A DNA stretch of 64,000 nucleotides. It comes from Limnobaculum xujianqingii. GTDB lineage: Bacteria > Pseudomonadota > Gammaproteobacteria > Enterobacterales > Enterobacteriaceae. A program made the translations under genes and the position numbers. Below, in pieces: positions 1-64,000 of the stretch (position 1 is its first letter; every line of letters begins with the position of its first letter). The DNA lies in assembly GCF_013394855.1 (NCBI RefSeq), contig NZ_JABMLK010000002.1, positions 124,001 through 188,000 on the forward strand, given 5' to 3'. Below the pieces are notes generated by a model. The model was not told the origin of the DNA. It did no database searches and saw only the letters and a program-made list of their open reading frames with translations.

Positions 1-2
1 CT

Positions 3-314
3 GCAACCCTTAGTAGCGCCAACACATATGGTGACTGGAAAACCTTTGATGTGACTTTGAGTAACTGCCCTGCCGGTACCACCTCAGTGACCGCCAAATT
101 TAGCGGTACCGGCTATGCCACTAACGTATCGGTTCAGGTACAAAACCGTTCAGGCACCGCTGCCGATAAAGGTAATAACAGCACCATGACGGTGAATGTT
201 GATGGTAGCAGAAAGGCGACTTTTGACCTGCAGGCACACCCATACAGCACATCAGGCGGCGCTACGGTAGGTAATATCAAGACCGTGGCATTAATGGATT
301 TCACCTATAACTGA
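3..314 (+). CDS. fimbrial subunit protein, 3' part only (5' end outside window)
   Basis: The frame is open from the first bases of the window to TGA at 312-314, so this is the C-terminal ~103 residues of a longer gene; the internal ATG at 51 is not a real start. The visible protein has the pattern of the type 1 pilin family (Pfam Fimbrial): the segment around GDWKTFDVTLSNCPAGT carries the second cysteine of the pilin disulphide, followed by a STMTVNVDG strand and a closing aromatic motif (ALMDFTYN) typical of the C-terminal beta strand that chaperones and donor-strand exchange act on. It closely resembles the next gene (344-874), so the two are probably tandem minor or major subunits of one chaperone-usher fimbria. 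The usher and chaperone genes would lie to the left of the window. Confidence 0.85.
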   Translation, partial: ATLSSANTYGDWKTFDVTLSNCPAGTTSVTAKFSGTGYATNVSVQVQNRSGTAADKGNNSTMTVNVDGSRKATFDLQAHPYSTSGGATVGNIKTVALMDFTYN

Positions 315-343
315 TACTTCAGTTAACTGGCGGGAGAGCCATT

Positions 344-874
344 ATGTTAAAGCGCGTTTTTCTTCTCAATATGCTGCTTTCAGTCCTGGCTGTTTTATCG
401 GGGCCGAAAGCATATGCCACCGATGTCAATATTAGCGGCAGGGTTACGGCCTCAGCATGTACCGTTAGCCCGATCCTTGCTGCCGGGCAGGAAGTTAATC
501 TTGGCTCAGTGGGAAGAACGAAATTCCAGAATGCGAATGATACGGGCGACTGGAAAAGCTTTACCCTGAACTTAACCAACTGCCCGGCAGGTACCACCAA
601 AAGCACAGTCACTTTTAACGGTACGCCGGACGGTACCGATAACACGCTGTTTGCCAATACCGAACCAGCAACCAGTGCGGCCACCCATATGGCCGTACAG
701 CTGGCGCAAGATGCTGACCATAATGTCATTTTGTCCAACAACAGCACCATGACGGTCAACATTGACGCTGGTAGCGCGACATTTCCGCTGGCAGCCCGGT
801 TGTATACCCCTTTGGGAACGGCTGGCGTAGGGCAGGTATCCAGCAGCGTGTTGGTTAATTTCACTTATCAGTAA
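344..874 (+). CDS. type 1-like fimbrial subunit (chaperone-usher pilin)
   Basis: 176 residues. A Sec signal peptide (hydrophobic residues 5-20, cleavage likely after KAYA at about residue 25) precedes a mature pilin that starts with the usual TDVNISGRV donor strand. Two cysteines (in TASACTV and LTNCPAGT) would form the conserved pilin disulphide, and the protein ends in the aromatic closing strand LVNFTYQ. The start is the ATG at 344, with GGGAG at 332-336 as ribosome binding site. It lies 29 bp after the preceding fimbrial gene and is probably in the same operon. The sequence shows membership of the pilin family; whether it is a tip, minor or major subunit cannot be told. A strong hairpin follows at 886-917. 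Confidence 0.88.
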   Translation: MLKRVFLLNMLLSVLAVLSGPKAYATDVNISGRVTASACTVSPILAAGQEVNLGSVGRTKFQNANDTGDWKSFTLNLTNCPAGTTKSTVTFNGTPDGTDNTLFANTEPATSAATHMAVQLAQDADHNVILSNNSTMTVNIDAGSATFPLAARLYTPLGTAGVGQVSSSVLVNFTYQ

Positions 875-885
875 TGCACTAATAC

Positions 886-917
886 CGCTGGCAGGAGTCA
901 GGCGTTTCCTGCCAGCG
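886..917 (+). other. intergenic hairpin between pilin and regulator genes
   Basis: An 11-bp perfect inverted repeat (886-896 pairs with 907-917; stem CGCTGGCAGGA) with a 10-nt loop lies between the pilin stop codon and the ribosome binding site of the LuxR-type gene at 948. No U-tract follows, so it is not a standard intrinsic terminator. It may act as an mRNA stability element or partial attenuator that sets different levels of pilin and regulator. Confidence 0.6.
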
Positions 918-947
918 AGTACAGAAAGATTTAACAGGAACATGATG

Positions 948-1571
948 ATGTCGTTAATAAAGAAAGATGCCGATAATTATGCTCACACCATTCTGGTACT
1001 GGAGCCTTGCGATCTGGCCTGGTTTGGTATTCAGCAAATGCTTCAGGCATTGCCAGAAAACAATATGATACTGATACGTATCCACGATACGGATAAACTG
1101 GCCGATGCGCTCTGTCAGCATCATGAGGCGGATACTTTACTGCTGACTAATATTGGTCGCGGCACCGATACTCTGGTGTTATTGCAACAGCTGACAACCA
1201 TCGCCACCTGTGAGCAGAAAATTCATATCGCAGCCTATTTATCTGACACCGTCTCTTATCTGAAGGATTTATTAGTCGGATTTGGTGTTAATGAAGTGTT
1301 CAGTATGCCGGCCGGCCCGGAGGAGTTTGTTGAGAGCATTATGCTGCGTAACAAGAAAGGGAGAGCTGCGGTTCTTAGTCCTCAGGAACGTTATATTACA
1401 CAGGCATTGCTGGCTGGGTTGAGTGTGGGAGACGTTGCCCAGCTATCTGGCAGGGATGTGCGCACTATCAGCACCCAAAAAAAATCGGTGATGAACAAGT
1501 TACATATGGCTAATCCCGGTGAGTTACAGGTATTAGGAGGACGAATGATGGCCAGAGAGATACTGATATAA
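948..1571 (+). CDS. LuxR/RcsB-like regulator with degenerate receiver
   Basis: About 207 residues. Three ATGs lie in a row (942, 945, 948); I prefer 948 because AGGA at 936-939 is then 8 bases away. The C-terminal ~60 residues are a GerE/LuxR helix-turn-helix (SPQERYITQALLAGLSV, then RTISTQKKSVMNKLHM), and the ISTQKKS recognition helix resembles RcsB and its partners. The N-terminal part looks like a receiver fold (HTILVLEPCDLAWFGIQQML), but the acidic pair is replaced by Glu-Pro and the phospho-acceptor region reads LLLTNI with no Asp. It probably works without phosphorylation, possibly by pairing with RcsB or another regulator (inference). It is followed 18 bp later by a second gene of the same type. 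Both probably control the fimbrial genes upstream. Confidence 0.8.
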   Translation: MSLIKKDADNYAHTILVLEPCDLAWFGIQQMLQALPENNMILIRIHDTDKLADALCQHHEADTLLLTNIGRGTDTLVLLQQLTTIATCEQKIHIAAYLSDTVSYLKDLLVGFGVNEVFSMPAGPEEFVESIMLRNKKGRAAVLSPQERYITQALLAGLSVGDVAQLSGRDVRTISTQKKSVMNKLHMANPGELQVLGGRMMAREILI

Positions 1572-1589
1572 TGGAAAGTATTACCCCCG

Positions 1590-2213
1590 GTGGTAAAAAA
1601 AGGCATTGTAATGCACCCTTGCCCATTAGTTCGCCATGGACTACTGCATATTCTCAATACCTGTATGCCAGAGATAATCTTTCAGGCGGTAGAGTCTTTT
1701 AGCGTTATGGCTCGTACTCCCGGATTAGTTGAAGCGGATCTGGTGGTAAGCGATATTCGGGATAACGAAAAAGAGGCTATTGATGGCGTGGACTGGTTAT
1801 TGTGGCTGCAGTCGATACGTAGTGATAAGCCAATGTTAGTTATTACAAATTTATTGTCTGATGAGCAGATTAATAAATTATGCAAACAGCCTTTGATATC
1901 GATGTTAGCGTTGCAAACGCCGGAAACACAATTGCGTCAGCAAATTGAGAGCGTGTTATCCGGAGAGCTGGTAATTAGCCCGCTGCTCTACATGTCATCG
2001 ACAGTCGCCAGCATTGATTTGACCGTGGAACCGCTTACTGATGCAGAGCAACGAGTGCTAAAGCTGATGTATCAAGGATATAGCATTGTGCAGATAGCTG
2101 AGCAGCTATGCCGCAGTGCTAAAACTATCAGTACCCATAAATATCATCTGATGCGTAAACTGCGGGTCAGAAATGAAGTTGAACTATTTGCCCGAGTGGG
2201 GGCGTTGCATTAG
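1590..2213 (+). CDS. LuxR-family regulator with partly degenerate receiver
   Basis: 207 residues from a GTG at 1590. This start is chosen because VKKGIVMHPCPLVRHGLL aligns with the first strand and helix of receiver domains; an ATG at 1611 would cut that strand. The usual Asp-Asp pair is Met-His, but an Asp in the phospho-acceptor position remains (DLVVSDIRDNE, near residue 55). The C-terminal LuxR HTH is intact (TDAEQRVLKLMYQGYSIVQIAEQL, then KTISTHKYHLMRKL). The gene sits 18 bp after a related regulator and ends at a bidirectional terminator (2274-2306). By position it belongs to the fimbrial regulon; its target and its activating signal are unknown. Confidence 0.8.
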   Translation: MVKKGIVMHPCPLVRHGLLHILNTCMPEIIFQAVESFSVMARTPGLVEADLVVSDIRDNEKEAIDGVDWLLWLQSIRSDKPMLVITNLLSDEQINKLCKQPLISMLALQTPETQLRQQIESVLSGELVISPLLYMSSTVASIDLTVEPLTDAEQRVLKLMYQGYSIVQIAEQLCRSAKTISTHKYHLMRKLRVRNEVELFARVGALH

Positions 2214-2273
2214 TAAATTGTTTTTTGAAAGTGAGTATTTGCTTTTAAGTACATTCTGAATGTCCAAAAGCCG

Positions 2274-2306
2274 AAAATGCCATCAGCGAGGCACTGATGG
2301 GGTATT
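2274..2306. terminator. rho-independent terminator, probably bidirectional
   Basis: CCATCAG (2280-2286) pairs with CTGATGG (2294-2300) around a 7-nt loop. The stem is flanked by an A-run on the left (AAAAT) and TATTTT on the right, so it could end transcription in either direction. It closes the fimbrial/LuxR transcript. Confidence 0.75.
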
Positions 2307-2563
2307 TTGCATAAAAAGTGAATAAGCAGAGAAAACTAATAAGACTTCAGTATGAGTTGTAATAGCAAAGGCAATTTACTTAACAAGTGACCTAAGGGAT
2401 GTCACATTTTTGCCAAACTTGTTTCTCGTTGAAATATCTTGTCATTTTTATATGTGCCTGAGTTACAAAAAAGGCGTTTTAAAATCTGCTCAACTGAATA
2501 GACTGGTTCAACTTTTTCCCCTTTTCATTTTGAGACAGAAATATAAATTCAAATCATACAATT
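2307..2563 (+). promoter_or_regulatory. AT-rich upstream region of mepH-like gene
   Basis: About 260 bp with no credible coding frame, which presumably carries the promoter of the mepH-like gene at 2564. I could not fix a single -35/-10 pair, and no strong Shine-Dalgarno sequence precedes the ATG. Confidence 0.3.
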
Positions 2564-3316
2564 ATGACACAAATTATACCTAACACCCTCTACAGTCTGT
2601 TTCGTTCCTCCATTGGAGGTATTATCTGCATTTTTATGCTATTCCTTTCTTTTAATGCCAATGCGGCTAATCATCATAAAGTCAGCAAAAAAGCACCGCT
2701 GGCAGCCCATGTGGTAATTAAAAGCAACAGTAAACGTAAACGCGTTTCATTAAATAACGCCAATAAGGCTTATCAACAATCTGATGAACAACAAGAAATT
2801 CTGGCGGGCAGTAATCCATTCCGCCAGCGCAATGTTGATGAGTTACGCATTACTGAAGGTATGCACCCGCAAATATCGACGGTGCAGAAAAACACCATGG
2901 TGACCGCTAAGCGCGAAGTGATCGCTAACTTAATGAAGCAGTTGGGCAAGCCTTATCGCTACGGTGGTATGTCGCCCCGTACCGGGTTTGATTGCAGCGG
3001 TTTAGTTAATTATGCCTATCGGGACCATCTGAAATCCACTCTGCCAAGAACCGCTAATAATATGTTTCATATGTCTGCCGATCAGGCGATAAAAGTTGAG
3101 AAACAGCAGTTGCACAGTGGTGACTTAGTCTTCTTTCGAACCCATAGCCGTAGCAAAGGTTATGCGGACCACGTAGGTGTTTATCTGGGAGATGGTGAAT
3201 TTATTCAGGCGCCACGTACCGGTAAAGATATTCAGATTAGTCGATTAGATGACGATTACTGGCAGGACCATTATATTGGTGCTCGTCGGGTGTTATTGCC
3301 TTCAGCAGTACGATAA
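2564..3316 (+). CDS. mepH: NlpC/P60 murein DD-endopeptidase, MepH-like
   Basis: 250 residues. An N-terminal signal peptide (hydrophobic stretch ending near FNANA, about residue 35) is followed by a basic linker and then a C-terminal NlpC/P60 domain from about residue 118. The catalytic Cys is in FDCSGLVNYAY, the catalytic His in ADHVGVYLGDGEF, and the LPRTANNM and GDLVFFRT motifs are present. The C-terminus (YWQDHYIGARRV) matches what I recall of E. coli MepH (YdhO). The family cleaves D-Ala-mDAP cross-links in the periplasm to allow wall expansion. The start has a poor ribosome binding site, but the signal peptide supports it. It appears monocistronic. MepS is the main alternative, but the basic linker and lack of a lipobox favour MepH. 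Confidence 0.85.
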   Translation: MTQIIPNTLYSLFRSSIGGIICIFMLFLSFNANAANHHKVSKKAPLAAHVVIKSNSKRKRVSLNNANKAYQQSDEQQEILAGSNPFRQRNVDELRITEGMHPQISTVQKNTMVTAKREVIANLMKQLGKPYRYGGMSPRTGFDCSGLVNYAYRDHLKSTLPRTANNMFHMSADQAIKVEKQQLHSGDLVFFRTHSRSKGYADHVGVYLGDGEFIQAPRTGKDIQISRLDDDYWQDHYIGARRVLLPSAVR

Positions 3317-3393
3317 TCGATAGCCTCGTTGATGTCTTGCATTACCGGGGCTGGTTAATCTTTGTCAAAAATGGCAATTGGTAAAACCAACGT

Positions 3394-4011
3394 TCAGAAT
3401 CTCTCCGGCAATGAAGTTATCCCCCTCAGCTTGCCATCTTCCATGTGAATATAATCACCTTTTCTTAATTCTGACAGTACCAGCATTACATAGCTGCGTG
3501 ATAATCCTGAGCGTTTAATAATGTAAGAAGCTACCGTTACCGAGGCTTTTACTTCGTCACTGGCTAAGTTTAACTCCTGTAACAACAGGCGAATAAAGGC
3601 GTAATTATTAGGGGTAATTGTTTTTTCATACATACGATAAAATTTGGTCATATTATTAGCTAATATGTAGTTTATTGACTGGTATAAATTTTGCTCAGCG
3701 ATAACTCTTTGAGCTTCTTCTGTGGTCAAAGTATATATGGTGCTGGTTTGGCTGGGTTTAATATAAAAATAAATAGGGTTAGTATAATAATTAGTCAGGC
3801 CAAAGATGGCCTGACCCTCATAATAAGCCAGCAGTCGTTCACCTTCATGCATATAAATAGAAAAAAATCCTTTCTGAACACAATAAACATCATCAGTTAT
3901 CAGGTATTTATTTCCTTTCGGAATGGTTACTTTTTGGGTTTTATCGCTCTTGATAAAAGCGTCCATTACCAGTTGAAGATGTTTTGTATAGCCAGGGAAT
4001 ATCTCAGGCAT
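3394..4011 (-). CDS. IprA/YaiV-like winged-helix regulator, copy 1
   Basis: 205 residues. The architecture resembles the Crp-like family that includes E. coli IprA (YaiV): an N-terminal cyclic-nucleotide-binding-like barrel (about residues 20-100, with YCVQKGFFSIYMHEGERLL) and a C-terminal winged helix (about 150-205, GLSRSYVMLVLSELRKG). I see no phosphate-binding cassette typical of true cAMP binders. The last 49 residues match the neighbouring paralogue at 4129-4746 at 48 positions, while the sensor halves differ widely. The two genes are in tandem on the minus strand, upstream of and divergent from the giant autotransporter, so a role in regulating it is possible but unproven. Family assignment is from memory of motifs. 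Confidence 0.65.
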   Translation of the reverse strand: MPEIFPGYTKHLQLVMDAFIKSDKTQKVTIPKGNKYLITDDVYCVQKGFFSIYMHEGERLLAYYEGQAIFGLTNYYTNPIYFYIKPSQTSTIYTLTTEEAQRVIAEQNLYQSINYILANNMTKFYRMYEKTITPNNYAFIRLLLQELNLASDEVKASVTVASYIIKRSGLSRSYVMLVLSELRKGDYIHMEDGKLRGITSLPERF

Positions 4012-4128
4012 TATTTTGTACCTAAAGGGGAGGGGGCTTATTAATTATAGGATAAAAATAGAATGAAGGATCATCAGGTTATGCCCAATGATTTTGCAAA
4101 ATAACAGTCAATTTCCCTGACCAGATAT

Positions 4129-4746
4129 TTAGAATCTCTCCGGTAACGATGTTATCCCAGTCAATTTGCCATCTTCCATATGGATATAATCACCTTTTCT
4201 TAGCTCTGACAGTACCAACATCACATAACTACGAGATAGTCCTGAACGTTTAATAATATAAGAGGCTACTGTCACGGACTCTTTTACTGCATTGCTACTC
4301 TGATCTAAATCGATAAGCAGAGCGCGAATAAAAGCATAGTTACTGGAAGTGATGGTTCTCTCGTACATTTCAAAAAGTAAGCCTACATTATGCGACTGTA
4401 TACAAATAAATGACTCATACAGATTTTCTTCTTTTATGATTCGGCGCGCTTCTTCGATGGACAAAGTCAATATGGTACTGGTTTTATTGGTCTTTATATA
4501 ATGGTCAATTGTTGGGGTATAAAGATAAGCCAAACCAAAAATAGTAGGGCCTTCAGCATAACTCAATAAACGATCTTCACGATTCATATAGACAGGAAAT
4601 ACCCCTTTCTGAATACAGAAAACACGATCAGTAATGGGGTATTTGCTCCCTTTTTTAATTGTAACCTCTTCAATCTTATCGCTTTTTAGAAAAGCCTCTA
4701 ACAGGACTTGAATATGCGTGTTGAATTCGCTGGATGGTGTGTACAT
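4129..4746 (-). CDS. IprA/YaiV-like winged-helix regulator, copy 2
   Basis: 205 residues, the same length as the paralogue at 3394-4011, and transcribed first of the two. The barrel part (FCIQKGVFPVYMNREDRLL, then EGPTIFGLAYLYT) is clearly homologous but diverged from copy 1. The winged helix is the same except for one residue (Thr for Arg in DGKLTGITS). The DNA of the shared end carries many synonymous differences, so identity is kept by selection on the protein rather than by recent gene conversion. Both proteins should therefore recognise the same operator while responding to different inputs. The divergent 527-bp AT-rich region up to 5274 lies upstream. Confidence 0.65.
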   Translation of the reverse strand: MYTPSSEFNTHIQVLLEAFLKSDKIEEVTIKKGSKYPITDRVFCIQKGVFPVYMNREDRLLSYAEGPTIFGLAYLYTPTIDHYIKTNKTSTILTLSIEEARRIIKEENLYESFICIQSHNVGLLFEMYERTITSSNYAFIRALLIDLDQSSNAVKESVTVASYIIKRSGLSRSYVMLVLSELRKGDYIHMEDGKLTGITSLPERF

Positions 4747-5273
4747 TTTCTATACCTGCACAAGGATTTAGTTAACTATAGAATAAAAAATTGATGACAA
4801 GAAAATATTTTATAATATGAATTAATTGAAATTTAATTTCACTAAAAGTGATGTTAGCAGTTAATTAATCCATATAAATCGTGACTAATTTCATCTTCTT
4901 CATCAGGCTAAAAAGGATTGCTTTTATTTTTTACATGAAATTATTTTAATTCAAGGTGTTGTGATTTTTTCTTTAAATATTTATTGGATTTAATATCTTA
5001 TAAAGCTATGCGCAATACATTGAACTGTGGGCTTTTATTATTTTGTTTCTAATCTATATTTATTATTAGATATGTTTCATATGGTAAAACATATTAACTT
5101 TATAGTTAATATGTTGATTATTAATATTTTAAATTTTAATGCTACTGCGGCGTTAGGATTCACTAACAAAATTGAATGGATGTTAATTTTGTTTCTTTAC
5201 ATAGAGATATAGGGATTTTATCTGTTTTCAGGAATATGTCGCCATCGGGCAGGTTCTTACCAGGATAAATCAA
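4747..5273 (+). promoter_or_regulatory. AT-rich divergent intergenic region before the giant autotransporter
   Basis: 527 bp, very AT-rich, between the minus-strand regulators and the plus-strand adhesin. It holds only a 61-codon GTG frame (5027-5212) with no ribosome binding site, which I do not accept as a gene. The composition is typical of H-NS-silenced virulence promoters (inference). AGGA at 5262-5265 is the likely ribosome binding site of the autotransporter start at 5274. Confidence 0.5.
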
Positions 5274-8200
5274 ATGAACAAGAAACATAACATCAGAAAC
5301 AGTTCCGAACACCGATTTAACTCTTTACATAAAGCGATAGTTCTCGCATTTCCGGCACTCTATTTAAGCCTATCCATGCCGATTCAGGCGGCAACCACGC
5401 TGACGGAAGGGCAGGATATTTATACTAATGGGCTGAATACCGGTGCGTATGATTTATTCCTGGGTGGCAACGTTAGCTGGAACACCATGTTTGCCATGAA
5501 TAATGCGGCCAAAACGGTGATTACTATTGATGGCAATAACTACACCATAACCGCCAATGGCAGCAGTACTCAGCGCTTACTGGACATTACTCAAGTCAGC
5601 AACACTGTCTCTATCACCAATGCCACCATTACTTCTAAACCTTTCACCGGGCCACGTTACTCATTAATTCGGCTCTACCAGCTTAATGATAAAGTTGATA
5701 TCAACCTTGAAGGCACTACGTTTCTGGATATCGGGCCGACGGATTACAACACTTATGCCTCTGCCGATTATGGCCCAATCTTATCGATTCGTGGCAGTAC
5801 CGGTGGTGTGATGAATGTGGATGGTGGTACGGCCGGGGTACTGTTTAAAGGAAACCATGGACTGGCGGATCAGCCCGGTGTCGTCGGACTCTATTCAAAT
5901 AACACCATGAATTTCACCGGCAAAGTGACCTTTGATAATAACTGGACTGCTAACTATGGTGGTGCGTTAACGGTCTTTGATATTGCCGGTAGTAAGATGA
6001 GTTTTGCCGGAGAGACTAACTTTACCAATAACCATTCCTCAGTGTTTGGCGGAGCTATCGATTTTTGGGGTGCCTCAGCGGTTATGGATTTCAACGGCCC
6101 CGCTACCTTTACTGGCAACTATGTTTACGGTACCACCACCAATTCTTTTGACTATCCCGATCATGTTGATGACCAGCATACCCGTGGGGGTGCAATCAAC
6201 ATTGGCTATCTGAGCCCGGGAGCCACTGGCCTTAATTTGAACTTTAATAACAACACTATCTTTAAAGGTAACTTTGTTATTGATCCTAAAACCAATTATA
6301 ACGCGCTGGGTGGTGCGGTTAGTGCCTATGGTAATGGTGGTAACTATAACTATTTTATGAATTTTAACGGTGCCACCACGTTTGATGGTAACTACGTTTA
6401 TTCATTAACCGGCTCCGGTTACGGTGGAGCGATTTATTATGATGCGGGTGCCGCGGCGACCTTAAATTTAGGGCAGGGTTCCAGTGTTATTAATAACTAC
6501 GCCAAAACCCAGGGTGGCGGTATTTATCTGAAAACCGGGACGATTAACCTGAAAGCGAATGGAGGAGATATCCTCTTTCAGGGTAACCGTCAGGGGGCAA
6601 GTTTTGCTCTCATTGGTAGCGGACCGCTTTATGCGCCGGTTGTCGGTTCAGGAAATCCCAACGCTATCTATCTGGGCGGCACCGGAAGCCTGAATCTGGA
6701 TACGTCTGCTGGTAATTTCATTCAGTTTTACGATCCTATTGCCTCGGTTTCTACCGCAACCATCACCGTGAATAAAACCGGAGCGGGTGAAGTTCTGTTT
6801 CATGGCAACAGTAGCAATCCGGGCGATCCGCTGTATAACTCCGATATTCAGACCAACACTAACGTTAACGGCGGGGCCTTCTCACTGACGAATGGCGTTA
6901 GCTATGGTAATTCCGGTTTTGGTATTTTTGCGGTCAATAATGGCGGTACGGTTCAGGGAAGTAACAACAGTATCCTGCAGGCGAAAAACATCAATATTAA
7001 TTCTGGTGGTACGGTAGCCGCAAACGGTGGGATCTTTAACCTGAATGCAGGTACTGGCGGCGTGGTATCAACTGCCGGGCGATTTGGTGGATTTGGTACT
7101 ATCGTTGCGCCAAGCATCTCGTTAAGCACCAGTGCAGCTAACGTTTCCACGGCAGATATTGCTGCGGGCAACACCTTAATTTTAGATAGCCTGTTAACCA
7201 ATGCCGGGTCATTCAGTAAAGCGGGTGCCGGTACTTTAGTTCTCACTAAAACCAACACCTACACCGGTGCTACCAGCGTCAGTGAAGGTACATTACAAGC
7301 CAATAACACCAATGTTATTGCCGCCAGCTCCGGGCTAAATATAACCGGAGGTGTATTTAATTTAAACAACTTCAACCAAACGCTAAAAAGCCTGAGTGGT
7401 ACCGGCGGTGCAATTACCACCGGTACCGGAGTATTAACGGTTAACAGCACTAATACTACAAGTTACGCCGGTACTATCAGCGGTAACGGTAATCTGCTCA
7501 AGCAAGGTACCGGAGGTTTAACCTTAACCGGTAATGTCACGCTTAATGCACCGGGCTCTGAGCTTCTGGTAACCGGCGGCAGTCTAAACATCAGCGGGGG
7601 TAGCCAGACTCAAATTACCAAAGGAACGGTGGATAGTAACGCGGCACTGAACCTCAGTGACACGGGTACCAACGTCCAGTTCAATGACTTGTATGTGGGT
7701 AATTCAGCCAGCAGTAGCAGCACCTTCTTCATTAACAGCGGCGCTCAGGCGCATATTAACAATATTCTGTATATAGGCTCACTGGCCAATTCGCAGGGTA
7801 GCGTGTTGGTTAACGGAGCCGGCACATTGCTGGATGCCAACAGCGTGTTGGTAGGGAATGGGGCAGGAGGTGGCACCCTTAATTTGAACAACTCCGGGGT
7901 GTTGTTAACCAGCAAACTCCAGCGAGGAACTGGCACCATCGGTGCGGTTGATTTTAACGGTGGAATTTTACAGGCTAAAGGTGACAGTACTGATTTTATC
8001 AGCGGGTTTTCTGAGGGTGAACTGACGTTAGGCGCGTCAGGAGGTACCATTGACTCAAACGGTTTTAATATCGCAACCGATAATATCTTTAACAGAACCG
8101 GCAGATTAACCAAGATCGGCAGTGGCACATTCACCTTAACCGGCGTTAACACCTATACTGGCGGCACCTCCGTATCAGGAGGAACACTACGTCTGACCGG

Positions 8201-10682
8201 AGTCGGTGCCGTTGGTTCTGGCGGTGTGAATATCGCTTCCGGTGCGTCAATGTTTGTTGATACACCTTCCTCTGGAAATTACAGCTTTAATAATGCCCTG
8301 ACCGGCAACGGTTTACTTCAGGTGGGGTTACTTAACGCCAGTAATACTTTCCAGTTTGGTAGCGGAGCCGGTAATGCGTTTGCCGGTACGGTGCAACTGG
8401 GTAACAGCAGTTTTGCACTATCTGGTACTAATACCTCGGTACTAACCAATGCCACCTTACAGCTGGATAGTGGCAGCACCACCTCGGTAGGGGCTGGCAC
8501 TCAGAATATTGGTGGATTGACGCTAAATGGCGGCTCGCTGATTTTTAATAATCTGGCGACTGGGGTGATTAACACCGGCGCGTTAACGCTGACTTCCGGA
8601 AGCGTCGCCATTGATCCCAGCGCGATTACTAATATTAGCGGTAATATTCTGGGTCAGGATGACGGCGTTGATTTTCGTTTAATTACCGCCAGCAGCGTAG
8701 CTGGCAGTGCTGCAAATCTGACGCTGACGGATCTTTCAGGTAATCCGGTGGTTGAAACCGCAGATGTTATTCAGAATAGCAATCTGGTTGCCATTGGCTC
8801 CTACGACTTCGCGCTGGGTGATGATGCTACCGGACTTTATACCCGCTACTCTCTGTCGCAGTTGGATTTGCAGAATGGGCAGACGTTAACGCTATCTGGC
8901 GATGCGACAGCGCCAACCGGTATGGATGAATTACATGCCAAAATCACCGGCAGCGGCAGCCTGCTAATCAATGCAACCAACAGTATTACCCTGAATAATC
9001 TGGCGAATGATTATAGCGGTGCCACCACGGTAGGTACCGGCTCGTTGATTCTTGGCAGTAATAATGCATTGGGGAATACCAGCGGTCTGACCATCAATAG
9101 TGGTGCTACCGCTAATCTGAATGGTAAAACTCAAACGATAGGTTTGCTAAACGGCGCAGGCAGTTTGAATGTTAATGCGGGTGATTTGGTTATTACTGGT
9201 GGTGGCTTCCTTAGCGGTGTTATCAGCGGTAGTGCCGGTAATCTTACCCTGCAAGGGGGGGATTTATTATTAACCGGTAATAACAGCTATACCGGTACCA
9301 CCAATATTAATAGCGGCACAACGCTACAAATTGGCAACGGTAATACTACTGGGGATTATGCCGGAAATATTGCCAACAACGGTCAGGTTGTTTTTAACCG
9401 TAGCAATGCTTCATCCTATACCGGAATCATTAGCGGTAGTGGTTATCTGTCAAAATTTGGTACAGGTACGCTGACTCTGAGCGGTGTTAATACTTATCAG
9501 GGTGGTAGTCAAATCAGCTTCGGTACTGTGGTCGCTACTCAGGGTAACGCACTGGGAACTGGCACGGTTAACAATAATTCAACGCTGGAGTTGAATTTCG
9601 CCAGCGACAGTACACTCAGTAACGTTTTAACCGGGGCGGGTTATCTGGTAAAAACCGGTTCCGGTATAGCCACTCTGAACAGCCTTGGCTCCACCCAGGG
9701 CAATATTACGGTTAATCAGGGCACTTTAGCCTTCACCCAAGACGGCATATTTAATGCCACCAGTTTGACGACCGCCGATGGAGCAACAACCGATCTGGCA
9801 GGAGAGTCCATTCTAAACCTGAGCGGTGCATTAACTCAAAACAACACTTCCATATTAAATGTCGGCGTAGGCAGCGGCCAGACCGCAATTAACGCCGATA
9901 CCGCCTCACTGGGCGGTACACTCAACATCACCGATTTCAATGCTAATGTACCGAATAACGCCAGTGCATTAATTGGTACTGAATTTACTGTTATTCATAC
10001 CATCAATGGCATCACTAATGATTTTACTACCGTCGATCTGGATGGCGTGCAAAGTGATGTGGATTACCTGACGCTGGCCGGTCGGGTAGTTAACGGCGTG
10101 GACTACAATGTAGGTCTTCATTTGACCTGGCAGGCCGGTGCCTTATTAGGCAATGGGGTATTTACGCTGGGTGATGCCAGTGACCTGTTTAATGTGGATG
10201 TAGTACTGGCGGACCAGACCGGACCTTTTACCAGCAATTGGGATGGTAAAACGCTGACCAAAGAGGGCGCTGGTACCCTGCAACTCTCCTCGGTGAATAC
10301 TTACACCGGTAGCACCCTGATTAATGGTGGCACCTTACAGACAGGCATTGCTAATGCCTTTGCTACCAGTAGTAATGTGACAGTGAATAGCGGCGCTACG
10401 CTGGATTTGAACAACTTTAATCAGCAAGCCAATAATCTGAGCGGCGGGGGAAGTATTACGCTGGGTAGCGCGGCATTAACCGCTAATAACAGTACAGATA
10501 CCGCTTTTGGTGGTGTCATTAGTGGAACGGGTAATCTGATTAAAGACAGTACCGGAACCCTGACGCTGAGCGGTATTAATACCTATCAGGGGGGAACCAC
10601 TATCAACACCGGTACCCTGAAGGTGACTCAGGGGGGGCTCTGGGAACCGGAGCCGTTAATAATAACGATATGTTGGAGCTGA
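5274..10682 (+). CDS. autotransporter passenger, N-terminal part (signal peptide and beta-helix)
   Basis: 1,802 codons from ATG 5274 (AGGA at 5262-5265). The long N-terminus with a basic extension before the hydrophobic core (IVLAFPALYLSLS) and likely cleavage after PIQA (near residue 39) is the extended signal peptide of large autotransporters. Residues ~170-420 carry repeated NFxxN and GGAI/GGAL motifs as in polymorphic outer-membrane-type beta-helices (FGGAIDFWG, YGGAIYYDAG, GGGIYLKTG). From about residue 640 on, PATR-type repeats follow, and the first 363-residue unit with FNVDVVLADQTGPF lies near residue 1640. The frame runs off after the G-tract at 10631-10637; the last ~17 codons (LWEPEPLI...) are out of register and not genuine. 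Confidence 0.85.
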   Translation: MNKKHNIRNSSEHRFNSLHKAIVLAFPALYLSLSMPIQAATTLTEGQDIYTNGLNTGAYDLFLGGNVSWNTMFAMNNAAKTVITIDGNNYTITANGSSTQRLLDITQVSNTVSITNATITSKPFTGPRYSLIRLYQLNDKVDINLEGTTFLDIGPTDYNTYASADYGPILSIRGSTGGVMNVDGGTAGVLFKGNHGLADQPGVVGLYSNNTMNFTGKVTFDNNWTANYGGALTVFDIAGSKMSFAGETNFTNNHSSVFGGAIDFWGASAVMDFNGPATFTGNYVYGTTTNSFDYPDHVDDQHTRGGAINIGYLSPGATGLNLNFNNNTIFKGNFVIDPKTNYNALGGAVSAYGNGGNYNYFMNFNGATTFDGNYVYSLTGSGYGGAIYYDAGAAATLNLGQGSSVINNYAKTQGGGIYLKTGTINLKANGGDILFQGNRQGASFALIGSGPLYAPVVGSGNPNAIYLGGTGSLNLDTSAGNFIQFYDPIASVSTATITVNKTGAGEVLFHGNSSNPGDPLYNSDIQTNTNVNGGAFSLTNGVSYGNSGFGIFAVNNGGTVQGSNNSILQAKNININSGGTVAANGGIFNLNAGTGGVVSTAGRFGGFGTIVAPSISLSTSAANVSTADIAAGNTLILDSLLTNAGSFSKAGAGTLVLTKTNTYTGATSVSEGTLQANNTNVIAASSGLNITGGVFNLNNFNQTLKSLSGTGGAITTGTGVLTVNSTNTTSYAGTISGNGNLLKQGTGGLTLTGNVTLNAPGSELLVTGGSLNISGGSQTQITKGTVDSNAALNLSDTGTNVQFNDLYVGNSASSSSTFFINSGAQAHINNILYIGSLANSQGSVLVNGAGTLLDANSVLVGNGAGGGTLNLNNSGVLLTSKLQRGTGTIGAVDFNGGILQAKGDSTDFISGFSEGELTLGASGGTIDSNGFNIATDNIFNRTGRLTKIGSGTFTLTGVNTYTGGTSVSGGTLRLTGVGAVGSGGVNIASGASMFVDTPSSGNYSFNNALTGNGLLQVGLLNASNTFQFGSGAGNAFAGTVQLGNSSFALSGTNTSVLTNATLQLDSGSTTSVGAGTQNIGGLTLNGGSLIFNNLATGVINTGALTLTSGSVAIDPSAITNISGNILGQDDGVDFRLITASSVAGSAANLTLTDLSGNPVVETADVIQNSNLVAIGSYDFALGDDATGLYTRYSLSQLDLQNGQTLTLSGDATAPTGMDELHAKITGSGSLLINATNSITLNNLANDYSGATTVGTGSLILGSNNALGNTSGLTINSGATANLNGKTQTIGLLNGAGSLNVNAGDLVITGGGFLSGVISGSAGNLTLQGGDLLLTGNNSYTGTTNINSGTTLQIGNGNTTGDYAGNIANNGQVVFNRSNASSYTGIISGSGYLSKFGTGTLTLSGVNTYQGGSQISFGTVVATQGNALGTGTVNNNSTLELNFASDSTLSNVLTGAGYLVKTGSGIATLNSLGSTQGNITVNQGTLAFTQDGIFNATSLTTADGATTDLAGESILNLSGALTQNNTSILNVGVGSGQTAINADTASLGGTLNITDFNANVPNNASALIGTEFTVIHTINGITNDFTTVDLDGVQSDVDYLTLAGRVVNGVDYNVGLHLTWQAGALLGNGVFTLGDASDLFNVDVVLADQTGPFTSNWDGKTLTKEGAGTLQLSSVNTYTGSTLINGGTLQTGIANAFATSSNVTVNSGATLDLNNFNQQANNLSGGGSITLGSAALTANNSTDTAFGGVISGTGNLIKDSTGTLTLSGINTYQGGTTINTGTLKVTQGGLWEPEPLIITICWS

Positions 10683-12727
10683 ATTTTTCCGGCATCAGTA
10701 CATTAAGCAATGTGTTAAGCGGTACTGGTTATCTGATGAAAACCGGTACCGGTACCGCCATATTAGACAGTGTTGGTTCCAGCCAGGGCAATATTGTCGT
10801 TAATCAGGGGACTTTGGCTTTTGTTCAGGATGGGGTATTTAATGCCGACCATCTGACAACGGCTGACGGAGCCACCACCTCTCTGGCGGGAGAATCCATT
10901 CTGAACCTGAGTGGATCGCTAACCCAAAACAGTACTTCAGTATTGAATGTTGGTGTAGGCAGCGGTCAGACCGCGATTAATGCAGATACTGCCTCACTGG
11001 GCGGCACGCTTAATATTACTGATTTCAGCGTCAATGTACCAAATAACGCCAGTGCATTAGTCAGTACTGAATTTACTGTTATTCATACTACCAACGGCAT
11101 CACCAATGACTTTTCTACTGTCGATTTGGGTGGCGCGCACAGCGATCTGGATTACCTGACGCTGGCGGGACGGGTAGTTAACGGCGTGGATTATAACGTT
11201 GGCCTTCACCTGACCTGGCAGGCCGGTGCTTTACTAGGCAACGGTATCTTTACGGTAGGCAATGCCAGCGACCTGTTTAATGTGGATCTCGTACTGGCGG
11301 ACCAAACCGGGCCTTTTACCAGCAATTGGGATGGTAAAACTCTGACTAAAGAAGGCGCAGGCACGCTGCAACTCTCCTCGGTTAATACCTATACAGGTGA
11401 CACTCTGATTAATGCAGGAACGCTGGAAACTGGCATTACTAATGCTTTTGCCACCAGCGGCAATGTAGTGGTGGCCAACGGCGCTACATTAAATCTGAAT
11501 AACCTGGCTCAACAGGCTAATAATCTGAGCGGTGATGGGCATATCACATTAGGCAGCGCAATCTTAACAGCCAATAATACAGCAAGCAGTACCTTTAATG
11601 GTGATATTAGTGGTACCGGTAGCCTGGTTAAATCAGGAAACGGGACTTTGATATTGAGTGGGGTGAATAGTTACAGCGGCGGTACCACGATCGCAGAAAA
11701 TGTTCTGGGGATAACTCAAGGAGGAGCGTTAGGTTCAGGTACGGTAATTAACCATGGTGAGCTAAACCTGTATTTTGTTACAGACAGTACATTAGCCAAC
11801 GTTATAACCGGGGCTGGCAGTATAGCAAAAAATGGTGCTGGTAATGCGATATTAACCGGTGCTGGTGCAGATTTAGGCTTAGTAAACGTTAACGAAGGAA
11901 CATTAACGCTCGCTTCCGGCGATACCATGAACATGACCGGGCTAAGGACCGCTGCCGGTGCCACAACGGCAGTCGAGGGTGATAGCTCATTAAATCTGAC
12001 TGTTTCAGGATTGACTCAGGATAGTGGTGCCACGCTGAAGATAACAAAAGGTAGCTCCTCACTTCCGGTTATTCAGTCTGGAGGGGCCGTACTGAATGGC
12101 GCCCTGAATCTTAATGGTTACACTTTTACTGCTGCTGGTTCAGCCAGCGGGCTCGACGATGAGATGTACACCCTTATTCATACTACCGGTGGAATCAGTG
12201 GTGATTTCAGCAGTATTGATTTTGGTGCAACAAGTAGTGTGGATTACCTGACTCTTGGTGGTCGGATAGTTAACGGTATCGATTATCACGTTGGCCTGGG
12301 GCTCACCTGGTTGGCGGGTCCTGCATCGGGCAATGGTTTGTTTACTCTGACTGATGCCAGCGACATGTTTAATGTGGATGTGGTGCTGGCGGATCAAACC
12401 GGGCCATTTACCAGTACCTGGGATGGTAAAACCCTGACCAAAGATGGGTTAGGTACACTGATACTTTCATCGGCCAATACTTACACTGGCGATACTCTGA
12501 TTAATGCGGGAACGCTGGAAACCGGAATCGCTAATGCCTTTGCCAGCAGCAGTAATGTGGTAGTGGGCAGTGGTGCTATGTTGAATCTGAATAGCTTTGA
12601 TCAACAGGCCAACAACCTGAGCGGCGCTGGTAGTATCAAATTAGGTAGTGCAGCCCTGACGGCGAGCAACAACATTAATAGCACTTTTAGCGGCAATATT
12701 GTTGGTGATGGAACTGAACTTTGCTAA
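10670..12727 (+). CDS. autotransporter passenger, second frame segment
   Basis: About 685 codons continuing the passenger in the -1 frame after the G-tract. The true continuation begins at about 10631, reading TQGGALGTGAVNNNDMLELNF once one G is added. It contains two repeat units, each with the DYLTLAGRVVNG(V)DYNVGL, FNVD(L/V)VLADQTGPFTS and GTLQLSSVNTYTGDT motifs or close variants. It ends in FSGNIVGDG at 12712 and then leaves register where the out-of-frame block begins (TELC and stop TAA at 12725-12727). It cannot be translated separately in any obvious way, as there is no ribosome binding site at its first ATG. Confidence 0.75.
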   Translation: MLELNFSGISTLSNVLSGTGYLMKTGTGTAILDSVGSSQGNIVVNQGTLAFVQDGVFNADHLTTADGATTSLAGESILNLSGSLTQNSTSVLNVGVGSGQTAINADTASLGGTLNITDFSVNVPNNASALVSTEFTVIHTTNGITNDFSTVDLGGAHSDLDYLTLAGRVVNGVDYNVGLHLTWQAGALLGNGIFTVGNASDLFNVDLVLADQTGPFTSNWDGKTLTKEGAGTLQLSSVNTYTGDTLINAGTLETGITNAFATSGNVVVANGATLNLNNLAQQANNLSGDGHITLGSAILTANNTASSTFNGDISGTGSLVKSGNGTLILSGVNSYSGGTTIAENVLGITQGGALGSGTVINHGELNLYFVTDSTLANVITGAGSIAKNGAGNAILTGAGADLGLVNVNEGTLTLASGDTMNMTGLRTAAGATTAVEGDSSLNLTVSGLTQDSGATLKITKGSSSLPVIQSGGAVLNGALNLNGYTFTAAGSASGLDDEMYTLIHTTGGISGDFSSIDFGATSSVDYLTLGGRIVNGIDYHVGLGLTWLAGPASGNGLFTLTDASDMFNVDVVLADQTGPFTSTWDGKTLTKDGLGTLILSSANTYTGDTLINAGTLETGIANAFASSSNVVVGSGAMLNLNSFDQQANNLSGAGSIKLGSAALTASNNINSTFSGNIVGDGTELC

Positions 12728-15700
12728 CGACAGCACGCTGAATAACCTGTTAAGCGGTAGTGGTAGTCTGACCAAAACCGGCACCGGTATTGCTACGCTG
12801 AATGGTACGGGTTCAACGCAGGGAGCCATCAATGTCAATCAGGGTACGTTAAATCTGGCTCAAAACATGGAGCTTAACGGAACCAGTCTGACCACGGCTA
12901 ACGGTGCGACCACTTCTCTTTCTCTGGATGCCCTGATTAACCTCAGTGGTGCATTAACTCAAAATAGTACAGCGACCTTAAATATTAATACCGGCGGTGC
13001 GCAACCGGCCATTACTGCGGATTCAGCATCGCTGGACGGTGCTCTGAATGTGACTGGCTTTACCACCAGTGCTCCAACCAGCGCCAGTGCATTACCGGGT
13101 ACAGAATTTACTATTATCCATACCACTAACGGCATTATTGGTGACTTTGCTGCTGTCGATTTGGGCGGAGCGACCAGCAATGTAGACTACCTGACGCTGG
13201 CTGGTCGGGTGGTTAACGGTGTGGATTACAACGTCGGCTTTGGACTGACCTGGCTGGCTGGTGATGCGCTGGGCAACGGTACTTTCACTCTGATCAATGC
13301 CGGTGACCTGTTTAATGTGGATGTGGTACTGGCAGATCAAACCGGCACCTTTGCCAGCAATTGGGATGGCAAGAGCCTGACCAAAGAAGGGCTGGGCACC
13401 CTGCAACTCTCTTCGGTGAATACCTACACCGGCAGTACCCTGATTAATGGTGGAACGCTGGAAACCGGTATCGCCAATGCGTTTGCTACCAGTAGTAATG
13501 TGGTGGTTGCCAGCGGTGGTACGCTGAATCTGAATGGTTTTAATCAGCAGGCGAATAACCTGAGTGGCGCAGGTAACATTACATTGCGTAATGCGGTACT
13601 GACCGCCAACAACAATGCTGATACCGCCTTTGACGGCGAGATCGGTGGTGCAGGCAGTCTGATTAAAACCGGTACCGGCACCCTGACCTTAAGCGGGATG
13701 AATATCTATCAGGGTGGCAGTACCCTCAGTGGCGGTACACTGGTTGCGACCAATGGTTTGGCGTTGGGAAGCGGCGACATTGAGAATAACGCGACGCTGG
13801 AGTTAAATTTTGCCAGCGACAGCGATCTGGGCAATGTACTGAGCGGTAGTCTGGTGAAAACTGGAGCCGGTGTTGCTTCGCTAAGTGCGGTTGGCTCAGC
13901 TCAGGGGGCGGTGAGCGTTAATCAGGGAACATTAAGTTTCACTCAGGATGGCATCTTTACTGCCGACAGCCTGACCACTGCCAATGGTGCTACTACCTCA
14001 CTGGCAGGGGAATCTATTTTGAACCTGAGCGGTGCATTAACCCAAAACAGCACGGCGGTGCTAAATGTTGGGGTGGGTACCGGTCAGACGGCAATTAATG
14101 CAGATACTGCTTCGCTGGGCGGTACCCTCAATATTACTGATTTCAATACTAATGTGCCGAACAGTGCCAGCGCCCTAACCAGTACTGAGTTTACCGTTAT
14201 TCATACTACCAACGGTATCACTAATGACTTTACCAGCGTTGATTTGGGTGGAGCGCAGAGCAATGTGGACTACCTGACGCTGGCGGGACGGGTGGTTAAC
14301 GGTGTAGATTACAACGTCGGCTTTGGCCTGACCTGGTTGGCAGGTACTGCGCTGGGCGACGGTACCTTTACCCTGAGTGATGCCAGCGATCTGTTTAATG
14401 TAGACGTAGTATTAGCAGACCAAACCGGGCCGTTTACCAGTAACTGGGATGGCAAAACCCTGACTAAAGCCGGACTGGGTACGCTACAACTCTCCTCGGT
14501 GAATACCTACACTGGAGACACTCTGATAAATGGCGGCACTTTGCAGACGGGTATCGCCAATGCCTTTGCTACCAGCGCTAATGTGACAGTTGCCAGCGGC
14601 GCTACGTTGGATCTGAATAATTTTAATCAGCAGGCGAATAACCTGAGTGGCGCAGGCAACATTACACTGCGTAATGCAGCACTGACAGCCAATAACAGCA
14701 GTGATACCACTTTTGACGGCGAGATCGGTGGCGCAGGCAGCCTGATTAAAACTGGCACCGGTACCCTGACCTTAAGTGGAGTGAACAGCTATCAGGGTGG
14801 TAGTACCCTCAGTGGCGGTACACTGGTTGCGACCAATGGTTTGGCATTGGGGCTCGGCGACATTGAAAACAATGCGACGCTGGAATTGAATTTTGCCAGC
14901 GATAGTGCGCTGGATAATCTACTGAGTGGCAGCGGTAGTCTGGTGAAAACCGGCAGCGGTATTGCCACCTTAAGCGCGGTTGGCTCAACTCAGGGCGCGG
15001 TGAGTGTCGATCAGGGCACATTAAGTTTCACTCAAAACGGCGGTTTTGGTGCAACCAGCCTGACCACCGCCGATGGTGCCAGCACTTCACTGGCAGGTGA
15101 CGCAGTTCTGAACCTGAGCGGTGCGCTAACGCAAAACAACAGCGCAATACTCAACGTTGTCGTGGGTAACGGTGTGACCGCAGTGAATGCAGATACCGCC
15201 TCATTAGGTGGCACTCTTAATATCACCGGTTTTAATACCACGTTGCCAGGCAGCGCCAGTGCTTTAACCAGCACGGAATTTACCGTTATTCATACCGTTA
15301 ACGGCATCACTAATGACTTTGCGCAGGTGGATTTAGGTGGTGCTGAAAGCGATGTGGATTACCTGACGTTAGCTGGCCGGGTAGTTAACGGCGTAGATTA
15401 CAACGTAGGTTTTGGCCTGACCTGGCTGGCGGGAACGTCACTGGGCAACGGTACCTTTACCTTAACTAACACCAGCGACCTGTTTAATGTCGATGTGGTA
15501 TTAGCCGATCAAACCGAGCCGTTTACCAGCATCTGGGATGGTAAGAGCCTGACCAAAGCGGGTTTGGGTACATTACAACTCTCCTCCGTCAATACCTACA
15601 CAGGTAGTACTCTGATTAATGCAGGTACTCTGCAAGCTGGCATTGCCAATGCCTTTGCCTCCAGTAGTGATGTTGCCGTAGGTAGCACCGCCACGCTGGA

Positions 15701-18700
15701 TCTGAACAACTTTAATCAACAGGCTAATAATCTCAGCGGTAGCGGTAGTATTCTGCTGGGCAGCGCAGAGTTAACGGCTAATAACAGTGCTGATACTACC
15801 TTTAGCGGTGTAATTGAGGGTACCGGCAGTCTGAGCAAAACTGGCACTGGTACATTGATTCTGAGTGGTGAAAATACTTATGAAGGTGGTAGTAGCATTA
15901 GCGCAGGTACGCTGATCGCCACCCAGGGTAATGCACTGGGGACGGGAGACATCAATAACAGCGCTACGCTGGAGCTTAACTTCCTGACGGACAGCACTCT
16001 GAGCAATCTTTTGTCAGGCAGTGGAACACTGATTAAAAGTGGAGCAGGTATAGCAACGCTAAATGCCGTTGGTTCTGAACAGGGCAATGTTGAGGTTAAC
16101 AATGGCACGCTGAATTTTGTTCAAACCGGCGCGTTCACAGCGGCAAACCTGACTACGGCGGCAAATGCCACCACTATGCTGGCAGCGAATGCCACATTAA
16201 ATCTCAGCGGTGCGTTAACACAAAATACCGATTCAATTTTAGACGTTACTCTGGGCATCGATTACCCAATTATTAGTGCAGCGACTGCTGCTCTGGATGG
16301 TTCACTCAAAGTATCAGGTATTGATACCAGCACGATGCCAGTCAATGCCAGCGACCTGAATGGCACCAATTTTACTATTATCCACACCACCGGAGGGATT
16401 AGTGGTGATTTCAGCTCTGTGGATTTAGGTGGTGCCAGCAGCAGCGTGGACTATCTGACTCTGGCTGGCCGGATAGTTAATGGTGTGGATTATAATGTGG
16501 GCCTTGGTCTGACCTGGCAGGCGGGTAACGCGTTGGGCAACGGTACCTTTACGCTAACTAACGCCGGTGACCTGTTTAATGTGGATGTGGTGTTAGCCGA
16601 TCAAACCGGGCCATTTACCAGCAACTGGGATGGCAAGAGCCTGACCAAAATGGGGCTGGGCACATTACAACTCTCTTCTGTCAATACTTATCTTGGAAGT
16701 ACCCTGATTAATGAGGGTACCTTGCAGGTGGGCATTGCCAATGCTTTTGCCATCAGTCGCGATATCACTGTAGCCAGTGGTGCCACGCTGGATCTGAACA
16801 ACTTTGACCAACGGGCTAATAACCTGAGTGGCGCAGGTAATATTCTGTTAGGCAGTGCAGTGTTAACCGCCAACAACAGTGCGGATACCACCTTTAGCGG
16901 TGTGATTGATGGTACCGGCAGTCTGAGCAAAACCGGGTCCGGTACCCTGACCTTAAGTGGTGTGAATGGCTATCAGGGGGGCAGTGATTTCCTTGATGGT
17001 AAAGTTATTGCTACTCAGGGGAGTGCGTTGGGAACCAGTGATATTGGTAGTGCAGGAACACTGGAACTGAACTTCGCAACTGACAGCACGTTGAGCAACA
17101 GGATACATGGTGGGGGTAGCCTGATAAAATCTGGTGCAGGTGTTGCTACATTGAGTGGTATTGGTTCGACCCAAGGTAACATCGATGTTAATCAGGGCAC
17201 GCTGAATTTTGCCCAGATTGGTGCATTTAACGGTTTCAATATGACAACGGCTAATGGTGCCAGCACTTCGGTTGAGGCTAACGCTTTGCTGAACCTGAGT
17301 GGTGTATTCACACAGAACGCAACGTCTACATTAAATGTCGCTGTAGGTAGCGTTCAGCCGGTGATTACCGCCGATACCGCAGCGCTGGATGGTACGTTAA
17401 ATATCACCGGATTCACCAGCGGAGCCCCAACCAGTGCCAGCGCATTAGCCAGTAGTGATTTTACGATTATCCATACCCTCAACGGTATCACCGGTGACTT
17501 TACGACAATTGATTTAGGCGGAGCTGCCAGTACTGTGGATTATCTGACCTTAGCTGGTCGGGTGGTGAACAATGCTGATTATAACGTCGGCTTTGGCCTC
17601 ACCTGGCTGGCAGGAAGTTCACTGGGCAACGGGACCTTTACCCTGGCCAATTCCGGTGACCTGTTTAATGTGGACGTGGTGTTAGCCGATCAGACCGGTC
17701 CATTTACCAGCACCTGGGACGGCAAGAGCCTGACCAAGGCAGGATTGGGTACGTTACAACTCTCTTCCGTCAACACTTACACCGGCAGTACGTTAGTGAA
17801 TGGCGGCACCTTACAGACCGGTATCGCCAATGCCTTCGCCACCAGCAGTGATGTAACGGTGGCCAGTGGAGCCACGTTGGATCTGAATGATTTCGCACAA
17901 CAGGCCAATAACCTGAGCGGCGCGGGCAGTATCTTATTAGGCAGCGCGGCGTTAACCGCTAACAATATTGCCAGTACTACCTTTAGCGGTGTGATTGATG
18001 GTGCAGGCAGCCTGAGCAAAACCGGTACCGGCACGCTGACATTAAGCGGGGCCAATACCTATCAGGGTGGCAGCACCCTCAGCGCCGGAACGCTGGTGGC
18101 AACACAGGGTAGCGCGCTGGGAACCGGCGCTATCGATAATGGCGCCACGCTGGAACTGAACTTTGCCAGCGACAGCACATTAGCCAATGTATTAAGCGGC
18201 AGCGGTAGCCTGAATAAAACCGGCACGGGTATTGCCATTTTGAGTGGCGCAGGTTCGACGCAGGGCGCCATCAACGTCAATCAGGGCACGCTGAACTTTG
18301 CCCAGAGCGGGGTATTTAACGGCAGCAGCCTGACCACTGCTAATGATGCCAGCACCTCGGTGGTGGCAGATTCCTCACTGAATCTGAGCGGGGCGCTGAC
18401 GCAAAATGCCACTTCCACCCTGAATGTGGCGGTGGGCAGCGTCCAGCCGGTGATCACCGCCGATAGTGCCGCATTAAGCGGCACGCTGAATATCACCGGA
18501 TTTACCACCGGAGCCCCAACCAGCGCCAGCGCCTTAACCAACACTGAATTTACCGTGATTCATACCACCGGAGCCGGTGGTATCAGCGGTGACTTCACGA
18601 CGATTGATTTAGGCGGGGCCGCCAGTACTGTGGATTACCTGACCTTAGCCGGTCGGGTGGTCAACAACGCAGATTATAACGTGGGCTTTGGCCTCACCTG

Positions 18701-21497
18701 GCTGGCAGGAAGCTCGCTGGGTAACGGGACCTTTACGCTGACGAACGCGGGCGATCTGTTTAATGTGGATGTGGTGTTAGCCGATCAAACCGGACCGTTT
18801 ACCAGCAGCTGGGACGGCAAGAGCCTGACCAAAGCGGGGCTGGGCACATTACAACTCTCCTCCGTCAATACCTACACCGGCAGCACGCTGGTTAATGGCG
18901 GCACCTTACAGACCGGTATCGCCAATGCCTTCGCCACCAGCAGTGATGTAATGGTGGCCAGCGGAGCGACGCTGGACCTGAATGGTTTCGCTCAACAGAC
19001 CAATAACCTGAGCGGCGCGGGCAGCATTCTGTTAGGCAGCGCGGCGTTAACCGCCAACAATATTGCCAGTACTACCTTTAGCGGTGTGATTGATGGTGCA
19101 GGCAGCCTGAGCAAAACCGGGGCCGGCACCCTGACATTAAGCGGGGCCAATACCTATCAGGGTGGCAGCACTCTCAGCGCCGGAACGCTGGTAGTAACTC
19201 AGGGTAGCGTGCTGGGAACCGGTACTATCGATAATGGTGCTACGCTGGAGCTCAACTTTGCCAGCAACAGTACATTAGCCAATGTCCTGAGCGGCAGCGG
19301 TAGCCTGAATAAAACCGGCGCGGGTATTGCCACCCTGAGTGGCGCAGGTTCGACGCAGGGTGCCATCAACGTCAATCAGGGTACGCTGAATATCACCGGA
19401 TTTACCACCGGTGCGCCAACCAGCGCCAGCGCCTTAACCAATACTGAATTTACCGTGATTCATACCACCGGAGCCGGTGGTATCAGCGGCGACTTCACGA
19501 CAATTGATTTAGGCGGGGCTGCCAGCACTGTGGATTACCTGACCTTAGCCGGTCGGGTGGTCAACAATGCAGATTACAACGTCGGCTTTGGCCTGACCTG
19601 GCTGGCAGGAAGCTCACTGGGCAACGGGACCTTTACGCTGGCAAACGCGGGTGATCTGTTTAATGTGGACGTGGTTCTGGCGGATCAAACCGGACCATTT
19701 ACCAGCAACTGGGATGGCAAGAGCCTGACCAAAGCGGGGCTGGGCACATTACAGCTCTCCTCCGTGAATACCTACACCGGCAGCACATTAGTGAATGGCG
19801 GCACTTTACAGACCGGTATCGCCAATGCCTTCGCCACCAGCAGTGATGTAATGGTGGCCAGCGGAGCCACGCTGGACCTGAATGGCTTCGCTCAACAGGC
19901 CAATAACCTGAGCGGCGCGGGCAGTATCTTATTAGGTAACGCGGCGTTAACCGCTAACAATATTGCCAGTACTACCTTTAGCGGTGTGATTGATGGTGCA
20001 GGCAGCCTGAGCAAAACCGGTACCGGCACCCTGACATTAAGCGGGGCCAATACCTATCAGGGTGGCAGCACTCTCAGCGCCGGAACGCTGGTAGCAACTC
20101 AGGGTAGCGCGCTGGGAACCGGCACTGTCGATAATGGTGCCACGCTGGAGCTCAACTTTGCCAGCAACAGTACATTAGCCAATGTCCTGAGCGGCAGCGG
20201 TAGCCTGAATAAAACCGGCGCGGGTATTGCCACCCTGAGTGGTACAGGTTCGACGCAGGGCGCCATCAACGTCAATCAGGGTACGCTGAACTTTGCCCAG
20301 AGCGGGGTATTTAACGGTAGCAGTCTGACCACCGCTAACGGTGCCAGCACTTCAGTAGTGGCAGACTCTTCACTGAATCTGAGCGGCGCGCTGACGCAAA
20401 ATGCCACTTCCACCCTGAATGTGGCGGTGGGCAGCGTCCAGCCGGTGATCACTGCCGATAGTGCCGCGTTAAGCGGTACGCTGAATATCACCGGATTTAC
20501 CACCGGTGCACCAACCAGCGCCAGCGCTTTAACCAACACCGAGTTCACCGTGATTCATACCACCGGAGCCGGTGGTATCAGCGGTGACTTTACCACGGTC
20601 AATCTGGGTGGAGCTGCCAGCACTGTGGATTATCTGACCTTAGCCGGTCGGGTAGTGAACAACGCAGACTATAACGTCGGCTTTGGCCTGACCTGGCTGG
20701 CAGGAAGCTCGCTGGGTAACGGGACCTTTACGCTGACTAACGCCAACGACCTGTTTAATGTGGACGTGGTTCTGGCGGATCAAACCGGGCCGTTTACCAG
20801 CACCTGGGACGGCAAGAGCCTGACCAAGTCAGGATTGGGCACATTACAACTGTCTTCCGTCAATGCCTTCGCCACCAGCAGTGATGTAACAGTAGCCAGC
20901 GGAGCCACGCTGGATCTGAATAACTTCGCCCAACAGGCCAATAACCTGAGCGGTGCGGGCAGTATCTTATTAGGTAACGCGGCGTTAACCGCTAACAATA
21001 TCGCCAGTACTACCTTTAGCGGTGTGATTGATGGTGCAGGCAGCCTGAGAAAAACCGGTACCGGCACCCTGACATTAAGCGGGGCCAATACCTATCAGGG
21101 TGGCAGCACTCTCAGCGCCGGAACGCTGGTAGCAACTCAGGGTAGCGCGCTGGGAACCGGCACTGTCGATAATGGTGCTACGCTGGAACTGAACTTTGCC
21201 AGCGACAGCACATTAGCCAATGTATTAAGCGGCAGCGGTAGCCTGAATAAAACCGGCGCGGGTATCGCCACCCTGAGTGGTGCTGGCTCGGCTCAGGGCG
21301 TCATCAACGTCAATCAGGGCACGCTGAACTTTGCCCAGAGCGGGGTATTTAACGGTAGCAGTCTGACCACTGCTAATGATGCCAGCACCTCGGTGGTGGC
21401 AGATTCCTCACTGAATCTGAGCGGTGCGCTGACGCAAAACGCCACTTCCACCCTGAATGTGGCGGTGGGCAGCGTTCAGCCGGTGATGGACGGGTAA
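12699..21497 (+). CDS. block of ~1.09-kb tandem adhesin repeats in a different frame from its flanks
   Basis: 2,932 codons, open throughout, holding eight copies of the FNVDVVLADQTGPF-type unit at a spacing of about 1,083-1,095 bp. Two in-frame deletions shorten units: 195 bp joining at GTLN near 19387, and 57 bp joining at SSVN near 20863. The later units (about 17.6-21.4 kb) are nearly identical in DNA, which indicates recent expansion or homogenisation. There is no plausible start; the first codons are a shadow of the upstream segment. It begins in the middle of a unit (MELNFANDSTL) and ends in the middle of another (VGSVQPV). It is out of register with both neighbouring segments, which share a frame with each other. 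Confidence 0.75.
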   Translation: MLVMELNFANDSTLNNLLSGSGSLTKTGTGIATLNGTGSTQGAINVNQGTLNLAQNMELNGTSLTTANGATTSLSLDALINLSGALTQNSTATLNINTGGAQPAITADSASLDGALNVTGFTTSAPTSASALPGTEFTIIHTTNGIIGDFAAVDLGGATSNVDYLTLAGRVVNGVDYNVGFGLTWLAGDALGNGTFTLINAGDLFNVDVVLADQTGTFASNWDGKSLTKEGLGTLQLSSVNTYTGSTLINGGTLETGIANAFATSSNVVVASGGTLNLNGFNQQANNLSGAGNITLRNAVLTANNNADTAFDGEIGGAGSLIKTGTGTLTLSGMNIYQGGSTLSGGTLVATNGLALGSGDIENNATLELNFASDSDLGNVLSGSLVKTGAGVASLSAVGSAQGAVSVNQGTLSFTQDGIFTADSLTTANGATTSLAGESILNLSGALTQNSTAVLNVGVGTGQTAINADTASLGGTLNITDFNTNVPNSASALTSTEFTVIHTTNGITNDFTSVDLGGAQSNVDYLTLAGRVVNGVDYNVGFGLTWLAGTALGDGTFTLSDASDLFNVDVVLADQTGPFTSNWDGKTLTKAGLGTLQLSSVNTYTGDTLINGGTLQTGIANAFATSANVTVASGATLDLNNFNQQANNLSGAGNITLRNAALTANNSSDTTFDGEIGGAGSLIKTGTGTLTLSGVNSYQGGSTLSGGTLVATNGLALGLGDIENNATLELNFASDSALDNLLSGSGSLVKTGSGIATLSAVGSTQGAVSVDQGTLSFTQNGGFGATSLTTADGASTSLAGDAVLNLSGALTQNNSAILNVVVGNGVTAVNADTASLGGTLNITGFNTTLPGSASALTSTEFTVIHTVNGITNDFAQVDLGGAESDVDYLTLAGRVVNGVDYNVGFGLTWLAGTSLGNGTFTLTNTSDLFNVDVVLADQTEPFTSIWDGKSLTKAGLGTLQLSSVNTYTGSTLINAGTLQAGIANAFASSSDVAVGSTATLDLNNFNQQANNLSGSGSILLGSAELTANNSADTTFSGVIEGTGSLSKTGTGTLILSGENTYEGGSSISAGTLIATQGNALGTGDINNSATLELNFLTDSTLSNLLSGSGTLIKSGAGIATLNAVGSEQGNVEVNNGTLNFVQTGAFTAANLTTAANATTMLAANATLNLSGALTQNTDSILDVTLGIDYPIISAATAALDGSLKVSGIDTSTMPVNASDLNGTNFTIIHTTGGISGDFSSVDLGGASSSVDYLTLAGRIVNGVDYNVGLGLTWQAGNALGNGTFTLTNAGDLFNVDVVLADQTGPFTSNWDGKSLTKMGLGTLQLSSVNTYLGSTLINEGTLQVGIANAFAISRDITVASGATLDLNNFDQRANNLSGAGNILLGSAVLTANNSADTTFSGVIDGTGSLSKTGSGTLTLSGVNGYQGGSDFLDGKVIATQGSALGTSDIGSAGTLELNFATDSTLSNRIHGGGSLIKSGAGVATLSGIGSTQGNIDVNQGTLNFAQIGAFNGFNMTTANGASTSVEANALLNLSGVFTQNATSTLNVAVGSVQPVITADTAALDGTLNITGFTSGAPTSASALASSDFTIIHTLNGITGDFTTIDLGGAASTVDYLTLAGRVVNNADYNVGFGLTWLAGSSLGNGTFTLANSGDLFNVDVVLADQTGPFTSTWDGKSLTKAGLGTLQLSSVNTYTGSTLVNGGTLQTGIANAFATSSDVTVASGATLDLNDFAQQANNLSGAGSILLGSAALTANNIASTTFSGVIDGAGSLSKTGTGTLTLSGANTYQGGSTLSAGTLVATQGSALGTGAIDNGATLELNFASDSTLANVLSGSGSLNKTGTGIAILSGAGSTQGAINVNQGTLNFAQSGVFNGSSLTTANDASTSVVADSSLNLSGALTQNATSTLNVAVGSVQPVITADSAALSGTLNITGFTTGAPTSASALTNTEFTVIHTTGAGGISGDFTTIDLGGAASTVDYLTLAGRVVNNADYNVGFGLTWLAGSSLGNGTFTLTNAGDLFNVDVVLADQTGPFTSSWDGKSLTKAGLGTLQLSSVNTYTGSTLVNGGTLQTGIANAFATSSDVMVASGATLDLNGFAQQTNNLSGAGSILLGSAALTANNIASTTFSGVIDGAGSLSKTGAGTLTLSGANTYQGGSTLSAGTLVVTQGSVLGTGTIDNGATLELNFASNSTLANVLSGSGSLNKTGAGIATLSGAGSTQGAINVNQGTLNITGFTTGAPTSASALTNTEFTVIHTTGAGGISGDFTTIDLGGAASTVDYLTLAGRVVNNADYNVGFGLTWLAGSSLGNGTFTLANAGDLFNVDVVLADQTGPFTSNWDGKSLTKAGLGTLQLSSVNTYTGSTLVNGGTLQTGIANAFATSSDVMVASGATLDLNGFAQQANNLSGAGSILLGNAALTANNIASTTFSGVIDGAGSLSKTGTGTLTLSGANTYQGGSTLSAGTLVATQGSALGTGTVDNGATLELNFASNSTLANVLSGSGSLNKTGAGIATLSGTGSTQGAINVNQGTLNFAQSGVFNGSSLTTANGASTSVVADSSLNLSGALTQNATSTLNVAVGSVQPVITADSAALSGTLNITGFTTGAPTSASALTNTEFTVIHTTGAGGISGDFTTVNLGGAASTVDYLTLAGRVVNNADYNVGFGLTWLAGSSLGNGTFTLTNANDLFNVDVVLADQTGPFTSTWDGKSLTKSGLGTLQLSSVNAFATSSDVTVASGATLDLNNFAQQANNLSGAGSILLGNAALTANNIASTTFSGVIDGAGSLRKTGTGTLTLSGANTYQGGSTLSAGTLVATQGSALGTGTVDNGATLELNFASDSTLANVLSGSGSLNKTGAGIATLSGAGSAQGVINVNQGTLNFAQSGVFNGSSLTTANDASTSVVADSSLNLSGALTQNATSTLNVAVGSVQPVMDG
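12704..21490 (+). repeat. 9-bp direct repeats bounding an 8,778-bp out-of-frame block
   Basis: GGTGATGGA occurs at 12704-12712 and 21482-21490. The distance is 8,778 bp, exactly 2,926 codons. Upstream the protein reads FSGNIVGDG, and downstream, after the second 9-mer, RVIKDGSGSLTLSGVSTY. Joined, they align without a gap to the same stretch of other units (FSGVIDGTGSLSKTG...), so the block splits one canonical repeat unit. Confidence 0.8.
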
Positions 21498-24400
21498 TCA
21501 AAGATGGCAGCGGCAGCCTGACTCTGAGTGGTGTTAGTACTTATACTGGCGGCAGCAGTCTTAATTCCGGCACCACCATTATTACGCAGGGTCAGGCATT
21601 GGGCAGTGGCACAGTGACTAACCATGCGACACTGGAGCTCAATTTTGCCAGCGATAGCACATTAAGCAATGTGCTAAGCAGTAGCGGTAGCCTGAATAAA
21701 ACCGGTAGCGGTGTGGCAACACTGAACGGCGTAGGATCGACTCAGGGAGCTATTAACGTCAATCAGGGCACGCTGAACTTTGCTCAAAGTGGTGACTTCA
21801 ATGGTACCAGTTTAACCACCAGTAATGGTGCGACTACTTCACTGGCTGAAGACAGTACGCTAAACCTTAGTGGGGCGCTGGTGCAGAACAGCGGTTCAAC
21901 GCTGTCAGTTCTGTTAGGTACCACTCAACCGATAATTCAGGCGGATACCTCCACGCTGAGTGGAACGCTGAAAGTCATTGGCATCGATGCTGATGCCGAT
22001 CCAACTAAGGCCAGCGACCTGCCTAATACCGAGTTCACTATCATTCATACCGCTAACGGTATCACTGGTGATTTCACCACCGTCGATCTGAACGGTGTCT
22101 CCAGCGCGGTAGATTATCTGACGGTGAGCGCCGGAAAGAGCATAGACAATAAGGATTATAATGTTGGTTATGGTCTGACCTGGTTAGCCGGTGCTACTTT
22201 AGGTAATGGTACTTTCACTTTAACCAATACCAACGATACCTTTAATGTGGATATCATACTGGCCAATCAGGCAGGATCGAGTACCGGATGGAATGGTCAG
22301 AGCCTGACGAAAGAAGGGGATGGAACTCTGATTCTGTCATCAGTTAACACCTATACCGGTGATACGCTGATTAACCACGGTACTTTACAGACTGGTATTG
22401 CCAATGCATTTGCCGATAGTGCGAACGTAGTTATTGCTAACGACGGCATTCTGAGCCTGAATGGTTTCGATCAGTCAGCCAATAATCTGAGTGGTAGTGG
22501 CGGCGTTCTGCTGGGCAATAGTGATTTGACCGTTAACAGCCTGACAGATACTACGTTTAGCGGTTCTATCAGCGGTAACGGCGGATTGATTAAATCAGGT
22601 GCAGAGACCTTCACCCTGAACGGAGTTAACTTCTACAGCGGCTCTACTACCATTAATCAGGGTCGTCTGGTGGGTACCAGAGGCGTGTCGCTTGGTCTGT
22701 CAGATATTACTAACAATGCGCAACTGGAGTTAGCATTTGCTCAGAATAGCGCACTGATAAATCAGTTAAGCGGTAACGGTGAACTGATTAAAACCGGTGC
22801 GGGTATGGCGACCTTAACCCATGCGGGTTCCTCTCAGGGAAGCGTTTCAGTGGATGAAGGAACCCTTAAGCTGGCGCAAAATGGCGCATTTAATGCCGGT
22901 GATTATCAGACAGCTGTTGGGGCTACCACCTCCATGGCTGCTGATTCATCTTTAGTCGTTGCCAATCAGTTTAAATCAGAGGGAACGCTGGATGTGATTG
23001 CCGGTAATACCTCTCCGGTTGTGACCGCAGATACGGCAGAACTTGGCAGTAGCTCGGTATTCAATCTGTCAGGCTATTCTGCACCAGAAACCACCAGCGC
23101 CAGTCAGTTAGCCAATAACCAGTTTATGGTGATTAATACCTCGGCACCGGGCAATCTGACTGGTGACTTTGCCTCATTTAACTTAGGTGGTTCTTCCAGC
23201 CCAGTCGACTATCTGTCGATGACAGCAATTCATGACAGCCAGAATTACAGCATTGGTCTGGCACTGTCCTGGTACAGTTCATATAGCGCTACACCTGAAC
23301 GTGCTCACGGTACCTTTACCTTAAGCGGTGCCAGTGAATATTTCGATCTGGATGTGGTGTTAGCGGATCAAGCTGCAAATGCCATTACCGGCTGGGATGG
23401 TAAAACTCTGACTAAAGCGGGTGAGGGTACGCTGCAACTCTCTAAAGCGAATAGTTATACCGGTGCTACTTTGATTAATGGCGGTACGTTACTGGCCGGA
23501 AAAGCCAACATTATTGCCAATAGTTCACAGCTCTCTATCGCTGAAGGTGCGACCTTTGATTTGAATAACTTCAATCAACAGGTTAATAACCTTAACGGTG
23601 GCGGTAACGTGGTATTGGGAGAGGCTGCTCTGACCACCAATCACAGCGTAGATAATACCTTCAGCGGAGTTATTAGCGGCGCGGGCAGTCTGAATAAAAC
23701 CGGCAGTGGCACCTTGCTGTTAACCGGAGATAATATCTATGCAGGCGGTACTACCATCTCCAGCGGAACCTTACAACTGGGTAATGGCGGCACCAGCGGT
23801 AGTGTTATAGGAAATATTACTGATAACGGCACATTAGTCTTCGACCGCAGTAATGACCACTTATATAACGGCGTGATTAGCGGCAGTGGTAATGTGATTC
23901 AGCAAGGTTCTGGCACGTTGTTTATCGATAATAACCAGACTTATCAGGGAACTACGGATATTAACGCGGGGGCGCTGGTTCTGATTAAAGATTCAGTGCT
24001 GACAAGCACTAATACCGTTACGGTTGCTTCAGGTGCTGAGCTGGGTGGTTATGGTGGTGTTAATGGCAGCGTGAACAATAATGGCCTGCTGGCCGTAGCG
24101 GATGCGGCAATTGGATTTGTTGATGCTCCGGCGGGTAATTTCACTATCGGCGGTAGCCTGACTAACTCCGGTGAAGTGCGCATGGCCAGCCCGGACCCCC
24201 GCAGTCAGTTAATTGTTAAGGGTAACTATATTGGTAACAATGGGTTACTCACCATAAGCACTATTCTGGCAGGCGATAACTCAACAACCGACCGACTGAT
24301 AGTGGCTGGTGATACCTCCGGAACGACGCGTCTGGTGGTGAACAATTCTGGCGGAGCCGGAGCACAAACGGTTAACGGTATTGAGGTGGTCAGCGTTGGC

Positions 24401-24517
24401 GGTCAGTCAAACGGTCAGTTCACGCTGGCTAATCGAGTGGTTGCCGGTGCTTACGACTATAGCCTGTATCAGGGATTACCGGATGTAGCGAACGGAAACT
24501 GGTATCTGCGTTCATAA
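21482..24517 (+). CDS. autotransporter passenger, C-terminal part, ending at an in-frame TAA
   Basis: The frame is open from 21482 (GDGRVIKDGSGSLTLSG) to TAA at 24515-24517; the first TTG that could serve as a start is 21599, but it is internal. It encodes two more, diverged repeat units (FNVDIILANQAGSS and FDLDVVLADQAANAITGWDG), further PATR motifs (GTLLLTGDNIYAGGTT), and a final region (GELGGYGGVNGSV, NWYLRS) typical of the autochaperone end of autotransporter passengers. It is in the same frame as the barrel segment that follows, separated only by the stop codon. Confidence 0.75.
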   Translation, partial: GDGRVIKDGSGSLTLSGVSTYTGGSSLNSGTTIITQGQALGSGTVTNHATLELNFASDSTLSNVLSSSGSLNKTGSGVATLNGVGSTQGAINVNQGTLNFAQSGDFNGTSLTTSNGATTSLAEDSTLNLSGALVQNSGSTLSVLLGTTQPIIQADTSTLSGTLKVIGIDADADPTKASDLPNTEFTIIHTANGITGDFTTVDLNGVSSAVDYLTVSAGKSIDNKDYNVGYGLTWLAGATLGNGTFTLTNTNDTFNVDIILANQAGSSTGWNGQSLTKEGDGTLILSSVNTYTGDTLINHGTLQTGIANAFADSANVVIANDGILSLNGFDQSANNLSGSGGVLLGNSDLTVNSLTDTTFSGSISGNGGLIKSGAETFTLNGVNFYSGSTTINQGRLVGTRGVSLGLSDITNNAQLELAFAQNSALINQLSGNGELIKTGAGMATLTHAGSSQGSVSVDEGTLKLAQNGAFNAGDYQTAVGATTSMAADSSLVVANQFKSEGTLDVIAGNTSPVVTADTAELGSSSVFNLSGYSAPETTSASQLANNQFMVINTSAPGNLTGDFASFNLGGSSSPVDYLSMTAIHDSQNYSIGLALSWYSSYSATPERAHGTFTLSGASEYFDLDVVLADQAANAITGWDGKTLTKAGEGTLQLSKANSYTGATLINGGTLLAGKANIIANSSQLSIAEGATFDLNNFNQQVNNLNGGGNVVLGEAALTTNHSVDNTFSGVISGAGSLNKTGSGTLLLTGDNIYAGGTTISSGTLQLGNGGTSGSVIGNITDNGTLVFDRSNDHLYNGVISGSGNVIQQGSGTLFIDNNQTYQGTTDINAGALVLIKDSVLTSTNTVTVASGAELGGYGGVNGSVNNNGLLAVADAAIGFVDAPAGNFTIGGSLTNSGEVRMASPDPRSQLIVKGNYIGNNGLLTISTILAGDNSTTDRLIVAGDTSGTTRLVVNNSGGAGAQTVNGIEVVSVGGQSNGQFTLANRVVAGAYDYSLYQGLPDVANGNWYLRS

Positions 24518-25477
24518 GGACCGGGGGAAGCGCCTCAATGGCGTCCGGAAGCGGGTATCTATCTGGGGAACCAGTCGATGGTCAGCCAGTTGCAAATACA
24601 AACCCTGTTTGACCGTCAGGGCAGTCAGTTCAGAAGCGCCGACAGCAGCAGTTGGGGGCGCATCATCGGTGGTCGGGTAGACAGTAAAGCTGCCGGTGGT
24701 GATATTGATATGAGCAGTGACTATACGTTGGTTCAGGTCGGTAGCGATTTATTCAGTTATAACTTTGGTGATTCTGGTCTGGTTGCCGGGGTTATGGGAA
24801 GTTGGGGTGATGTGGATTCTGACTCAACCGGCAATGCAGATTTGAACGGAACCCATCACAGCGCCACCGGTACCGTTGAGGGCTTTAGCTTAGGGGTGTA
24901 TGCCACCTGGTTTGCCGATGCCAAACAGCAAACCGGAGCCTATATTGATAACTGGTATCAGTATGGTTGGTATGACAACCACGTCAGCGGTGAAGGTATG
25001 GCAACGGATAGCTATGATTCCCGTCCGTTTGCTGCATCGTTGGAGACGGGATATAGCTTTATTCTTAATGATGATAGCAAGAACCAATGGCGTCTGATTC
25101 CTCAGGCTCAGGTGGTGTACAACAAATATTCTGCCGATAGTTTTGTTGATTCCAGCAATACCAAAATTGCCGGACAGAATAATGAAATATGGAGTACCCG
25201 CTTAGGTACCCGTCTGATCGGTAATATACAGGGCAAGGGCTACAACCATCATCCATTTGCGGAAGTTAACTGGTGGTACAGCAAGCAGGATGCTTCTGTC
25301 ACCTTCGACGGTATGCACATCGATCAGGATATGCCGAATAATCGTGCCGAGTTGAAACTGGGTCTTCAGAGTGAGTTTGATAACAACTGGAGTACCACAG
25401 TCAGCGTAGGTGGTCAGGTAGGCGATCAGAGCTATCACAGCATGCAGGGAAGCATTAACGTTCGTTATGCGTTCTAA
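24518..25477 (+). CDS. autotransporter translocator (beta-barrel) domain of the giant adhesin
   Basis: After the TAA the same frame continues GPGEAPQWRPEAGIYLGNQ, the usual linker motif at the head of Pfam Autotransporter domains, so the coding sense begins at 24518 although the first ATG is 24578. From 24578 the 299-residue stretch contains SWGRIIGGRVD, the amphipathic strands, FAEVNWWYSKQDASVTFDG and the terminal GSINVRYAF, whose final Phe is the BAM recognition residue. It would form the outer-membrane pore for the passenger. No ribosome binding site is evident at 24578, so separate translation looks unlikely. A strong terminator follows at 25503-25538. Confidence 0.85.
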   Translation, partial: GPGEAPQWRPEAGIYLGNQSMVSQLQIQTLFDRQGSQFRSADSSSWGRIIGGRVDSKAAGGDIDMSSDYTLVQVGSDLFSYNFGDSGLVAGVMGSWGDVDSDSTGNADLNGTHHSATGTVEGFSLGVYATWFADAKQQTGAYIDNWYQYGWYDNHVSGEGMATDSYDSRPFAASLETGYSFILNDDSKNQWRLIPQAQVVYNKYSADSFVDSSNTKIAGQNNEIWSTRLGTRLIGNIQGKGYNHHPFAEVNWWYSKQDASVTFDGMHIDQDMPNNRAELKLGLQSEFDNNWSTTVSVGGQVGDQSYHSMQGSINVRYAF

Positions 25478-25502
25478 TTAAAACTGACGAAGTAATGCAA
25501 TC

Positions 25503-25538
25503 AAAAACGGCGTATCAGTAGTGACACGCCGTTTTTTT
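25503..25538 (+). terminator. rho-independent terminator after the giant autotransporter
   Basis: AAAACGGCGT and ACGCCGTTTT form a stem around a ~12-nt loop, followed by a run of T to 25538. The A-run on the left would allow use from the other side as well. Confidence 0.9.
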
Positions 25539-25697
25539 ATAACAATTAAACCAAAACTGCCAGACTTCTCGCATTAAGACGTCAATATTCTGATTTATAA
25601 TAGTTGTTTACCATAGTCAGGTAGTCTACCTGACTGTTTTGCATGACCTCACAACGTTTAATCATCCTCGAATGTTCAATCATCAAAGGAGATCGTT

Positions 25698-25958
25698 ATG
25701 CTGGAAAATGAAAAAATCTGTCTATCCTGCAGCATGCCGTTAAGTTTCCCCGAAGCAAAAGGCCCCAGTGATATTTACTGCGTTCACTGTACGGATAAAA
25801 ATGGCAACCTGATTCTTTGGGAAGACGCAATAGCCGGTACCGCCGCTTATCTGGACAGCTGGCAAAACGTCGGACTGGAAGAATCCCGCCGCAGAGCTAT
25901 TCTCTACCTCTCCGCCATGCCCGCCTGGGCCGACCGAAAAGCCTACAAGGACCTGTAA
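25698..25958 (+). CDS. small zinc-ribbon protein (Zn_ribbon_2-like)
   Basis: 86 residues with a strong ribosome binding site (AAAGGAG before ATG 25698). Two CxxC pairs (CLSC near residue 8 and CVHC near residue 28) make a putative zinc ribbon, followed by a helical tail (EDAIAGTAAYLDSWQNVG, then SAMPAWADRKAYKDL). The pattern fits the putative zinc-ribbon family PF12674, whose role I do not know. It stands alone between a terminator and a structured repeat. Codon use is like that of the surrounding genes. Confidence 0.75.
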   Translation: MLENEKICLSCSMPLSFPEAKGPSDIYCVHCTDKNGNLILWEDAIAGTAAYLDSWQNVGLEESRRRAILYLSAMPAWADRKAYKDL

Positions 25959-26013
25959 TAAAGCCCCGGCCCCTGGTTTTTATCTTTATCTTTTTGTTCT
26001 TGTTCTTTCTATT

Positions 26014-26336
26014 GAGCACTGGAATTCAGCCGACAACTGAGAGAGGGTAGCACGCCAAACATGGATGTTTGGCGAGGCACTGCTTCGCCGGACAAAATTG
26101 CAGGAGCAATTTTGAACAGCACAACGTGCTGGCCCCGTAGGGGTGAGCCTCATGGATGAGGCGAATAAACCGAATCAGTGCCGGTGCGTAAGCCCGAACG
26201 AAGGCGGAGGGAAGTCGCGTAGCGACCTGGATTCGTGTGCGAAGGCGCGGAGGTGCAGGAGGCGCTCGCCCAAGCGCCTCTTGCTCGGCCGCCGCACAAT
26301 AGTTGAGTAAAGCACTACTTTATTTGCGGACGAAAT
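26014..26336 (+). repeat. structured dispersed repeat family 1, copy 1
   Basis: This ~323-bp non-coding element shares long blocks with 38638-38886: GAGCACTGGAATTCAGCCGA near the start, the middle GGAAGTCGCGTAGCGACCTG, and the end GGACGAAAT. It is a string of short hairpins: 26054-26060/26067-26073, 26093-26101/26106-26114, 26117-26122/26126-26131, 26133-26136/26140-26143, 26148-26151/26158-26161, 26214-26218/26222-26226 and 26259-26266/26273-26280. The loop ATGGAT occurs twice. About 77 bp holding four of these hairpins is absent from copy 2. The last stem differs from copy 2 at two base pairs, both compensated. Function unknown. Confidence 0.8.
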
Positions 26337-26652
26337 ATCTCTCAATCCTCATCCTTATGGTTATAAAACCACGCTTTCCTATCGCGATATATCCCAATAA
26401 CCAAATAAAACCACCAGATTTAAAACAAATAATCAAAATAAATATCGTAAATCTCAATGCAAGAAGCACATCACAAAATCAAAACTATCCTTAAAATGTA
26501 AAAAAGTATGTTGATATTTATCAATATGTAACTACCCCATAAGTGGTCAAACTTAGCGCCGTAGTTTGGTACCGCGTTCAATCAAAATAGAAAGTGGCAC
26601 CGTTGCCACTAACAGAAACGTTTATATAAGCCTCGCTTGAAGGAATTTTTAT
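26337..26652 (+). promoter_or_regulatory. upstream region of the protease autotransporter
   Basis: About 316 bp of AT-rich sequence without a credible gene (a 63-codon frame at 26303-26494 overlaps the repeat and lacks a ribosome binding site). A 7-bp hairpin AGTGGCA/TGCCACT sits at 26593-26610 in the presumed leader, and GAAGGA at 26639-26644 precedes ATG 26653. Confidence 0.4.
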
Positions 26653-27972
26653 ATGAATACGATGTTCGATACATTTTTTGATAGTGCTCACCAAAAATCG
26701 CTTATAACCAATAAAAAACAGGGAAAAACCACCAGGTTGACTAAGTCTGCGGTGGCTTTGGCTATTACGGCGGCAACGTTATCCATGTCCGGTGTTGCTA
26801 CTGCCGCCTATACCGAACCCGGACAAATTGGTGATAAAACCAGCTGGGAAACCGGGGAATACAGTCAGGACTGGGGACTGAAAGCCATGAAAGCCTCAAG
26901 TGCCTATGCGCTGGGTTATTACGGGCAGGGTGTCAGAGTTGGCGTAATGGACTCCGGAGCGTTGCTGTTTAAACATTCAGACCTGAATGGCGATCGCTTT
27001 CATGCGGTGCACGCCTCCGGAGTATACGGGTCTTCTGGTCTACGCTATCCACAAGTGGCAACGGAAGGCCAGCAGGGTGCTTATGAAAAGGGTGAATCCT
27101 TTGATATCACCGGTGAATGGGTGTTGGGCCTTAACGATGGACACGGCACCCACGTAACCGGTACCGTCGGAGCTAACCGCGATGGTGAAGGTATGCACGG
27201 CGTCGCCTGGGGTTCCGATATTTATGTCGGTAACAACGGGGGTACTGATAGCAATAACTATGGCCCATTCCAGGATTACCAGTATTTCTATACCGGCTGG
27301 AAAGCCATGGTGGATGCGGGTGCGGAAGTCATCAATAACAGTTGGGGTACCAATATCCGTATCGTTGATCGAGGTACCACCGGTAGCGACAACGGCAATA
27401 CCGGCGTTCACCTGCCAGCGGATAATATCAACCAGTCAGAATATGAGTATTTCTATTTCAACAAAATGTACGGTAATAATCCGTCATTTGTTGATGCAGC
27501 TTATGACGCGGTGAAAGGCACCTCTGTGGTACAGATCTTTACCACCGGCAACCGTGATTTTGCTAACCCCTTTTACCGCGCCCTTTACCCCTATTTTAAT
27601 CCGGAGGCTGAACAGCACTGGATTGCAGTAGCCGGATTACAACGCGTAACCGGAACCGATAACTATGCTCTCTCCTATACCTGGAACGAAGCGGGTGATG
27701 CTAAGTGGTGGACGGTAGTGGCTCCGGGCAGTGTGATTTACTCGACGACAGTCAATTCAACCACCGGCGAAGCTGGCTGGGGGAACTCGTCCGGTACCTC
27801 TATGTCTGCCCCACACGTGGCCGGGGCGATGGGGGTGCTGATGTCCCGCTATCAGGATATGAGTGCAATTCAGGTGCGTGATGTAATGTTTACCACCGCT
27901 AACCACCTGAATCCGGACGGTAGCGTATTAAACGGCTGGACCGCAGCCGATGGCGTTCCGGATATTCGCTAG
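26653..27972 (+). CDS. S8 protease part of the broken autotransporter
   Basis: 439 residues to TAG. Subtilase motifs in order: VGVMDSG (Asp100), GHGTHVTGTVG (His164), FTTGNRD (oxyanion Asn300) and GTSMSAPHVAGAMG (Ser383). GAAGGA at 26639-26644 is a good ribosome binding site. If the stop is obeyed, a signal-peptide-bearing protease domain would be made without a translocator and would remain periplasmic (inference). The sequence following the stop (GWGIPDLDKGMYGPGQ) is the normal end of this protease domain, so the fold would be slightly truncated. Confidence 0.85.
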   Translation: MNTMFDTFFDSAHQKSLITNKKQGKTTRLTKSAVALAITAATLSMSGVATAAYTEPGQIGDKTSWETGEYSQDWGLKAMKASSAYALGYYGQGVRVGVMDSGALLFKHSDLNGDRFHAVHASGVYGSSGLRYPQVATEGQQGAYEKGESFDITGEWVLGLNDGHGTHVTGTVGANRDGEGMHGVAWGSDIYVGNNGGTDSNNYGPFQDYQYFYTGWKAMVDAGAEVINNSWGTNIRIVDRGTTGSDNGNTGVHLPADNINQSEYEYFYFNKMYGNNPSFVDAAYDAVKGTSVVQIFTTGNRDFANPFYRALYPYFNPEAEQHWIAVAGLQRVTGTDNYALSYTWNEAGDAKWWTVVAPGSVIYSTTVNSTTGEAGWGNSSGTSMSAPHVAGAMGVLMSRYQDMSAIQVRDVMFTTANHLNPDGSVLNGWTAADGVPDIR

Positions 27973-29949
27973 GGCTGGGGGATTCCGGATCTGGACAAGG
28001 GAATGTACGGCCCGGGCCAGTTCCTGAGTAAATTTGAATACAACATGGCGACCACACCGCTGGATGTCTGGAGTAACGACATCAGCCAGAAAGGGCTGGA
28101 TGCGCGTCAACAAGAGGATCTGGCGTGGCTGCAAGCCTATCAGGCCAATGGAATTGCTGCCGGTGGTGATTACGAGCTGGGAGATGACTTTGTCGTCAGT
28201 GATGGCAATAGCGATCCTACCGATCACATTATCGATCTGGCGGATGCAGAAAAATGGCGTCAGGAATACTACGACAAACGCGCCGCGGCGATTCAAGCCA
28301 AAATCGATGCTGGTCTTTATACCGCTTCGCTGGTGAAACAGGGCGCAGGCACACTGGTGATGACCGGCGATAATACCTATGCCGGAGGCACTACGGTTGA
28401 AGGCGGCACACTATATGGCTTCACCGAATCATTTGGTGATGGCAAAGTGATGGTCAATGGTGGCCAGTTTGGCGTGATTTCCAGCTATAACGACAGCTTT
28501 ACGCTAAAAGGTGAGCTGACCTCAACGGAAAGCCATAAAGCCAATATTGAAGTTAATGCTGGTGGTACCTACGTGATTAGCGCAGAAGAAAGTGTCAACG
28601 TAGGCGCGCTAACCTTTAACGATGGCTCAATGATTACCGTCGGCTCTACCCGCAGAGATGTGTTTAACGATGCCTATTTACATGGTATTACCGCAACGGG
28701 AAGTGTAACCGCAGAGACCTTAACCGATGCGAATAAAGCGATAATCACCCCGGATTACGCGTTCTTTAAGACCGATCTGGCGATTTCCGATAACACCATT
28801 ACCGCTACGTTTGGTCGTAATAGTGATGTTTCATTCGCCACCTATGGTAATCACAGCAACGGCCGGGCAATTGCGCGGGCTATTGAGGCCTCTGGCGCTA
28901 TGCCGGTGGCATCACGTTCAGTAACCGCTGCTGCTCTGAGCTCCGGCAGTCTCTACGACAAACTGTTAACCGCAACGAAAGATGAGGTTCGCAATACCTT
29001 TAATTCCCTTGGCAGCGATATGTACCTGAACACGCGCAATGCCAGCATAATTAACTCCATGACCACTACTCAAGTGGTTAAAGATCAGGCCGCAGGCACC
29101 GGTAACGGTCGCAAAGTGGAAATGGCAGATGGCTCAGCACGTCTGTGGATGACCGGTATCGGCAGTTGGTCTGAGGTGGATTACGGTCAGTCTAATATGG
29201 ATGTGGATTTCTACGCGGCTCTGGTTGGTGTGGAAGCAGATATTGCTGCCAGTACTAAGATGGGCATGTTCTTTGGTACTGGTTCTACCAAGTTTAAGGG
29301 TGGCGTGCATGGCAAAGTGGACAGCAACGATATGCACCTTGGCCTGTACGGCATTACCAACTTCGCTGAAGTCGCTTCACTGAGTTATGGTTTGATGTAC
29401 ACCCATCAGGATGCGGATGCAAAACGCAACTTAGTGGTGGTGAACGAGATTGGTAGCAACTCGGTTTCTGCGGATGCCGATATTGCCCAGATTTTCACTG
29501 AAGCCGCTTATCTGGGGCTGAATACCAGTAGTTACTCTATCGAACCTCATCTGGGCTTTAGCTGGATGCATATCAAATCGGATGATTACACTGAAACCGT
29601 TAGTGATATGGCATTCAAAACCAAAGTTGACGATCAGGATCTGCTGGTAACCACGTTCGGCGTTCGCGGCGGCCTGCCATTCACCGTTGGTGAGCTTCCA
29701 ATGACGGTGAAGGCCGATATCTATGGCATGCACTTTGCCGGAGATAACACTGCCGAAGCCACCATGTATCTTGCAGATACTGGTGCGGCAAACATCAAGG
29801 GCGGTAAGCTTTCGACTATGGCGGGAGCAGCTCTCGGTGTTGAAGCGCAAATTACCAAATCTGCCTCATTCGGCGTGTCATATACCGGAGCCTATAACAG
29901 CGATATCACCTCAAATGGTGTATACGCTAAGTTGAAAATTGACTTCTAA
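27973..29949 (+). CDS. linker and translocator barrel of the broken protease autotransporter
   Basis: The frame continues directly from the TAG; the first ATG is 28003 with no ribosome binding site. Residues just after the stop complete the S8 domain, then a helical linker (EKWRQEYYDKRAAAIQAKI), a PATR-type repeat, and from about 29130 the beta-barrel (ARLWMTGIGSWSEVDYG, GVEADIAASTKMGMFFGTG, YAKLKIDF). The terminal Phe fits BAM-dependent insertion. A 12-bp hairpin follows at 29968-29996. Confidence 0.8.
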   Translation, partial: GWGIPDLDKGMYGPGQFLSKFEYNMATTPLDVWSNDISQKGLDARQQEDLAWLQAYQANGIAAGGDYELGDDFVVSDGNSDPTDHIIDLADAEKWRQEYYDKRAAAIQAKIDAGLYTASLVKQGAGTLVMTGDNTYAGGTTVEGGTLYGFTESFGDGKVMVNGGQFGVISSYNDSFTLKGELTSTESHKANIEVNAGGTYVISAEESVNVGALTFNDGSMITVGSTRRDVFNDAYLHGITATGSVTAETLTDANKAIITPDYAFFKTDLAISDNTITATFGRNSDVSFATYGNHSNGRAIARAIEASGAMPVASRSVTAAALSSGSLYDKLLTATKDEVRNTFNSLGSDMYLNTRNASIINSMTTTQVVKDQAAGTGNGRKVEMADGSARLWMTGIGSWSEVDYGQSNMDVDFYAALVGVEADIAASTKMGMFFGTGSTKFKGGVHGKVDSNDMHLGLYGITNFAEVASLSYGLMYTHQDADAKRNLVVVNEIGSNSVSADADIAQIFTEAAYLGLNTSSYSIEPHLGFSWMHIKSDDYTETVSDMAFKTKVDDQDLLVTTFGVRGGLPFTVGELPMTVKADIYGMHFAGDNTAEATMYLADTGAANIKGGKLSTMAGAALGVEAQITKSASFGVSYTGAYNSDITSNGVYAKLKIDF

Positions 29950-29967
29950 ACCTTAACCCACCCGATT

Positions 29968-29996
29968 CACGTATAGAGAGTTAATCTCTGTACGTG
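29968..29996. terminator. hairpin after the protease autotransporter
   Basis: CACGTATAGAGA (29968-29979) pairs with TCTCTGTACGTG (29985-29996), 12 bp with one G-U pair and loop GTTAA. There is no U-tract, so it may be a 3' end stabiliser rather than an intrinsic terminator. Confidence 0.5.
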
Positions 29997-30095
29997 GATC
30001 GACTTAATAGCCTTGTCAGGTGAGTTTCGATAATTAAATAGTTTACTTTAGATGGATGACCAACGCCTGATGGTTTGGTCTTGCATTTTAAACTA

Positions 30096-30255
30096 GCTAA
30101 TCGTCGGGAGGGGCTGCCGTTGGGGTCGTAGCAGCTTTAGCTGCCGGAGTGCCCCTAGGCAGACCAGGCCCGACACGCACCGAAGCTAAGTACAAGCTGT
30201 CTTCCGGTCGAGCACAACGCCAATATAATCACATTAGATTTTACGACCGGAATAT
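30096..30255 (+). repeat. structured dispersed repeat family 2, copy A
   Basis: This ~160-bp element is non-coding and shared with 53828-53986. Nested helices: GTCGGG 30103-30108 with CCCGAC 30169-30174; CTGCC 30114-30118 with GGCAG 30158-30162; GGGG 30122-30125 with CCCC 30152-30155; hairpin GCAGC-TTTA-GCTGC 30131-30144. A separate 3' helix is TTCCGGTCG 30202-30210 with CGACCGGAA 30244-30252. Copy B differs in four of these helices but with compensating changes. It lies between the protease autotransporter and the convergent LysR gene. It does not match any RNA class I can name. Confidence 0.8.
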
Positions 30256-30284
30256 CCACAAATGCTAATTTACCGAATTAAGCC

Positions 30285-31169
30285 TTACTTCAATCTCTCA
30301 CAAAGATAATCAACAAACACCCTAACCTTTGGCGCCAGATGACGATTCGATGGCCAAATCAGGCTAAAGCGAGTAGGGCCTTCAATATAGTCACCCAGTA
30401 AACTACACAGGGTTCCGTCTGCTAATGCTTCTGCCACCATAAAATCAGGAATACAACCAATACCAAGCCCGCCGATCGTGGCAGAACACAAGGCATCAAC
30501 ATTATTGCAGGTGATAATATGCTTCATTCGCAGTGAGTGTTCGTCATCCGGCGTTTTTAATGGCCAGTGCTGCATTCTGCCGCTGTTGGGAAAGCGAAAC
30601 CGAATAGCACAATGTTGTTCAAGCGCCTGCGGATTGCCAGGAGTACCGTAACGTTCAAGATAGTCTGGCGAAGCACAGAGCAGTAACTGGAATGAATGCA
30701 GTGGCCGGGCCATCAGACGGGAATCTGACAGCTCCCCACCACGAATGGCCACATCAATTCGTTCATCAATCAGATCGACCATGCGATCGTTAAAGTCCAG
30801 TTCCAGCTCTATTTCCGGATAACGCTGAATAAATTCAGGCAAAGCGGGTAGCAGCAAATGATAACTGACATTAGGGGCACTGATGCGCAACACTCCTCTG
30901 GGTACTTCCTGAGTTTGTGTCAAAGCGGCATGAGCATCATCCAGATCGTCAAGGATCTTACGGCAGCGCTCAAGAAACAGATCGCCTTCATCGGTTAATC
31001 GAATACTGCGGGTAGAGCGCTGAAACAGACGCACGCCAAGCTGCTGTTCCAGCCGACTGACGGCTTTACCCACAGCTGAAGGGGTAAGCCCCAGCGCACG
31101 ACCTGCGGCAACAAAGCTACCCAGCTCAGCAGTACGAACAAAAGCGTTAAGTGCACTTAGCCGGTCCAT
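30285..31169 (-). CDS. LysR-family transcriptional regulator
   Basis: 294 residues, the usual LysR length. The N-terminal winged HTH is clear (LSALNAFVRTAELGSFVAAGRALGL, then SAVGKAVSRLEQQLGVRLF). The effector domain follows (GVLRISAPNVSYHLLLPAL, ELSDSRLMARPLHSF). It is divergent from the nitroreductase gene at 31337 across a 167-bp gap, the classic arrangement for control of the neighbour. The sequence is most like the CrgA/YafC-type branch that regulates oxidoreductases (from motif memory). The ligand is unknown. Confidence 0.85.
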   Translation of the reverse strand: MDRLSALNAFVRTAELGSFVAAGRALGLTPSAVGKAVSRLEQQLGVRLFQRSTRSIRLTDEGDLFLERCRKILDDLDDAHAALTQTQEVPRGVLRISAPNVSYHLLLPALPEFIQRYPEIELELDFNDRMVDLIDERIDVAIRGGELSDSRLMARPLHSFQLLLCASPDYLERYGTPGNPQALEQHCAIRFRFPNSGRMQHWPLKTPDDEHSLRMKHIITCNNVDALCSATIGGLGIGCIPDFMVAEALADGTLCSLLGDYIEGPTRFSLIWPSNRHLAPKVRVFVDYLCERLK

Positions 31170-31336
31170 TTTCGTTCTCCCTTATCTTGTTTCTATTCGA
31201 GCGTTTTATTCCATTATATATGGAAACTAGTGCTGATTATTATTGAATGAGAGAAAGTTATAATGCCAACCTGTTTCACAGATAGCAGTGGGAAATTGCA
31301 GCACTGCTATTATCCGTTCTGCATAAGGAGACTCTC

Positions 31337-32014
31337 TTGCAAACTTTACTCCCATTTGATCAGGCTGTTCGCGCCCGTCACTCGGTTCGTCATTTTTTAG
31401 CTAAACCTCTGGCTCAGGAAACATTAATCAGCATTGCAAACGATGCTCAACTGGCTCCTTCAAACTGTAATACTCAGCCGTGGAACGTTCATATTGTTTC
31501 CGGTGATAAAAGAGAAGCCCTTAGCCAGCGCCTGTTGCAGGCTGATGAACAGGGGTTACACTCGCCAGACTTTAGTTTTGATATGAAGGCATTTGGTGGA
31601 GCCTATGGTGACAGAAGAAAAGAACAGGGCAAAACCTACTATCAATCTATCGGTATTGCCCGTGACGATCTGGAAGCCAGAAGGGCGGTAGTGAAAAATA
31701 ACCTGAATTTCTACGGCGCGCCTCATGCGGCTTTTCTGTTTATGCCATCGTTTGGCGATAACGTACGTACCGCCGGTGATATTGGCATGTATGGGCAAAC
31801 CTTTTTGCTGTCGTTAGCCGCCCGTGGCTTAGCCGGTATTCCACAAACCATTCTGGGCTTCTATGCCGATACTATTCGCGAGTTTCTGAATATTTCGCCA
31901 GAATATAAATTACTGTTTGGCATCTCATTTGGTTATGAAGACCAGAACGCTCCTGCCAATCAATTTAAGATGGGACGCGCACCGCTAAATCAAAGCGTCA
32001 CTTTTCATGATTAA
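31337..32014 (+). CDS. nitroreductase-family flavoprotein
   Basis: 225 residues from a TTG start at 31337 with AAGGAG at 31325-31330 (6 bases away); no ATG fits as well. Motifs RARHSVRHFLAKPL and LAPSNCNTQPWNVHIV are the FMN-binding entry of the nitroreductase superfamily, and GMYGQTFLLSLAARGLAGIPQTI is the typical central helix region. These FMN enzymes reduce nitroaromatics, quinones or enones with NAD(P)H. It is paired with the divergent LysR gene, which probably induces it. It ends at the terminator 32099-32144. Confidence 0.85.
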   Translation: MQTLLPFDQAVRARHSVRHFLAKPLAQETLISIANDAQLAPSNCNTQPWNVHIVSGDKREALSQRLLQADEQGLHSPDFSFDMKAFGGAYGDRRKEQGKTYYQSIGIARDDLEARRAVVKNNLNFYGAPHAAFLFMPSFGDNVRTAGDIGMYGQTFLLSLAARGLAGIPQTILGFYADTIREFLNISPEYKLLFGISFGYEDQNAPANQFKMGRAPLNQSVTFHD

Positions 32015-32098
32015 AGTCATACCCGACATTTATTGATAAATGTTTAGTGATAATTAGATTTTAATGGCTGATTTTCAATAGAGCATCTTAATACACTG

Positions 32099-32144
32099 AA
32101 CCCATTCTATTTATTGTTGACAGTATTAATGGAATGGGTTTTTT
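32099..32144 (+). terminator. rho-independent terminator after nitroreductase
   Basis: AACCCATTC (32099-32107) pairs with GAATGGGTT (32132-32140), followed by TTTT. The loop is about 24 nt. Confidence 0.75.
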
Positions 32145-32524
32145 ATTGCGGACTAATAAAATATATCGCGAAAATAGGAATACTGCTAACTATAAGGTAT
32201 GTATAGATTATGGCTGATGGTTGTATTTGATATTTGAATTTTTTCTAGTCGATTGATTTTAATTTGTATTTAAATTTACTTTAATTATTAACCACTAATT
32301 AGTGGTTGTTGTCTTTCTTTTCACCATCCAATTAATAGGTTCTGATGATGTTTTTTAGTTATTCTGTTTTTATTTGATCTGCTATAACTAAAATATATTA
32401 ATACTATGGTTTTATAATTGTTCAAACAGGTTTGGTTTTTTCATTATATTGAAAGTCACGAGTAAATTAGGTAGTTGATAATTTAAACCCTGTATTTAAT
32501 ATGGTTATCAAAGAAAGAGGCAAG
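32145..32524 (+). promoter_or_regulatory. AT-rich upstream region of the P450 gene
   Basis: About 380 bp, very AT-rich, with no coding frame worth reporting. It presumably carries the P450 promoter. AAGAGG at 32515-32520 precedes the chosen ATG at 32525. Confidence 0.35.
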
Positions 32525-33787
32525 ATGCATCACTTAAGTACGGATATTTGTAATTATTTATACTCGTTAGCCGATGAGCAGAATGGTAACAATGTTTCCC
32601 TCGAGCTCAATGGCGTTCCCACTTTGATTGTTCAAAACAGAGAGGATGCCGAGTATGTTTTACGCCGTAACTACATGAACTATGAAAAAAACATGGCCTG
32701 GTTTAAACAGGCTTTAGGCGCATCTCGTTTTTTTGAGAATGGTCAGGTCTGGAAACTGCATAAAAACTTAACCCAGCCATTCTTAAATCGTTTTGACGAT
32801 CGGCAAACGGTCGAACTTTCCATTTACCACGCACAACGGGGCGTGGCGCAGTTAATTAACGATAGCCGTGCAGGTCAGACAACCCTGGATGATGGCGTAT
32901 TTCGTAAGATGGCCATGGCGGTATTTCTTGAGAATTTCTTTCCGGTTTCGCTGGAAGAGTCCGGTATCAATATTGATAGTATCGCGGAGCTGATGGAGTT
33001 CAGCTCTGAGTTCTCTTTTATACCAGCAGGTACATTGAATACTCAGCATCGTAGGCGACTGGTTAAACTCAGGGCATTGCGTCGTCAGGTGAATGCACAA
33101 CTACAAATATTCAGAGATCCTAAGCATACCAATCCGCTACTGGAACGTATTCTTAAGGCGGAAACCGAACCGGAAAATCAGGTGGTACTGGAAGACGAGC
33201 TGATGGCATTTTTAGCGGCGGGCTCGGAATCAACGGCAGCGACCATGAGTTGGGTGTGCTATTTACTGGCAAGTCATCCCGAACAGCAGGAAAAGCTTTA
33301 TCAGGAAGTCATTAATCATCCTCATCCGACGAACTGGCAACAGCTTAGCCAAATGCCGGGGCTAATGACTTTTATATCTGAAGCATTACGCCTGTATCCA
33401 CCGATACCTATCATTATTCGACAGGCATTGGGTAAGGATAAGATTGGTGATGCCGAAATTATCGAGCGGCAAAACATCATCATTTCGTTTATTGGGATCA
33501 TGCGTAACCAAAATGTATACCGGAATCCGGCTGAGCTGAATCTTCGCGATGACAGCTACTCTCCCCTTAACGATAAAGACAGCGGCATTGGTATTTCATT
33601 TAGCCACGGGCCTCGCATATGCGGTGGTAAAGATTTTGCGTTAGTGGAGCTGGCAGGATTTGTGTATACCTTCCTGCAACAGGCTTCATTTACCCTTACC
33701 TCTGATTTACCACCTCGTTTTTACTGGAAATCCCAGATGATCAATCAGGGCGGACAACCGGTTAGCGTTAAGCCGCGTACGAAGTAG
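32525..33787 (+). CDS. cytochrome P450
   Basis: 420 residues from ATG 32525, chosen because AGAGG lies just before it; an ATG at 32501 would add 8 residues but lacks a ribosome binding site. Diagnostic motifs are all present: I-helix AAGSESTAATMSW (oxygen activation), K-helix ExxR (SEALRLYPP), and the heme loop FSHGPRICGGKD with the Cys ligand at about residue 366. There is no N-terminal membrane anchor, so it is a soluble bacterial-type P450. No ferredoxin or reductase gene adjoins it, so its redox partner must be encoded elsewhere. P450s are rare in Enterobacterales, and together with the AT-rich flanks this suggests acquisition by transfer (inference). Substrate unknown. Confidence 0.9.
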   Translation: MHHLSTDICNYLYSLADEQNGNNVSLELNGVPTLIVQNREDAEYVLRRNYMNYEKNMAWFKQALGASRFFENGQVWKLHKNLTQPFLNRFDDRQTVELSIYHAQRGVAQLINDSRAGQTTLDDGVFRKMAMAVFLENFFPVSLEESGINIDSIAELMEFSSEFSFIPAGTLNTQHRRRLVKLRALRRQVNAQLQIFRDPKHTNPLLERILKAETEPENQVVLEDELMAFLAAGSESTAATMSWVCYLLASHPEQQEKLYQEVINHPHPTNWQQLSQMPGLMTFISEALRLYPPIPIIIRQALGKDKIGDAEIIERQNIIISFIGIMRNQNVYRNPAELNLRDDSYSPLNDKDSGIGISFSHGPRICGGKDFALVELAGFVYTFLQQASFTLTSDLPPRFYWKSQMINQGGQPVSVKPRTK

Positions 33788-33922
33788 GGAATAGATAAAG
33801 TGCCATCATAAGTCACCCATAGAATCCGATCTCGGTAGGGGGACGTGGTGAATGGCACTATGTTAATCGTGAAGTGGTACTTTATATTTTTTCAGCGAGA
33901 TTTTTCATGGCTGACTGCCCGA

Positions 33923-34666
33923 TCAAAGCTCTTGTTGGGTAGGACGGAATAGAATTTCATTAATATCGACATCCTCCGGTTGACTGATAGCAAAGGCTAC
34001 TACGTTGGCAAATGAGTCTGCGGAAATAGCCGTTTGGTCATAGAATTGCTTAATGTTTGCCGCGACATCGGCTTCGGTGATGCTATCTACCAGCTCGCTA
34101 TGTACGGCTCCGGGAGAAATGATGGTGGTACGGATATTATAAGGTTTTACTTCTTGCCGTAGCCCTTCGGAGATAACGCGAACTGCGCTTTTGGTCGCAG
34201 CATAAACGGCACTGCCCGGGCGAACTTTATGACCAGCAACTGAAGAAGTATTGATAATATGACCGCTTTTCTGAGCTTGCATATAGGGCAGGGCAGCAGC
34301 GATTCCATATAAAACGCCTTTTAGATTTACATCGATCATGGCATTCCAGTCATCGATTTTGGCAAGCCCCAATAATGAATGGGGCATTAGCCCGGCATTA
34401 TTCACCATAACATCAATACGACCATATAATCTGATTGCCTGATCAACCAAGGCTTGTACCTGATCCGGATGAGTGACATCGGTTTTTACCGTCGCATCAG
34501 CGGGCAAATTCAGTTCGCTGGCCAGTTTTTTCAGTCGATCTTCACGCCGGGCACCAAGTACCAGTTTTGCTCCATCTTTTACCAGACGTCGTGCCAGCGC
34601 CTCACCTAGACCGCTGCTGGCTCCGGCAATAACGACCACTTTACCTTCAATACCCTGGTTCATAGA
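33923..34666 (-). CDS. short-chain dehydrogenase/reductase (SDR)
   Basis: About 247 residues from ATG at 34666, chosen over an upstream in-frame start because GGAGAG lies 5 bases before it. Classical SDR motifs: the Rossmann glycine pattern [18 protein letters not shown] ([10 protein letters not shown]), the catalytic Ser in NTSSVAGHK, and YxxxK as YAATKSAV. It is an NAD(P)-dependent oxidoreductase of unknown substrate. It follows the cupin gene with a 10-bp gap and probably forms one minus-strand operon with it and the aldo/keto reductase. Confidence 0.88.
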
Positions 34667-34676
34667 CTCTCCAATA

Positions 34677-35111
34677 TTATTTACTGTATTGTTGATGAGT
34701 AACCTGTTCCATCCACTCAACCACGCTGCCGTTCAGGGATTCTGCAATGGCAATATGGGTCATTGCAGTGTCAGGAGTTGCGCCATGCCAGTGTTTAACA
34801 CCTTCAGGGATCCAGACGATATCACCTTGATTTATCTCCCGGATTTCACTACCCCATTCCTGTACCCAACCACGTCCTTGAGTGACAATCAGGGTTTGCC
34901 CTAGCGGGTGAGTATGCCAGGCTGTACGGGCACCGGGTTCAAAGGTCACTGTTGCACCGCCTATACGCGCGGGCTCTGTACCCTGAAATGGCGCATCAAT
35001 ACGTACTTTTCCGGTAAAATAATTTTCTGAACCCGGCTGTGAAGGCTGGGAACCAGCAGGTGTAATTTTCACTTTTCTCTCCAGTTCAGCAAAAGCTGTT
35101 GGTGTCAGCAT
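34677..35111 (-). CDS. cupin-fold protein (mandelonitrile-lyase-like cupin)
   Basis: 144 residues. Cupin motif 1 is [27 protein letters not shown] (metal-binding His-x-His and Gln/Glu positions) and motif 2 is [16 protein letters not shown]. The neighbourhood [20 protein letters not shown] with this cupin resembles the small manganese cupins that include bacterial hydroxynitrile lyases, but most family members are uncharacterised. Some homologues have a longer, possibly secreted N-terminus; this one starts at [11 protein letters not shown]. It lies in an oxidoreductase operon with the SDR and a broken aldo/keto reductase. Confidence 0.8.
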
Positions 35112-35198
35112 TGATAAGATGATGGTGGAGGGGGTTAATAACGGTATCCTGATACCCTCCAGCGTTAAAGTTTAGCGGATCAACAGGATCTCGCTTTA

Positions 35199-35218
35199 CC
35201 CGTGGTATAAACCACGGG
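35199..35218. other. hairpin between aldo/keto reductase and cupin genes
   Basis: CCCGTGGT (35199-35206) and ACCACGGG (35211-35218) form an 8-bp stem with a 4-nt loop just after the original stop codon of the aldo/keto reductase. There is no U-tract on the minus strand, so it is more likely an mRNA processing or stability hairpin. Confidence 0.5.
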
Positions 35219-35224
35219 CATTTA

Positions 35225-36223
<999 letters not shown>

Positions 36224-36379
36224 CTATACTCCTGCGATGAATAGGTGAGTCGTGACTTGTCATGTCGGTGATAGAAAGGTAGCAAATGATTAGTCTGATG
36301 ATTAGATAGATAAATGCGCATGTGTATATGAATTAAATTCATCAATCGATATAGTGAGTAAATACTCACGGATAAATAG

Positions 36380-37284
<905 letters not shown>

Positions 37285-37382
37285 TTTATTCAGAAATAGT
37301 AGGGTCGTGTCGGTTTGGTACAATCTTATTAGCCGAACAAACCATAAAGTTAGCGAGTCATCACTAATATGGAGATAGCTCA

Positions 37383-37724
37383 ATGACTGATGTATTTAAA
37401 GCAGCATTTATTTTTACCGCACCTGACGCAGATCCACAAACCAATAGTGCATGGGTAAAAACGCCAAAGATTCACCTGAAAACTATCGCTGTCAGCAGCT
37501 ATCAGCAGGCTTGCGATCTGTTAGATGAATTGCATCAAGAGGGTATCAGTGCCATTGAATTATGTGCCGGATTTGGCCATCAGGGTGTGGCGCGAGTGGT
37601 TGAGGCTGCCAGAGGGCGGATGCAAATCGGCGTGGTGCGTTTTGATACCCACCCAGGCCTGGGATTTCGCAGCGGAGACAGTTTGGATGAACAGACCATT
37701 GCGGCTAATGCCAATCGGGCATAG
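37383..37724 (+). CDS. DUF6506-family protein
   Basis: 113 residues starting MTDVFKAAFIFTAPDADP, with GISAIELCAGFGHQGVARVVEAA in the middle. I recognise the pattern of the small DUF6506 family, whose function is not known to me. ATG 37383 follows GGAGATAG. The next gene, an AraC regulator, starts 6 bp after its stop with no strong ribosome binding site of its own, so the two are probably translationally coupled. Confidence 0.75.
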   Translation: MTDVFKAAFIFTAPDADPQTNSAWVKTPKIHLKTIAVSSYQQACDLLDELHQEGISAIELCAGFGHQGVARVVEAARGRMQIGVVRFDTHPGLGFRSGDSLDEQTIAANANRA

Positions 37725-37730
37725 GCCAAT

Positions 37731-38546
37731 ATGTTAAGGCAAACGCTAGCCCCTTGTGATGCGTTATCCCCATGGATAGCGCATTACTGGCATTGGCATC
37801 TGCCAGCGAATATTGCATTACCAGAACTGTTTCCCGGCACCGGTGGCGAGCTGTTATTTAATTTAGGCGGTGATTTACGGCTGGATGTTATTACTGCGCA
37901 AAGCGGTGTTGCCGCCAGCTACCTGATTAAAACCGGTGATATGGTGTTGCTTAGCCCACGTCGCTGCCGTTTGAGGCTTAGTCTGGTTGCGGGGCAGCCA
38001 GAGGTTAGATTTATTTCAACCCGTCTGCGCTGTGGTACGGCATTCCCACTGCTTGGCTTATCGTTGGAAGAACTGAGTGATAACCCGCTATTTTTAGCGG
38101 ATATTCGATTAAAACATTCGACTCCGCTGCTGTTGGATATCCCTTTTGTCAGTCAGGTTCACCGGCTGGAACAGTGGTTGATGCAGATGTTAGGGGATAA
38201 TCTGACGAATCTTCCCTATATGACACAGGCAGCGAATCGCCTTTATTACGGTGAGAATGTTTCTACCGTTCGTGAAGCGCTGGCTCTAAATCCTCGTACC
38301 ATGGAGCGGCGTATCCGTCATTTTATTGGCGTTGATGCCCGCTACTTCTGCCGCACCGCACGTTTTCAACATACTCTACGTCAGATATTGGCCGGACAGC
38401 CGGTGCTGGACAGCGCTCTGGAACAGGGCTACACCGATCAACCTCACTTTATTAAAACCTGTCGTTTCTTTACCGGCCTGACGCCGGGGGAGTTGTTTAC
38501 TGCTGAGTATCAAGCGTTGAATTATTATGTGATGTTGGATGAATAA
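37731..38546 (+). CDS. AraC-family transcriptional regulator
   Basis: 271 residues. The N-terminal part (SPWIAHYWHWHLPANIALPELFPGTGGELLFNLGG) is like the DUF6597-type sensor domain found in many AraC regulators. The C-terminal ~90 residues hold the two HTHs (TVREALALNPRTMERRIRHFIGV; SALEQGYTDQPHFIKTCRFFTGLTPGEL). It is coupled to the DUF6506 gene. Its regulatory target is not evident, although the DUF6506 gene itself is plausible. Confidence 0.85.
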   Translation: MLRQTLAPCDALSPWIAHYWHWHLPANIALPELFPGTGGELLFNLGGDLRLDVITAQSGVAASYLIKTGDMVLLSPRRCRLRLSLVAGQPEVRFISTRLRCGTAFPLLGLSLEELSDNPLFLADIRLKHSTPLLLDIPFVSQVHRLEQWLMQMLGDNLTNLPYMTQAANRLYYGENVSTVREALALNPRTMERRIRHFIGVDARYFCRTARFQHTLRQILAGQPVLDSALEQGYTDQPHFIKTCRFFTGLTPGELFTAEYQALNYYVMLDE

Positions 38547-38590
38547 GTTAATGGCGTAGCTAATACACCATTAGTCGATATTATCGGTTT

Positions 38591-38631
38591 GTCTTTTGTC
38601 TTTTGTCTTTTGTCTTTTGTCTTTTGTCTTT
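38591..38631 (+). repeat. heptanucleotide tandem repeat (GTCTTTT, five full units plus a partial)
   Basis: Five perfect GTCTTTT units and a sixth partial one run directly into the start of structured repeat copy 2. The equivalent place before copy 1 (25983-26010) is pyrimidine-rich but irregular. It lies after the AraC gene and codes for nothing. Confidence 0.9.
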
Positions 38632-38637
38632 CTATCA

Positions 38638-38886
38638 GAGCACTGGAATTCAGCCGACAACTGAGAGAGGGTAGCACGCCAAACAGGGATGTTTGGCGAG
38701 GCACTGCTTCGCCGGAGCGAATCAGTGCCGGTGCGTAAGCCCGAACGAAGGCGGAGGGAAGTCGCGTAGCGACCTGGATTCGGGTGCGAAGGCGCGGGGG
38801 TGCAGGGGGCGTTCGCCTTTTAACGCCCCTTGCTCGGCCACTCGCACGACTGCTAATCCAGACACTATACTGTTAGTGGACGAAAT
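38638..38886 (+). repeat. structured dispersed repeat family 1, copy 2
   Basis: This ~249-bp element is the second copy of the family at 26014-26336 and lacks ~77 bp present there. It keeps the GCCAAAC/GTTTGGC hairpin (loop AGGGAT), the GTCGC-GTA-GCGAC hairpin, and the last stem GGGGCGTT (38806-38813) with AACGCCCC (38822-38829). Compared with copy 1 (GAGGCGCT/AGCGCCTC) two base pairs have changed on both sides. The open frame across it (38693-39097) is an accident of composition. Confidence 0.8.
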
Positions 38887-38923
38887 TTACTCAAATCTAA
38901 ATTATGGTTGCTTTGATTATTCT

Positions 38924-40342
38924 TTAAACCAAAAAGAAAATCACTGTCAGCACCAAAAACAACGGTATCAATATTCCAAACGACCACTTCATATAACCGA
39001 AGAAGCTCGGCATTTTAATGCCGCTTTGAGTGGCGATACTCTTCACCATAAAGTTTGGTGCATTACCGATATAGGTCAGGGCGCCCATAAATACTGAACC
39101 CATTGAGATTGCCAGCAGTGTTTGTTGCATTGGTCCCATCAGGGTTGCGGCATCACCGGCGGCCAGATTAAAGAACACCAGATAGGTCGGTGCGTTATCC
39201 AGAAAGCCAGACAGCGCGCCGGATAGCCAGAAGTACATCGCATTGATTGGCGCACCCTGAGGATCGGAAACCAGCGATACTAAGCCCGCCATATGGCCTG
39301 CGTGACCGGCACGTAAAATCGCTAATACCGGGCCAATAGTGATAAAGATACCGGCAAACAGTTTGCCCACTTCCAGAATAGGCTCCCAGTTAAACTGATT
39401 GGCGGAACGGATCTGTTTAGCGGTCAGCATCATCGATAGTCCAGCAATCACTAACAGCAACAGATCACGGGCGATGTTTTGCAGTTCAATATGTACACCC
39501 AGCACCGTGAACTCTATGCCCGGTTTCCAGAAGCCGGAAAGCAATACGCTGGCTACCACACCAAGCAGCAGAATAAAGTTCACTTTACCGTAGAGGCGTA
39601 GTTTAGAGTCGGGTGTTGGATCCTGTGGTTGTATCTCATCTTCACGCTTGTAGTAATAGCTATCCACCAGATAGAACAGCGTCAGCAGCACCAGCGTACA
39701 AATCAGTACCGGCATGAGCATATGTCGGGCGGTCCAGAAGAAATCTACTCCCTTCAGGAAACCGATAAACAGCGGTGGATCGCCTAATGGCGTCAAACCA
39801 CCGCCAATATTGGCCACCAGAAAGATAAAGAAAATAATTACGTGTACCCGGTGCTTACGGTTGTCATTGGCGCGAATCAATGGACGAATCAGCAGCATGG
39901 CGGCCCCAGTGGTTCCCATGAGTGAAGCCAGCAGGGCACCAATGGCCAGTAATCCGGTATTCAATGCCGGAGAACCATGCAGGTTACCTTTTACCAGAAT
40001 ACCGCCGGAAACGGTAAACAGTGAAAACAGTAAAATAATAAACGGGATATATTCAGCAAACATGGCATGGGCAACCAGCCCCACGCTGTTATCCATGCCA
40101 AAAGTCATGGTGAATGGAATCAGGAATAGCACTGACCACAGAGCAGTAATTTTACCAAAATGGTGGTGCCAGATAGTGGGAATAAGCAGCGGACAAAGGG
40201 CTATGGAGAGCAGAATACCAACAAACGGGATCCCCCATGCCAGGCTGAGGGTTGAACCATCGATATCTGCCGCAAATCCGGCAACGGGCGTTAATAACCC
40301 AAACGAAAGACATAATAGTTTTAATAATGATGGGTGGGACAT
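38924..40342 (-). CDS. NhaD/CitMHS_2-type sodium:proton antiporter family protein
   Basis: 472 residues, a polytopic inner-membrane protein with about 12 hydrophobic segments and an N-terminal signal-like segment (CLSFGLLTPVAGFAA). Landmarks include LMGTTGAAMLLIRPLI, NIGGGLTPLGDPPLFIGFLKGV and SGFLDNAPTYLVFFNLA, which I associate with the PF16980 / NhaD-like group in the ion transporter superfamily. Transport of Na+/H+ or of a carboxylate are both possible. ATG 40342 is preceded by GGAG at suitable spacing. Its 3' end adjoins repeat family 1 copy 2. Confidence 0.8.
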   Translation of the reverse strand: MSHPSLLKLLCLSFGLLTPVAGFAADIDGSTLSLAWGIPFVGILLSIALCPLLIPTIWHHHFGKITALWSVLFLIPFTMTFGMDNSVGLVAHAMFAEYIPFIILLFSLFTVSGGILVKGNLHGSPALNTGLLAIGALLASLMGTTGAAMLLIRPLIRANDNRKHRVHVIIFFIFLVANIGGGLTPLGDPPLFIGFLKGVDFFWTARHMLMPVLICTLVLLTLFYLVDSYYYKREDEIQPQDPTPDSKLRLYGKVNFILLLGVVASVLLSGFWKPGIEFTVLGVHIELQNIARDLLLLVIAGLSMMLTAKQIRSANQFNWEPILEVGKLFAGIFITIGPVLAILRAGHAGHMAGLVSLVSDPQGAPINAMYFWLSGALSGFLDNAPTYLVFFNLAAGDAATLMGPMQQTLLAISMGSVFMGALTYIGNAPNFMVKSIATQSGIKMPSFFGYMKWSFGILIPLFLVLTVIFFLV

Positions 40343-40449
40343 CCGATGTTACTCCAGGAGCGGATAAAATTAATTTAATAAAGGAATCAGTAATTGCATA
40401 AAAATTTAGCTATTCTGTTAGCAAAATGGCGCAGTTATAATTCTTTTTA

Positions 40450-41340
40450 TTAAGAGATACGCTGAGTCTGCAGCAGAAAATCATAGAATTTATGACTTAT
40501 TTTTGACAACGCTTTATCTCTTTTCTTAATAATATAGATTTCACGGGTTAAATTTCCGCCGCTAATTGGTTTAACTAAAATATCCGGATGCTGAAACATA
40601 TATAATGTTAACTCAGGAAGGAAGGTAATTCCGGAATTAGAGAGCAGCAGACCGAATAAAGTACTTAACTGTTCTATCTCAATATATTCAACACTTTCAT
40701 TATTAATTATATCAACATGCAAAGATTGATAAATACTGGTAGTTGGCCCAAATCGAATGATGGTGTTGTTATGACTGATATCATCTAACGTTATGGTTGA
40801 TTTTTTGGCCAACGGGTGATTTTTGTTAAAGACGATAAAATACTTTTCCGTATGAATTTTATGGCTTTCAACGTTTGGGTCTTTAGGCAAAAAGCCGACT
40901 ATTCCCAGATCTACAGCCTCGTTGATGACTGCCGATACACAATAGTCTGAAGGTAAGTCCTTGACTTCAAAAGTGGCTTTAGATTCGATCTGATTAAAGT
41001 ATTCAATATAATCCGGCAACAGTTTAACGGTAATAGAGGGTAGCGCAGCAACGGATATTTTAAATTGCTCACTATTAATATGGTCGTGCCAGCGTGACAG
41101 CCCCAGATTAAACTCACGCATCATATCGGCAGCAATGTTTTGAAATACGACACCGTCCGCGGTTAACTCTACGCGTTTAGTATTACGGTCAAATAGCCGT
41201 ACGCCCACAGCCTTCTCAATAGAGTAAATCAGGTGGCTAAATGCCGGTTGCGAAAGGAATATTGATTCCGCCGCCCGGGTAAAATTACGGTATTCGCACA
41301 GAGCTAAAAAAGCCCGAAACTGTTTGATTGATAAATTCAT
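40450..41340 (-). CDS. LysR-family regulator of the adjacent catabolic operon
   Basis: 296 residues with the LysR HTH at the N-terminus (LSIKQFRAFLALCEYRNFTRAAESI, then SQPAFSHLIYSIEKAVGVRLF) and a standard effector domain. The ribosome binding site AGGAG lies ~11 bases upstream. It is divergent from the CitMHS transporter gene across a 229-bp region (41341-41569). By position it should control that operon in response to its substrate or a CoA or keto-acid intermediate (inference). Confidence 0.87.
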   Translation of the reverse strand: MNLSIKQFRAFLALCEYRNFTRAAESIFLSQPAFSHLIYSIEKAVGVRLFDRNTKRVELTADGVVFQNIAADMMREFNLGLSRWHDHINSEQFKISVAALPSITVKLLPDYIEYFNQIESKATFEVKDLPSDYCVSAVINEAVDLGIVGFLPKDPNVESHKIHTEKYFIVFNKNHPLAKKSTITLDDISHNNTIIRFGPTTSIYQSLHVDIINNESVEYIEIEQLSTLFGLLLSNSGITFLPELTLYMFQHPDILVKPISGGNLTREIYIIKKRDKALSKISHKFYDFLLQTQRIS

Positions 41341-41569
41341 AGGTGTTGTTTTCTCCTGGGCGGTATTATATATGATATCTGTCTTTGTTATATTGTGATG
41401 AATACCTCATTCCTATTTAATTAACCATTCAACTTTTGGATGCCACTATCTGTTTATTGAATTTCCCTGTTTTTTTATTACCGCTAGTATGTTGGAAACA
41501 ATAATGAATTAATTCCAATAATTATTTACCTCTTTGTTTCCTCATAATAATAAGGATAGGAGATCATCT

Positions 41570-42883
41570 ATGATCGCTCTGTTTGGCCTACTCACTATTC
41601 TTGCCGTACTGGCAGTAATAATGACCAAGAAAATGTCCCCGATGGCGGCACTGATCGCCATTCCTATCGTCATGGCTCTGCTGGCGGGTTTTGATGTTTC
41701 AGCCGTCAATAAGTTCGCGGTAGGCGGGGTAAAAAATATTGCCCCGGTTATCGGTATGTTTGTGTTTGCTATCCTGTTTTTCGGCATTCTCACCGATGCC
41801 GGCATGCTGGACCCGATTATCGATAAAGTATTGAAAGTGGTTGGCAATAAGCCGTCCCGCATTACGCTGGGTTCAGCGGTGTTGGCTTCCATTGTTCATC
41901 TGGATGGCTCTGGCGCAGTCACCTTTCTGGTGGTTATCCCGGCAATGTTACCGCTGTATAAACGCCTGAAAATGGACCCTCGGGTTCTGGCCTGTTCGGT
42001 CGCGATGGCGGCAGGGGTCTGTAATATGCTGCCATGGGGTGGACCAACCCTGAGAGCCGCTTCATCACTGCAAATTCCGGTGATGGATCTGTTCCTGCCG
42101 GTATTACCGGTGATGCTGACCGGCCTGACGTTTGTGTACGTTTGCGCCTGGTTGCTGGGTAAACGTGAAGAGCGCCGTCTGGGTTATAGCAAAGGTATGG
42201 CTCCGGCAGAAGAGTATCAGCATCAGGGTACTCAACTGACGGATGAAGAGCTGGCTATCCGCCGTCCACATCTGTTTCTGGTGAATATTGGTCTGGTGGT
42301 TATCGTTCTGGGCTCGATGATCAGCGGTAAAGTTGACCCGATTATCTGCTTTATGTTGGGTACCATTATTGCGTTGCTGATTAACTATCGTAAACAGGAC
42401 CAGCAAAAAGCGCGTATTGATGCCCATGCCAAATCAGCATTGATGATGGCAGGAATTCTGTTTGCTGCAGGCATCTTCACCGGCGTGATGAAAGAATCAG
42501 GCATGCTGAAAGAGATGGCATCCTACGTGGCTACCCACATTCCTGCTGAATCAGCTTCTCACTTCCCATTTATTATCGGCCTGTTCGCTATGCCGTTAAG
42601 CATGATCTTTGACCCTGACTCCTTCTACTTCGGCATTCTGCCAGTGATGGCAACGGCGGGTCAGGAACTGGGTGTTCCGGTTATTGAAATGGGTCAGGCC
42701 GCTATTCTGGGTCAAATGACCACCGGCTTCCCGGTGAGTCCATTAACGCCAGCCACCTTCCTGTTGGTAGGTTTAGCGGGCATCGATCTGGGAGAACACC
42801 AGAAGTTCTCCTTCTTCTTCCTGTGGGCGGCATCAATAGTGATGACGCTGGCAGCGGTAGTGATTGGCATATTCCCGATTTAA
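41570..42883 (+). CDS. CitMHS-family carboxylate transporter
   Basis: 437 residues from ATG 41570 (TAGGAG at 41557-41562). An upstream in-frame ATG at 41534 would add a hydrophilic dozen residues with no ribosome binding site. It is a highly hydrophobic protein with about 12 membrane segments; LDGSGAVTFLVVIPAML, GVCNMLPWGGPTLRAASSL and FPVSPLTPATFLLVGLAGIDLGEHQ match citrate-Mg:H+ symporter-type proteins. It is the first gene of a six-gene operon and is probably the uptake system for its substrate, a carboxylate of unknown identity. Confidence 0.85.
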   Translation: MIALFGLLTILAVLAVIMTKKMSPMAALIAIPIVMALLAGFDVSAVNKFAVGGVKNIAPVIGMFVFAILFFGILTDAGMLDPIIDKVLKVVGNKPSRITLGSAVLASIVHLDGSGAVTFLVVIPAMLPLYKRLKMDPRVLACSVAMAAGVCNMLPWGGPTLRAASSLQIPVMDLFLPVLPVMLTGLTFVYVCAWLLGKREERRLGYSKGMAPAEEYQHQGTQLTDEELAIRRPHLFLVNIGLVVIVLGSMISGKVDPIICFMLGTIIALLINYRKQDQQKARIDAHAKSALMMAGILFAAGIFTGVMKESGMLKEMASYVATHIPAESASHFPFIIGLFAMPLSMIFDPDSFYFGILPVMATAGQELGVPVIEMGQAAILGQMTTGFPVSPLTPATFLLVGLAGIDLGEHQKFSFFFLWAASIVMTLAAVVIGIFPI

Positions 42884-42910
42884 TTAAATAGTCAGATTAG
42901 GTGTAGTGAT

Positions 42911-44248
42911 ATGAAAACAATAAGAATTGGTGGCGGAGCCGGCTATGCCGGTGACCGTATCGAACCTGCAGTCGAACTGGCTCAGAAAGGTGACATTCAG
43001 TATCTGGTATTTGAATGTTTAGCGGAACGTACTATCGCTATCGGTCAGAAACAAAAGGCGGCGGACCCAACCAAAGGCTTTAATGAATTACTGGCAGACC
43101 GTATGCATGCTGTGCTGCCAACCTGTATTGAGAAAGGGATAAAAATTATTACCAATATGGGTTCGGCAAATCCGTTATACGCAGGAAAACTGGTGGCAGA
43201 AATCGCCCGTTCGCTGGGGGCGAAGCAGCTCAAAATTGCGATAGTCAGCGGTGATGATGTGCTGGATATGGCCATGAATAGCGATGTGAAACTGGATGAA
43301 ATTGGCAAACCAATTTCTCAGTGCAACAAGCAGATTATCTCTGCTAATGCCTACATGGGTGCTGAAGCCATGGTGCAGGCGCTGAACAACGGCGCGGATA
43401 TTGTGATTGCCGGTCGGGTTTCTGATCCCTCTCTGTTTCTTGCGCCAATGATGTATGAATTTGGCTGGCAGCCGGATAATTGGGAAATGCTGGGCAAAGG
43501 CACCATTATTGGCCACCTGCTGGAGTGTGGAGGCCAGATTACCGGTGGTTATTATGCAGACCCGGGATTTAAAGATGTTCCTGGTCTGGCGCGCCTTGGC
43601 TTCCCGATTGCGGAAGTGGACGAACAGGGTAATGCGACTATCACTAAAGTAGCGGGTTCCGGCGGCAACGTAACGGTAGATACCTGCAAAGAGCAGATGC
43701 TGTATGAAATTCATCAACCGGATCGCTATCTGACACCGGACGTGGTGGCTGACTTCTCCCATGTAACCTTTACTCAGGCCGGTCCGGACAGAGTTGAAGT
43801 TCGCGGTGGTAATGGTTTTGAGCGTACCAATACCCTGAAAGTATCCGTAGGTTATCAGGATGGTTTTATCGGCGAGGGAGAGATCTCTTACGCGGGTCCG
43901 GGGGCAGTAGCGCGCGGCAAACTGGCGCTGGAAATTGTAAAAGAGCGTTTTGCTTTGTGCGGTTTTGAACCGGAAGAGACGCGTTATGACCTGATCGGGG
44001 TTAACTCACTGCATGGCGATACCTTATCCCAAAGCAGTCAGCCTTATGAAGTCCGTGCTCGTGTAGCGGCTCGTTGTACTACCAAAGCACAGGCGGCCAA
44101 AGTAGGGAATGAAGTCGAAACACTGTATACCAACGGCCCGGCAGGGGGCGGCGGAGCAACCAAATCGGTTAAAGAGATTCTGGCGATGGATTCAACCCTG
44201 ATTTCACGCGACTTAGCCACTGCTACCGTTGATTATCTGGAGATCTAA
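42911..44248 (+). CDS. AtuA-family (DUF1446) protein
   Basis: 445 residues. The start MKTIRIGGGAGYAGDRIEPAVELA and the stretch IKIITNMGSANP, AGRVSDPSLFLAPMMYEFGW, GPAGGGGATKSVKE identify the DUF1446/AtuA family (PF07287). AtuA belongs to the acyclic terpene (citronellol/geranyl-CoA) utilisation cluster of Pseudomonas, but its biochemical role is not established. Here there is no geranyl-CoA carboxylase nearby, so a terpene substrate is unlikely. It is followed 2 bp later by the small AtuA-associated gene, and the two may be subunits of one enzyme. Confidence 0.85.
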   Translation: MKTIRIGGGAGYAGDRIEPAVELAQKGDIQYLVFECLAERTIAIGQKQKAADPTKGFNELLADRMHAVLPTCIEKGIKIITNMGSANPLYAGKLVAEIARSLGAKQLKIAIVSGDDVLDMAMNSDVKLDEIGKPISQCNKQIISANAYMGAEAMVQALNNGADIVIAGRVSDPSLFLAPMMYEFGWQPDNWEMLGKGTIIGHLLECGGQITGGYYADPGFKDVPGLARLGFPIAEVDEQGNATITKVAGSGGNVTVDTCKEQMLYEIHQPDRYLTPDVVADFSHVTFTQAGPDRVEVRGGNGFERTNTLKVSVGYQDGFIGEGEISYAGPGAVARGKLALEIVKERFALCGFEPEETRYDLIGVNSLHGDTLSQSSQPYEVRARVAARCTTKAQAAKVGNEVETLYTNGPAGGGGATKSVKEILAMDSTLISRDLATATVDYLEI

Positions 44249-44250
44249 TC

Positions 44251-44550
44251 ATGAAATTACGCGAAATTGCTCATTCCCGTACCGGTGATAAAGGGAACAC
44301 CTCAAATATCTCGCTGATTGCCTACTCTCAGGATGATTATCAAACCCTGAAAAACGCGGTTACGGCGGAAAAAGTAAAAGCCTATTTTGCCGATATTGTT
44401 AAGGGGGAAGTGGTGCGTTACGAACTGCCTGCCATTGGCGCGCTGAACTTTGTGATGTATGGCGCACTGGGCGGCGGTGTGACCCGCTCTCTGGCGCTGG
44501 ATATGCATGGCAAAGGATTAAGCTCAGCCATCATGGACATGGATATCTAA
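44251..44550 (+). CDS. small AtuA-associated protein
   Basis: 99 residues beginning MKLREIAHSRTGDKGNTSNISLI. This corresponds to the short domain often found fused to or just after DUF1446/AtuA proteins. The gene starts 2 bp after the AtuA-family stop and is surely co-translated with it. Function unknown; most likely the second subunit of a two-component enzyme (inference). Confidence 0.82.
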   Translation: MKLREIAHSRTGDKGNTSNISLIAYSQDDYQTLKNAVTAEKVKAYFADIVKGEVVRYELPAIGALNFVMYGALGGGVTRSLALDMHGKGLSSAIMDMDI

Positions 44551-44697
44551 TCAGTTTTAGTCAACGGCGATGCGGTATTCACTGTTAACTGCACCGTCGT
44601 AACATCCGTTAATAAAGATAGTTAGCACCTGAAATGCCCCTATTCGTCTGAGTGGGCAAAGGGATCGCTGTTGTCGTTATTCAGCAGGAGAATAACC

Positions 44698-45354
44698 ATG
44701 AATAACAAATTGATTAATGCCGCAACGTTTCGCGACGGCTTACGTGATGGCATGACCATCATGTTTGGCGGCTTTATGGGAATAGGTACTCCGGCACTGC
44801 TGGTGGCGGAAATTCTCAAGTCGGGAGTTCGCGACCTGACGATTATTGGTAATGATACCGGTTTCACCGAGACCGGCGTAGGCCCGCTGATTGTCAGCGG
44901 TCAGGTGAAGAAAGTGATTGCTTCCCACATTGGTACTAACCCGGAAACCGGGCGCCGTATGATTTCCGGGGAACTGGATGTGGAGCTGGTTCCTCAAGGG
45001 ACGCTAATTGAGCGTATTCGCTGCGGCGGTTCCGGGCTGGGTGGATTCTTAACCCCTACTGGTGTTGGCACCGTGGTAGAAGAAAACAAACAAAAGATGG
45101 TGATTGATGGTGTCACCTACCTGCTGGAGTTACCGCTGCGCGCAGATTTAGCGATCTTGCAGGCGGCAAAATCTGACCGTATGGGCAATCTGCTGTACTC
45201 GTTAACCGCACGTAACTTCAACCCGATTATGGCGCTGGCCGCCGATAAAGTGATTGCTCAGTGCGACCAGTTAGTCGAGGTTGGCGACATTGAACCAGAC
45301 TTCGTTATGACACCTGCGGCTTTAGTGGACCATCTTTACCAAGGGGATAACTGA
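44698..45354 (+). CDS. atoD: acetate/3-oxoacid CoA-transferase, subunit A (AtoD-like)
   Basis: 218 residues from ATG 44698 (CAGGAG upstream). The family I CoA-transferase alpha subunit motifs are present: [15 protein letters not shown], the glycine-rich [18 protein letters not shown] and [19 protein letters not shown]. With the next gene it would move CoA from acetyl-CoA or another donor to a short 3-keto or fatty acid. Its stop overlaps the next start by one base (TGATG), so the two subunits are coupled. A 147-bp gap without a clear terminator separates it from the AtuA pair. Confidence 0.88.
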
Positions 45355-46001
45355 TGAATGCGAAAGAAATTATTGCCCGTCGCGTAGCTAAAGAGCTGAA
45401 AGATGGTGATGTGGTGAATCTGGGTATTGGTTTACCTACTCAGGTGGCGAATTATTTACCGGATGATGTACACGTAACGTTGCAATCGGAAAACGGTTTT
45501 CTGGGCCTTGGTCCGATAACTCAGGAAGATCCTAATCTGGTGAATGCCGGAGGACAGCCTTGTGGTATGTTGCCGGGCGCAGCCATGTTTGACAGCGCAT
45601 TTTCATTTGCTTTGATTCGCGGTGGTCATGTGGATCTTTGCGTGTTGGGCGGCTTACAGGTTGATGAGCAGGCGAATCTGGCAAACTGGGTAGTACCGGG
45701 AAAAATGGTACCGGGCATGGGCGGTGCGATGGATCTGGTGGTAGGTGCCAAAAAAGTGATTATCGCCATGGAGCATAATGCCAAAGACGGTGGTGCCAAA
45801 CTGCTGCATCGCTGTAACTTCCCACTTACCGCGCAGGGCAAAGTCAGCATGGTGGTTACTGAACTGGCGGTATTCAGCTTTATCAATCAGCAAATGGTAC
45901 TGATCGAAATCAGCGATGACACCACGGTTGATAAACTGCGTGAGCTGACGGAAGCCAACTTTACCGTTTCCCCTGAATTGCGGCCAATGCAGGTTAACTG
46001 A
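45354..46001 (+). CDS. atoA: acetate/3-oxoacid CoA-transferase, subunit B (AtoA-like)
   Basis: 215 residues. It carries the beta-subunit signature [13 protein letters not shown] and the catalytic glutamate in [10 protein letters not shown] (about Glu46), which forms the glutamyl-CoA thioester in this family. [19 protein letters not shown] is also characteristic. It is coupled to atoD by TGATG and is followed 11 bp later by the thiolase gene, giving the atoD-atoA-atoB order. E. coli atoDAEB has a transporter between A and B; here transport is provided by the CitMHS gene at the head of the operon. Confidence 0.9.
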
Positions 46002-46012
46002 GGAGCATTAAG

Positions 46013-47191
46013 ATGAAAGATTCTGTTGTTATTGTTCAGGCTAAAAGAACCGCCATTGGTAAATTTGGCGGTACTTTAGCCCCGGTGCCTGCCGTGGATT
46101 TAGGTGCAACGGTTATTGCCGATTGCCTGAGCAAACTGCCTGATGACCTGAATGTTGATGAAGTGATTTTGGGGAATGTTTTGCAGTCAGGATTGGGGCA
46201 GAACCCGGCTCGTCAGGCCTCGGTTAAATCAGGATTACCGATTGAAGTACCGGCGTTTAGCGTCAATAAAGTATGCGGTTCCGGTCTGAAAACCGTAGCG
46301 TTAGGTGCTCAGTCGATTCTGGCTGGCTGTAGTTCGGTGATGGTGACCGGCGGCATGGAAAACATGAGTGCGGCTCCTTATTTGTTGGAGAAAGCAAGAC
46401 AGGGTTATCGCATGGGCAACGGCACTCTGGTTGACTCAATGATTAAAGATGGCCTGTGGTGTGCTTTTAATGATTATCACATGGGCATCACGGCGGAAAA
46501 TATCGCTAAGCGTTATGGCCTGACCCGAGAGGAACAGGATGCCGTTGCCATGGCCTCTCAACAAAAAGCGGTAGCGGCGATTAACAGCGGTCGGTTTGCT
46601 GCGGAAATTACACCTGTTGAGATCAAAAGCCGCAAAGGAACCATTCTGTTTAATCAGGATGAATACCCGCGCGGCGAAACTACCATCGAGTCACTGGCTG
46701 GCTTGCGTCCGGCATTTCTGCCAGACGGCACGGTAACCGCAGGTAACGCTTCCGGCATCAATGATGCGGCTGCGGTACTGGTTCTGATGCGTGAAGATGA
46801 AGCGAAAGCGCGGGGTATTCCTGCACTGGCACGTATTCGCGGCTGGGCTTCTGCCGGTGTGGAACCTGATGTTATGGGGCTGGGTCCGGTTCCGGCTACA
46901 CGCAAAGCGCTAAAAATGGCAGGCGTAGAACTGGCCGATATCGACCTGATAGAAGCTAATGAAGCCTTTGCCGCTCAGTTCCTGGCGGTGGGGCGCGACC
47001 TTGGTTTCGATCGGGAAAAAGTAAACGTCAATGGTGGCGCCATTGCCCTTGGTCATCCGATTGGCGCCAGCGGTGCGCGTATTCTGGTGACGCTGACTCA
47101 TGCATTACATAGCTATGACAAAGGATTGGGGCTGGCAACGTTGTGTATCGGTGGTGGGCAGGGTATCGCGATGGTTATTGAGCGAGCCTAG
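46013..47191 (+). CDS. atoB: acetyl-CoA C-acetyltransferase (degradative thiolase)
   Basis: 392 residues, the usual thiolase length, with RBS GAGGAG. The active-site residues are visible: Cys88 in [10 protein letters not shown], His348 in [16 protein letters not shown] and Cys378 in LCIGGGQG. It cleaves acetoacetyl-CoA or a related 3-ketoacyl-CoA with CoA to give acetyl-CoA. It is the last gene of the LysR-controlled operon and is followed by the terminator at 47228-47265. Confidence 0.92.
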
Positions 47192-47227
47192 ATTTGCAGT
47201 TTTATATCTGAAATAGTGGTTTTGACG

Positions 47228-47265
47228 TTGGTCATCCTGATGGTTGGGATGACCAATTGCTTTTT
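47228..47265 (+). terminator. rho-independent terminator of the catabolic operon
   Basis: TTGGTCATCC (47228-47237) pairs with GGATGACCAA (47247-47256), 10 bp, followed by TTGCTTTTT. Confidence 0.85.
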
Positions 47266-47308
47266 ATATTGAGGTATTGTTTAGTCCGGTCAATTGTTAA
47301 AAAACAGG

Positions 47309-48550
47309 TTATATGTAACGTTTATTGCCACGGCTGGACACTTTTTTCCCTTTAAATACATAAGGACCATCCATCGTCAGGGTGAGTTCATCGCCCGTTC
47401 GGGTAAGCCATGGTGTAGATTCGCTGCCTGCTCTGGAGGTTACGCCAGAGGGTTTCAGGATAATATTATCCCGATCAATTTCAATAATACCAATCACATA
47501 GGTATAAACCATACTGTTGAAGAAGCCTTTTTTAAATTCAAAGGCGCAGTCAACGATTTGATCGCCATATTCCATACGCATAGTGGGCTTGAGTGAGGCG
47601 ACGGCAACAATGCCATTGCTGAGGGCTGAGTACACACTGCACACCAGAGCAACTTTCCCGCCCATTAAGCGAGAGATTTCCGGATTAATTTCAACGGTTT
47701 CACATCCTGGCGCTGAAACGCTGGCAGTGACCACATCACCGGTATGAAATACAAAAGGATCGGCATTGAATGCGCCGCTTTTGTCGGGAGCCTGAATAAT
47801 CGACATTTGCCCATCAGGACGAAGAATACCCACTCTGAGATCCAGATCGTCATTATCTTTTCTGCCATCACCATTATCAATCCAGGTTGCACTAACGCGG
47901 ATACTTTTAGGTGCGGAGGGACCTTTATGCAGTGAGATTTTATGACTGCTATCTGGCTTGGTGAGAGTGACCAGCTTCTTTTCCATGTTCACCGGAGGGG
48001 GAGCTACAACGGCTACCGACATTGGTTCTTCTACTTCGATACCGTAAAGATTGCACAATCCGGCAAGACCGGATGCAAACCCCTGCCAAACGGCACGGGC
48101 TTTGTTCTGTCCGTTCCGGACATACAGTTCCAGTACAATAATTCCCGTTTCTTGCGAGAATATGCCGGGAGCTAATTCCAGAGTGCTGCCAGCCGTTAAC
48201 ACCTGAGCGCGCAAGTTATTGACGGTAGAGAAGCCACCCGCGCTGCCATCCTGAGTTAGGGTAATTGCAATTTTGGTGATATTGGCAGGAAGGAGTGAGA
48301 GATCGAAATCGATACAGTGAATGACGGTTGAATTTTGGGTGGAAGGCGAGATAAACGATGCTGCTCCGGAGGCATGGCGCGGAGCATTGAAGAAGACCAT
48401 GTCATTATCGCTAATAGCTTTTCCGGAATCAGTGACTAAAAAGGCGGTCAGATTAATATCAAGATTAGCCGCAGCCGAATGAGAAACGCGTACTTGTCCT
48501 TTGGCCTGAGAAAGTGAGGTGTTCTCACCGGGTTTTAACGATTGAAGCAT
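47309..48550 (-). CDS. TerA-like protein (TerD-domain family)
   Basis: 413 residues from ATG at 48550 (AAGGAG 7 bases upstream; an earlier start at 48607 lacks one). The N-terminal half has the TerD/calcium-stress fold signatures (LDINLTAFLVTDSGKAISDNDMVFFN, HCIDFDLSLLPANITKIAITLT). A second domain carries DNGDGRKDNDDLDLRVGILRPDG, a plausible metal-binding acidic loop. TerA proteins are part of tellurium/phage/stress clusters, but no other ter gene is nearby, so this one is an orphan. Role unknown. Confidence 0.8.
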   Translation of the reverse strand: MLQSLKPGENTSLSQAKGQVRVSHSAAANLDINLTAFLVTDSGKAISDNDMVFFNAPRHASGAASFISPSTQNSTVIHCIDFDLSLLPANITKIAITLTQDGSAGGFSTVNNLRAQVLTAGSTLELAPGIFSQETGIIVLELYVRNGQNKARAVWQGFASGLAGLCNLYGIEVEEPMSVAVVAPPPVNMEKKLVTLTKPDSSHKISLHKGPSAPKSIRVSATWIDNGDGRKDNDDLDLRVGILRPDGQMSIIQAPDKSGAFNADPFVFHTGDVVTASVSAPGCETVEINPEISRLMGGKVALVCSVYSALSNGIVAVASLKPTMRMEYGDQIVDCAFEFKKGFFNSMVYTYVIGIIEIDRDNIILKPSGVTSRAGSESTPWLTRTGDELTLTMDGPYVFKGKKVSSRGNKRYI

Positions 48551-48787
48551 TAAACCTCTCCTTAAATGATATTCCTTTTGAAGGGCGTCCGTAACACTAA
48601 CCCGCACACCAGATAAAACACATTACGATTTTATCTGGCCAGAATTAGTGATTTCCTTCAACGTGGTGGTATTTTGATATTAAGAATAAGCAATTGCTTG
48701 ATTATACATCATAAATACTCAACCCAGAATAAATCGATGGTTCAATACTGTCCATTGGCATGGGTGGGAAGTGAATTATCCCTCCAA

Positions 48788-49435
48788 TCAAAACACCTTT
48801 TCCTGCAACACCCACACCGCCGCTTCGACCCGCGATTTAAGCTTCATTTTTCTCAGCAGATGTTTCACATGAACTTTCACCGTGCTTTCTGCAATATCCA
48901 GCTTACGGGCGATAAGTTTATTGGATAACCCCTGAGCAATCAGTTTTAATATTCCCTGTTCACGCGGAGTGAGCTGCTGTATGTCGCGTTCGCCGGAAGG
49001 TTGGGTGGTACGCAAACTGGCGGCCAGAATGGGCGTCAGCTTTTCACTTAATACCATCTGACCGGTAGCGGCCTGACGCAGTGCTTCCAGCAGATCTTCT
49101 GGTTCCATATCTTTTAACAGGTAGCCATCGGCACCGCGTTTTAAGGCAGAGACAATATCGTCTTCATGATTGGAGACGGTAAACACCACAATACGACCTG
49201 AGAGCTCCCGTTTGCGCAGCAAATCCAACGTTTCTAAACCATTCAGACCGGGCATATTTAAATCGAGCAGAATAAGATCCGGATCGTACTGTTCCGCAAG
49301 CTCAACACCCTGTTCACCGCTGCTGGCTTCCGCGATAACGCTCAGGGAAGTATCCATACTAATCAGCTGCTTAACACCATTACGAATCATTGGATGATCA
49401 TCGATCAATAAAATAGAGGCGGTCTGGTTAGTCAT
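48788..49435 (-). CDS. narL: nitrate/nitrite response regulator NarL
   Basis: 215 residues from ATG 49435 (AGGAG 6 bases upstream); a longer in-frame start exists, but NarX coding overlaps it. Receiver domain: Asp12-Asp13 in [12 protein letters not shown], phospho-acceptor Asp58 in [10 protein letters not shown], Lys in [13 protein letters not shown]-terminal Lux[29 protein letters not shown], then [20 protein letters not shown]. It is phosphorylated by NarX when nitrate is present, activates narK/narG-type promoters and represses alternative anaerobic pathways. Its start overlaps the narX stop by 8 bases, so the two are coupled. Confidence 0.95.
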
Positions 49436-51233
49436 TGATTGCTCCTGGTAATCTGATCTCGGCAGGCTGTGGGGTAAATTCAACGTTGACTTCAGCCCCA
49501 CCCTGCGGTCGATTATAAATTCCAAATTTGCCGTTCAGGCTTTTAGCCCGGTCACGCATGATGATCAGCCCGTAATGATTTTGTCGGGCGTGCCCTTCCG
49601 GTAGTCCACATCCATCATCACTGATAAGCATCTGAATATTGCCCTGATGTTGTTCAAGACTAATGGTGACCTGGGTGGCATTGGCATGTTTATAGATATT
49701 ATTCAGTGCTTCACGGGCGATTTGTATCAGATGAATCGCCTGATGGCTGGGAACTTGATGTAGCGATAAGTGATAGTTGAGGGTTACCAGAAAGTGTAAT
49801 TTTTCACTGAACTCCTGAACCGTCGCCTGTAACGCCGCCAGCAGCCCGGCCTCCGGCAACTGTAGACGGAAGGTGGTAAGCAATTCCCGCAACAGCTGGT
49901 AGGCGCTGTTCAACTCATTGCGCATTTCTGTCAGGCGTTTGGCGCTGCTCTCTTCCGGAAAAGCATTTTCCATCTGCAGGCAACTGACCTGAATTTTGAG
50001 AAAAGAGAGAGACTGGGCAATAGAGTCATGCAACTCCCTGGCGATAGCTGAGCGTTCTTCCATTAACAGCAATTGCTGCCGTTGGTGGGACTGTCGCTCC
50101 AGCGTCAACGTGCTGGTTAGTTGGTCAATAAGCATATTAAGAAGCTGCTGGTGCTCGTCGGTTAATGCGATATCAATCGGGCGCTCAGCTAATATTAGTC
50201 CATATTGCCCGTGTTGATCGGCTAAGCGCCAACTTAAGGTTTGACGAGGCCCGCTGTATCGCGGGTGTTTTGTCATACATGCATGACAACTCTCCTGACG
50301 GCAGTGCTCCGGGCGGATGAGCTCGTCATTACTAATCTGTTGAAAATAATTAATATCATTATTTTCATACAGCCTGATTTGCAGGTTATACAACGGCGTA
50401 ATGTTCTGAAACTGATTCAATACCGACAGCAATCTTGAACAGAGCGGCTGATTAGTATGTAACTGCTGGCTGGTGTGATAGAGAAATGACAACGTCTGGT
50501 TCTTATTTTGTAGTTCGGCGGTTTTCTCTTTAACGCGGGTTTCCAGACTGGAATAGCTCTGCGAAAGCTCATCAGACATAGTATTCAGCGTTGATCCCAG
50601 TATTCCCATTTCATCGGCGCTGGTGGCATTAAAACGCTGGGTGAAATCGCCATGACCAATAGATTCAGACATCGACAGCAGCTTGCGCCACGGGCGTAAA
50701 AAGCGAGTACGCAAATAGTAGACGGCGATAGCCATCACTAACAGCGTCAGAACAATAAAGGTAATTTGCTGATGGCGAATCGCTATCAGACTTTGTTCTG
50801 TTTTATGGTCGATGGCCAGTACCAACTCATCCAACTGATGAACGAACTGAATAACCTGAGCGGTAGCCTGTTCAGGGCTGGGAGCCCGTTCCAGCTGTGG
50901 ACGTAGCTGCTGACGCCAGTAGTTTTTAAGCGCGGTTAATTGTGAGGTTAACTGCTCTTTTTCCACCGTTTGTTCGAGCATTGGACTGTTCTGATCCTGC
51001 TCTAACTCATCCAGATAGCGTTTACTCTCATCATTTAGCGGCACCATGGTTAGAATGCGGTAGCTCTGCATCCTCAGTGAACCGGCTTTATTGATGGCAT
51101 GGGCATGTCCCTGAATTGCTTCAGCTCTCCAACTGGAAATCGACATACTGATAATACTCAACAGGCCAAGTATCAGTAGTAGCAAAATAACCTGATTCAC
51201 AATGGAAAAGGGAACAGGGCAACGTTTTATCAC
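49428..51233 (-). CDS. narX: nitrate/nitrite sensor kinase NarX
   Basis: 601 residues, close to E. coli NarX (598). TM1 at about 11-33; periplasmic P-box [14 protein letters not shown] at 48-61 (nitrate binding); TM2 at about 156-174; HAMP and signalling helix to about 240; a central cysteine-containing region ([10 protein letters not shown], 311-320); then a HisKA_3 dimerisation domain with His402 in [12 protein letters not shown] and an HATPase with [18 protein letters not shown]. It senses periplasmic nitrate and nitrite and controls NarL. It is divergent from narK, with a 323-bp control region between them. Confidence 0.95.
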
Positions 51234-51297
51234 AATGCAATTATTCCTGAATGGATCTACACAGCTTCTTTTTAGACCAAATGTTCACCAAACCACA

Positions 51298-51425
51298 TAC
51301 CCAGATGGGATTACTCCCAAATAGTTGAGTGGGTAAAAATTGCATTGGTTATCAAATACTCTGGCATTCAATTTGGTGATAAATAACAGGTTTTCTTTGA
51401 ATGGTGGCATACCCACTAAGGGGAT
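51298..51425. promoter_or_regulatory. candidate NarL binding sites between narX and narK
   Basis: Heptamers resembling TACYYMT occur at 51298-51304 (TACCCAG), 51329-51335 (reverse TACCCAC) and 51410-51416 (TACCCAC). The last is followed after two bases by AGGGGAT, a near 7-2-7 inverted pair. The position upstream of an FNR site matches the E. coli narK arrangement. Confidence 0.5.
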
Positions 51426-51462
51426 AGGGGGATTTACAGGCTAAAATATTACTACAGCCCCT

Positions 51463-51476
51463 TTGATGTGCATCAA
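51463..51476. promoter_or_regulatory. FNR box for narK (perfect consensus)
   Basis: TTGATGTGCATCAA matches TTGAT-N4-ATCAA exactly. Its centre lies about 87 bp before the narK ATG, so a class II promoter centred at -41.5 would start near 51511 and leave a ~45-nt leader. Confidence 0.8.
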
Positions 51477-51556
51477 ATATAACTGACAAATTGGTACTAG
51501 GGTAGCGGCTAAACAGCTTGCAGATTTTTGAATTGAATTCAACTTAAGAGGCCTAT

Positions 51557-52939
51557 ATGAATAACCAATCTGCCACTCAATCCCCTAACAATCGGGCATT
51601 GATTCAGGACTGGAAACCGGAGGATCCGAAATTTTGGCGAACCACAGGCCGAAAAATTGCACAACGTAATTTATGGATTTCCGTTCCCTGCCTGTTATTG
51701 GGGTTCTGTGTCTGGATGTTATTCAGCGCGGTAACCATTAATCTGAATAAAGTTGGCTTCCAGTTCAATACCGATCAGTTGTTTATGTTGACGGCGTTAC
51801 CTTCCATTTCCGGTGCCATATTACGGGTACCTTACTCCTTTGTAATCCCTATTTTTGGTGGTCGTCGTTGGACCGCGTTCAGTACCGTGATTCTGGTGAT
51901 CCCTTGTATTTGGCTGGGGATTGCGGTGCAGGATCTTTCCACCTCTTACAATACCTTTGTGATGATCTCTTTGCTGTGTGGTTTTGGTGGCGCTAACTTC
52001 GCTTCCAGCATGGCGAATATCAGCTTTTTCTTTCCCAAAGAGCGTCAGGGTGGGGCGTTAGGTATTAACGGCGGTTTAGGTAATCTGGGGGTTAGCGTTA
52101 TGCAACTGGTTGCCCCGTTGGTCGTTACCTTAGCGGTTTTTGGTGGTGCAGGTCAGGCTATCGGTGGTGGTGAAACGCTGTGGTTACAAAACGCGGCTTT
52201 TGTCTGGATCCCGTTACTGTTGATTTTTACTCTGGCGGCCTGGTTTGGCATGAACGATCTGTCGGCGGCTAAGGCATCGTTGAAAGATCAACTGCCGGTG
52301 TTGAAGAGCGGACACCTGTGGTTAATGAGCCTGTTATATCTGGCAACTTTTGGCTCGTTTATCGGTTTTTCTGCCGGTTTTGCCATGCTGTCAAAAACTC
52401 AGTTTCCGGATGTGAATATTCTGCACTTTGCCTTTTTTGGCCCGTTGTTTGGCGCTCTGGCTCGTCCGGTTGGCGGCATGTTATCTGACCGTTTTCGCGG
52501 TACCCGGGTTACGCTGATTAACTTTATCTTTATGGCGATTTTCGTGGCGTTGCTGTTTACCACTTTACCGGGTGAGGGTAAGTCCGGTTCGTTTATGGCT
52601 TTCTTTGCGGTATTTATGGGGTTGTTCCTGACGGCAGGTTTGGGTAGTGGTTCCACTTTCCAGATGATCTCAGTGATTTTTCGTCTGATTACGGTGCAGA
52701 AGGTGAAAGCGCGCGGCGGTAGCGATCAGGAAGCACAGCGTGAAGCCGCGACAGATTCAGCGGCAGCGTTAGGATTCATTTCAGCCATTGGCGCAGTGGG
52801 CGGATTTTTTATTCCTAAAGCGTTTGGTACCTCGTTACATATGACAGGATCGGCAGTTGGCGCGTTGGACCTGTTTTTGGTGTTTTATATTGTTTGTGTG
52901 GTGATAACGTGGGGAGTGTATGGGAGACGGAAGGGGTAG
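51557..52939 (+). CDS. narK: nitrate/nitrite transporter NarK
   Basis: 460 residues, an MFS protein with about 12 membrane segments. The nitrate/nitrite porter signatures are present: GFGGANFASSMANISFFFP and GGALGINGGLGNLGVS in the first half and GPLFGALARPVGGMLSDRF in the second. The substrate-binding arginine in SGAILRVPYSF corresponds to E. coli Arg89. It exchanges nitrate for nitrite across the inner membrane to feed NarG. The gene is preceded by an FNR box and NarL-like sites. In E. coli narG follows directly; here ~1.4 kb with a truncated KilA-N gene and a structured repeat intervenes. Confidence 0.95.
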   Translation: MNNQSATQSPNNRALIQDWKPEDPKFWRTTGRKIAQRNLWISVPCLLLGFCVWMLFSAVTINLNKVGFQFNTDQLFMLTALPSISGAILRVPYSFVIPIFGGRRWTAFSTVILVIPCIWLGIAVQDLSTSYNTFVMISLLCGFGGANFASSMANISFFFPKERQGGALGINGGLGNLGVSVMQLVAPLVVTLAVFGGAGQAIGGGETLWLQNAAFVWIPLLLIFTLAAWFGMNDLSAAKASLKDQLPVLKSGHLWLMSLLYLATFGSFIGFSAGFAMLSKTQFPDVNILHFAFFGPLFGALARPVGGMLSDRFRGTRVTLINFIFMAIFVALLFTTLPGEGKSGSFMAFFAVFMGLFLTAGLGSGSTFQMISVIFRLITVQKVKARGGSDQEAQREAATDSAAALGFISAIGAVGGFFIPKAFGTSLHMTGSAVGALDLFLVFYIVCVVITWGVYGRRKG

Positions 52940-52959
52940 TGTTGTTTTAGTATCGGGAT

Positions 52960-52972
52960 ATTTCGTCCACTA
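52960..52972 (-). repeat. possible terminal remnant of repeat family 1
   Basis: These 13 bases, read on the minus strand (TAGTGGACGAAAT), are identical to the right end of family 1 copy 2 (38874-38886). The rest of the element is not recognisable here. It lies just after the narK stop codon. Confidence 0.4.
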
Positions 52973-53002
52973 GTAGCCCCGTGTATTAATTAACAGTTAT
53001 GA

Positions 53003-53034
53003 GAAGGCGTATAAACTCGCTTTTATGCGCCTTC
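53003..53034. terminator. strong hairpin after narK
   Basis: GAAGGCGTATAAA (53003-53015) pairs with TTTATGCGCCTTC (53022-53034), 13 bp with one G-U pair. It lacks a T-run after the stem, so it may act as a 3' end hairpin or an inefficient terminator. It also faces the 3' end of the convergent KilA-N fragment. Confidence 0.55.
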
Positions 53035-53084
53035 GTTAGTAGACAAGTCCTGTAGCAGTGATTATAGGTACGTTAGTTGTCGTA

Positions 53085-53750
53085 CTATTTCGGTCTATTT
53101 CCCAATTTCTTGATTTCTGCCAGACCTATCAGTGAGTGCATCTGTGTGATAGCAATCGTATTTAACTGTGACAGCCGTTCTTGTGCTGTCAGTCCCTGAT
53201 GAATGAAGACAGAGTTGATGCTCTCCAGATTGGATAGAATAACTAACTGTTCAAGTGTAGCGAAGTCTCGCATATTGCCGGATTGTTCAGGATTTGTTTG
53301 TCTCCATTGGGCGGCTGTCATGCCGAACAGAGCAACATTAAGTAAATCGGCTTCGCTGGCGTAGACGGTAACCATCTGTGCTTTGGTTAGCTGTGGTGGG
53401 ATTAATCGCTCTTTGATGGCGTCAGTGTGAATGCGGTAATTGACCTTTGCCAGTGTACGTTGAAAACTCCATTCCAGTGAAATCGTTCGAGCTTCTTCAT
53501 CTTTAAGCCTCTGAAATTCCTTGATCAGATACAATTTGAATTCTGGGCTGAGCCATGAACCGAACTCAAAAGCGATATCTCGGTGGGCGTAAGTGCCACC
53601 GTAGCGTCCTGCTTTAGCGTTTAAGCCAATTGCGCCTGTAACATCGCACCACTTTTTTGCTGAGAGGTAGAAACTGTTTCGGCCAGCTTCATTTTTAATT
53701 CCCCCGAATTCGGGGGAATTAAAATCAGGATTGTTGATTTTTTCCCACAC
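53085..53750 (-). pseudogene. KilA-N domain phage-type protein, 5'-truncated
   Basis: The 221-codon frame starts at a GTG (53750) in the middle of a KilA-N domain (WEKINNPDFNSPEFGGIKNEAGRN, YGGTYAHRDIAFEFGSWLSPEFKLYLIKEFQRLK). The frame continues upstream for a few family-like codons (TVLFLGV) to a TGA at about 53772, so the first ~50 residues of the domain are missing. There is no ribosome binding site. KilA-N proteins are typical of phages and mobile islands. Just beyond its 5' end lies structured repeat family 2 copy B. It reads as a remnant of a mobile element that settled between narK and narG. Confidence 0.75.
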
Positions 53751-53827
53751 GCCTAAAAACAGTACCGTGTCCTTTCACCCTACGGTCAGCGTTAGTGCTG
53801 TTCTAACTGGTTTTATGTCTTAGGATA

Positions 53828-53986
53828 GCTCATCGTTGGGAGGGACGGGTGTTGGGGTCGACTTGGCGTAAGCCAACGAAGCGCCCCTAACCCGGCCAGG
53901 CCCAACGCACTCTGTAGTTGAGTACAGATGGTTTACCGACCGTTCCTGGTGCAGATATAAGCACCATGCTTTTACGGTCGGAATAT
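53828..53986 (+). repeat. structured dispersed repeat family 2, copy B
   Basis: This is the second copy of the element at 30096-30255, of almost the same length. Helices: GTTGGG 53835-53840 with CCCAAC 53901-53906; CGGGT 53846-53850 with ACCCG 53890-53894; GGGG 53854-53857 with CCCC 53884-53887; hairpin TTGGC-GTAA-GCCAA 53863-53876; CCGACCG 53936-53942 with CGGTCGG 53975-53981. An inner hairpin TGGTGC/GCACCA (53947-53952/53961-53966) lies within the last helix. Unpaired parts such as GTTGGGGTCG and GGCCAGGCCC-like linkers are conserved with copy A. Confidence 0.8.
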
Positions 53987-54034
53987 TTTCAGGTGCTGAT
54001 TATTTAGATTCTTAATAGCTCCTCCACTAATCGA

Positions 54035-54070
54035 AAAATCCTCGCTGCATTTCTGGCGGGGATTTTCTAT
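54035..54070. terminator. rho-independent terminator upstream of narG
   Basis: AAAATCCTCGC (54035-54045) pairs with GCGGGGATTTT (54056-54066), 11 bp with one G-U pair, followed by CTATTTTT. It probably insulates narG from upstream transcription, which is read from the left. Confidence 0.75.
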
Positions 54071-54104
54071 TTTTAGCTTTAATCATGTTTCTCCTCCCTC
54101 CCTC

Positions 54105-54296
54105 TACCCCCAAATAGTTCACTGTGAAATTATTCATATGCTTTTTGTTAATGAAATTTAAATTTAAGTTAAATATCAATAAATTAAATTAATAATACTG
54201 TGTGCCACTTTGGTGGTAGTTACGCTTTTTCCAGAATTTCAAGTGTCAGGCAGGATTGATTAAAGTCAACTTTACTCAAAGCGACACGGATAAGAT
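54105..54296 (+). promoter_or_regulatory. narG promoter region: NarL-like, IHF-like and FNR-like sites
   Basis: In order: a NarL-type heptamer TACCCCC at 54105-54111; a match to the IHF consensus WATCAANNNNTTR at 54174-54186 (TATCAATAAATTA); an FNR-like box TTGATTAAAGTCAA at 54256-54269 with one mismatch; and a possible -10 TAAGAT at 54291-54296. This order (distal NarL, IHF bend, FNR near -41.5) is that of the E. coli narG promoter. Confidence 0.65.
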
Positions 54297-54376
54297 GTGC
54301 CCATTCCATAAGTAATGCGTTCTGCATTTTTATCATAACGGCAGCGACTTCAGGCTGTGTTGCAGGAGAGTCCCGG

Positions 54377-57300
54377 ATGAGTAAATTTCTCGATAGGTTC
54401 CGCTATTTTAAGCAGTTGGGTGATACCTTCGCCGATGGGCATGGTCAGGAGTTGAATGTTAACCGAGATTGGGAAGATGGTTATCGTTCACGCTGGCAGC
54501 ATGACAAGATTGTTCGTTCTACCCATGGTGTTAACTGTACCGGTTCCTGTAGCTGGAAGATCTATGTCAAAAACGGTTTGGTCACCTGGGAAACCCAGCA
54601 AACCGATTATCCTCGTACCCGCCCCGACTTACCTAACCATGAACCACGCGGCTGCCCGCGTGGTGCCAGTTATTCATGGTATCTGTATAGTGCAAACCGC
54701 CTGAAATACCCTCTGATGCGTAAGCGCCTGATTAAGCTCTGGCGTGAAGCGAAAAAGCAATATAGCGATCCGGTTGAAGCCTGGGGCTCGATTGTTGAAG
54801 ATGCAGAAAAAACCAAAAACTATAAGCAGATTCGCGGTCGTGGCGGCTTTGTGCGTTCTGACTGGCAGGAAGTGAATGAGCTGATCGCTGCGGCTAACGT
54901 TTATACCGCTAAACAATATGGCCCGGACCGGATTGTTGGTTTTTCGCCTATTCCGGCCATGTCGATGGTCTCTTATGCCGCAGGAACGCGCTATCTGGCG
55001 TTGATTGGTGGTATTAATCTGAGCTTCTACGACTGGTATTGCGATTTACCTCCGGCATCACCGATGACCTGGGGGGAGCAGACTGATGTTCCGGAATCTG
55101 CCGACTGGTATAACTCCTCTTATATTATTGCCTGGGGTTCAAACGTACCCCAAACCCGGACGCCGGATGCGCACTTCTTTACTGAGGTTCGCTACAAGGG
55201 CACCAAGACCATTGCCATTACTCCGGACTATTCTGAAATCGCCAAGCTGTGCGATCAGTGGCTGAGTCCGAAACAGGGTACCGACAGTGCCATTTCGCTG
55301 GCAATGGGTCATGTGATCCTGAAAGAGTTCCATCTGGATAAGCCAAGTGACTATTTCACTGACTATGTGCGTCGCTATACCGATTTACCAATGCTGGTGA
55401 TGCTGGAGCCGCGTGAAGAGGGTTATTATGCTGCCGGACGCTTGCTGCGTGCTGACGACTTAGTTGGAAAGCTGGGTCAGGACAATAACCCGGAGTGGAA
55501 AACCGTTGCCATTAATCAGGCCACCGGTGAACTGACCGCGCCACAGGGCTCGATTGGTTTCCGTTGGGGCGAGAAAGGCAAATGGAATTTGGAGCAGAAA
55601 GACGGCAAAGATCAGCAGGAGATAGCATTACAGCTTAGCCTGTTGGGTCAGCATGATGAAGTAGCGACCGTTGGTTTCCCTTATTTTGGCGGCATTGAGA
55701 ACGAAAACTTCAAAAGCGTTGAGCTGCAGGAAGTGCTTCATCACCAATTGCCGGTTAAGCGCCTGCAACTGGCGGATGGCAGCAGTGCATTAGTGACCAG
55801 CGTTTACGATTTAATGATGGCTAACTACGGCATCGATCGTGGTCTGAATGATGAAAACTGCGCTAAAGATTATGACGATGTGAAAGCCTATACGCCAGCG
55901 TGGGCAGAGCAGATCACCGGTGTTAATCGTCAGAACATTATTCGTATTGCCCGCGAATTTGCCGACAACGCAGACAAAACTCACGGTTGCTCAATGATTA
56001 TTGTCGGTGCCGGTTTAAACCACTGGTACCACATGGATATGCAGTATCGTGGCTTAATCAATATGCTGATTTTCTGCGGCTGTATCGGTAAGAGCGGTGG
56101 TGGCTGGGCTCACTATGTAGGACAAGAGAAGCTGCGCCCACAAACCGGTTGGCTACCGCTGGCGTTTGCCCTCGACTGGCAGCGTCCACCGCGTCATATG
56201 AATACCACGTCATTCATCTATAACCACTCCAGCCAGTGGCGTTATGAAACGCTGGCAACAGAAGAACTGCTGTCTCCACTGGCGGATAAATCCCGCTTTA
56301 GCGGTAACCTGATCGACTTTAACGTACGGGCTGAACGTATGGGCTGGCTGCCTTCGGCGCCTCAGCTTAATACTAACCCGTTAAAAATTGCAGAGATGGC
56401 CCGTGCTGCAGGTCAAAGCCCGGTGGATTACACGGTAGACAGCCTGAAGAACGGCAATCTGAGTTTTGCCGCTGAAGACCCGGATAACCCGCAAAACTTC
56501 CCGCGTAACCTGTTTATCTGGCGTTCTAACTTACTGGGATCTTCCGGTAAGGGGCATGAGTACATGCTGAAATATCTGCTGGGTACCGAACACGGTATTC
56601 AGGGGATGGATCTGGGCCAGCAAGGTGCGACTAAACCTGAAGAAGTACAGTGGTGCGACGATGCCGGACAAGGAAAGTTGGACCTGGTGGTCACGCTGGA
56701 TTTCCGTATGTCCAGCACCTGTCTCTATTCCGATATCGTATTACCAACCGCGACCTGGTACGAAAAAGACGATATGAACACCTCGGATATGCATCCGTTT
56801 ATCCACCCGCTGTCTGCGGCGGTAGATCCTGCCTGGGAGTCAAAAAGCGACTGGGAGATCTATAAGGGTATCGCGAAAAAGTTCTCCGAAGTGGCAGTAG
56901 GACACTTGGGGGTAGAAACCGACGTAGTAACGCTGCCGATTCAGCACGACTCTGCCGCTGAACTGGCGCAGCCTTATGGTGTGAAGGACTGGAAAAAAGG
57001 CGAATGCGATCTGATTCCGGGAAAAACCGCACCGCACATTATGGTGGTAGAGCGCGATTATCCGAATACCTATGCCCGTTATACCGCGTTAGGACCACTG
57101 ATGGACAAACTGGGCAACGGTGGCAAAGGCATTAGCTGGAATACCCAAACCGAAGTGGAATTCCTGAAAAAACTTAACTATGTGCAGACCGACGGTGCAG
57201 CCGCAGGGCGACCTAAAATTGAAACTGCCATTGATGCCGCAGAGGTCGTGTTGTCTCTGGCACCGGAAACCAACGGTCAGGTAGCGGTTAAAGCCTGGGA

Positions 57301-58141
57301 AGCGCTGGGCCAAATTACCGGTCGTGACCACCGTCATCTGGCGCTGAATAAAGAAGATGAAAAAATCCGCTTCCGCGATATTCAGGCACAGCCGCGTAAG
57401 ATTATCTCCAGCCCAACCTGGTCGGGTCTGGAAGATGAACATGTTTCTTACAGTGCAGGCTACACCAACGTTCATGAGCTGATCCCGTGGCGCACCATCA
57501 GCGGCCGTCAGCAGCTGTATCAGGATCATGAATGGATGCGAGCCTTTGGTGAGAGCCTGCTGGTGTATCGCCCACCAATCGATACCCGTGCGGCTAAACC
57601 GTTACTTAACGCCAAACCGAATGGCTACCCGGAAAAAGCGCTGAACTTCCTGACACCGCATCAGAAGTGGGGCATTCACTCCACTTACAGCGATAACCTG
57701 CTGATGCTGACTCTGTCACGCGGTGGTCCGATTATTTGGATCAGCGAAGAGGATGCCAAATCGTTGGGTATTGAAGATAACGACTGGATTGAAGCCTTTA
57801 ACAGCAATGGTTCACTTAGCGCCAGAGCGGTGGTGAGTCAGCGTATTCCATCGGGCATGACCATGATGTACCACGCTCAGGAACGCATTATTAACCTGCC
57901 GGGTTCAGAGATTACCGGTCAGCGGGCGGGTATTCATAACTCGGTCACGCGGGTGAGTCCAAAACCAACCCATATGATTGGTGGCTATGCCCAACTGGCA
58001 TACGGCTTTAACTACTACGGTACCGTGGGTTCTAACCGTGATGAGTTTGTGGTGATTCGCAAAATGAAAAACATTAACTGGTTGGATGACGAAGGCCACG
58101 ATCAGGTTCAACAGGATACCAAACGGGAGAAAGCCCAATGA
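54377..58141 (+). CDS. narG: respiratory nitrate reductase A, alpha subunit
   Basis: 1,254 residues (E. coli 1,247). The molybdenum bis-MGD subunit reduces nitrate to nitrite on the cytoplasmic face. The FS0 cluster ligands His50, Cys54, Cys58 and Cys93 are seen in [13 protein letters not shown] and [10 protein letters not shown]. The molybdenum-ligand region [14 protein letters not shown] is intact, as are later molybdopterin-binding stretches ([42 protein letters not shown]). ATG 54377 follows GCAGGAGAG. It overlaps narH by four bases (ATGA), so translation is coupled. The gene is complete with no frame problems. Confidence 0.97.
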   Translation: [1254 protein letters not shown]

Positions 58142-59685
58142 AAATTCGTTCACAAGTCGGGATGGTGCTGAATCTGGACAAGTGTATCGGCTGCCATACC
58201 TGTTCAGTAACCTGTAAAAACGTCTGGACCAGCCGGGAAGGCATTGAGTATGGCTGGTTTAATAACGTAGAAACTCGCCCGGGAATTGGTTATCCCAACG
58301 ACTGGGAAGATCAAGAGAAGTGGAAAGGCGGCTGGATCCGTAAAATCAACGGCAAGCTGGTGCCGCGCATGGGGGGAAAAGTGGGCCTGTTAGCCAAAAT
58401 ATTTGCTAACCCCCATCTGCCTCAGTTAGATGAATATTACGAGCCGTTTGACTATGACTACCAGCATTTGCAAACCGCCAAAGAGGGCAAAGCACAGCCG
58501 GTTGCCCGTCCACGTTCGCTGATCACCGGTCAGCGCATGGATAAAATTGAAGGGAGTGCCAACTGGGGCGAACTGCTGGGCGGTGAGTTTGAAAAACGCG
58601 CCAAAGATCAGAACTTTGAAAATATGCAGAAGGAGATGTACGGCCAGTTCGAAAATACCTTCATGATGTATTTACCTCGGCTGTGCGAACACTGTCTGAA
58701 CCCTGCCTGTAGCGCAACCTGTCCGAGCGGTGCAATTTATAAGCGCGAGGAAGACGGCATTGTACTGATCGATCAGGATAAATGCCGGGGCTGGCGCATG
58801 TGCGTTACCGGCTGTCCGTACAAAAAAATCTACTTTAACTGGAAGAGCGGTAAGTCAGAGAAATGTACCTTCTGCTACCCGCGTATTGAGAGCGGTCAGC
58901 CAACGGTCTGTTCCGAAACCTGCGTAGGGCGTATTCGCTACCTTGGCGTGCTGCTGTATGACGCGGATATGATCGAAAAAGCGGCATCGGTAGAAGACGA
59001 AAAAGATCTGTATCAAAGCCAGTTGGATGTGTTCCTCGATCCTAACGATCCAAAAGTGATAGAGCAGGCGCTGAAAGATGGCATTCCTTTAAGCGTGATT
59101 GAAGCTGCTCAACAGTCACCGGTATATAAAATGGCGGTGGACTGGAAACTGGCTCTGCCGCTGCATCCGGAATACCGTACCTTACCCATGGTGTGGTATG
59201 TACCGCCGTTGTCGCCAATTCAGTCAGTTGCCGATGCTGGCTACCTGCCGCACACCGGCATCTTACCGGATGTTGAAAGCCTGCGTATTCCGGTGGAATA
59301 TCTGGCAAACCTGCTGACTGCCGGTGATACCAAGCCAGTGCTGCTGGCGCTGAAGCGCATGATGGCAATGCGCCACTATAAGCGCGCCGAAACCGTAGAA
59401 GGCCAAAAAGATCTGCGGGCACTGGAAGAAGTTGGGCTGACAGAGGCTCAGGCGCAGGAAATGTATCGTTATCTGGCGATTGCTAACTACGAAGATCGAT
59501 TTGTGATCCCATCCAGCCACCGTGAAATGGCGCGTGAAGCCTTCCCGGAAGCCAAAGGCTGCGGTTTCAGCTTTGGCGATGGTTGTCACGGTAGCGACAG
59601 CAAATTCAATTTGTTTAATACCAAACGTATTGCTTCGATTGACGTGACGGCGAAAACGCCAAAAGACGTGGGAGGACAGGAGTAA
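58138..59685 (+). CDS. narH: respiratory nitrate reductase A, beta (iron-sulfur) subunit
   Basis: 515 residues (E. coli 512). It carries electrons from NarI hemes to NarG through three [4Fe-4S] clusters and one [3Fe-4S] cluster. Cys clusters are visible: CIGCHTCSVTC (16-26), CEHCLNPACSATCP, then CRGWRMCVTGCPYKK, where Trp replaces a Cys to make the 3Fe-4S centre, and CTFCYPRIESGQPTVCSETC. The ATG overlaps the narG stop, and its own stop overlaps the narJ ATG (TAATG). Confidence 0.97.
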   Translation: MKIRSQVGMVLNLDKCIGCHTCSVTCKNVWTSREGIEYGWFNNVETRPGIGYPNDWEDQEKWKGGWIRKINGKLVPRMGGKVGLLAKIFANPHLPQLDEYYEPFDYDYQHLQTAKEGKAQPVARPRSLITGQRMDKIEGSANWGELLGGEFEKRAKDQNFENMQKEMYGQFENTFMMYLPRLCEHCLNPACSATCPSGAIYKREEDGIVLIDQDKCRGWRMCVTGCPYKKIYFNWKSGKSEKCTFCYPRIESGQPTVCSETCVGRIRYLGVLLYDADMIEKAASVEDEKDLYQSQLDVFLDPNDPKVIEQALKDGIPLSVIEAAQQSPVYKMAVDWKLALPLHPEYRTLPMVWYVPPLSPIQSVADAGYLPHTGILPDVESLRIPVEYLANLLTAGDTKPVLLALKRMMAMRHYKRAETVEGQKDLRALEEVGLTEAQAQEMYRYLAIANYEDRFVIPSSHREMAREAFPEAKGCGFSFGDGCHGSDSKFNLFNTKRIASIDVTAKTPKDVGGQE

Positions 59686-60422
59686 TGATCAGTTTAAAAA
59701 TACTCTCTTACTTGCTGGAGTACCCGGATCGGGCGCTGTGGCAGGGAGCAGATGAACTGCTTGCTGCGACCGCTGAAGCGGATGAACTAACTGCGGAGCA
59801 GAAAAGTACACTGGCGGCGCTGATCCACTGGCGTTGTCAGGGCAGCTTGCTGGATGCTCAGGAAGAGTACAGTAGCCTGTTCGATCGCGGCAGAGCAACA
59901 TCGCTATTGCTGTTTGAACATGTACACGGTGAATCGCGGGATCGCGGTCAGGCGATGGTGGATCTGCTGGATCAGTATAAGCAGGCCGGTTTACAAATTG
60001 ACAGCTGTGAACTGCCGGACCATTTACCACTGTTTCTTGAGTTTCTGTCGGTTTTAGATGAATCACAGGCACGTGGCTGGCTGCAGGATATTGCTGCCAT
60101 TCTTGCGCTGTTGGGAGCTCGTTTGCATGAACGCGATAGCGGCTATGCCGCGCTGTTCGATCTGTTAACCGATATCTCCGGTAGCGAAGCCCGTAGCGCA
60201 AACCTGAAAGAAACCGTTGCGGCAGAAGCCCGGGACGATACCCCACAAGCTCTTGATGCCGTATGGGAAGAGGAGCAGGTGAAATTTATTGATGCACAAA
60301 GTCAGAATGAGTGCGGTAATTCTGCACAGCAGGCTCACCAGCGGCGTTTTGCCGGTGCCGTTGCTCCGCAATATCTGAGTGTTGAATCAGCCTCGGCGCG
60401 AACCGGAGGAAACCCTGTATGA
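59685..60422 (+). CDS. narJ: nitrate reductase molybdenum cofactor assembly chaperone
   Basis: 245 residues (E. coli 236). It begins [15 protein letters not shown] and has [17 protein letters not shown] and [11 protein letters not shown], the conserved motifs of the NarJ/DmsD chaperone fold. It binds apo-NarG, allows cofactor insertion and membrane attachment, and is not part of the final enzyme. It is coupled to narH by TAATG and to narI by ATGA. Confidence 0.95.
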
Positions 60423-61096
60423 ATTACGTGAACATGTTCTTTTTTGATATTTATCCTTATATGGCAGGCACTATCTTTCTGGTAGGCAGTTGGATCCGTT
60501 ATGACTATGGTCAGTACAGCTGGCGTGCCGGTTCTACCCAGATGCTGGATAAGAAAGGCATGCTGTGGGCATCGAACCTGTTCCATATTGGTATACTGGG
60601 GGTTTTTGCCGGTCACTTTCTCGGAATGTTAACACCGCACTGGATGTATGAATCATTTTTGCCGTTGGAAGTGAAACAGAAGATGGCGATGATTGGCGGT
60701 GGAACCTGCGGCTTGTTAATGCTGATTGGCGGCGTGGCATTGTTAAAGCGCCGTTTAACTAACCCACGGATTCGCGCTACCACCACTACCATGGATATTC
60801 TGGTGCTGACTCTGCTGTTGGTACAGGTAGCATTAGGTTTGCTGACTATCCCATTCTCTGCTCAACACATGGACGGCAGTGAAATGATGAAACTGGTGGG
60901 ATGGGCGCAAAGCGTGGTGACTTTCCACGGTGGTGCATCAGCCCATCTGGAAGGGGTAGCGCTGGTGTTTAAGATCCATTTAGTTTTGGGTATGACACTG
61001 TTTGTATTGTTCCCGTTCAGTCGTCTGGTTCATATCTGGAGTGTTCCGGTGGAATATTTAACCCGTCGCTACCAATTAGTGAGGAATCGTCACTAA
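60419..61096 (+). CDS. narI: respiratory nitrate reductase A, gamma (cytochrome b) subunit
   Basis: 225 residues, the same length as E. coli NarI, with five membrane segments and the histidines that bind two b hemes ([16 protein letters not shown] near the first pair; [24 protein letters not shown] near the second). It oxidises quinol at the periplasmic side and anchors NarGH to the membrane. It is the last gene of the coupled narGHJI operon and is followed by the terminator at 61166-61190. Confidence 0.96.
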
Positions 61097-61165
61097 CAGA
61101 GAGGATTTTGGGCAATTGTCTCTATCCTGTTAGTTATTGGTTCAGTCATAATATCGCATCGTACA

Positions 61166-61190
61166 GACCCGGCTATTTGCCGGGTCATTT
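61166..61190 (+). terminator. rho-independent terminator after narI
   Basis: GACCCGGC (61166-61173) pairs with GCCGGGTC (61179-61186), loop TATTT, followed by ATTTATTT. The T-run is weak, so some read-through into the next small gene is possible. Confidence 0.7.
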
Positions 61191-61209
61191 ATTTCAGATA
61201 CACCACGTA

Positions 61210-61548
61210 ATGAATACAAATCCATTTGTCGCTCGTTGGGGGCGATCCGGTAATCTTTTGTGTCACGGCGAATGGCACATTACCTATCTTGAACATCCTT
61301 TTATTCTGCCGGAAAACCGAAGGGATAAAGACATGGGAACCTACGGCATCTATTACATTATTGACCCGGAAAACCAGCTGTTTGCCGAGGGGCGGGATGA
61401 AGATGACTGGATACTGGAAAACATAGACTGGCTGGCCGACAGTTTAGTGGATAACGGCCTGCCTATTGATGAAGAGCATGTTCGGTTTTTTTATCGGGCG
61501 ATTAACCCACAGGACTGGCGCTGTGGCAGCTGTGCCGGATGTATGTAA
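61210..61548 (+). CDS. small protein with C-terminal CxxCxxC tail, unrecognised
   Basis: 112 residues from ATG 61210, chosen because codon-like sequence and NPFVARWGRSG begin there; the ribosome binding site is poor, and an upstream start (61108) would overlap the terminator. The protein is acidic (GRDEDDWILENIDWLADSL) and ends WRCGSCAGCM, a compact CxxCxxC that could bind a metal or iron-sulfur cluster. I do not recognise the family. It lies just behind narGHJI and may be co-expressed by read-through. A link to nitrate reductase or metal cofactor handling is only a guess. Confidence 0.65.
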   Translation: MNTNPFVARWGRSGNLLCHGEWHITYLEHPFILPENRRDKDMGTYGIYYIIDPENQLFAEGRDEDDWILENIDWLADSLVDNGLPIDEEHVRFFYRAINPQDWRCGSCAGCM

Positions 61549-61642
61549 ATCTATTACCATGCCTGGCCTCTCTTCTGCCGGTGGGCAAACCCGTGAAGGT
61601 TGATTAAACCACTCTTTTGCCAAATTATAAATTAAAAATCTA

Positions 61643-61667
61643 AAAGGTACCCTTGGTGCCTTTTTTT
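61643..61667 (+). terminator. rho-independent terminator
   Basis: AAAGGTAC (61643-61650) pairs with GTGCCTTT (61656-61663), loop CCTTG, with a T-run to 61667. Confidence 0.9.
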
Positions 61668-62412
61668 AGTTCTTAATGTGTATTTAATTCTGTTTATTTA
61701 TTCTGGTTAATGACTTTGTTTAATGGTTGTCTGATATCTAAAATATTGTAATAGTTTATTTTGTTACTATTAATACTTATTGGTTATTAATCTTAAAGTG
61801 TTTTTCCTTTTTTCTGCATCATTTCTTGATTTTAATTTTTTTATTTTTTTGTCGACGCTTTCTTTCCTTTCAATATTTATCATCATTTTTTTATTTAAGT
61901 CGATCGATTATTTTGGCTTTTTATTATTAATCAATATTAAAATCTTTAGTAACTTTTTTTAGATTGATTTATCGAGTAATTCGTTGTTAAATCCATTTTG
62001 TTCGATCTATTGTGTTGGTTTTTTGTTCGATTTTAGTGCTGATGAATTTATTGTTTATGAACATTTTTTCTGATTAAGATATTTTATTATTTTCATGAAA
62101 TGCGTTGCTAATTTGTTTTTGTTGTATTGGTTTTTGGGCTTAATCATCAGTACTGAAGGGGTGTTGCGCTGTGCTGATGTAAAAGTTAACTACGCATTTT
62201 GGTATGTTGATAACCTTGATTTTTAGAGGGTTATTCAAACAATAAAAATTGATATGTTCATTTAATTTATCAGGCATTAAATATCATGACTGGCACGGTA
62301 ATTATAGTGATATGGCATTCAGCAGCGAAATGTAAAGAATAAACTAGTATGTGTTCAGTTCTCGCCTGAACGGTGGGGAACTGGCAAGTAAGGCAATTCA
62401 CGGGAGGTTTAT
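61668..62412. other. AT-rich intergenic region without a recognised gene
   Basis: About 745 bp, extremely T-rich. The only frame (61780-61962) codes for a Phe/Leu/Ile run with no ribosome binding site and is not accepted. Nothing else was found except the strong ribosome binding site (GGGAGG, 62402-62407) of the next gene. Confidence 0.5.
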
Positions 62413-62712
62413 ATGGTATGGGATGCATACAAATTAATGACGACACCGGAATGTAAATACTGCGGTCAAAAAGAACATATCCGTAAACATGGTAAAGGTA
62501 GTACAGGTGCACAGCGTTACCAATGTGTGGCCTGCGATAAAACATTTCAGCAGAAATACATTTATATCGCCTATCAACCGGAAGCGATGGAAGAGATTAT
62601 TGCTCGTTACCAGACAGGGGAATCTACTCAGCAAATTAGCGAACATATGAAAGCTAATATGAGTACGGTGAAACGCTGTCTGGGACAGGCGGATCTGCTT
62701 GAAAAAGTTTGA
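62413..62712 (+). CDS. stand-alone IS1 InsA-like zinc-finger/HTH protein
   Basis: 99 residues with a strong ribosome binding site. CKYCGQKEHIRKHGKGSTGAQRYQC and VACDKTFQQ match the zinc-finger head of IS1 InsA (CxxC...CxxC with GxQRYxC), and YIAYQPEAMEEIIARYQTGESTQQIS then MSTVKRCL is the HTH part. In IS1, InsA binds the terminal repeats and represses transcription, and needs InsB by frameshift for transposition. No InsB frame and no IS1-type ends are visible here, so this looks like a domesticated DNA-binding protein. It stands in a very AT-rich region upstream of a response regulator gene. Function not known. Confidence 0.7.
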   Translation: MVWDAYKLMTTPECKYCGQKEHIRKHGKGSTGAQRYQCVACDKTFQQKYIYIAYQPEAMEEIIARYQTGESTQQISEHMKANMSTVKRCLGQADLLEKV

Positions 62713-62780
62713 TCGATAGAAAAAAGAAACATCCCAATATCAATCATGTTTTCAGGCAACGGAAGGCTGATTGAAACAGT

Positions 62781-62811
62781 ATCGATAGGAAGACTCGTAC
62801 TTCCTGTCGAT
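62781..62811. terminator. hairpin downstream of the InsA-like gene
   Basis: ATCGATAGGAAG (62781-62792) pairs with CTTCCTGTCGAT (62800-62811), 12 bp with one G-U pair and a 7-nt loop. The tail is ATTTA rather than a full T-run. Confidence 0.5.
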
Positions 62812-63526
62812 ATTTATGCAGGAATAGCCCCTTAGTTAAAGAATGTTCTGTTCATATCAGGTTTTCATTACCTGCTTCTGATGGTTTCTCTACTTATACG
62901 CTAGCCAGTGTTATAAATCTCCCGCAAATATCACTTTTGAGTTTTCGTACTATAATTTGAATAACAATATGATTACGGTAGTTATAATTAATCATGTTAC
63001 TTTTTGAGTTAATTAAATCGAACATACTTTGAATTTTTAATCATTAATTCATAGCAATATATTCATTTCTATTTATTTGACACTATTTCTCCCTTTATTT
63101 GTTATAAAGGCATTTTCTTTTGATTTTATCGTACTTTCAAAATCATAAGATTTATTATCTTTTAATTTATGATGTTACAGAATAATTTTCTGAAAATATT
63201 CTATATGATTGATCTATTGTGTTGATGTATGTTTTTGGTTGTAGCGTTATTGGTTTTACCATCGATATAAGAATTTTTATTGTCTGAAATATAATTTTAA
63301 TTTCGTAAAAGGAGTTGATGGCTTTAGTGTTGAATAACCTGAGTCGGCATATAAATAAAGGGTAAATGACGTGGCGATAGGGAAAACTAAATCATTTTTT
63401 ATAGGTAAGGCGTTGCACATGCCTTAGGAATTAGACAGTGCAGCAATTATCAATTCACTGTTAGAATTATCATAATCGTTGGGTTGTATTATGAGTGGGA
63501 TTTTTGCGCTGAATAAGGATATGGCA
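62812..63526 (+). promoter_or_regulatory. AT-rich upstream region of the response regulator
   Basis: About 700 bp, very AT-rich, with no credible gene. AAGGA at 63515-63519 is the ribosome binding site for ATG 63527. The composition again suggests a silenced or strongly regulated promoter (inference). Confidence 0.35.
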
Positions 63527-64000
63527 ATGAGTACCTGGCTAATTGTTGACGATCACCCGGCAATCTGTTTTGCGGTTAAAGCAATTCTTGCTCCTTTGGG
63601 CGATAACACCATTATCAGTGCCACCGACGGCATAACCGCGCTGGCTCAGATAAAAGAGAAGCGACCGCAGTTGGTGATTTTGGATATCATGCTGAATAAG
63701 ATGGATGGCCTGCAAATTTTGCAGCATCTGCGTCAGTTAGAAAATCCGGGCAAAGTGATTATCTATACCAGTTTACCGGCAGAAACCTATGCCGAACGCG
63801 CATGGCGTGCCGGAGCCAGTGGCTTCTTTGGTAAAGATCAAGACATCAGTCAACTGGCCTCCATGTGCCAGTTGGTATTACAGGGCTATCACTGCTTCCC
63901 TGACTTTATGACCGAGTCTCTGCAGCGAGTCGTGGAGCCGGAAGAAAAAGATAAGCATGCACTGGCGCGCTTGTCCGATCGCGAATTAACCGTTTTACGC
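63527..64000 (+). CDS. FimZ/EvgA-like LuxR-type response regulator, 3' end cut by window
   Basis: 158 codons visible, running off the window. ATG 63527 is preferred over in-frame ATGs at 63491 and 63521 because AAGGA lies 7 bases before it and STWLIVDDHPAI then begins the receiver. Receiver residues are canonical: Asp9-Asp10, Asp53 in LVILDIMLN, a Thr in VIIYTSL and Lys in SGFFGKDQD. The HTH begins at the edge (ARLSDRELTVLR). Unlike the two regulators at 948 and 1590 it should be phosphorylated by a sensor kinase, likely encoded beyond the window. Confidence 0.85.
   Translation, partial: MSTWLIVDDHPAICFAVKAILAPLGDNTIISATDGITALAQIKEKRPQLVILDIMLNKMDGLQILQHLRQLENPGKVIIYTSLPAETYAERAWRAGASGFFGKDQDISQLASMCQLVLQGYHCFPDFMTESLQRVVEPEEKDKHALARLSDRELTVLR

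Follow-up and report, generated by a model that had tools for sequence, protein, structure and literature searches.

The closest described relatives of the element analysed here are the YPAL/RU-2 repeats. YPAL units of about 168 bp (167–168 bp) are known from both filled and empty sites, are bordered by duplications of 3–26 bp and occupy targets that span or adjoin a dyad symmetry, with inserts known from Yersinia and Erwinia carotovora (PMC2229807). They are abundant across Yersinia, Y. ruckeri excepted (PMC2847712), and a YPAL* class of 130–136 bp with a complex consensus structure has been described in Y. pestis (PMC2267715); in PMC5193452, YPAL figures only as a plotted annotation. According to a review, YPAL possibly affects the stability of upstream transcripts, and the movement of YPAL-type repeats has been called an open question (PMC2229807). 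ERIC is a second small repeat, of 127 bp with TA at its termini (PMC2229807, PMC2759123).

The window, by which we mean the whole 64-kb stretch of Limnobaculum xujianqingii DNA analysed here, holds two copies of an element that resembles YPAL/RU-2 in both of its ends, in its variable duplications at or near dyad symmetry and in its stable fold (PMC2759123, PMC2229807, PMC2847712), but differs in an unrelated inside, in a length of about 130 or about 230–246 bp against 167–168 bp, and in occurring in many more genera than the published hosts. The two copies and their parts are as follows.

30050..30284, + strand: copy 1, whole element (approximate limits, from 41 copies aligned with their flanks)
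30093..30258, + strand: core of copy 1, the covarying fold (model R1, E 1.7e-43)
30103..30174, + strand: helix 1 of copy 1, GTCGGG (30103-30108) with CCCGAC (30169-30174)
30114..30162, + strand: helix 2 of copy 1, CTGCC (30114-30118) with GGCAG (30158-30162)
30131..30144, + strand: apical hairpin of copy 1, GCAGC (30131-30135) with GCTGC (30140-30144)
30202..30252, + strand: 3' helix of copy 1, TTCCGGTCG (30202-30210) with CGACCGGAA (30244-30252)
53782..54020, + strand: copy 2, whole element (approximate limits, from copies aligned with their flanks)
53825..53989, + strand: core of copy 2, the covarying fold (model R1, E 4.4e-38)

The earlier note had singled out two look-alike stretches, and both are present where it placed them; their cores align with a one-base difference in length (166 nt in copy 1 and 165 nt in copy 2). 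The four helix changes that it read between them are likewise all in the sequence: from copy 1 to copy 2, GTCGGG/CCCGAC becomes GTTGGG/CCCAAC, CTGCC/GGCAG becomes CGGGT/ACCCG, GCAGC/GCTGC becomes TTGGC/GCCAA and CCGGTCG/CGACCGG becomes CCGACCG/CGGTCGG. Its length of about 160 bp is right for the core but not for the whole element, which measures about 230–246 bp in Limnobaculum copies with both ends visible and about 130 bp (the short form) in most relatives. The left end of copy 1 reads AGATGGATGACCAAC, and its right end is worn away next to a LysR-type gene (flank alignment of 41 copies); copy 2 has a narK-like gene on one side and a narG-like gene on the other. Elsewhere in the window we observed a TwoAYGGAY RNA (RF01731; 38672-38745, + strand; score 45.8 against a gathering score of 43), a subtilase-domain ORF (26653-27972, + strand) and an autotransporter beta-domain ORF (28003-29949, + strand) in the same frame with a stop between them, and, at about 9450-22000, long tandem repeats with a unit of about 1,090 bp and up to 11 copies, of the sort found in genes for large repetitive surface proteins.

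The element is dispersed at high copy number and shared among related genera, with conserved ends round a covarying core. Searches of the own genome covered 4.76 Mb in 3 contigs. There, blastn with copy 1 gave at least 51 rows, copy 2 not being among the matches listed, while model R1, built from 41 own-genome copies including both window copies, gave at least 150 matches, fragments counted, the weakest listed having an E value of 1.1e-13; only two of them fall in the window, and they are the two cores on which the model was partly trained. R1 matches occur in all four Limnobaculum genomes (125, 107 and 138 in the other three), in 9 of 99 sampled family genomes and, under stricter filters, in 3 of 394 genomes of an order sample; very similar copies stand in L. 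allomyrinae records (L132, L161). A second model, R2, was built from 44 of 47 short copies (3 were dropped) with no Limnobaculum in its training set. It matches 37 of 295 sampled family genomes and 21 of 154 genera. Since R2 also matches both window copies (copy 1 at 30081-30210, E 8.2e-12; copy 2 at 53815-53943, E 8.3e-9), the short and long forms belong to one family.

An exact-pattern scan gave at least 120 stretches, and 79 of the 80 named rows come from Yersinia, Serratia, Hafnia, Leminorella, Pragia, Budvicia, Brenneria, Edaphovirga, Symbiopectobacterium and Limnobaculum; the one other row, from Pseudonocardia (L123), looks like a chance match and was removed from every count. The 115 pattern copies yielded 111 distinct ones for pair counts, 114 for flank repeats and, for gene context, 88 that had 900 nt of sequence on either side. 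Queried with one short-form copy (L145), 50,697 phage records and an E. coli collection gave no match; the search has no bearing on the three YPAL matches that have been counted in E. coli (PMC2847712, Table 3). Plasmid matches were those in Y. frederiksenii (NZ_MT039226) and S. proteamaculans (NZ_MT039221), and a 41-nt match to a Streptomyces plasmid was read as chance. Viral contigs scanned with one protein of the window gave no match.

Kinship with YPAL shows at the ends, which in relatives read about CAGACTGCTGACAAAG ... CTTTGTCATCAACCTC. The end consensus of the short family is identical to that of RU-2 (PMC2759123, Table 1b) at 16 of 18 and 14 of 18 nt, a match reached by shuffled ends in 0 and 2 of 100000 trials, and some Limnobaculum copies have a right end identical over 18–19 nt to the left end of RU-2. 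The inside is another matter: among the blastn matches listed against RU-2 there were only terminal ones of 15–23 nt, and we rejected the 168-bp YPAL/RU-2 proper as an identity on the ground of this unrelated inside. The element is rather of the YPAL kind with a different core, perhaps of the YPAL* class, which the short form resembles in its length and complex structure (PMC2267715); equating the short form with YPAL* is a guess. In some own copies (e.g., L006, L017 and L067) an end like the left end of RU-2 lies to the right of the core, opposite to its place in the short family, and ends and core seem to have been swapped relative to each other. ERIC/RU-1 is similarly small, structured, intergenic and enterobacterial, and in Yersinia it lies at gene 3' ends, but it was rejected because its TA termini, as described, are absent here: the 31 clean copies of one relative genome (G589) start with CAGACTG and end with CTC, a few having changed last bases, and duplicate a hairpin. 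An attC reading was provisionally set aside on the basis of attC motifs. In Rfam 15 no family reached its gathering score for either stretch, and a match of copy 1 to a CRISPR-repeat family (E 2.9) was dismissed as chance. The earlier note found no match among the repeats and riboswitches that it could name. The absence of an Rfam match holds for these stretches, but at the level of kind the element does match a known repeat, recognisable by its YPAL/RU-2 ends and insertion habit. Among the papers listed for 2005–2009 and from 2010 onward, with most journals outside the coverage, none deals with YPAL copies in Limnobaculum, and no title among the papers naming Limnobaculum concerns repeats; this is weak evidence of novelty.

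We are nearly certain that this is a mobile element of the YPAL kind. The fuller reading that we favour, with a probability of roughly 0.75, is that of a non-autonomous element of this kind, mobilised in trans, which duplicates a hairpin on insertion and whose fold is kept through movement.

The insertion habit is recorded in the flanks. Among 114 pattern-scan copies, 37 have flanks that share a direct repeat with a score of at least 28, compared with 1 such case in 1140 controls with re-paired flanks, and 34 of the 37 repeats fold at -4 kcal/mol or below. In the relative genome G589, a search allowing 3 mismatches finds 130 left ends and 127 right ends, and the 31 copies analysed there (the 11 best model matches and 20 with a perfect left end) are all flanked on both sides by a palindrome in direct repeat, 16–30 bp long and mostly terminator-like. 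The length of the duplication is that of the palindrome to within 2 nt in 30 of the 31 (r = 0.98); these values come from a refit starting at the element's edge, the first palindrome fit having given 27 of 31 and r = 0.56 with one failed fit. So tight a match is a feature of this one genome; in a mixed set from other genera, the two ends of the duplication both fall no more than 2 nt from those of a palindrome in 18 of 27 cases, and r is 0.32. Twenty-eight G589 copies are 131 nt long and nearly identical (median of 2 pairwise differences, maximum 8), which indicates recent movement. Variable duplications of YPAL near dyad symmetry were known already (PMC2229807); the match in length to the palindrome sharpens that description.

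Within a pair the two palindromes may differ, as in L374 (8 of 30 positions) and L412 (4 of 22), mostly in the loop, and in L412 one flanking hairpin has a loop that is the reverse complement of the other's, which looks as though a hairpin had been inverted. The two hairpins also differ in what follows them: the next 8 nt contain on average 3.9 T after the right hairpin and 1.0 after the left one, where the element starts. Group IIC introns, structured and mobile too, likewise insert at terminator hairpins, but they are far longer, encode a reverse transcriptase and are not known to duplicate a hairpin. A narrow literature search on hairpin targets found no paper.

In Limnobaculum itself duplications are rare. 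Its score test picked out 19 of 103 rows, compared with 30 of 1030 in the control, where the 103 rows stand for 70 distinct copies and include repeats of one copy as well as a tandem array that is also in the control. Clear duplications flank L027 and L033 in the own genome and L080, L082, L091 and L093 in other genomes, two more (L077, L078) were recognised by eye, and in the flanks of window copies 1 and 2 we saw no clear one. In G002 (C1:1250484-1251789) five element copies follow each other 285 bp apart with the intervening terminator-like hairpin repeated too, an array that recombination between duplicated hairpins could have produced.

The duplications bear on the alternative of an ordinary MITE, moved by the DDE-type transposase of an insertion sequence through its terminal inverted repeats, for which hairpins would be a preferred target and the fold irrelevant to movement. 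Short imperfect inverted ends with target duplications are typical of MITEs (PMC2229807), and similar ends do enclose two very different insides, that of the present element and that of RU-2. The G589 duplications of 16–30 bp, however, track the palindrome, unlike a fixed stagger, and no insertion sequence with such ends was found in the own genome or among the G589 ends listed (100 of the 130 left and 100 of the 127 right). Six end-like matches away from the listed copies in the own genome have no left end within 3 kb. Fourteen G589 regions were examined; three show single unpaired ends (L393, L394, L397) and one a wide end pair (L386), the sole such pair examined there, which encloses genes that we take to be the host-like proC, yggT, rdgB and hemW. 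No mobilising gene was found in these searches. On this balance we regard an ordinary MITE as rather unlikely, and return to a YPAL-kind element that is moved in trans and duplicates its target hairpin.

By itself, the fold stability of either copy is modest: RNA z-scores are -1.44 (copy 1) and -2.81 (copy 2) for the 5' part and -2.50 and -3.25 for the 3' part, and copy 1 folded as DNA scores -3.60. The case for the fold rests on the comparison of many copies. Across 31 pairs in 41 own-genome copies, 96.5% of 1270 cells hold standard pairs (shuffled mean 86.5), falling to 29.2–47.1% when one strand is slid by 1–3 columns. Fourteen pairs are changed on both sides against 9.6 in shuffles, as are 161 cells against 52.9, while the 22 further pair types are no excess (shuffled mean 24.1; 486 of 500 shuffles reach 22). 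Covariation is thus real, as the earlier note had proposed, but its count of about ten paired changes that keep the fold overclaims if taken as ten independent events between the window copies. On a tree of the unpaired columns, the change of the apical hairpin, which has two alleles within Limnobaculum, maps to a single event by parsimony, so that not all changes are independent; the five pairs of the CTGCC helix (helix 2), the most variable helix of the fold, require 13–43 changes each, numbers inflated by recombination between copies. The outer pairs of helix 1 are the weakest of the fold, two of them being frequently unpaired in a larger set of 141 copies (122 distinct full-length own-genome copies and 19 from the rest of the genus).

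Mismatch types can point to the strand that folds, since a transition in a G-C pair yields either G-U or A-C. The 111 distinct copies of the pattern scan, of which two come from Limnobaculum, have 1660 cells, with 1470 Watson-Crick pairs, 149 G-U and 5 A-C. This excess of G-U suggests that it is the plus strand that folds in lineages where the element propagates; it is confined to six columns of one helix and partly reflects common descent, and the search pattern itself fixes several of the remaining pairs. The 141 Limnobaculum copies give 4112 Watson-Crick pairs, 29 G-U, 23 A-C and 204 others in 4368 cells, or 23 G-U against 22 A-C once helix 1 is counted without its three outer pairs, an equality which suggests that resident copies drift with indifference to strand. 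At some stage of the element's life a folded single strand does matter; that the fold has a role in movement is a proposition to which we give even odds.

The arms could instead have stayed complementary through a DNA process, either arm copying in repair or the exchange of whole blocks, with no selection on the fold. The single block-like change of the apical hairpin and the equal G-U and A-C counts in Limnobaculum would fit such a process, and the reverse-complementary loops of L412 imply that such hairpins can invert. Arm copying, on the other hand, would not yield the bias of common G-U and rare A-C seen in relatives, and the pairs of helix 2 vary separately, even allowing for the inflation of their change counts by recombination. 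We therefore consider a purely DNA-level origin of the complementarity improbable and retain selection on the fold of a YPAL-kind element.

Two further observations concern the inside of the element. The internal loop beside helix 3 (alignment A2, columns 28–30 and 62–65) appears by eye to covary without Watson-Crick pairing, GTT going with CTA and GTG with GTA, as linkage or a non-canonical motif would have it. Some copies (L034, L036, L037, L040, L242, L244, L253 and L257) have four hairpins inserted as a block at the apex, and a 17-nt piece of this block recurs in the own genome at 31 places with up to 2 mismatches and at 42 places with up to 3, against 6 for a reversed control. Budvicia and Leminorella copies (L169, L170, L177) show, by eye, a similar hairpin block in the other arm and in opposite orientation, and this multi-hairpin block may be a nested element.

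The element settles at the 3' ends of genes in either orientation. The 122 own copies lie in 67 convergent, 24 antisense, 18 sense and 1 divergent contexts, with 8 overlapping a called ORF and 4 at an edge, compared with 5 convergent and 7 divergent among the element-free gaps, of which these short loci have only 26. The 88 pattern-scan copies repeat the preference (50 convergent, 18 sense, 13 antisense, 3 divergent, 4 overlapping) against 275 control gaps (34 convergent, 85 sense, 60 antisense, 96 divergent). A 2006 study in J Bacteriol reportedly ties YPAL, in its abstract, to terminators and transcript levels. Both window sites vary between species. The copy-1 site of G003 holds an element with different helix alleles and a partial 3' module, and that of G001 holds 536 nt of unrelated DNA and is no clean empty site; at the copy-2 site of G003 the element is reversed. 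Among the flank matches listed there were none for G002 at either site and none for G001 at the copy-2 site. A KilA-N-domain ORF (53085-53750, - strand) between the narK-like and narG-like genes of the window is absent at the G003 site. Of the two identities floated in the earlier note, a small mobile structured element is borne out by the at least 150 own-genome matches and by this variation in occupancy, alleles or orientation, whereas a repeated ncRNA is not supported, given the free orientation to neighbouring genes and the near-equal G-U and A-C counts of Limnobaculum. A module useful to the host, whose folded RNA in 3'-UTRs or as an ncRNA protects or processes the carrier mRNAs and is kept by host selection, would suit the position 3' of genes, the folded plus strand indicated by 149 G-U against 5 A-C in relatives and the possible influence of YPAL on upstream transcript stability (PMC2229807), but it is very improbable given own copies that lie antisense (24) more often than sense (18) and mostly in convergent gaps (67), G-U and A-C cells that are equal in Limnobaculum, and sites that differ between species.

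We propose the following course for the insertion of this non-autonomous YPAL-kind element. An enzyme supplied in trans would recognise both the element and a target hairpin, the element would be joined at the base of that hairpin, and gap repair would then duplicate it, leaving a first hairpin that would have no T-run and a second that would retain it. Transcription of the upstream gene would consequently enter the element. The fold would be kept because the copies able to fold are those that are moved, while resident copies drift. A more specific possibility, for which we claim no great confidence, is a hairpin-for-hairpin transposition, in which the enzyme would pick its target by shape and cut at the base, and would pick its cargo by the compensated fold, perhaps as single-stranded DNA or RNA. 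If this were true, the duplication would be one hairpin of any sequence or length, and the route would be guided by structure, unlike that of fixed-stagger transposases.

G589, where about 130 ends match, the sampled copies are nearly identical and the duplications are clean, renders the movement of such repeats testable. The covarying fold points to the parts worth changing, and the rule of one whole hairpin limits the possible chemistry. If the first hairpin does lose its T-run upon insertion, many genes in enterobacteria would thereby acquire a 3' end that folds.
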